Shown piece by piece: positions 1 through 23,252 of a DNA stretch of 23,252 bases. The position numbers and the translations under genes were made by a program. Source of the stretch: a virus; IMG/VR virus record IMGVR_UViG_3300017753_000116, positions 1-23,252 of that record. One strand, given 5' to 3'. Each line of letters starts with the position of its first letter. Within the stretch, counting starts at the first letter, position 1. The notes beneath the pieces are model-generated. The model had not been told where the DNA came from and did no database searches. It saw only the letters and a program-made list of their open reading frames with translations.

Positions 1-1185
1 CAGGTAATTGATTGGAATATTGCTGAAAAAGAATTTGAAATGGGTACTGGCGTACAAGATGCTATTAGATTTGGTAATCCATCTGGTGGTTGGTGGAGAG
101 TATTTGCAAAGGAAAAAGATCTAAGTTTAGATGTTACCCTCAGAGGATCTTGTGGTGGAAATAATTTGAATTCAGGCACTTCTGGACAGGGTGGATCTGG
201 AACTTTAAGAAGAACTTTTGAAAGAAATCAATTATATTCTCTTAGAATCGGTGACAGAAGATCTGGTGCAGATAATGATGTCCAAGTTAATGGACCTAAC
301 GGTGGTAGAACTTTCAGTGGTAGTGGAAACTTTGGAGGTGGACCTACTTATATGAAACGTGGTGGAACTCTTATCGCTGTTGCTGGTGGTGGGGGAGGAT
401 CTGCGACAAATGCTAGTGGTGGAGCCGGTGGTGGATTTAATGTACCGGGAGAATCTGGACAAGGAAATGGAAGACCTGGTGGTAGAGTATTCAATCCTGG
501 CACTCAAATTAGTTACTCTGGATATCCAAGAAATTTTGGTGTTCGTGCAATGACCAGATGTGGACAAGATCCAAGAACTGGGGGAATGTTATGTACCTTT
601 GAAAATAATGCAGCTGATAATCAAAACAATGGTGGATTTGGTGAAAATAATGGTGGTGGTGGAGGATCAGGTCTTGAAGGTGGTTATGCTGGAAGATCTT
701 CTAATGAAGGTGGTTGTGGTGGATCAGGTTGGGCAAGTAGTGCTGTAACAATTTTATCCGCTTCATTAGGCGGCGGTGGACAAGATCAGAATGGTAGTGT
801 TAGAATCAGACAGACTGGATTTAATAACTATATTGTTCAGTGGTATCATACTACTGGGGTAAGAAGGGGACTCATACCAACATTTAACTTGACTAATAAT
901 GGAAATTTGAATGCGACAGTAACACCACAAAACGTTGGTTTTGAGGAAGGTCAGGGACCAGAGTCTAGTAAACATTACTTAGTTGAATTTGAAGAACCAT
1001 TCCCAAATACATTGTATAATACTACTTTCACTTTTATTGGAGATTTAACTGCTGCGGGGCAGCTGGAACCAACCTTTAACCCTATCATATTTGATAAGCA
1101 AGTTGGATCGTTTAGAGTTAAATTTGCAGATGCTGATGGAACGCCTCATATTCGAGAGACAATCTTCAAAGTAGAACCGGCATAA
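1..1185 (+). CDS. Glycine-rich tail adhesin-like protein (5' partial)
   Basis: The reading frame is open to base 1, so the gene begins upstream; the ATG at 40 is probably internal. About 394 residues are visible. The central part (roughly window residues 45-270) is dominated by Gly/Ser/Asn with runs such as AVAGGGGGS and NNGGGGGSG, and ends in a GSVRIRQTG segment that resembles the closing strand of phage glycine-rich adhesin domains. The last 110 or so residues are not glycine-rich and look like a separate beta-type C-terminal domain (LEPTFNPIIFDKQVGSFRVKF). Polyglycine adhesins at the tips of T4-like phage tail fibres bind host surface receptors; that role is inferred from composition and from the adjoining fibre genes. 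Three more glycine-rich genes lie in the window. The stop codon overlaps the next late promoter. Confidence 0.75.
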   Translation, partial: QVIDWNIAEKEFEMGTGVQDAIRFGNPSGGWWRVFAKEKDLSLDVTLRGSCGGNNLNSGTSGQGGSGTLRRTFERNQLYSLRIGDRRSGADNDVQVNGPNGGRTFSGSGNFGGGPTYMKRGGTLIAVAGGGGGSATNASGGAGGGFNVPGESGQGNGRPGGRVFNPGTQISYSGYPRNFGVRAMTRCGQDPRTGGMLCTFENNAADNQNNGGFGENNGGGGGSGLEGGYAGRSSNEGGCGGSGWASSAVTILSASLGGGGQDQNGSVRIRQTGFNNYIVQWYHTTGVRRGLIPTFNLTNNGNLNATVTPQNVGFEEGQGPESSKHYLVEFEEPFPNTLYNTTFTFIGDLTAAGQLEPTFNPIIFDKQVGSFRVKFADADGTPHIRETIFKVEPA

Positions 1186-1188
1186 ATA
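1181..1188 (+). promoter_or_regulatory. T4-type late promoter box CATAAATA
   Basis: CATAAATA matches the T4 late consensus TATAAATA at 7 of 8 positions. It overlaps the TAA stop of the preceding gene and lies 30 bases before the ATG at 1219. A small inverted repeat (ACTG-N6-CAGT, 1197-1210) follows. The box would be read by the phage late sigma factor (gp55 type). Confidence 0.7.
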
Positions 1189-1218
1189 AAACATAGACTG
1201 GGGGGACAGTGAACTCCA

Positions 1219-1902
1219 ATGGCAATTAACAAGAATTTTGTTGTCAAGAACGGCTTAGAGGTCAATAATGGCCAAATCTTTGCTGATTCTGCGAGTAACA
1301 GAGTTGGTATTGGTAGCACATTACCCACAGTCGAACTTGATGTTCAAGGTGCCATTGCGGCGACGGATGTAGTTTCTTCTCTTTTGAGAGTTACTGGATA
1401 TTCGACGCTTCCCCAAGTCACGGTAAGCAAAAATATGGTCATTAGTGGTATTACCACTGGTGCTCATCTAAATGTATTAGGTATATCTTCGTTATCAAAT
1501 CTTAGAGTTGTTGGTGTATCAACTTTTGAGAATAACGTAAACCTTGATGGTAACGTTAATGTAACTGGATTTTCAACGTTTGTAGGTTTAACCTCAGTCG
1601 CTGGAAACTTAAAGGTTGCAGGATTCTCAACATTCTCTAATTATATTCAGGCAACTGGTGGTGTCAACGTAGTTGGTACAGTTACTGCAACTGCTTTTGA
1701 TGGTTCTTTTTCTGGTACTGGTATTAATATCGGTATTCAGTCCGAAGGAACCACAGTTAGTACAGCAACTTCAACTATCAACTTTGTTCCCGTCAATGCT
1801 TCTGTCCGGGTTGATGCTTCTGATGGTGGGTCCGGTATCACCACTGTTACATTACAGTCTAGTGGTATTTCATTAGGACTAGCTATCGCATTAGGCGCTT
1901 AA
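1219..1902 (+). CDS. Tail-fibre-like repeat structural protein, 227 aa
   Basis: The N-terminus (MAINKNFVVKNGLEVNNG, then NRVGIGSTLPTVELDVQG) is typical of marine T4-like phage fibre proteins: a short attachment segment followed by a strand reading VGIG...LDVQG. Residues of about 75-165 form a ladder of short imperfect repeats of the type VxGxSTFxNxVxxxGNVNVTGFSTF, probably stacked beta-strands of a trimeric fibre. The C-terminal 60 residues change to a compact domain (INFVPVNASVRVDASDGGSG and TVTLQSSGISLG). It is first in a late-promoter unit and is followed by two further structural ORFs. The exact virion position (baseplate-proximal fibre, collar or whisker) cannot be told. Confidence 0.75.
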   Translation: MAINKNFVVKNGLEVNNGQIFADSASNRVGIGSTLPTVELDVQGAIAATDVVSSLLRVTGYSTLPQVTVSKNMVISGITTGAHLNVLGISSLSNLRVVGVSTFENNVNLDGNVNVTGFSTFVGLTSVAGNLKVAGFSTFSNYIQATGGVNVVGTVTATAFDGSFSGTGINIGIQSEGTTVSTATSTINFVPVNASVRVDASDGGSGITTVTLQSSGISLGLAIALGA

Positions 1903-1933
1903 ACTATTATAACTATAATAAAGGACCAAAACA

Positions 1934-2485
1934 ATGGCAGAGTCGTTTGCAAACAAATCCCAAAGGAGAGTAGGTGTGACCACTACGGTCAGAACTGCTT
2001 CCATTGGTGTTGCTACTGATAGAATCACTAATATTTCAACGTTTAACGTTAATCCTGGTGCTCTGGTAGATGCAAATCAGTTTATTGGAGGAACTCGCGT
2101 TATAGCAGTAAATGTTGCTTCAAACTTTGGTGTCGGTGGATCTATTACAGTAGACTCAACTTCCAATAATGTTGCTGCTGCAACAACTCAAACTGTTGGT
2201 TTTAATAGTGTTACAGCAATTGACACACCTATTGAAAAATCTATTTTAGTTGCCGGGACACTGGCTAACAACACACCGGATCAACTGAAAGCATCTGTTA
2301 TTCTGTCACAACATAATAACGAGCACATTAACATTGTGCATGATGTTCCCATTCCTGCTGGATCTAGTCTAGTTTTATCTGATGCAGGTAAACTGGTTGT
2401 AGGTATCGGTAGCACTGTTTCAGTTTCTGTTAACACAAATTCCGGTGTTGATGTAGCACTTAGTTTCCTGAGAGGGGTAACCTGA
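1934..2485 (+). CDS. Virion structural protein, fibre-associated, 183 aa
   Basis: The start at 1934 has an AAAGGA ribosome site at 1919-1924. The protein is rich in Ser/Thr/Val/Asn with few charged residues, as in neighbouring fibre proteins. Residues of about 13-35 (RVGVTTTVRTASIGVATDRI) and the middle are beta-prone. Residues of about 115-170 (ASVILSQHNNEHINIVHDVP, ending SFLRGVT) look like a compact all-beta domain often seen in cyanophage small structural proteins; a broadly similar composition occurs in the 4177 product. I do not recognise a named family. It probably belongs to the same fibre assembly as 1219 and 2487. Confidence 0.65.
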   Translation: MAESFANKSQRRVGVTTTVRTASIGVATDRITNISTFNVNPGALVDANQFIGGTRVIAVNVASNFGVGGSITVDSTSNNVAAATTQTVGFNSVTAIDTPIEKSILVAGTLANNTPDQLKASVILSQHNNEHINIVHDVPIPAGSSLVLSDAGKLVVGIGSTVSVSVNTNSGVDVALSFLRGVT

Positions 2486-2486
2486 T

Positions 2487-3140
2487 ATGGCAAAAATTGG
2501 ATACGTTGGTAATACACCGAATGCATCTTCGGTAATTATTGCCAGACAATTTATTGACATTGAAACTGATAACGTTGGTGTTGTAACATTTTCTAGTGGA
2601 TATACACCAGGTTATCTGGATGTATATTTGAACGGTATCAAACTAGTAGATGCAACTGACTTTTCTGCTGCTGATGGTGAAACTATTAGTCTCATCACTC
2701 CTGCAAATGCAGGAGATACCGTTGAGTTAACTGCTTATAAAGCATTAACACTTGGTAAGTCTAATGTTGGTATTAACTCTGGTGGCACAGTAATCGCCGC
2801 AGATGGTATTCAAACACTCAACTTTGTTGGTGCTGGTAATACTTTCCTGCTTCGTGGAACTGAAATTGATATCTCTATTGAAGGTGGTGGTGCTATTGGT
2901 GTTTCATCCAATAGCTTTAACTCCTTAGTAGGAGCTGGATTTACACATTTCAACTTTGTTGGTGCAGCTGTTACTTCTTTGGGTGGTGGTGATGTAGGTG
3001 GTGCTAAAACTGCCGTAGTTACTATCAATAAAACTTTAAGTATTGGGAAGAGATCTGGTGGTCCAGTATCCATCAATGTATCTTCTGGTGTCTCTACTAT
3101 CTCCCTTCGTGGTGGTGGTATTGGAACAATTACCTTCTAA
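2487..3140 (+). CDS. Tail-fibre-like protein with LDVYLNGIKL domain, 217 aa
   Basis: Residues 1-87 form a recognisable fibre N-terminal domain: MAKIGYVGNTPN, then GYTPGYLDVYLNGIKL (about 38-53), then DGETISLITPANAGDTVEL. The fibre at 8415 carries a clear paralog of this domain (LDVYRNGIKL and LLSPANDGDIIEF). The rest is a Gly/Val/Ser repeat region with two related strands reading LNFVGAGNT and FNFVGAAVT, ending in a short SLRGGGIGTITF tail. The ATG lies 1 base after the upstream stop, so translation is probably coupled. The protein is likely a short fibre or fibre-tip component. Confidence 0.75.
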   Translation: MAKIGYVGNTPNASSVIIARQFIDIETDNVGVVTFSSGYTPGYLDVYLNGIKLVDATDFSAADGETISLITPANAGDTVELTAYKALTLGKSNVGINSGGTVIAADGIQTLNFVGAGNTFLLRGTEIDISIEGGGAIGVSSNSFNSLVGAGFTHFNFVGAAVTSLGGGDVGGAKTAVVTINKTLSIGKRSGGPVSINVSSGVSTISLRGGGIGTITF

Positions 3141-3141
3141 T

Positions 3142-3149
3142 CATAAATA
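3142..3149 (+). promoter_or_regulatory. T4-type late promoter box CATAAATA
   Basis: CATAAATA follows directly on the stop of the preceding gene and lies 19 bases before the ATG at 3169. It continues into CTAGCAAATAG, with ACTA (3149-3152) and TAGT (3158-3161) as inverted arms. The downstream extension resembles that of the other late boxes in the window. Confidence 0.7.
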
Positions 3150-3168
3150 CTAGCAAATAGTTGGAATC

Positions 3169-3408
3169 ATGGCACAAAGAAATCCTCTAATTTATAATGA
3201 CAACGCTGGACAACTTCAAGAAGTTTCCGTAGACGACCAAATTAATGTTGGTATTGTGTCTGCTGTTGCATTTTCTAATGTACAAACGGTTGTGTCACCT
3301 GTCTCGTTGGCTAATACGAGTTATAATTATGCCATGTTTGGACCAATCGCTGTATCGGGTGTAGGAACAATTTCTGTTGCTACTGGTGTAACTTACGCTG
3401 TTCTCTGA
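3169..3408 (+). CDS. Small virion structural protein, 79 aa
   Basis: This is a short, low-charge, Val/Ser/Ala-rich protein beginning MAQRNPLIYNDNAGQLQEVS. The N-terminal 30 residues carry the charges and the remainder is beta-prone (VVSPVSLANTSYNYAMFGPI, then GVGTISVATGVTY). It is first behind a late promoter and precedes three mini-fibre ORFs. The size and the 5-base gap to the next start fit a genuine late gene. I do not recognise a named family. A fibre-tip or fibre-attachment role is a guess from context. Confidence 0.6.
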   Translation: MAQRNPLIYNDNAGQLQEVSVDDQINVGIVSAVAFSNVQTVVSPVSLANTSYNYAMFGPIAVSGVGTISVATGVTYAVL

Positions 3409-3413
3409 GGATT

Positions 3414-3644
3414 ATGTCTTATTTAAAAGTAAATAAAATTACCAATCTTGCCGACAATGGTGCGGTCAATTTTTCTGCTGGATTAAATCTTGCCGCAGGT
3501 GCTGAAATTGATGGTACAGTTGTTGCAAATGTTGGATTTTGTACCGCAGCAACGTTATCCGGTAGTGGTGCAAACCTCACTGGTATTGCTGGTATTGGTG
3601 CAGGAGTTGCCGTAGCCATTCCATTCGTTGCAGGGGGTATGTAA
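3414..3644 (+). CDS. Mini-fibre protein A, 76 aa
   Basis: A GAGG ribosome site precedes the ATG. The layout MS-KVxKI-N...G-AVNFSAGLNLAAG, then an ATLSGSGANLTGIAG strand, is a single repeat unit of the long fibre proteins made as a free protein. The C-terminus (GIGAGVAVAIPFVAGGM) is unusually hydrophobic. It is paralogous to the next two ORFs; the NLTGI-encoding stretch is identical over 26 bases to part of the fibre gene at 8415. It is separated from the next ATG by 2 bases. Confidence 0.6.
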   Translation: MSYLKVNKITNLADNGAVNFSAGLNLAAGAEIDGTVVANVGFCTAATLSGSGANLTGIAGIGAGVAVAIPFVAGGM

Positions 3645-3646
3645 TC

Positions 3647-3877
3647 ATGTCAGTATCAAAAGTTCAAGTTGATAGTATTCAATCACTAAGTGGTGGTAAG
3701 GTAGAGATTCCATTTGGTGCTACTGTTCCTGCTGGAAAAACTCTATCAGCTAGTGGTAACTTAAATGTTTCTGGAATCATAACAGCAACTTCATTTTCGG
3801 GATCAGCAGCAGGTCTTTCAAATTTACCTACTGTGTTAAGTGCTGCTTCTTTCGGTCGTATGTGGACGAGGATTTAA
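3647..3877 (+). CDS. Mini-fibre protein B, 76 aa
   Basis: This is the second member of the tandem mini-fibre array. It starts MSVSKVQVDSIQSLSGG, continues with IPFGATVPAGKTLSASGNLN, then the hallmark strand VSGIITATSFSGSAAGL (about residues 45-61). The PAGK-LS-GN-NV-GI-TATSF core is nearly the same in the following ORF, pointing to gene duplication. Its last 15 residues (LSAASFGRMWTRI) differ completely from the siblings, so the C-terminus may be the variable functional end. The next gene begins on the base after its stop. Confidence 0.6.
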   Translation: MSVSKVQVDSIQSLSGGKVEIPFGATVPAGKTLSASGNLNVSGIITATSFSGSAAGLSNLPTVLSAASFGRMWTRI

Positions 3878-4126
3878 ATGTCATTAATTAAAGTAGATAG
3901 TATTGTCAACTCCACTAACACTGGTTCAGTTTCACTTGACAAAGGTGGGATTATTCCTGCTGGAAAAGAACTTTCCGTTACTGGTAATATTAATGTTACA
4001 GGTATTCTTACCGCAACATCTTTTACGGGTGATGGTTCTCAACTAACTGGACTTGGTGGATCCCCTACTACCAAAGCTGTTTCTTTTGCATGGGGTATGC
4101 TCTTTGGAAACTACCACCGAGCATAA
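3878..4126 (+). CDS. Mini-fibre protein C, 82 aa
   Basis: This third tandem mini-fibre ORF begins MSLIKVDSIVNSTNTG, continues with IIPAGKELSVTGNINVTGIL, then TATSFTGDGSQLTGLGG. The GDGSQLTG strand is the common fibre-repeat motif of marine T4-like phages. The tail (AVSFAWGMLFGNYHRA) is aromatic and basic, unlike its siblings. It starts immediately after the preceding stop and ends just before a perfect late promoter box, so it closes the unit. Function is inferred only as a fibre-related structural protein. Confidence 0.6.
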   Translation: MSLIKVDSIVNSTNTGSVSLDKGGIIPAGKELSVTGNINVTGILTATSFTGDGSQLTGLGGSPTTKAVSFAWGMLFGNYHRA

Positions 4127-4128
4127 TT

Positions 4129-4136
4129 TATAAATA
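4129..4136 (+). promoter_or_regulatory. T4-type late promoter box, perfect TATAAATA
   Basis: This is an exact TATAAATA, the canonical T4 late box, in a 50-base intergenic gap and 40 bases before the ATG at 4177. It is followed by AACTAAGACTAAC. It is probably the promoter for the long unit 4177-8388. Confidence 0.8.
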
Positions 4137-4176
4137 AACTAAGACTAACCCAGACTCTACATTCAATTAAAAAATC

Positions 4177-4557
4177 ATGGCCGCACCAAATATTGTTTCC
4201 ATTGCTACTCTTGTAGGTGTTACCACCTTCACGACACTTGCAAATACTAACGCAACATCAGTTGTATCTAATGCATCTGCATCAGGAGCTTCGTATAAGA
4301 TTACCAGTTTAATCGTATCAAATACATCTAATACAGATGTTAACTACTGTCATGTTTCCTTGAATGATATGGCTGCTGGTGCTGGTAGTAATCGCTATAT
4401 CCAAAAGAACGTTGGTATCGATACCGGAACTTCTTTGGTTGTTCTCGATAGAGCATCTGCTGTATATGTTACCGAAAATCAATCTTTGGTTGTTCAGGCA
4501 CCTGGAAGAGCAAGTGTACTTGATGTTACAGCTTCTTATGAATCTATTGAAGACTGA
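4177..4557 (+). CDS. Small virion structural protein, 126 aa
   Basis: The protein is acid-poor, Ser/Thr/Ala/Val-rich and all-beta in character. Residues of about 40-75 read ASGASYKITSLIVSNTSNTD then VNYCHVSL, and residues 85-115 read NRYIQKNVGIDTGTSLVVLD then QSLVVQAPG. The pattern of a short beta-sandwich with an N-terminal MAAPNIVSIATLVGVTTF segment is common among cyanophage tail-associated small proteins. It is first behind the perfect late box and is followed by a glycine-rich adhesin. No catalytic motif is visible. The assignment as structural rests on composition and position. Confidence 0.6.
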   Translation: MAAPNIVSIATLVGVTTFTTLANTNATSVVSNASASGASYKITSLIVSNTSNTDVNYCHVSLNDMAAGAGSNRYIQKNVGIDTGTSLVVLDRASAVYVTENQSLVVQAPGRASVLDVTASYESIED

Positions 4558-4584
4558 TTGATTTCTTAACTCAGCAAAACCATC

Positions 4585-5640
4585 ATGTCAAATAAAAAGT
4601 ATAAACGCTTAAAATCACAAACCAGATTAAGTGGTAGGTTTGAAACCGGTGGTATTAGTAAGGTAACTGTTGCATCACCAGCATCTCCTTTGGGTGTTAG
4701 TGGATCTGATACTTATTTCAAAGCACCTGCTACTACTACTGTAAGTTGGGAAGTGCAAAATGGAGTTGGATATGTTCCATCTCATAGTAGTGGAGTAATT
4801 GGAAACAGCACTAGAATTAAGCGATCAACCGATGGATTTGAATTCGCCCTTCTTTCTGGTGGTGGAGGAGGTCGTCATGGTGGTGGCGGTGGTGGTGGAT
4901 TTATAGGAAATGGTCCAACCACACCGTCACCTTTGAGAGGTGCTACGGTTTTAACTGGACCACAATTTGCTGCTAGTTTTCCTGGCACTAATACTATTAA
5001 GAAAATTTCAGAAAATGCGACTGGCGTAGTAGGACTCTCAACCGTATATTCGGAAACATTAACAGTTGGATCTGGTGGTGCCAGTGGTGCTCAGGGTGCT
5101 GACACTTCGTTCTTTGGTCAGACTGCGGCTGGTGGTGGACGTGGTGGTCCAACCAGTTCTCCTGGACCTGGATCTCCTGGCGGATCCGGTGGCGGTGGTG
5201 GTAGAGGTCCAGCGACCGGTGGTACTGGGTCACAAGGTGGCAATGGATATCAGGGTCATGACCCCAGACCAGGTGGTTGGACCGGTGGTGCCGGTGGCGG
5301 CACTGGCGGAAATGGTTCCGATCCCATCGGTGGTGTTGGTCTTACTTTATCTCTTCCAACTCCTGAAAAAGTTGGTGGTGGCGGCGGCGGAGGTGGCGGA
5401 GCACCTGGATCGTCGTATTGCCAAGGAAACCAGAGACCTGATGGATATTGTTATGGATCATATGTACCTGGGGCGGCAGCGCCAACTTGTGATGGTAACC
5501 AACCTTTTGGTGGTGGTGCCGCTAATAGCAACGCAACGCTTTTAGGTGGTGGTGGTGGCGGTCATCCAATTTCATCGCCAAACTCATCTAATGGTAGTGA
5601 TGGTGCTGCTTGGTTTAAAATCGCTACTAAACTCTTATAA
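4585..5640 (+). CDS. Glycine-rich tail adhesin-like protein, 351 aa
   Basis: A basic N-terminus (MSNKKYKRLKSQTRLSGRF) is followed by a short beta region, then from about residue 90 a glycine-rich body with runs GGGGGRHGGGGGGG, GGSGGGGGRG and GGGGGGGGG. A spacer (about 115-165) resembles the ordered strand seen between glycine blocks in such adhesins. Three cysteines cluster at about residues 280-310 (YCQGN, YCYG, TCDGN). It ends GSDGAAWFKIATKLL, equivalent to the G-x-V-x-I closing strand of its paralogs. Such proteins in T4-like phages sit at fibre tips and determine receptor choice through variable loops between polyglycine helices; that role is inferred here. It is co-transcribed with a glycosyltransferase-like gene and two oxygenase genes. 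Confidence 0.75.
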   Translation: MSNKKYKRLKSQTRLSGRFETGGISKVTVASPASPLGVSGSDTYFKAPATTTVSWEVQNGVGYVPSHSSGVIGNSTRIKRSTDGFEFALLSGGGGGRHGGGGGGGFIGNGPTTPSPLRGATVLTGPQFAASFPGTNTIKKISENATGVVGLSTVYSETLTVGSGGASGAQGADTSFFGQTAAGGGRGGPTSSPGPGSPGGSGGGGGRGPATGGTGSQGGNGYQGHDPRPGGWTGGAGGGTGGNGSDPIGGVGLTLSLPTPEKVGGGGGGGGGAPGSSYCQGNQRPDGYCYGSYVPGAAAPTCDGNQPFGGGAANSNATLLGGGGGGHPISSPNSSNGSDGAAWFKIATKLL

Positions 5641-5654
5641 ACTTTTAGGGTAAA

Positions 5655-6128
5655 ATGAAAACACAAAGTCCTTCTCATTGGGCCAAGATTGATGCAAGTA
5701 ATGTTGTTGTCAGCACTATTGTTGCTGATTTAGATTGGATCAATTCGGGTAAATCTGGAAATCCAGATGACTGGATTGAATATACAAATGGGAAAGGTGA
5801 TGGAATGCCTGGTCCATGTGGTATTGGAATGACTTACTCATCTGATTTGGGTCAATTTGTTCCAGAAACTCCTTTTGCAAGTTGGGTGCTAAATACCACT
5901 ACCATGGAATGGGAAGCACCTGTTGCTCTACCACAAGAAGTATTTGTTGTGCTTGGAGGACCAATTGGTATTCAAACAACACGTAAACATTATACGTGGA
6001 ATGAAAGTAGCACTTCATGGGATGTAGCAGACACATTTATGGTTCCAACAGGCGACAATGACGACACTTCCGACAATTATATTGCACCAACTAGAACACA
6101 AGCCGAGGCAGAAGCAGACGGCGGTTAA
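5655..6128 (+). CDS. Tail-associated phage protein, 157 aa
   Basis: The start is supported by a TAGGG ribosome site. The protein shows the pattern SHWAKIDASNVVVSTIVAD near the N-terminus, GIGMTYSSDLGQFVPETPF then SWVLN in the middle, WEAPVALP at about residue 90, and YTWNESSTSWD near residue 115. This HWA-x-ID-x-N-x-V ... SW-x-LN ... W-x-x-P order is shared by many small T4-like cyanophage proteins of unknown function that sit near tail fibre genes. The C-terminal 30 residues are acidic and probably flexible. A tail-fibre or chaperone-related role is plausible but not shown by the sequence. Confidence 0.65.
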   Translation: MKTQSPSHWAKIDASNVVVSTIVADLDWINSGKSGNPDDWIEYTNGKGDGMPGPCGIGMTYSSDLGQFVPETPFASWVLNTTTMEWEAPVALPQEVFVVLGGPIGIQTTRKHYTWNESSTSWDVADTFMVPTGDNDDTSDNYIAPTRTQAEAEADGG

Positions 6129-6144
6129 TTAATTATTTTTTGTT

Positions 6145-7113
6145 ATGAAACAACAATCTTTTATTACATCTCATCCTGCTTACGGTCAGAAGCTCTACTT
6201 AGATGCTTGGACCGGAATAAGTGGGATTTTAGATTATGAAGTATCACCAGGACTTGCAAAAGAAAATTTCTTTCAAGACTGGGATTATGATTACATATTA
6301 AATAACCCACCCAAATATTTTTGGCAAAATCAGGTAATTAAGAAAATTCCTGATGATGCTGTGTTTGGTTGTGCTCCATTTGTTTATGGAGATGCACTGA
6401 GCACCACAACATATAATGAGAGTGAAAAGGTTGATATGGTGTTCCTTCCAAGAACTGATTGGAGCACACTTCTTGATGAAACTAAGAAGCATAAAATTAT
6501 AGATGCTTTGAAGGAATATGAATTTGATGAAGATACTTATTACATATCCTTTCCACCCGATTTAAAAATTTGGCAGGATATAATCCCTAAAAATTTATAT
6601 ACAGTTGCCACAACACAACATGATGATCGATGGGGAGATCAAATGATTAGATTGATGCGAAAGGCAAAAACTGTATATTGTCCATTATTTTGTAGCACTG
6701 TGCTATATGCTACTTGGTGTGGTACAAAGACCAAGTTTTATGATGAAAGTAAAATTCATACAAAGTGTCCTGAGTTAATTGAACAAGATGTTCATAAACA
6801 TTATTCTCCTCAGGATAAAAGTGGCGAGTGGAATCGTGGTATGAAATACCTTGAAGAGATTTACTCTGATAATATGTTAAGTGATGAGAAAAAATATTTG
6901 ACATATCAATTTTTGTCGCTAGACTTGGTGGAGAAACCTTGGGACTTATATCAAAAATTGAGATCTCTAAATGAAAGAGTTGAGGAAATTGATTATAAGA
7001 TTCCAGAGTATAATATTAGATCAGATGATTGTTTTCATTCTTTGAAAGAGAAAATCGAACAATTTGAATGTACACCATCGAGAGAGATAGTTGATTTTTT
7101 CTCGAAATTGTGA
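6145..7113 (+). CDS. Putative GT-B-like glycosyltransferase (paralog of 17309), 322 aa
   Basis: No textbook motif proves the function. Residues of about 165-200 (RLMRKAKTVYCPLFCSTVLY then ATWCGTKTKFYD) have the layout of the C-terminal nucleotide-sugar half of GT-B enzymes: a strand, a Ser/Thr-rich turn, a helix, then G-x-x-x-x-FYD. A second block (FGCAPFVYGDAL, 74-85, and VFLPRTDW, 99-106) would lie in the N-terminal half. Both blocks recur in the same order in the 17309 product (LGACPFLYADAL, IFLPKID, FYFPMFTSATMYAYYSG), so the two genes are paralogs. The neighbours are an adhesin and two 2OG oxygenases. A transfer reaction onto tail proteins or host glycans is inferred; a surface-polysaccharide-processing protein without transferase activity is an alternative. 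Confidence 0.5.
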   Translation: MKQQSFITSHPAYGQKLYLDAWTGISGILDYEVSPGLAKENFFQDWDYDYILNNPPKYFWQNQVIKKIPDDAVFGCAPFVYGDALSTTTYNESEKVDMVFLPRTDWSTLLDETKKHKIIDALKEYEFDEDTYYISFPPDLKIWQDIIPKNLYTVATTQHDDRWGDQMIRLMRKAKTVYCPLFCSTVLYATWCGTKTKFYDESKIHTKCPELIEQDVHKHYSPQDKSGEWNRGMKYLEEIYSDNMLSDEKKYLTYQFLSLDLVEKPWDLYQKLRSLNERVEEIDYKIPEYNIRSDDCFHSLKEKIEQFECTPSREIVDFFSKL

Positions 7114-7140
7114 TAGTCTACTGTAACGCTTAAATAAAAA

Positions 7141-7761
7141 ATGGCATATCAAGCTCTTTGGCATTATACTAATGTTCCAACAGACGTGGTTGAAATTATT
7201 GAGAGAGATCTCAGAGAAAATTTTGATCCTCAGATGGCAGATTCCAAACTTCATGGAGATGCATTGAATAAAGATAAAAGAAATTCTAAGAATGCATGGG
7301 TTCCCACTAATCATTGGGTTGGTGGTTTCTTGTGGCATTATATTCAACGCGCCAATCGTGAAAATTTTTTGTATGATTTGAGGTGTATTGATGGCGAATC
7401 AATGCAATATACTCGTTATGATGAAGGTCAATTTTATGGATGGCACAATGATGCAGGATTAGCAACACAATATAAACCTGTAAGCAATGGTAACCGTGAT
7501 GATGGTTTGCACCAAGATTTTGTGAATGAGAATATTGAACTTGTTCGTAAACTATCTTTTGTTCTACAACTTTCTGACCCTGATGACTATGAAGGTGGCA
7601 ATCTTCAATTGCTGAGTGAAGAAGGTTCACCATATTTTGCACCACGTCAACGTGGTACGATTGTATTGTTTGACTCTCGCACACAACATCGAGTTCTTAA
7701 AGTAACAAAAGGAACTCGTAAATCTATTGTTGGGTGGGTCGTAGGACCTCGTTGGAGATAA
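7141..7761 (+). CDS. 2OG-Fe(II) oxygenase, prolyl-4-hydroxylase-like (PKHD/PiuC type), 206 aa
   Basis: The jelly-roll core is clear: YTRYDEGQFYGWHNDAG (90-106) gives the HxD pair H102/D104; LSFVLQLSDPDDYEGGNLQL (138-157) is the conserved double strand; GTIVLFDSRTQHRV (172-185) gives the distal H183; and RKSIVGWV (193-200) gives the 2-oxoglutarate-binding R193. All three iron ligands and the arginine are present, so it should be active. The EGGNLQL signature and length (about 200-225 aa for the family) fit the PKHD-type hydroxylase group. It would hydroxylate an unknown substrate using 2-oxoglutarate and O2. The next gene, also a 2OG enzyme, starts 3 bases after the stop. No good Shine-Dalgarno is visible before the ATG; the sequence there is AATAAAAA. 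Confidence 0.9.
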   Translation: MAYQALWHYTNVPTDVVEIIERDLRENFDPQMADSKLHGDALNKDKRNSKNAWVPTNHWVGGFLWHYIQRANRENFLYDLRCIDGESMQYTRYDEGQFYGWHNDAGLATQYKPVSNGNRDDGLHQDFVNENIELVRKLSFVLQLSDPDDYEGGNLQLLSEEGSPYFAPRQRGTIVLFDSRTQHRVLKVTKGTRKSIVGWVVGPRWR

Positions 7762-7764
7762 ATT

Positions 7765-8388
7765 ATGACAGAATCATGGACTCGCAACGAAGCTTTTGAT
7801 AAGCATGGATTCTTAGTCGTAAGAGATTTATGGAATCCAGAAGAATTGTATAATGAAGTTCCTGCTATCAGAGGGCAACTAAATTATTTTGGTGATCTCT
7901 CTCAGTTTGTACATATAGAAGAAGAGGGACAAGTTTCTGGATCTCTTGCACGTTACTGGTATCCAAAATATCGTGATGCACATACTGGCATTCGTTTTAA
8001 ATTAGAAAAAATTATTGGTAGAAAGTTATACAATACATATTACTACGATAGATTTTATTTTCCAGGACAAGAATTAGAAAGGCATAGAGACCGTCCTGCA
8101 TGTGAAATTTCTGTTAGTGTGCATGTTAGTAGTAATCTTGATTACTATTGGCCATTCAAAATTGAATCTGTTGATGGGGTAGAAAATGAAGCAGAATTAG
8201 ATCCTGGTGATGGTTTAATATATAAAGGGTGTGAGCATACACATTGGAGAGAGCCTCTACAATCTAGACATAATAAAATTTTTAGAAGACTAAAAAGAAA
8301 TGATGATACTTATTATCATCAAATATTTTTTCATTACGTTCTTGCTGACGGCATGTACGCTCACTGTGCATGGGACCGCGCAAGATGA
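7765..8388 (+). CDS. 2OG-Fe(II) oxygenase-like protein, 207 aa
   Basis: An N-terminal EAFDKHGFLVVRDLWNPEEL resembles the opening of phytanoyl-CoA-hydroxylase-type and related oxygenases. The iron site is likely H107/D109 in ELERHRDRPACEISVSVHV, with a distal His in GDGLIYKGCEHTHWREPL (H160 favoured over H158). The closing strand reads YYHQIFFHYVLADG and lacks an obvious RxS arginine at the usual place, so the 2OG anchor is uncertain; R162, two residues after H160, may serve. The protein is co-oriented and nearly contiguous with the 7141 oxygenase, so the two may act on related substrates. Its stop overlaps the next late promoter. Confidence 0.8.
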   Translation: MTESWTRNEAFDKHGFLVVRDLWNPEELYNEVPAIRGQLNYFGDLSQFVHIEEEGQVSGSLARYWYPKYRDAHTGIRFKLEKIIGRKLYNTYYYDRFYFPGQELERHRDRPACEISVSVHVSSNLDYYWPFKIESVDGVENEAELDPGDGLIYKGCEHTHWREPLQSRHNKIFRRLKRNDDTYYHQIFFHYVLADGMYAHCAWDRAR

Positions 8389-8394
8389 TAAATA
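8387..8394 (+). promoter_or_regulatory. T4-type late promoter box GATAAATA with inverted repeat
   Basis: GATAAATA overlaps the upstream TGA stop and lies 20 bases before the ATG at 8415. A perfect 6-base inverted repeat (ATAACT-AAAA-AGTTAT, 8392-8407) overlaps its 3' edge. It heads the largest late unit (8415-14161). Confidence 0.75.
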
Positions 8395-8414
8395 ACTAAA
8401 AAGTTATCATAGAA

Positions 8415-9749
8415 ATGGGATACCTAGGACAAGAAGCTAGTTTTACTGGAACCCAGAATAACCAAAGACTATCAACAACAGCTGCTGGCGGGCAGATTAA
8501 TTTTAGTGTTGGTGGAGGGTACTCAATCAATGCTCTTGATGTATATCGAAATGGTATTAAATTATCAGGTGGACGAGATTTTAGAGCATTAGATGGTGTT
8601 ACTGTAACTCTTCTTTCTCCTGCTAATGATGGTGATATTATTGAATTTGTTACCTTTGAGAATTTTAAAAGGGAAGATGTCATCACTGGTGACGGAGATG
8701 CTACAATTAGAGGTAACGTTACTATCTCTGGTGATCTTGGTATCACAGGCAGTCTCAATGCGACGGTAAGTAATACTGCCACCGCAGGATTTGCCACTGT
8801 CTCTGGTATTTCATCTGCCTTAGGTATTGGTGCAACTGCTGTTGGACTTAATGCCTCTGGTATTATCACTGCCATCAGTTTCAGTGGTTCTGGTGCAAAC
8901 CTCACTGGTATTGCTGCAACTGATGATGTCAGAACTAACAGTTTAGTTGTTGCTGGTGTTTCTACATTTAACAATAATATTGATATGGAGGGCGATATCG
9001 TCTTCGGCACTCAGGGTGATAAATTAATCTTCGGGCCAAGTAATTATCCTGCTTCTGGTGGATCTATTGAGATTAATGTTACTGCATCTGATAAATCTAC
9101 GATTGGAGGAAACTCTGGGGAGTTAAGAATTCATAATACTGAGGCTAGTAACGCCGCTTTTGATTTTAGATGTAGAAATTATTATTTCCTAGACGAAAAT
9201 GCTGATTATTATGGATTGTTCTATAATGGTCAAGTAAGACTGTATCATCCTGGCACTAGTGGTTCAATTGGTGACCAGAAATTTGAAACTGATGCAGGTG
9301 GTGTAAAAATTACTGGTATTGCAACTGCTGATGGTTTCAGTGTAGGTGATAATGAATATATTACTGCTGGTATTGGTTCTGATCTTGTAATTTATCACGA
9401 TGGTTCTGCCTCGTATATTCATGATAACGGCGTAGGTGATCTAAATCTCTGCATGGAGACAGGTAGTAAACTTGTTATTCAAAGTGGCACAAGTGGCAAT
9501 CATATTGCAGAATTTAATCACAATGGTGCCGCAGAACTGTTCCACAATGGATCACAAAAACTTGAAACCGCCACTGGTGGTATTAATGTTGGTGTTGGCA
9601 TCACCATGGATGGCAACGGAATTGCTGTTTCTGGTATTCTTACTTGTAATGGCGTTGCTGTTGGTCAAAATGCCATTGGTGCAAGAACTGTTCAATCCGG
9701 TGGATCACCTTCTGGTGGATCTGACGGAGATATATACTACATCTACTAA
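8415..9749 (+). CDS. Long tail fibre protein, 444 aa
   Basis: The N-terminal domain (1-84) carries LDVYRNGIKL (41-50) and LLSPANDGDIIEFVTFENF, paralogous to the 2487 product. A linker of short repeats follows (NVTISGDLGITGSLNATVSN), then the hallmark SFSGSGANLTGI strand (about 155-167) and VAGVSTFNNNIDMEGDI. The distal half has the classic fibre motifs LYHPG...KFETDAGGVKITG, DLVIYHDGSASYIHDN and LFHNGSQKLETATGGINVG, and ends SGGSPSGGSDGDIYYIY. These repeats occur in many marine T4-like phage fibres and build elongated trimeric shafts. It is followed 12 bases later by a chaperone-like gene and then by a glycine-rich adhesin, the usual fibre-helper-tip order. Confidence 0.85.
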   Translation: MGYLGQEASFTGTQNNQRLSTTAAGGQINFSVGGGYSINALDVYRNGIKLSGGRDFRALDGVTVTLLSPANDGDIIEFVTFENFKREDVITGDGDATIRGNVTISGDLGITGSLNATVSNTATAGFATVSGISSALGIGATAVGLNASGIITAISFSGSGANLTGIAATDDVRTNSLVVAGVSTFNNNIDMEGDIVFGTQGDKLIFGPSNYPASGGSIEINVTASDKSTIGGNSGELRIHNTEASNAAFDFRCRNYYFLDENADYYGLFYNGQVRLYHPGTSGSIGDQKFETDAGGVKITGIATADGFSVGDNEYITAGIGSDLVIYHDGSASYIHDNGVGDLNLCMETGSKLVIQSGTSGNHIAEFNHNGAAELFHNGSQKLETATGGINVGVGITMDGNGIAVSGILTCNGVAVGQNAIGARTVQSGGSPSGGSDGDIYYIY

Positions 9750-9761
9750 GGAAATTAACGC

Positions 9762-10469
9762 ATGACTGCTGGAAGTTGGGTAGAAAATACCGATAAGAGA
9801 TATTGGTTCCCTGATACTGTTCCCACTAAAACAGATGAGTGGAATATTGCTCAGGAGAGAAAAAGATATGTAACTAATTACGGCACAACCAGAACACATC
9901 CACGTTGGTTGTATGATAATGGTGCATTTGTTGATGATGACTATCTTTATCACAATGAAGAGTGGCGATATGTCGCTAATTGGAACGATGTTCCAACATC
10001 TAGCGATACTGAGTTTTATATTAAAAATCCTATTGCAGAATGGACAAAGAGTGGTGATGATAAGACGTATACTATTACTTGGAAGACATATGCTGTTCAA
10101 GAACCAACTATCTCTGACGAAGATACAGTACAATTAAAGGTTCAGAAAGAAGATACTGACTGGGTATATGATCATTCTGCTTTGACTGTGACCAAAGCAT
10201 ACGATATTACTCGTTATAACACTGATGATCTCAATGCTGAGAAATGGGACGTTCTGAGAGGGACACGTGATTTGTTGATGAAGAATACTGATTGGATTAT
10301 CACTCAGGGCACAGAACGTGGAGTTGGTATCTCCACAGCAATGAAGTCATATCGTCAAACATTAAGAGATCTTCCTGGCACGATCTCTGACATCTCAGTA
10401 TATACTAGGGCAGAGATCGCCACAAGAGATTTCTATCCCGAAGAACCTTCCGCACCTTATTTCTATTAA
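9762..10469 (+). CDS. Tail fibre assembly-chaperone-like protein, 235 aa
   Basis: Residues 162-206 read WDVLRGTRDLLMKNTDW ... MKSYRQTLRDLPG, the pattern of the phage tail assembly chaperone (APC) domain: R-x-x-LL-x-x-(S/T)DW, a spacer, then YRQ-x-LRD-x-P. The N-terminal 120 residues are rich in Trp/Tyr/Asp (WFPDTVP, WNIAQERKRYVTNYG, HPRWLYDNG) and resemble a fibre-binding module. Family members help fold or attach tail fibres or are minor tail proteins. The AAGGA ribosome site (9748-9752) overlaps the stop of the long fibre gene, which supports a fibre-chaperone pairing. Its short spacing to the glycine-rich adhesin suggests the three products assemble together. Confidence 0.7.
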   Translation: MTAGSWVENTDKRYWFPDTVPTKTDEWNIAQERKRYVTNYGTTRTHPRWLYDNGAFVDDDYLYHNEEWRYVANWNDVPTSSDTEFYIKNPIAEWTKSGDDKTYTITWKTYAVQEPTISDEDTVQLKVQKEDTDWVYDHSALTVTKAYDITRYNTDDLNAEKWDVLRGTRDLLMKNTDWIITQGTERGVGISTAMKSYRQTLRDLPGTISDISVYTRAEIATRDFYPEEPSAPYFY

Positions 10470-10471
10470 TT

Positions 10472-11350
10472 ATGGCAGATACCGCAGTTAAAGATGGTGG
10501 AAGTTGGAGGACATCTTCCGAAGTCCACATTAAAGATGGTGGAACATGGAGAAGTTCTTCAACTATTCACATTAAAGATGGTGGAACGTGGAGAGAAGTA
10601 TTTTCATCAGGAACTCCTGGCGTGTTTACTGTTCCATCTGGTGTTTCTGGACCTGGTGAGATTGATTTCAACTCATCCGTTTTAAATCTGACTACTCCTG
10701 CAACTCAGTTCAATATGACTGCTCTGGGTGATTTTACTAACCTTAGAATTAGAGCATGGGGTGGTGGTGGACAGCAGGCTCCCCAGTATCCGTCAGCAGC
10801 TGCTGGTGGTTTTGGTGGTGGATATCTTTCTGGTTCCGCAGGTGATGTTCTCACAGTAGCAACAAACTTCGGTGTTGTTGGTCCAGCACCTGGTGGTGGA
10901 GCATATGGCATTTTTGTAAACTCTAAGTCACAAGCAAATGCTAGAATCGTTGCTGGTGGTGGTGGTGCGACAGAAAATGATGATGGTGGTAGAGGTCAGG
11001 TAGCAGGTGCTGGTGGTGGTACATCAGGACAACCTGGTAGTGGTTATCAGAGCACTAGCGGTGGTGGTCCTGGATATACATCTTGGCCCCTACAAGGCGG
11101 TCCTGGTCAGGGTCACGGTGGCGGATCTGGCGGTGGTTCTGGTTATTGGGGTGGTCAAGGTGGTCCTGATATTTGTTGTCTTGCTGCTACTGGTGGCGGT
11201 GGAGGAAGCACATATATTCACCCATCAGTAGGAACACCTCAAAATCAAGGTGGGAATAGAGGAACTGTTGGCAATCCTAGTGACCCAGTAAGAGGCCCTC
11301 AGGGTAATATTCAATCGCCAGGTAGAATTTATATTAACGGACCCGCATGA
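10472..11350 (+). CDS. Glycine-rich tail adhesin with N-terminal KDGGTWR repeats, 292 aa
   Basis: The N-terminus has a 14-residue unit used two and a half times: KDGGSWRTSSEVHI, KDGGTWRSSSTIHI, KDGGTWREV (starting at residues 7, 21 and 35). Similar DGGTWR units occur in phage fibre proteins and may form an attachment beta-structure. Residues of about 60-100 are an ordered strand region (FNMTALGDFTNLRIRAWGGG), and from there on the protein is glycine-rich (GGGGATENDDGGRG, GGGSGGGSGYWGGQGG, GGGGGSTYIHPS), closing GRIYINGPA. It follows a long fibre and an assembly-chaperone-like gene and overlaps the next oxygenase gene by ATGA. It is likely the receptor-binding tip of the 8415 fibre, by analogy with polyglycine adhesins of T4-like phages. 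Confidence 0.78.
   Translation: MADTAVKDGGSWRTSSEVHIKDGGTWRSSSTIHIKDGGTWREVFSSGTPGVFTVPSGVSGPGEIDFNSSVLNLTTPATQFNMTALGDFTNLRIRAWGGGGQQAPQYPSAAAGGFGGGYLSGSAGDVLTVATNFGVVGPAPGGGAYGIFVNSKSQANARIVAGGGGATENDDGGRGQVAGAGGGTSGQPGSGYQSTSGGGPGYTSWPLQGGPGQGHGGGSGGGSGYWGGQGGPDICCLAATGGGGGSTYIHPSVGTPQNQGGNRGTVGNPSDPVRGPQGNIQSPGRIYINGPA
10490..10594 (+). repeat. 42-base tandem repeat encoding KDGG(S/T)WR units
   Basis: Two complete 42-base units (10490-10531, 10532-10573) and a 21-base partial third begin AAAGATGGTGGAA. They encode the KDGG(S/T)WR repeats of the adhesin N-terminus. Near identity in the core and drift elsewhere indicate in-frame duplication. Confidence 0.85.
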
Positions 11351-11886
11351 TTTTTGAAAAACATAATGCACTTTCACAAGCAGATTGTGAAAATTTGATT
11401 AGATTATTTGAAAGACATAAAGCATATCATCATCAGGGTCAGACAATTGGGGGGTTAAATCCATCTGTAAAAGATTGTACAGAGGTCTTATTCACCCCAG
11501 AATACTATCAAATGAATCCTCTTCTTGAAGCAGTGCAGGAGGGTTTAGTTGAGTACGAAAAGAGATATCCTTTTTTAAAGACTATGAGTAGATATGGACA
11601 GGTTGAAAATATTTCATTTAAACGCTATAATGCTAATCAGGCATATCATGGATTGCATTGTGAGAGGTCATCTCTCAAAACATGTGCTAGAATGTTGGTG
11701 TGGATGTTTTACTTGAACACAGTTCATGATGGTGGAGAAACTTTCTTTGCTCATCAAGATCAAAAGATAACAGCAACACAGGGAAAACTTGTTATCTGGC
11801 CCTCAGACTGGACACATGCACACAAAGGACTAGTCTCACCTACTGAGACCAAATATATTACTTCTAGTTGGTTAAGTTTCTTATGA
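11347..11886 (+). CDS. 2OG-Fe(II) oxygenase-like, HxE variant (paralog of 16342), 179 aa
   Basis: This is a prolyl-hydroxylase-like jelly-roll. YHGLHCERSSLKTCARMLVW (100-119) gives H104 and, two residues on, E106, where most relatives have Asp; MFYLNTVHDGGETFF (120-134) is the conserved strand pair; KLVIWPSDWTHAHKG (147-161) gives the distal His (H157, or H159); TKYITSSW (168-175) puts Lys169 where Arg usually binds 2-oxoglutarate. The 16342 product has the same HCE, WTH and TKYI features, so the variation is shared, not damage. The gene overlaps the glycine-rich adhesin stop by ATGA, as expected for translational coupling, and starts a run of five oxygenase-like genes. The substrate is unknown; the adhesin is an attractive candidate. 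Confidence 0.82.
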   Translation: MIFEKHNALSQADCENLIRLFERHKAYHHQGQTIGGLNPSVKDCTEVLFTPEYYQMNPLLEAVQEGLVEYEKRYPFLKTMSRYGQVENISFKRYNANQAYHGLHCERSSLKTCARMLVWMFYLNTVHDGGETFFAHQDQKITATQGKLVIWPSDWTHAHKGLVSPTETKYITSSWLSFL

Positions 11887-12398
11887 TTACTGTTATTGAT
11901 AACATATTAAGTAATAGAGAGAATCAAAATCTTTATGACTTCGTGAGTAGTGATGATTTTGTTTGGCATAAGATTGATGACTATAAGAAACAAAAACAAA
12001 AAGTTAAGAGGATGTCTTTTGGCAATTTAATTAGACAACCTAAACTTGGGGAAATCATGGATGAAGATCCCATGATCAGTTTTTTGACTAAGAGAGTCAA
12101 GGAGAGAAGAATTCCAGATACAGTAAATTTGTATAAGGTTACTGTTAATTGTATTAAACCACATGAACATTTTGAATATCATACTGATGAATGGGGTAGC
12201 ACAGTGATATTTTATATCAATCCAATATGGAAATGGCACTGGGGTTCTGGAACTACGTTTAAGAGTGGTAGAACTGTGAGACCAAAACCAGGCAGAGCTG
12301 TTATTTTTAATGGAAAATTGCCACATAAGATTTTACCACCAACACCATTCATGAATGATTTTGGTAGATTGTCAATCGCATTACAATATAATCCATGA
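11883..12398 (+). CDS. 2OG-Fe(II) oxygenase-like, 171 aa
   Basis: The ATG at 11883 overlaps the previous stop (ATGA) and is preferred to an upstream in-frame ATG at 11868, because the same coupling recurs in this run. Motifs: PHEHFEYHTDEWG (93-105) gives H100/D102; VIFYINPIWKWHWGSGTTF is the strand pair with an odd aromatic-rich loop; KPGRAVIFNGKLPHKI gives H148; DFGRLSIALQYN gives R162. The complete HxD...H...R set predicts an active enzyme. Length is on the short side for the superfamily. The 3' end overlaps the next oxygenase gene. Confidence 0.85.
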   Translation: MITVIDNILSNRENQNLYDFVSSDDFVWHKIDDYKKQKQKVKRMSFGNLIRQPKLGEIMDEDPMISFLTKRVKERRIPDTVNLYKVTVNCIKPHEHFEYHTDEWGSTVIFYINPIWKWHWGSGTTFKSGRTVRPKPGRAVIFNGKLPHKILPPTPFMNDFGRLSIALQYNP

Positions 12399-12964
12399 TA
12401 TTTTTTGAAAAAGAAAATGCTGTACCTGATGATGTCATGAGACAAATTAATCATCATGTGCTTACAAATGCAAACTTTCCTTTTTATTTTCGTCCGACAT
12501 ATACTACCAAAAACTTTCCATTTTTTAGTCATACATTGATGCCAAGAATTGAATTAGAAGATGAAACCCCAAGGACATCAGAATATTTTCCTTTCTGGAA
12601 TGATATTGCAGTGAGATTTGGATATGAGAATGGTATCAACATCACCAAGATGATGCGAGCAAATGTAAATGCAACCATTCATCATCCAGTTCCATTTTCT
12701 GAACCACATGTAGATTACACTGAGAATCATTATGTGGTTATAATATATCTCAATGATTGTGATGGTGATACGATCATATTTGATAAAACATATGATACTG
12801 GACCCACATATTTGTCCGTTGAAGATGGACTAGAATTGGGTATCGTAAAAAAGGTAACACCAAAGGCAGGAAAGATATTACTATTTGATGGTAAGTATTT
12901 TCATACCAATGAGTTTCCATCTCCTGGTCAGTTTAGATTTATCTGTGCTTTCTTATGTTCTTAA
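12395..12964 (+). CDS. 2OG-Fe(II) oxygenase-like, 189 aa
   Basis: The start overlaps the preceding stop (ATGA). Motifs: FSEPHVDYTENHYVVIIYLN (101-120) gives H105/D107; CDGDTIIFDKTYD follows; TPKAGKILLFDGKYFHTNEF (155-174) gives H170; GQFRFICAFLC gives R181. All metal and co-substrate positions are present. The sequence resembles, at low level, the 11883 product, so the two may be old duplicates. It is the third of five overlapping oxygenase genes in the 8387 late unit. Its target is unknown. Confidence 0.85.
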   Translation: MIFFEKENAVPDDVMRQINHHVLTNANFPFYFRPTYTTKNFPFFSHTLMPRIELEDETPRTSEYFPFWNDIAVRFGYENGINITKMMRANVNATIHHPVPFSEPHVDYTENHYVVIIYLNDCDGDTIIFDKTYDTGPTYLSVEDGLELGIVKKVTPKAGKILLFDGKYFHTNEFPSPGQFRFICAFLCS

Positions 12965-13539
12965 CATTTCCATGTCCAATTCATACCATACATCTCAATA
13001 TACCTAATATTGATGAGTTGGTTCAATATGCACGCCAAGAGAGTAAAATAAGTGAGGGTGTGAAGAAATCAAATGCCGGTGGTTGGCAATCCTTTGATGA
13101 TTATCATGGTGTTGATAATCCTATCAGTAAAGTAATACATTCATATCTACAAGAATATTTTAATAATAGAGAAATTTTTAGTAAAAATTCGTCTATGAAG
13201 ATGACTAGTATGTGGTTTAATATTAACAATCCCGGAGATTATAATCACTCTCATAATCATCCTGGATGTGATTTGTCTGGTGTTTTATGGTTAAAGGTTC
13301 CGAAAGATAGTGGTAATATTGTTTTTGAATCTCCCAATAGTTTTACACAATCTAGATTGTTGGGAGCATACTCTCAAAAATTTAAAGACGAACTTACATT
13401 ACATGACTGGTTCTACATGCAACCACAGGTAGGTCTTTTGATATTATTTCCATCGCACTTAAATCACTCTGTAACTAAAAATAATTCTGATGAAGATAGA
13501 ATTTCAGTTGCTTTTAATGTGAGTGTGTATCATGAGTGA
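12955..13539 (+). CDS. Putative 2OG-Fe(II) oxygenase, TIGR02466/PF13759-like, 194 aa
   Basis: The pattern SMWFNINNPGDYNHSHNHPG then SGVLWLKVPKDSGNIVFESP (85-127), later PQVGLLILFPSHLNHSV (157-173) and DRISVAFNVSV (181-191), matches the family with W-x-N, H-x-HPG, SGV-x-Y, G-x-IxFxxP, FPSxLxHxV and RxSxxFN in that order. The proximal ligands lie in HSHNH (H98-H102) and the distal ligand is H171; R182 is the 2OG arginine. The family is annotated as putative 2OG-Fe(II) oxygenase; no member is characterised well enough here to name a substrate. It overlaps the previous gene by 10 bases and the next by 8. Confidence 0.82.
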   Translation: MFLTFPCPIHTIHLNIPNIDELVQYARQESKISEGVKKSNAGGWQSFDDYHGVDNPISKVIHSYLQEYFNNREIFSKNSSMKMTSMWFNINNPGDYNHSHNHPGCDLSGVLWLKVPKDSGNIVFESPNSFTQSRLLGAYSQKFKDELTLHDWFYMQPQVGLLILFPSHLNHSVTKNNSDEDRISVAFNVSVYHE

Positions 13540-14161
13540 TCTTATTCCTATTTTTGCTACACCTCTGATGATTGAAGATGTAAATCATCTGATCACACCA
13601 GAGATAAAAAATTATATAAAAAAATTAAATTATGAACGTGTGCATATTGGCACGGGTGATTGGTCATCAGATGAAGATAGAAATATTCTTCAAACGGAGA
13701 TGTTCTCTGATATAAAAGAGAATGTTCTTAAATCAGTCCAAAAACTATCAAAAGATGTATATCTGATTGATGATGATATTGAATTTGTTATTATCTCATC
13801 ATGGGTGTTGAGGCATGGATATGGACATGAATGTGTCATGCATAATCATACCGGATCACTTTATAGTGGTGTCCTATATTTGGACGCGCCAGAAAGATGT
13901 GGGGATATTAGATTCCATGAACCACATGCATTAGGATCTTCTCATGCATATCATCAAGTTTCTATACCATTTAAGCAAAGTAGATACAATGCTTTTAATG
14001 CTCCTCACTATAATGTGCCAGCAAAGACTGGTACATTGTTGACATTTAGTTCTGGACTATTACACTCTGTACCACCTAATATGTCACATGAACATCGATA
14101 CTCATTATCATTTAACGTGTTGCCAAAACAGATGGTTGATATTAAAGAGATCACTGTCTGA
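13532..14161 (+). CDS. Putative 2OG-Fe(II) oxygenase, TIGR02466/PF13759-like, 209 aa
   Basis: The ATG at 13532, overlapping the previous stop by 8 bases, is preferred; a GTG at 13523 would add three residues. It opens IPIFATPLMIEDV, the usual start of this family. SSWVLRHGYGHECVMHNHTG then SLYSGVLYLDAP (89-120) holds the proximal HNH (H104/H106), GDIRFHEPH follows, and GTLLTFSSGLLHSVPPN with EHRYSLSFNVLP gives H178 and R189. It is a tandem paralog of the 12955 product. It ends at the next late promoter, closing the five-oxygenase run. Confidence 0.85.
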   Translation: MSDLIPIFATPLMIEDVNHLITPEIKNYIKKLNYERVHIGTGDWSSDEDRNILQTEMFSDIKENVLKSVQKLSKDVYLIDDDIEFVIISSWVLRHGYGHECVMHNHTGSLYSGVLYLDAPERCGDIRFHEPHALGSSHAYHQVSIPFKQSRYNAFNAPHYNVPAKTGTLLTFSSGLLHSVPPNMSHEHRYSLSFNVLPKQMVDIKEITV

Positions 14162-14167
14162 TAAATA
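14160..14167 (+). promoter_or_regulatory. T4-type late promoter box GATAAATA
   Basis: GATAAATA overlaps the stop of the last oxygenase gene, 21 bases before the ATG at 14189. An inverted repeat (TAATT-AGAA-AATTA, 14166-14179) overlaps its 3' edge, as at 8387. It drives fibre, adhesin and oxygenase genes 14189-16905. Confidence 0.75.
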
Positions 14168-14188
14168 ATTAGAAAATTAGTGTCAGCA

Positions 14189-15484
14189 ATGGCGATAACA
14201 AGAGCAACTAATCTGGCAGATATTGGTTCGGGTATTGGCACCAATCCATCTCAAACCATTGATATTGGTTCTGGTATTCAGATGGATGGTTCATCCACTG
14301 GTATCATTACTGCAACCACATTTAGTGGAACTGCAACAAATGCAGGTACGGCAGTAAATTTGGGTATTGGTGCAACTGGATATGGTCTTGTTTTAAGTGG
14401 AAATTTAACTGGTATTGCTGCCACATTTACTGGTAACGTCACAATTGGTGGCACACTAACATATGATGATGTAACTAATATTGATTCAGTTGGATTGATT
14501 ACTGCAAGAAATGGTCTTCAAGTTCTTGCTGGTATCACTACTATTTCGGGTCAGTCTAATTTAGCGAATGTTAATGTTTCTGCCGCAGCATCTTTTGGTG
14601 GAAATGTATCAATCGCAGATTCAATCTTCCACACTGGTGACACTAATACTTCCATTAGGTTCCCTGCTGCTGATACATTTACAGTAGAAACTGCCAGTGT
14701 TGAAGCAACTCGTGTAGATTCTAGTCAACGATTATTAGTTGGCAAAACATCGAGCACAAATTGTAATATTGAGGGGATTGGTTATGATAACCTAGTTCAA
14801 ATTGAAGGTGCAGATGTTGGTGAGGGATTGCAAGTTAGTAATGATGCCGAAACTGCGAGAATAAATATCACATGGAAAGAAACTGAGTCTAGTTTAAGTG
14901 ATGGAGATAAATTAGGGCATCTATCATTTGGAGCAGGAGTTACTAATGCTGTTGAGAGAGCAAGAATAGAATGTAACGCACAGACCACCAACGCCAATGG
15001 GCGTGGAGGACAATTAACGTTCATGACTTGTGCTGATGGTGATTACATTCCATACGAGCGGTTGCGTATAGCTAATAGTGGTGCAGCAATCTTTAAGGGT
15101 GGACTTGCAGAGAAATATGAAAATGCGGCAACAACTCTTGGAGCACAGACAGCCAATCCATTATCAGATGGTAATGTAATTCTATTCTCTGGTAATGAAT
15201 CAGGAAGCCTTACAATCAACTTCACTGGTATTCATGGCACAACAATATCAAATGGTGAAACTGTTTCCTTTACTGTTATTATTACACCAAATAACTCTGG
15301 ATATATTGGAACTGTTCAGGTTGATGGTGTAGCCCCTGCCACAGCAGTATATTGGTCTGGTGGTGCGCCAACATCGGGTGGTGCTTCTGGAAGAGACGTT
15401 TATACATTCCAAATTCTAAAAGTTGGAACTGGTACAAATGCATACCAAATATATGGTGCTGTAACCAACTATACTAACGCTTGA
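14189..15484 (+). CDS. Long tail fibre protein, 431 aa
   Basis: The ATG at 14189 (MAITRATNLADIGSG) is preferred to a GTG nine bases upstream, because the same start context appears in the 19821 fibre. The shaft repeats include STGIITATTFSGTATNAGTA, FTGNVTIGGTLTYDDVTNID and SVGLITARNGLQVLAGITT. The middle shows SSQRLLVGKTSS and DKLGHLSFGAG...ERARIECNAQ and YERLRIANSGAAIFKGG, the LLVGkT/eRmRI-x-x-x-G pattern common to phage fibres. The last 120 residues (GAQTANPLSDGNVILFSGNE to GAVTNYTNA) form a separate domain that may bind the adhesin. The glycine-rich adhesin follows 14 bases later. Confidence 0.85.
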   Translation: MAITRATNLADIGSGIGTNPSQTIDIGSGIQMDGSSTGIITATTFSGTATNAGTAVNLGIGATGYGLVLSGNLTGIAATFTGNVTIGGTLTYDDVTNIDSVGLITARNGLQVLAGITTISGQSNLANVNVSAAASFGGNVSIADSIFHTGDTNTSIRFPAADTFTVETASVEATRVDSSQRLLVGKTSSTNCNIEGIGYDNLVQIEGADVGEGLQVSNDAETARINITWKETESSLSDGDKLGHLSFGAGVTNAVERARIECNAQTTNANGRGGQLTFMTCADGDYIPYERLRIANSGAAIFKGGLAEKYENAATTLGAQTANPLSDGNVILFSGNESGSLTINFTGIHGTTISNGETVSFTVIITPNNSGYIGTVQVDGVAPATAVYWSGGAPTSGGASGRDVYTFQILKVGTGTNAYQIYGAVTNYTNA

Positions 15485-15492
15485 TAGGAGGT
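15485..15492 (+). promoter_or_regulatory. Strong Shine-Dalgarno TAGGAGGT
   Basis: TAGGAGGT lies 6 bases before the ATG at 15499 and is a near-perfect match to the 16S anti-SD. Other ribosome sites in this window are AAGGA or weaker, so this adhesin may be translated at an unusually high rate relative to its fibre. Confidence 0.8.
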
Positions 15493-15498
15493 AGATAA

Positions 15499-16323
15499 AT
15501 GTTTAACTGGAATAAAAAAGAAAAACCCCTGCTTGGATTAACTGGTACAGGTGGAGGACTTGGTTATTTGTCAGGTGGCGGTGCTGCTGCATTCACCGCG
15601 ACTGGTGGCACTATTGCAACGCCTGGTGATGGATATACTTATCATGTCTTTGATTATCCCACATCGGATAATTTTGAAGTAACCGGAGGAACTGCTTCGA
15701 TTGAAGTTCTTCTTCAAGGCGCAGGCGGAGGCGGCGGCGGTGGTGCTGGTGATGGTGGTAATGGTCCTGGTGGCGGCGGTGGCGGCGGTGGTGGGACATT
15801 AGTCGGCACTATTGCAGATTTGGGAACAGGAACATATCCTATACAAGCTGGTAATGGTGGCAGCGGTGGTTCTGGTGGTCCCGGTAGTAATGGAAGTCTT
15901 GGTGGATATTCTAGATTTACTTTACCCTTTGGATATTTACAAGGTGGTGCTGGTGATGGTGGGGGATCTCCTGGTGCTGGTGAGGGTGGCGTCAACCAGG
16001 ATCCTGCTACCCCCAATCCAACTGTAACAATTAATAACAACCACACCGGTGGGACCGGTACTGGAAGAAGTCCCGCTTTTAGTGGACGCGGTTCTGGCGG
16101 AGCGGGTGGAGCTCCACAACCTTCTGGTAACTGGTGGAAACCATATATGGCACCAGGTGCCGGTAGAGATACAGGTGGACACAATGGATTCGGCGGACCC
16201 TCTGCTGATGGTAATAATTATGGCGGCGGCGGTGGCGGCGGTGGTGGTTCCTACGATGGTGGCGGCGGTAGTCCTGGTGGAGCTGGCGGTAAAGGTAGAG
16301 TTGTGGTAAGATACCCAGTATAG
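15499..16323 (+). CDS. Glycine-rich tail adhesin-like protein, 274 aa
   Basis: A short charged N-terminus (MFNWNKKEKPLLGLTG) leads to an ordered strand region (YTYHVFDYPTSDNFEVTGGT then ASIEVLLQGAGGG), then long glycine runs (GGGGGGGAGDGG, GGGGGGGGG), a LGTGTYPIQAGNGGSGGSGG repeat, and a close in GRVVVRYPV. The FxVxGGTAxIxVLLxGAGGGGG order is the usual layout of the bacterial/phage glycine-rich domain. Variable, proline- and aromatic-bearing loops (GNWWKPYMAPGAGRD) between glycine blocks are candidates for receptor contacts. It sits between a long fibre and a 2OG oxygenase, the same order as at 8415-11886. Long antisense ORFs here are composition artefacts. Confidence 0.78.
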   Translation: MFNWNKKEKPLLGLTGTGGGLGYLSGGGAAAFTATGGTIATPGDGYTYHVFDYPTSDNFEVTGGTASIEVLLQGAGGGGGGGAGDGGNGPGGGGGGGGGTLVGTIADLGTGTYPIQAGNGGSGGSGGPGSNGSLGGYSRFTLPFGYLQGGAGDGGGSPGAGEGGVNQDPATPNPTVTINNNHTGGTGTGRSPAFSGRGSGGAGGAPQPSGNWWKPYMAPGAGRDTGGHNGFGGPSADGNNYGGGGGGGGGSYDGGGGSPGGAGGKGRVVVRYPV

Positions 16324-16341
16324 TGACATTTTTATTCCTTC

Positions 16342-16905
16342 ATGGACTTTATTGAAAAATATGATAAAGTATTATCAAGAGAAAAGTGTGAACAATTAAT
16401 TTATATTTTTGAATCACATTCACCACTTCATGAAGTGGGTTTGGCGGGTGGTTTGGTAGATTTAAATAAGAAGAAAAGCACGAGTTTAGATTTTACTTTT
16501 GATCGTTCTAAAATGCAATCAAAAGATATGTTCTTTGCTGATGCATTGGGTACACCCTTGTTAAATGGAATAGAAAGATATAAAAAGAAGCATAAGTATT
16601 TGAATGATGTGACACAGTGGAGTCTTAATGTTGACTATCACATGCAAAGGTTTGATAGGGATGATGGATATTTTGCCACTCATTGTGAACAAGAAGGGCA
16701 CACCTCTAAACGTATTATTGCATGGATGTTCTACTTAAATGATGCAAAATGTGGCACTAAGTTCTACTATCAAAATAAAACTTTTAAGGCAAAACAGGGG
16801 AGAATGTTAATTTGGCCCGCAGCGTGGACACACATGCACTCTGGTATAATCCCCAATTTAAACACAAAATACATCATTACTGGTTGGTACAGTTTTGTTT
16901 CTTGA
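16342..16905 (+). CDS. 2OG-Fe(II) oxygenase-like, HxE variant (paralog of 11347), 187 aa
   Basis: GYFATHCEQEGHTSKRIIAW (109-128) gives H114 and E116; MFYLNDAKCGTKFYY is the strand pair; RMLIWPAAWTHMHSG (154-168) gives H164 (or H166); TKYIITGW (175-182) has Lys176 at the usual Arg site. The N-terminal halves also match in layout (SREKCEQLIYIFESH here, SQADCENLIRLFERH in 11347). Both genes directly follow a glycine-rich adhesin gene, which is the strongest contextual hint that adhesin modification is the role. The stop codon lies inside the -35 box of a host-type promoter. Confidence 0.82.
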   Translation: MDFIEKYDKVLSREKCEQLIYIFESHSPLHEVGLAGGLVDLNKKKSTSLDFTFDRSKMQSKDMFFADALGTPLLNGIERYKKKHKYLNDVTQWSLNVDYHMQRFDRDDGYFATHCEQEGHTSKRIIAWMFYLNDAKCGTKFYYQNKTFKAKQGRMLIWPAAWTHMHSGIIPNLNTKYIITGWYSFVS

Positions 16906-16930
16906 CATTCTAATCAAACCGATATATACT
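16902..16930 (+). promoter_or_regulatory. Host sigma70-type promoter, TTGACA-N17-TATACT
   Basis: TTGACA (16902-16907) and TATACT (16925-16930) are separated by 17 bases, a near-perfect vegetative promoter. It overlaps the stop of the late oxygenase gene and precedes the sugar cassette 16953-19793 by about 20 bases. Such promoters are used for early transcription in T4-like cyanophages. Confidence 0.75.
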
Positions 16931-16952
16931 AGACACATCATTGTTGGTGAAT

Positions 16953-17312
16953 ATGAAGACGCTGTGCAACGAGTTAGAAGAGAGCGTATATCTTTTTCCA
17001 GACTTTATCCCCATTCGTTTTGATGATGATATGGGACAGTGGTGGATTAAAGATGAGATGATTTCTGAGTTGCCACACTACTATGTGTTGCATGAAAATG
17101 TAGAAGAACCAAAGAATTGGTATCAGAAAAAATATAAGTTTAATCCAGAAGATGGGTGGCGTTTCAATCCTGATTGGGACGGTGAAGATATGCAACTACA
17201 AAAGAATTTGAATAGAAAATTGAATAAGATGTTGAAAGTATTCTATCGTAAGAAGATCTTAACGAAGAAAGAAATGCTTGCCCTGTTCAACACAGACGAA
17301 AAGACATTATGA
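16953..17312 (+). CDS. Unknown protein at head of sugar cassette, 119 aa
   Basis: The ATG at 16953 is preferred to an in-frame TTG at 16941, which lies at the likely transcription start. The protein is rich in Trp, Tyr, Lys and acidic residues. Residues 1-60 hold an FPDFIPIRFDDDMGQWW segment and 45-70 NWYQKKYKFNPEDGWRF; the last 40 residues are a basic, probably helical tail (NLNRKLNKMLKVFYRKKIL). No transmembrane segment or catalytic signature is seen. It overlaps the glycosyltransferase-like gene by ATGA, so it may work with that protein. I do not recognise the family. Confidence 0.7.
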   Translation: MKTLCNELEESVYLFPDFIPIRFDDDMGQWWIKDEMISELPHYYVLHENVEEPKNWYQKKYKFNPEDGWRFNPDWDGEDMQLQKNLNRKLNKMLKVFYRKKILTKKEMLALFNTDEKTL

Positions 17313-18304
17313 GTCGTTTTGGAACAAAAGAGATCCTTAATTATTGGGCAGGAACAGATCAATACCTAGATTATAACTTTATTCCTGGTGTCCAGACAGA
17401 AACAATGGGTCGGCAGGAATTTTATGCTGACTTCATGTGCTCCACTGTATATGCATGGAGTGAATATCTTCCCGACAAACTTGTTAAGAATGATAAGTAT
17501 GTTCATCTAGGTGCATGTCCATTTCTATATGCTGATGCACTTGTGCCAAGACAAGAAAGACAGGGAACATGTATCTTTCTACCTAAGATTGATGTTGCAA
17601 CCGGTGTTGATTTCAATCAGGTAAATTATGATGCCATTAGAACATTAGTAGAAAATGCACCTAGACCTGTTATTGCAATGGCACCAGCAGAACAGAAGCA
17701 AGACTGGTACTATGCCTTTGCATATGAGGGATTGAAAGACTTACATATCATGAGTATCTTTGATGATCCTGGTGTAGAAGAGTGGCAGTTGGGTCTTGCT
17801 GTTGCAATGGGAAGATTTCAGGCATTTTACTTTCCAATGTTCACATCTGCGACTATGTACGCATATTATAGTGGTGCTCATGTTCGTTACTATGATGCAG
17901 GGGATATTTACTATGAGACCACAACAAGTTCAGTTAATAGCTATGCTAAGTTAGAAGATATTCATAGTAAGTTTGAGAACTTATGGATAGACAGGTGTGA
18001 TGATCGCAGTGTCATCATGAGTATGATTAAGTTGTTCCTGTGTCCACATAAGAGACAAACACCTGATGAACTATTAGAATCGTTGTATATGCTCAATTTT
18101 AGATCAAATCTGTTGACAGAAAAACATGGTAGACATTGGGATGATTGGTTCTATGGTAACTCTACTGGAAGAATCATAACTGATGCTGTGCCATTGGAAT
18201 TGTATTCCAAAGATAAAGCATTGGATAAACTGAATGCAAAGTGCAAAATCTATGATACAATAGAGTATCATCCCTCTGTAAGAAAGTTAATCTCTGAGTT
18301 ATGA
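17309..18304 (+). CDS. Putative GT-B-like glycosyltransferase (paralog of 6145), 331 aa
   Basis: LGACPFLYADAL (67-78) and IFLPKID (89-95) match FGCAPFVYGDAL and VFLPRTD of the 6145 product, and FYFPMFTSATMYAYYSG then AHVRYYDAGD (173-199) matches VYCPLFCSTVLYATWCG then TKTKFYD. The second block has the arrangement of the GT-B C-terminal nucleotide-sugar-binding helix (S/T-rich turn, helix, G, hydrophobic, YD). It sits directly before a CMP-KDO-synthetase-like gene with ATGA overlap, which favours a sugar-transfer or sugar-processing role. No acidic DxD typical of GT-A enzymes is evident at a matching place. Acceptor and donor are unknown. Confidence 0.5.
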   Translation: MSRFGTKEILNYWAGTDQYLDYNFIPGVQTETMGRQEFYADFMCSTVYAWSEYLPDKLVKNDKYVHLGACPFLYADALVPRQERQGTCIFLPKIDVATGVDFNQVNYDAIRTLVENAPRPVIAMAPAEQKQDWYYAFAYEGLKDLHIMSIFDDPGVEEWQLGLAVAMGRFQAFYFPMFTSATMYAYYSGAHVRYYDAGDIYYETTTSSVNSYAKLEDIHSKFENLWIDRCDDRSVIMSMIKLFLCPHKRQTPDELLESLYMLNFRSNLLTEKHGRHWDDWFYGNSTGRIITDAVPLELYSKDKALDKLNAKCKIYDTIEYHPSVRKLISEL

Positions 18305-19008
18305 CTGTTACATGTGTTATCCCGTCAAGATTAGGATCTACAAGATTTCCTGGTAAACCATTGTATAAAATCAATGGAAAAGAAATGATTCTGCATGTCA
18401 TTGATCGTGCAATGGAATGTAAGTATATTGATAATATTGTTGTCGCAACACCTGATGAAGAAATTTATAACGTAGTAAAACAATATAACTGTGATGCCAT
18501 AATTACAGACTCTTGTTCTACATGCACTCATAGAGTATCTGATGCTGTTCGATTACTAGAATATAAACCACGTTGGGTTGTTAATCTCCAAGGAGATGAA
18601 CCTGTGATGAATCCAGAATCAATTGATGATATGATTGGTCATGCAATGACACATCAGACTCAGATGTTGCAAGCAATCTATAATATTAATCAGACTGATG
18701 TTGATGATAAAGATTGTGTCAAAGCAGTTATCAATAATGATAATGTAATTTGGATCACTCGTACACCAGAACCAGAGTGGATTATTAATCGACATATCTT
18801 CGGAATCTCTGGACTATATGTCTATGACTATGATACTATTGCAAATTTCAGATCATATGATTTGAAAATGGTTGAGGATTGTGCTAGTCTTGACACCCTA
18901 GGTTTCATTGGTAAAATACCTGTGACTCCATTTAATATCGGCATGAGAACACATGCTGTTGATCGCCCATCAGACATTGAGATTGTTAAACATGAGATAC
19001 GTCGTTGA
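18301..19008 (+). CDS. kdsB: CMP-KDO synthetase-like cytidylyltransferase, 235 aa
   Basis: IPSRLGSTRFPGKPL (7-21) is the CTP-binding loop of 3-deoxy-manno-octulosonate cytidylyltransferases; NLQGDEP (95-101) holds the metal-binding Asp99; GISGLYVYDYDTI (168-180) and DRPSDIE (221-227) match the C-terminal signature. The enzyme would activate KDO or a related acid sugar as CMP-sugar for LPS-type glycans. Unlike cellular KdsB, the GTDR segment is replaced by CTHR (75-78), and the L-x-x-LExxExLEQLR stretch is shortened, so substrate use may differ. Overlaps both neighbours (ATGA upstream, 17 bases downstream). Not the usual host gene order, so acquisition by the phage is likely. Confidence 0.85.
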   Translation: MTVTCVIPSRLGSTRFPGKPLYKINGKEMILHVIDRAMECKYIDNIVVATPDEEIYNVVKQYNCDAIITDSCSTCTHRVSDAVRLLEYKPRWVVNLQGDEPVMNPESIDDMIGHAMTHQTQMLQAIYNINQTDVDDKDCVKAVINNDNVIWITRTPEPEWIINRHIFGISGLYVYDYDTIANFRSYDLKMVEDCASLDTLGFIGKIPVTPFNIGMRTHAVDRPSDIEIVKHEIRR

Positions 19009-19342
19009 CATTGACGGTACAATTTGTGAGCATTTTAATGGTCCAAACTTTGGATCAGGTGAAGTGTATTATGATCGAATTGAAAAGATGAATAAATTAT
19101 ATGATGAAGGTCATGAAATTGTATACATGACTGCACGAGGAATGGGTCCAAAGAATAATCCAGAAGGAAACTTTGATGAGGAATCAATGAATCGTGCAAG
19201 ACAAAAGTATGGTAGAATGACAGAACAACAGTTGGATGATTGGGGATGCAGGTATACTAAACTGTTTCTCGGAAAATATTCTGGCGACATTTACATTGAC
19301 GACAAAGGTATTCACAGTGACACTTTCTTCAACGCTAATTGA
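18992..19342 (+). CDS. HAD-family phosphatase, polysaccharide-biosynthesis type, 116 aa
   Basis: The ATG at 18992 is favoured because it starts exactly at MRYVVDIDGTIC, where the nucleophile motif DxDGT gives Asp6 and Asp8. Motif II is MTARG (46-50, Thr47), Lys90 or Lys95 in TKLFLGK is the motif III lysine, and IYIDDKG (100-106) is motif IV. The NKLYDEGHEIVYMTARG and QLDDWGCRYTKLFLGK pattern is that of small HAD proteins found in capsule and LPS gene clusters. A phosphosugar is the likely substrate, inferred from the KdsB-like and SIS neighbours. It overlaps both. There is no visible cap domain, in line with its small size. Confidence 0.85.
   Translation: MRYVVDIDGTICEHFNGPNFGSGEVYYDRIEKMNKLYDEGHEIVYMTARGMGPKNNPEGNFDEESMNRARQKYGRMTEQQLDDWGCRYTKLFLGKYSGDIYIDDKGIHSDTFFNAN
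19305..19308 (+). promoter_or_regulatory. Ribosome binding site deciding the GTG start at 19317
   Basis: AAGG (inside ACAAAGGTA) lies 8 bases before GTG 19317. It is the only reasonable ribosome site near the start of the SIS-domain frame, whose ATG at 19236 would give a long overlap without family similarity. Confidence 0.55.
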
Positions 19343-19793
19343 ATCAGTAAAACAATCAAAAAGTATTGCAATCATAGGTAATGGCGGCAATCTTGCTATT
19401 GCTAACCATGTTGGTAGCGATATGAATAGGTATTTGGGCAAATTTACATTTTATCCAGATGCTGTGCATTTAAGTGCATTAAGTAAGGATCAACCATGGC
19501 ATAAACCATGGATTGAGTATGCTTCACAACATGCAGATTTGATCCTTGGTATTACAACCAGGGCTAAATCTCCTATTGCTGATGCATTAGCATCTCTACC
19601 TGATGATTTTGATTGTTACTTATTCTGTCCAGAACAGCATCCAACTGTTCCAACGGTGTTAATTGATAAGGATAAGTGTAGAAGAATTGATGAACGGAAA
19701 GAAGATCTCACATTCCATGAGTTTGAAGTAGAAGTATTATGGCAATTTTATATGCTGTTTCATGAGTGTGGTGCAGACTTAATGACAATTTGA
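19317..19793 (+). CDS. SIS-domain / phosphoheptose-isomerase-like protein, 158 aa
   Basis: SIAIIGNGGNLAIANHVGSD (16-35) is the sugar-phosphate-binding loop of GmhA-type sedoheptulose-7-phosphate isomerases (GNGGSaadAqH), and LILGITTRAKSPIADAL (75-91) matches LigiStSGxSpNvxxA, with the usual SG replaced by RAK. The C-terminal helix (FEVEVLWQFYMLFHECGADL) matches the family's closing helix, where His149 fits the catalytic His. The GTG start gives a protein shorter than cellular GmhA (about 190 aa). It is last in the sugar cassette and is followed directly by a late promoter. Heptose or related sugar-phosphate isomerisation is likely; the loop change leaves activity uncertain. Confidence 0.75.
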   Translation: MTLSSTLIESVKQSKSIAIIGNGGNLAIANHVGSDMNRYLGKFTFYPDAVHLSALSKDQPWHKPWIEYASQHADLILGITTRAKSPIADALASLPDDFDCYLFCPEQHPTVPTVLIDKDKCRRIDERKEDLTFHEFEVEVLWQFYMLFHECGADLMTI

Positions 19794-19799
19794 TAAATA
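19792..19799 (+). promoter_or_regulatory. T4-type late promoter box GATAAATA
   Basis: GATAAATA overlaps the stop of the SIS gene and lies 21 bases before the ATG at 19821. The extension ACTAGAAACTAATT is close to those downstream of 8387 and 14160. Confidence 0.75.
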
Positions 19800-19820
19800 A
19801 CTAGAAACTAATTGTGTGCG

Positions 19821-21236
19821 ATGTCAAGAGCAAGAGAATTAGCAAAACTTGGCAATACTGATGCCCTTGGCATTGATGGTGTTGACCTGAGAGCAGGATC
19901 AGTCAGCAAGGGCACCAATCTAGATGTTGCTACTGATGTCAAGGTCGTCGGTGTTGTCACTGCAACCAACTTTTTTGGGGAGGGATCAGGATTAACCGGT
20001 CTCGCTGCTGTTGGTGCCGGTGTTACTGTCATGAGAGAAAATAACTCTATCGGTGCTGCTACTAAAATAAACTTTGATGGTACTTTTGGAGTATCTGCGT
20101 TAGCATCAGGTATCACCACTATTACATCCGGTGTTACTACTGCTGACCCTAGATCTGCATCGTTAGTTGTTATTGGCGTATCTACACTAGGCAACGTTAA
20201 TGCTGGTATATTAACTGCAAATCAATTAAGTGGTCCACTTACTGGAACTGCTGTTACTGTTACCAGTGTATCTGCATCAGGTAATAGTAATTTTAATAAT
20301 GCATCTATTACTAACATTACTGGTGGCACAACAGTTGTTGGAATTGTAACTGCTACTACAATTGCAAGTAATAATATTACAGGTAGCGCACAACTCACTC
20401 AGTTATCTGTTAGTGGTATTTCTACTGCTGAGGGTCAACTTAACTTATCAAATACCAATGTAATTAGTGGTATTCTTACTGCCGGTGGACAGGTTAACTT
20501 ATCAAACACCAATGTAACGAGTGGTATTCTTACTGTTGGTGGGCAAGCAACTCTTACAAATCTAAATGTAGGTGTTGCTGCTACTCTTACTGAATTAAAT
20601 ATCGGTATTGGTGGTGCTGAAATTACAGGATTTACTACCATTACTAATGGCGGAGTTAGTGCTGTTGGCATGGTCACAGCTTTTGCTGGATTTAAAACAC
20701 CGACTGGCACTTTAACTTTTGCTAAACTTGATGGTGGTGATGCTACACAAGAGATCTCATTTAATCGTGGATTAGGTTTAAAAGTTAGCGGACAATCCTC
20801 ATATACAGGTATTGCTACGTTCGCATCTATTAATATCTCAGGTATTATTACTGCGAGTGGACATGTTGATCAAGGTGTGACCACATATTATGGTGATGGA
20901 TCGTATACTGCTTCAATGCGTTGGGTATTGACAGCAGATGGTTCAAGTAACTATATCTTTACTGGTCCTGGTTTTGGTCACTCAACAGCGACTGATCCCA
21001 CTCTATATCTCAAACGCGGACATACTTACATGTTTGAGAATAAGATGGGAGCACACCCATTCCGTATTCAGAGCACGACAAATGGTGCTGCTGGTACAGC
21101 ATGGAACGTAGGAGTTACTAATAATGATGTTGCAAATGGTGTGCTAATCTTCGAAGTTCCATTCGTAACTCCTGATACTTTATATTATCAATGTACTGCA
21201 CACGCTGCAATGGGTGGAGTAATTAACATCACCTGA
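19821..21236 (+). CDS. Tail fibre with C-terminal cupredoxin-like domain, 471 aa
   Basis: The ATG at 19821 (MSRARELAKLGNTDALGIDG) is a usual fibre start and is favoured over an upstream GTG at 19812. The shaft shows NFFGEGSGLTGLAAVGAG, GVSTLGNVNAGILTANQL, and a tandem 18-residue unit at 206-241. From about residue 350 the protein changes: VLTADGSSNYIFTGPGFGH, then LYLKRGHTYMFENKMGAHPF, then VPFVTPDTLYYQCTAHAAMG. The last stretch has the layout of a type 1 copper protein: His412, Cys458, His461, Met464 in HPF...QCTAHAAMGG. Whether copper is bound is unknown. Such domains have been seen at the ends of marine phage structural proteins; the fold assignment here is by motif only. Confidence 0.82.
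   Translation: MSRARELAKLGNTDALGIDGVDLRAGSVSKGTNLDVATDVKVVGVVTATNFFGEGSGLTGLAAVGAGVTVMRENNSIGAATKINFDGTFGVSALASGITTITSGVTTADPRSASLVVIGVSTLGNVNAGILTANQLSGPLTGTAVTVTSVSASGNSNFNNASITNITGGTTVVGIVTATTIASNNITGSAQLTQLSVSGISTAEGQLNLSNTNVISGILTAGGQVNLSNTNVTSGILTVGGQATLTNLNVGVAATLTELNIGIGGAEITGFTTITNGGVSAVGMVTAFAGFKTPTGTLTFAKLDGGDATQEISFNRGLGLKVSGQSSYTGIATFASINISGIITASGHVDQGVTTYYGDGSYTASMRWVLTADGSSNYIFTGPGFGHSTATDPTLYLKRGHTYMFENKMGAHPFRIQSTTNGAAGTAWNVGVTNNDVANGVLIFEVPFVTPDTLYYQCTAHAAMGGVINIT
20436..20543 (+). repeat. 54-base tandem repeat in fibre gene
   Basis: Two 54-base units (20436-20489 and 20490-20543) encode QLNLSNTNVISGILTAGG and QVNLSNTNVTSGILTVGG, followed by a more diverged third (QATLTNLNVGV). 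They look like a recent in-frame duplication that lengthens the shaft. Confidence 0.85.
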
Positions 21237-21259
21237 TGTGACAATCAAATAACTGCACC

Positions 21260-21290
21260 AGACCCCGCTCAGATCGCCTGTGTGGGGTCT
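21260..21290 (+). terminator. Hairpin after last fibre gene, possible terminator
   Basis: AGACCCC (21260-21266) and GGGGTCT (21284-21290) form a 7-base stem with a 17-base loop, 23 bases after the fibre stop. The following bases are TATAATG rather than a T-run, so termination efficiency is uncertain. The TATAAT (21291-21296) is also a perfect -10 box, but no matching -35 lies at a proper distance. Confidence 0.5.
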
Positions 21291-21298
21291 TATAATGT

Positions 21299-21427
21299 GT
21301 GGAGTACACAATTACCTCTTTGACTGTAAATCAAAAACTATTGTTCATTGTATCATTCATGGCATTTATGAACTGGGGAGTCCGTGTGACTTCCTTGTTA
21401 CTTGACAAAATTCGAATTTATATGTAG
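21299..21427 (+). CDS. Possible small membrane protein, 42 aa
   Basis: A frame starting at GTG 21299 (or TTG 21320) encodes a hydrophobic stretch KLLFIVSFMAFMNWGV flanked by polar ends (VRVTSLLLDKIRIYM), which could be one membrane helix. The ribosome site is poor and the frame overlaps another 36-aa ORF (21295-21405), so this is a weak call. Cyanophages often carry such tiny ORFs between early genes. Its end overlaps the -10 of the next promoter. No family is recognised. Confidence 0.3.
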   Translation: MEYTITSLTVNQKLLFIVSFMAFMNWGVRVTSLLLDKIRIYM

Positions 21428-21430
21428 ACT
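21402..21430 (+). promoter_or_regulatory. Host sigma70-type promoter, TTGACA-N17-TAGACT
   Basis: TTGACA (21402-21407) and TAGACT (21425-21430) are 17 bases apart, the same spacing as at 16902. It precedes the 21458 ORF by 27 bases. This supports a switch from late to early transcription at this boundary. Confidence 0.65.
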
Positions 21431-21457
21431 CTGTTTGTTGAGGGTGATGAGAATCCT

Positions 21458-21622
21458 ATGAATGATCCTGTTAACTATCTACGTCTCATCTCTGAACTTG
21501 AAGGATGTTCCCAATTATTAAATCTCCTCAATGAACAGGAAGACAAAGAACTAATTGACTTACTTAAACGTAAGTATTATAAACTTTATTTTATTACTAA
21601 GAAAGATGCCAAAGAAACTTGA
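21458..21622 (+). CDS. Small protein, 54 aa
   Basis: The frame MNDPVNYLRLISELEG to KDAKET follows the host-type promoter; GAGGG (21440-21444) is a distant ribosome site. The first half is acidic with alternating Leu (LISELEG...LLNLLNEQEDKEL), likely a helix or coiled coil; the second half (LKRKYYKLYF) is basic. It overlaps the next small ORF by 17 bases, which fits an early-gene cluster. I do not recognise the family. Confidence 0.5.
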   Translation: MNDPVNYLRLISELEGCSQLLNLLNEQEDKELIDLLKRKYYKLYFITKKDAKET

Positions 21623-21776
21623 TCCAAAGACATCAGCAATGATGATGGATATGCAACTGAGCAATATTGCACATGTCCTTGATGGTGAGGTTAAACACCT
21701 TACTGGATGCAATAGAACACATAAATGGAAGAAGATTGAGATTCTATATGATTACGGTACGAAAGAGGATACATAA
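21606..21776 (+). CDS. Small protein, 56 aa
   Basis: The ATG at 21606 starts MPKKLDPKTSAMMMDMQLSN and is preferred to the upstream in-frame ATG at 21555, which lies well inside the preceding ORF. The sequence continues with HVLDGEVKHLTGCNRTHKWK and an acidic end. It is mostly helical in character and has a possible HxxxxxxC/H pair but no proven metal motif. It lies in the early cluster between two other small genes. No family is recognised. Confidence 0.5.
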   Translation: MPKKLDPKTSAMMMDMQLSNIAHVLDGEVKHLTGCNRTHKWKKIEILYDYGTKEDT

Positions 21777-21798
21777 TTATGAACAGAGGACTAATCTC

Positions 21799-21963
21799 AT
21801 GAATCCTGATGATATCACCTTAGATAAACCATCTAAGAGTTTTCAATACGAGAAGATCTCACGTGATATTGAAAAGATGGAAGATATTGAACTTGTAAAG
21901 AATATGGCACGATGTTGGGTCAAACTTTACTTAAAGCAACAAGAAACACTAGCAATGATGTAA
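21799..21963 (+). CDS. Small helical protein, 54 aa
   Basis: A good ribosome site (AGAGGA, 21784-21789) lies 9 bases before ATG 21799. The protein (MNPDDITLDKPSKSFQYEKI, then MEDIELVKNMARCWVKLYLK and QQETLAMM) has an N-terminal linker and a helical hairpin. The MEDIELVKNMA...LYLKQQE layout recalls small conserved cyanophage proteins of unknown role. A 7-codon ORF (ATG 21779) ends overlapping its start and could be a leader or simply carry the ribosome site. Function is not visible. Confidence 0.55.
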   Translation: MNPDDITLDKPSKSFQYEKISRDIEKMEDIELVKNMARCWVKLYLKQQETLAMM

Positions 21964-21972
21964 AATTGCATA

Positions 21973-21987
21973 GATACCTTTGGTATC
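21973..21987 (+). repeat. Perfect hairpin GATACC-TTT-GGTATC
   Basis: A 6-base stem with a 3-base loop lies 10 bases after the 21799 gene stop. It has no T-run, so it is not a typical terminator; it may mark RNA stability or processing, or be chance. Confidence 0.45.
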
Positions 21988-22026
21988 GGTGTGCTGATAT
22001 CTCTAAGACAATTTTAGAAGTGTCAC

Positions 22027-22051
22027 AGCGTCCTTGACAGGGCGCTTTTTT
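22027..22051 (+). terminator. Rho-independent terminator
   Basis: AGCGTCC (22027-22033) pairs with GGGCGCT (22040-22046, one G-T pair), loop TTGACA, followed by T6 (22046-22051). It is a compact intrinsic terminator ending the small-gene cluster just before the helicase gene. Confidence 0.8.
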
Positions 22052-22062
22052 CATGCCATACT
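22034..22062 (+). promoter_or_regulatory. Possible sigma70-type promoter sharing the terminator loop
   Basis: The terminator loop reads TTGACA (22034-22039); 17 bases on, CATACT (22057-22062) serves as a -10 with 4 of 6 matches. The helicase ATG (22078) follows 16 bases later. The same N17 spacing occurs at 16902 and 21402. Confidence 0.5.
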
Positions 22063-22077
22063 ATATTCATATCAGAG

Positions 22078-23252
22078 ATGTTCATGCAACTGCGTCCCCA
22101 TCAGCAACGTATTGTCAATCGTATGGGTTCCTATGACAAAGGACAAGTGATTGTCCCCACTGGCGGTGGTAAGACAATGTGCATGATCACAGACACCAAG
22201 AATCGTCTGGATAGTATCAACAACGGCACCACCACAGTTGTTGTTGCTCCTCGTATTCTTCTTGCTGAACAACTTTGCAGCGAGTTTATGGAGGTCATTG
22301 ATCCTAACAACAGTGACCCATATCTGCATGTGATGCACGTTCACAGTGGTGAAACACGCTACACTAGCACCACTAAGGCAGATAAGATTCATCTGTATGC
22401 AGGTTGCGCCCGTAGTATGGGTGAGAACGTCATCATCTTCACTACCTACAATTCTCTCCATCGTATCATGGAGGCAGACATTGAGGTCAACACAATATAC
22501 TTTGACGAGGCACACAATAGCGTCAAGCGTAACTTTTTTCCTCCCACTGAGTTCTTCTCTTACGAGGCAGATCGTTGCTACTTCTTCACAGCCACACGTA
22601 AGACTTCGATCACTATCAATAAACCAGGCATGAATGATGAGGCAGTCTATGGTCAAATCATTGCCCGTGTTTCTGCTCCTGAGTTGGTAGAAGGTGGATA
22701 CATCATCCCTCCTCGTATTCAAGCAAAGATGTTTGATATTCACAAGAACTCCCGAATGATTTCATGCGAGACTGATTCAGAAAACGTGATGGATACAATT
22801 GATGAGACTGACACCAAAAAGATTCTAGTATGTGTCAAGACTTCGCGTCAACTCATCAACTTGATGGCACATACTGACTTTGCCAAAGATCTTGGTGTCC
22901 GTGGTTATTCATGCCTTTACATCACATCCAAGACGGGTGCAGTCATCGATGGTAAGAAAGTCAATCGCGAGGTATTCTTCGAGACGTTGAATGCTTGGGG
23001 TCGCGATCCTGAGAAAAAGTTTGTTGTTCTGCATCGTTCTATTCTCTCTGAGGGTATCAACGTCAGCGAACTGGAAACTGTCATCTTCCTTCGCAACATG
23101 AACGTGATTGAGATGACACAGACTATCGGTCGTGTATTGCGTACAGGCAACGAATCTAAGACGTTTGGTTTGTGTGTCGTGCCTGTATATTCTCAGGTTG
23201 GTGTTGCTACCGAGCGAGCATTGCAGTCAGTTGTTAACACCGTCTTCGAGAA
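22078..23252 (+). CDS. SF2 DEAH-box helicase, ResIII/UvsW-like (3' partial)
   Basis: The frame is open to the window end, so only the first 391 codons are seen. PTGGGKT (27-33) is the Walker A, VAPRILL Ia (57-63), DEAH (143-146) motif II, TAT (171-173) motif III, SEGINV (324-329) motif V and QTIGRVLR (348-355) motif VI. The order is that of superfamily 2 ATP-dependent helicases; in T4 the related UvsW remodels recombination and replication forks. Here the helicase core begins at residue 5 (LRPHQQRIV), with no N-terminal domain as in T4 UvsW, so UvsW identity is not claimed. ATG 22078 or 22084 could be the start. Its codon use is richer in C-ending codons than the tail genes, which may reflect another origin or selection. 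Confidence 0.9.
   Translation, partial: MFMQLRPHQQRIVNRMGSYDKGQVIVPTGGGKTMCMITDTKNRLDSINNGTTTVVVAPRILLAEQLCSEFMEVIDPNNSDPYLHVMHVHSGETRYTSTTKADKIHLYAGCARSMGENVIIFTTYNSLHRIMEADIEVNTIYFDEAHNSVKRNFFPPTEFFSYEADRCYFFTATRKTSITINKPGMNDEAVYGQIIARVSAPELVEGGYIIPPRIQAKMFDIHKNSRMISCETDSENVMDTIDETDTKKILVCVKTSRQLINLMAHTDFAKDLGVRGYSCLYITSKTGAVIDGKKVNREVFFETLNAWGRDPEKKFVVLHRSILSEGINVSELETVIFLRNMNVIEMTQTIGRVLRTGNESKTFGLCVVPVYSQVGVATERALQSVVNTVFE

Follow-up and report, generated by a model that had tools for sequence, protein, structure and literature searches.

2OG-Fe(II) oxygenase genes in late adhesin operons of a T4-like cyanomyovirus and the possible hydroxylation of its tail adhesins

Gene content

The 23,252-nt stretch of viral DNA analysed here, referred to below as the window, is part of the genome of a marine T4-like cyanomyovirus with S-SM2 and Bellamy among its relatives. 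Eight of its genes, starting at positions 7141, 7765, 11347, 11883, 12395, 12955, 13532 and 16342, code for proteins of the 2OG-Fe(II) oxygenase type with their metal sites kept (Table 1). All eight reading frames are real and intact, the start at 11883 being preferred over 11868 and that at 13532 over 13523 within the same frames. The genes are under purifying selection, with dN/dS of 0.08–0.45 between diverged relatives, values that are rough because synonymous sites are near saturation in several genes.

A first-pass annotation had proposed eight such genes of at least four subtypes. Intact frames, profiles and conserved metal sites confirmed the genes, and profile clustering resolved them into five subfamilies: A (7141), B (7765), C (11347 and 16342), D (11883 and 12395) and F (12955 and 13532).

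Table 1. Features of the window discussed in the text
Position	Strand	Feature	Evidence or context
4130–4136	+	Late-promoter core ATAAATA	Heads unit 4177–8388, 47 bp before gene 4177
4585–5640	+	Glycine-rich adhesin-like protein, 27% Gly, 7% Pro	Composition; unit shared with 7141 and 7765
6145–7113	+	No Pfam family; paralogue of 17309–18304	BLASTP 1e-12 between the pair
7141–7761	+	Subfamily A 2OG-Fe(II) oxygenase, PKHD/PiuC-like	PF13640 7.7e-17; HxD/H/R conserved
7765–8388	+	Subfamily B, 2OG-Fe(II) oxygenase fold; database name "ferrochelatase"	PHROG 2954 3e-58
8388–8394	+	Late-promoter core	Heads unit 8415–14161, 27 bp before gene 8415
8415–9749	+	Repeat-rich tail fibre-like protein	Repeats read directly; first gene of late unit
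9762–10469	+	Tail-fibre associated, tail assembly chaperone (APC) domain	PF16778 1.2e-7
10472–11350	+	Glycine-rich adhesin-like protein, 26% Gly	Overlaps start of 11347 by 4 bp
11347–11886	+	Subfamily C prolyl-4-hydroxylase-like oxygenase (HxE..H..K)	PF13640 3.8e-8
11883–12398	+	Subfamily D 2OG-Fe(II) oxygenase	PF13640 3.3e-6; HxD/H/R conserved
12395–12964	+	Subfamily D 2OG-Fe(II) oxygenase	PHROG 274 4e-30; D-family profile
12955–13539	+	Subfamily F oxygenase (PF13759/TIGR02466), HxH..H..R	PF13759 2.8e-26; TIGR02466 6.8e-28, above cut-off
13532–14161	+	Subfamily F oxygenase (PF13759/TIGR02466)	PF13759 1.8e-18; TIGR02466 3e-22, above cut-off
14161–14167	+	Late-promoter core	Heads unit 14180–19793, 19 bp before gene 14180
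14180–15484	+	Repeat-rich tail fibre-like protein	Repeats read directly
15499–16323	+	Glycine-rich adhesin-like protein, 36% Gly	PF21722 Gly_rich_2 2.6e-7
16342–16905	+	Subfamily C prolyl-4-hydroxylase-like oxygenase, paralogue of 11347	PF13640 1.4e-8; same profile as 11347
17309–19793	+	Late unit continuing past 16342	Genes 17309, 18301, 18953 and 19236

Around the oxygenases, part of the fibre-like gene at 14180 aligns at the DNA level with a tail-fibre gene from S-SM2. In the last unit, the product of 17309 resembles that of 6145, 18301 codes for a CMP-sugar-type cytidylyltransferase (PF02348, 7.2e-31), 18953 is HAD-like with a match to HAD_PNKP under the cut-off (0.005), and 19236 has no Pfam match.

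Oxygenase subfamilies

With conservation judged over tens to more than 100 distinct homologues per subfamily, the iron site HxD/E...H is conserved in A, B, C and D. An Arg or Lys about ten residues past the distal His, the putative 2OG ligand, is found in A (R193), C (K169), D (Arg) and F (Arg); in B, R162 lies just two residues past H160. The first-pass description of the motifs (HxD or HxE or HNH, a distal His, usually Arg) was right, since these residues are conserved across the homologues of each subfamily. The double-stranded beta-helix fold is assigned to B and C by AlphaFold2 and Foldseek, to F by homology to solved structures, to A by PF13640 and to D by profile only.

The site of subfamily A (H102xD104..H183..R193) is conserved; 7141 matches the PDB entry of PiuC at about 3e-4 and the NCBIfam Fe2+-dependent dioxygenase model at 1.2e-15, under that model's cut-off. 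Subfamily D keeps an HxD..H..R site, and its two members match PHROG 274 strongly, 12395 having a weak match to PF13640 (0.003). The NCBIfam match of 11883 to a FlmC-type 2OG oxygenase (5.3e-13) falls below the cut-off and the FlmC of the flagellin paper is a cytidylyltransferase, so that a FlmC identity was rejected and nothing is drawn from the name. In subfamily F the classical HxD/E...H iron site is absent from both 12955 and 13532, which carry HxH..H instead. Gene 12955 matches the PDB entries 3bvc and 2rg4 at about 4e-21. The two genes are filed as PF13759/TIGR02466 "putative 2OG-Fe(II) oxygenase" and not as proven classical members.

Subfamily C provides the clearest link to protein hydroxylases. 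Its profile matches prolyl-4-hydroxylase (P4H) structures at 2e-14 (3itq) and 6e-11 (5c5t), and the AlphaFold2 model of 11347 (pLDDT 96) finds its best Foldseek match in vCPH of the chlorella virus PBCV-1 (5c5t; E 3.8e-12, TM 0.75). The site reads H104xE106..H159..K169, with Lys and not Arg. As HxE is invariant across the 38 aligned sequences, none of which has the HxD iron motif of P4H, we call these enzymes P4H-like and not P4H. The first-pass suggestion of prolyl-hydroxylase-type enzymes thus holds for one subtype by profile and predicted fold, which fits a protein substrate, and both 11347 and 16342 stand directly behind a glycine-rich gene.

Two widespread database names are called into question by these comparisons. 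Subfamily B carries H107xD109..H160, conserved at 98%, and the predicted structure of 7765 (pLDDT 88) has a P4H of P. putida (1.8e-8), AlkB and PHD2 as its top Foldseek matches. Among the 50 best PDB fold matches listed, 2OG oxygenases are present and no ferrochelatase fold is; 7765 has no Pfam family at E≤1, and no NCBIfam match was found for 40 subfamily B members. The name "ferrochelatase" was therefore rejected for 7765, having neither a ferrochelatase profile nor fold on its side, and the entries bearing it (PHROG 2954/3531, T4-GC615) appear, from profiles and the predicted fold, to be oxygenases. A phage ferrochelatase has been described as always occurring with an adjoining 2OG oxygenase (PMC9599517). 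Likewise, database relatives of subfamily D are labelled "DNA endonuclease V" or denV; no endonuclease (pyrimidine-dimer glycosylase) profile was found in these annotated relatives, and the four tested match the D-family oxygenase profile at 7e-16 to 1e-20. The PHROG 274 entries under this name also appear to be oxygenases. Whatever the substrate of the oxygenases, both renamings touch published claims on phage haem and iron metabolism and on DNA repair.

Operon structure

The motif ATAAATA (NATAAATA) is the published core of cyanophage late promoters (PMC2984593). It occurs seven times in the window, always on the + strand, a total not above chance; the placement alone is informative, six of the seven cores lying 19–47 bp before a gene start (P about 2e-6). 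None of the seven directly precedes an oxygenase gene. When relatives are included, a core precedes 72 of 102 fibre genes versus 14 of 459 oxygenase genes, which makes the oxygenases look like inner cistrons of fibre and adhesin operons. In 61–73% of cases the oxygenase is separated from its nearest promoter by a glycine-rich gene, versus 23% for other genes. Sigma-70 promoters and terminators are no more frequent in the region than in shuffled sequence. The earlier assignment of the oxygenases to late units is supported by the placement of the cores, while their late timing is what we infer from promoter motif and position.

Distribution among phages

Late adhesin operons that carry a set of 2OG oxygenase genes are a general feature of cyanomyoviruses. 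Among 114 gene families, each present in at least 5 of 9 complete cyanophage genomes, subfamilies A, B, C and D rank first to fourth when scored by how often a glycine-rich gene is found at most 6 genes away, with fractions of 0.62, 0.62, 0.38 and 0.33 compared with 0.05 on average; F ranks 15th. At glycine thresholds of 0.28–0.38, A and B keep a rank among the first three. At the lax threshold of 0.25 the ranks of the subfamilies drop to 6–37 because many other proteins pass. Over all oxygenase genes, 55 of 112 lie at most 8 genes from a glycine-rich gene (circular-shift null 14.9±6.4, p≤0.0005), and in de-replicated contigs such a gene is found at most 5 genes from 107 of 122 A and 105 of 115 B genes, mostly upstream. 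The co-occurrence of these subtypes with glycine-rich adhesins, put forward as a check by the first-pass annotation, was thus found for A–D. Fibre-repeat genes alone are not associated with oxygenases in the complete genomes, and the main oxygenase cluster of S-SCSM1 is not near any glycine-rich gene.

The adhesin-near members of subfamily C group on the tree, requiring 10 changes versus 16.3 with shuffled labels (none of 200 shufflings as low). Moreover, a block at about 9.6–12.4 kb, comprising the fibre tip, the APC protein, the adhesin, C and D, is 82–100% identical to contig 3300031519 (L006), while the flanking sequence on either side reaches at most about 70% identity; the block looks as if it had moved between phages as one piece. 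The pelagiphage 023Pt_psg01, from a different phage group, has a related cassette with structural genes on one side and tail-fibre genes on the other (PMC9599517), and that of HTVC008M is on the strand opposite to its flanking structural genes. Elsewhere, members of the same families adjoin uvsX, gp41, mazG or cpeT/CP12, and one in a Rhizobium phage sits amid small hypothetical, early-type genes. The oxygenases beside replication genes probably do other work.

Possible functions

The recurrence of the adhesin-operon layout in relatives suggests that the tail adhesins of these phages, or sugars attached to them, may be hydroxylated by the phages' own enzymes. The analysis establishes gene identity, conserved metal sites, the predicted folds of B and C, operon layout, the glycine-rich association and the exchange-like block; catalysis, substrate and biological effect are what we infer. 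Expressed late from transcripts shared with the tail-fibre and glycine-rich adhesin genes, the oxygenases would most likely hydroxylate newly made adhesins, or residues to which other groups are then attached, while the tail is being assembled or earlier. The two P4H-like enzymes would act on a peptidyl proline or similar residue and the other subtypes on other residues or attached groups, and the host-contact surface would be stabilised or chemically varied. Adhesin hydroxylation is the best-supported reading, and we place its probability a little below even.

The earlier proposal is supported in its structural part, a set of oxygenases within late adhesin operons; hydroxylation of the fibres or adhesins would fit the P4H-like subtype, and the resemblance of A to PKHD hydroxylases also counts for it. 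Also in its favour, the Pro content of the glycine-rich proteins is roughly double that of other proteins. Against it stand the members of the same families beside replication or cpeT/CP12 genes and in the Rhizobium phage, the opposite strand of the HTVC008M cassette, the position of the main S-SCSM1 cluster and the lack of association with fibre-repeat genes alone. The region is moreover a hotspot for variable genes, and the places where accessory genes can insert could account for part of the proximity. The glycine-rich proteins show no Gly-Pro enrichment (GP ratio 0.63), and since GP/GPG is below composition expectation in 247 of them, a collagen-type substrate motif was rejected and collagen-like specificity is not claimed. 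There are no reports of a modified residue, and as late as 2022 the viral function of 2OG oxygenases was described as not specifically investigated (PMC9602691). Experimental evolution of S-TIM4 was set aside as support: the mutated "2OG" ORF23 adjoins CP12/cpeT/gp5, outside the adhesin cluster, and its product is not particle-associated (PMC6224464).

A serious rival, which we consider unlikely, is a tailoring cluster for a glycan or secondary metabolite: the oxygenases would work alongside halogenase, carbamoyltransferase, sulfotransferase and CMP-sugar gene products to modify a capsular sugar or to produce a small molecule. Proximity to adhesins would then mark an insertion hotspot, or the glycan would decorate the adhesin. 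Published cyanophage clusters do combine carbamoyltransferase, halogenase, 2OG oxygenases and HAD phosphatases (PMC7824862), there are isolates with a Trp halogenase or carbamoyltransferase adjoining oxygenases, and the cytidylyltransferase gene 18301 is within the window. However, these other enzymes are near only a minority of A–B cassettes (a sulfotransferase family in 11 and a halogenase family in 8 of 115 A–B contigs), the tightest link being with glycine-rich structural genes, and subfamily C is closest to protein hydroxylases. We find it very unlikely that the oxygenases are accessory genes of a variable region without functional adhesin link. The region between the fibre genes and uvsW does vary among relatives; yet A–D are more enriched near glycine-rich genes than every other shared family, and the clustering of context on the tree, the exchange-like block and dN/dS well below 1 also speak against it.

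Host-directed action, whether EF-Tu- or ribosome-type protein hydroxylation or a drawdown of 2-oxoglutarate altering NtcA signalling, with the late placement due to chance, is quite unlikely. It would agree with the Foldseek matches to the P. putida P4H, whose structure was solved with EF-Tu, and with the 2OG/NtcA hypothesis of Sullivan et al. 2010 (PMC3037559), but it predicts neither adhesin linkage nor late operon position, and 2OG consumption alone hardly accounts for genomes that each keep many diverged paralogues under purifying selection. The AlkB/TET-like DNA repair or nucleobase modification proposed earlier (PMC3037559; PMC9146016) is highly improbable for these sets. Although some members adjoin uvsX/gp41 and AlkB is among the fold matches of B, replication genes are not close to the adhesin-linked sets, the "DNA endonuclease V" and "denV" genes within the clusters are themselves oxygenase-like, and C and A fit protein-hydroxylase families better.

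Adhesin hydroxylation could be extended to marine T4-like phages and some pelagiphages as a dedicated late oxygenase module, swapped along with the glycine-rich tail adhesins that it modifies and including the P4H-like HxE enzyme and HxH-site enzymes among its paralogous oxygenases. This extension is somewhat doubtful; if true, the tail tip would change in its chemistry and not in sequence alone as host range evolves. 2OG oxygenases are among the most numerous cyanomyovirus gene families, and hydroxylation of virion adhesins, if borne out, would add a new layer to the chemistry of phage host recognition.

Relation to known systems

The PKHD-type hydroxylase PiuC/YbiX shares HxD..H..R and sequence similarity with 7141, which differs in its genomic context and in falling far under the curated family cut-offs. 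The HxH motif of 12955 and 13532 is also that of 3bvc and 2rg4, solved structures of TIGR02466/PF13759. For 11347 and 16342, the best fold match is the collagen hydroxylase vCPH, which likewise has Lys as putative 2OG ligand; subfamily C differs from it by an invariant HxE instead of HxD, by an identity of 19% and by its origin in a cyanobacterial phage, the host of PBCV-1 being a eukaryotic alga. The tailoring cluster of the jumbo-phage review (PMC7824862) resembles the window in combining 2OG oxygenases with HAD-type phosphatases, related neighbours being found in sister phages. In contrast, the window is without halogenase or carbamoyltransferase, and its oxygenases are interleaved with adhesin genes.

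The same oxygenase families make up the known cyanomyovirus arrays (24 genes in S-SCSM1, 10 in S-CREM1, 9 in S-SZBM1; T4-GC 412, 155, 101, 240, 180 and 615), which the literature assigns to auxiliary metabolism, nitrogen or DNA repair. The papers found on these arrays mention neither the link to adhesins nor the wrong names of B and D. S-SM2 and Bellamy have a similar order of fibre/adhesin genes, A, "ferrochelatase" B, F and further tail genes. While the oxygenase arrays themselves were already known in cyanophages, their link to adhesins is new here.

Oxygenase families in the tail-fibre region

The window, an entire IMG/VR virus fragment of 23,252 bases, passes through the part of a Kyanoviridae-type cyanomyovirus genome that encodes tail fibres and adhesins. 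Synechococcus T4-like phages give its closest DNA matches, S-SM2 together with the uvsW-type helicases of several relatives, and all its genes are present at 99-100% in a near-identical contig, IMGVR 3300017760_000066. Four consecutive short fibre-repeat-like ORFs (3169-4126, 76-82 aa each) are perhaps small fibre tips or remnants.

The oxygenase array is real and already known as a cyanophage feature; new here are its strong adhesin linkage, a prolyl 4-hydroxylase (P4H)-like HxE subfamily behind the adhesins and two probably misnamed families. All eight ORFs listed as oxygenase-like by the first-pass annotation exist, intact, conserved and under purifying selection, and seven are matched by Pfam or PHROG profiles of 2OG-Fe(II) oxygenases or families containing them. 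Where at least four subtypes had been claimed, iterated profile searches over about 200 related loci gave five subfamilies, and the expected metal sites were recovered in conserved columns of each. The HxE and Lys of C are family-wide, as is the HxH of F, which is shared with two solved but uncharacterised bacterial proteins, 3bvc and 2rg4. F scores above the family cut-off of TIGR02466/PF13759, and its HxH..H (12955-14161) may bind iron through three histidines, in a family that is of 2OG type in other respects.

Features of the window and of related loci (metal sites are those found in conserved columns)
Feature	Position	Strand	Remarks
Subfamily A	7141		H102xD104..H183..R193; PKHD/PiuC-like
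Subfamily B	7765		H107xD109..H160, confirmed on alignment
Subfamily C	11347, 16342		H104xE106..H159..K169, confirmed on alignment
Subfamily D	11883, 12395		HxD..H..R
Subfamily F	12955, 13532		HxH..H..R, confirmed on alignment
Unit	4177-8388	+	adhesin 4585, then A, B
Unit	8415-14161	+	fibre, tail assembly chaperone (APC) protein, adhesin 10472, then C, D, D, F, F
Unit	14180-19793	+	fibre, adhesin 15499, then C, then sugar-type genes
Helicase gene	22078		terminal gene of the window
Proteins annotated DNA endonuclease V/denV, matching the D profile	S-SM1 SSM1_054 (denV), S-RSM4 SRSM4_138, L321:10017-10499		L321, a related locus
D-family counterparts in the window	11883-12964		PHROG 274
Trp halogenase/sulfotransferase examples near the A-B cassette	L037:9792-11312, L184:9178-9984		related loci

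Two probably misnamed families

For the B gene (7765) no Pfam match was found; its PHROG (2954/3531) bears the name ferrochelatase, and so do orthologues such as S-SM2 SSM2_036, Bellamy gp247 and S-RSM4 SRSM4_132. Its AlphaFold2 model (40 sequences, pLDDT 88) matches P. putida prolyl hydroxylase, AsqJ, AlkB and PHD2 (best E 1.8e-8), with no ferrochelatase among the best 50 matches listed. These matches speak against the database name, which is most probably wrong: the cyanophage and pelagiphage 'ferrochelatase' (7765-8388 type) would in all probability be a 2OG-Fe(II) oxygenase. As TM-scores are moderate, about 0.55, it would be a divergent member, with no evident 2OG-binding residue. In a viral library, the named matches outside its own family are for the most part 2OG or prolyl 4-hydroxylase proteins, and one family member is itself named ferrochelatase. 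Published haem or iron inferences built on the phage 'ferrochelatase' call for revisiting. The D family is a parallel case: in S-SM1, S-RSM4, Bellamy and a pelagiphage, proteins named 'DNA endonuclease V' or 'denV' are recognised by its oxygenase profile (7e-16 to 1e-20) and by none for an endonuclease.

Linkage to glycine-rich adhesins

Co-occurrence with glycine-rich adhesins, which the first-pass annotation had suggested seeking in cyanophage genomes, was found in nine complete isolate genomes (S-SM2, Sf-CH11, Bellamy, S-SSM5, S-RSM4, S-WAM1, S-SCSM1, S-SM1 and S-PM2). There, 55 of 112 oxygenase genes lie at most 8 genes from a glycine-rich gene, against 14.9 ± 6.4 under circular label shifts, which preserve the clustering of oxygenase genes (0/2000 reach 55). 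Of the 114 families common to at least five of these genomes, A, B, C and D take the first four places for closeness to a glycine-rich gene (0.62, 0.62, 0.38 and 0.33; family mean 0.05) and F the 15th; at glycine thresholds of 0.28-0.38 A and B remain among the leading three, and ranks drop to 6-37 at a lax 0.25. The densest oxygenase cluster contains or nears a glycine-rich gene in all genomes except S-SCSM1 (8/9). Such a gene lies within 5 genes of 107/122 A and 105/115 B members in the contig set, which was partly retrieved via A and B; the cleaner test is therefore that on complete genomes.

Cyanophage late promoters bear NATAAATA (PMC2984593). The late-promoter core, ATAAATA, occurs seven times in the window, always on the + strand; six copies sit 19-47 bp upstream of genes 1219, 3169, 4177, 8415, 14180 and 19812 (binomial P 2e-6 for this placement), and none directly upstream of any of the eight oxygenase genes. 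This placement therefore delimits the three units of the table and bears out the adhesin units proposed earlier; their late timing we infer from promoter motif and position. Sigma-70-like sites showed no excess over shuffles. In a set of 147 de-replicated contigs, the core was found ahead of 72/102 fibre, 16/213 glycine-rich, 323/1615 other and 14/459 oxygenase genes, and the median gap of C, D and F to the preceding gene is about zero. For oxygenases, a glycine-rich gene stands between gene and closest upstream promoter 61-73% of the time; for other genes the figure is 23%. Two different adhesin units carry paralogues of no known family (6145-7113 and 17309-18304, ~325 aa, BLASTP 1e-12), and the late unit of adhesin 15499 holds a CMP-sugar-type cytidylyltransferase (PF02348), a HAD-like protein and one more gene (18301-19793), possibly for glycan supply.

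On the C protein tree, nearness to an adhesin switches 10 times, and 16.3 times with shuffled labels (0/200 as low); the D tree gives 9 and 12.3 (3/200 as low). The window and contig 3300031519 (L006), from otherwise diverged phages, share a block 82-100% identical (9582-12398) between flanks both at ~70% or lower. From the fibre-gene end (tip) it extends through the APC protein and the adhesin to oxygenases C and D, the pattern that joint exchange of adhesin and oxygenases would leave.

Function of the array

Hydroxylation of the adhesins by the oxygenases is the best single explanation, which we hold tentatively, at slightly less than an even chance. Proline makes up 7.1% of glycine-rich proteins against 3.6% of others; Gly-Pro enrichment was not found in them, which counts against a single virion role. 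So do C-, D- and F-type members adjoining uvsX, gp41 and mazG or lying by CP12/cpeT, a C-like gene amid small hypothetical genes in a Rhizobium phage, and the HTVC008M cassette, oriented opposite to its structural neighbours. A role in 2OG/NtcA control or DNA repair has been proposed (PMC3037559, PMC9146016). Also weighing against one virion role, sister cassettes contain Trp halogenase, carbamoyltransferase and sulfotransferase genes, and one published view assigns clusters of this kind to the tailoring of glycans or metabolites (PMC7824862). Of 115 sister contigs, 8 have a Trp halogenase gene and 11 a sulfotransferase gene no more than several genes from the A-B cassette.

Comparison with known systems

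Signs of coupling between oxygenases and tail genes come from other phages as well. In S-RSM4 a run of oxygenases is flanked by fibre, glycine-rich and neck genes, and pelagiphage 023Pt_psg01, of a different phage group, carries a related cassette between structural and tail-fibre genes. The C profile matches solved P4Hs (bacterial 2e-14, PBCV-1 6e-11, Chlamydomonas 8e-7), with a weak match to procollagen lysyl hydroxylase LH3. The predicted structure of C (pLDDT 96) best matches PBCV-1 vCPH (E 3.8e-12, TM 0.75), followed by other P4Hs and PHD2. A metagenome study has tied viral P4H, whose use in viruses it terms cryptic, to collagen-like tail fibres (PMC9301287), and the general idea is therefore not wholly new.
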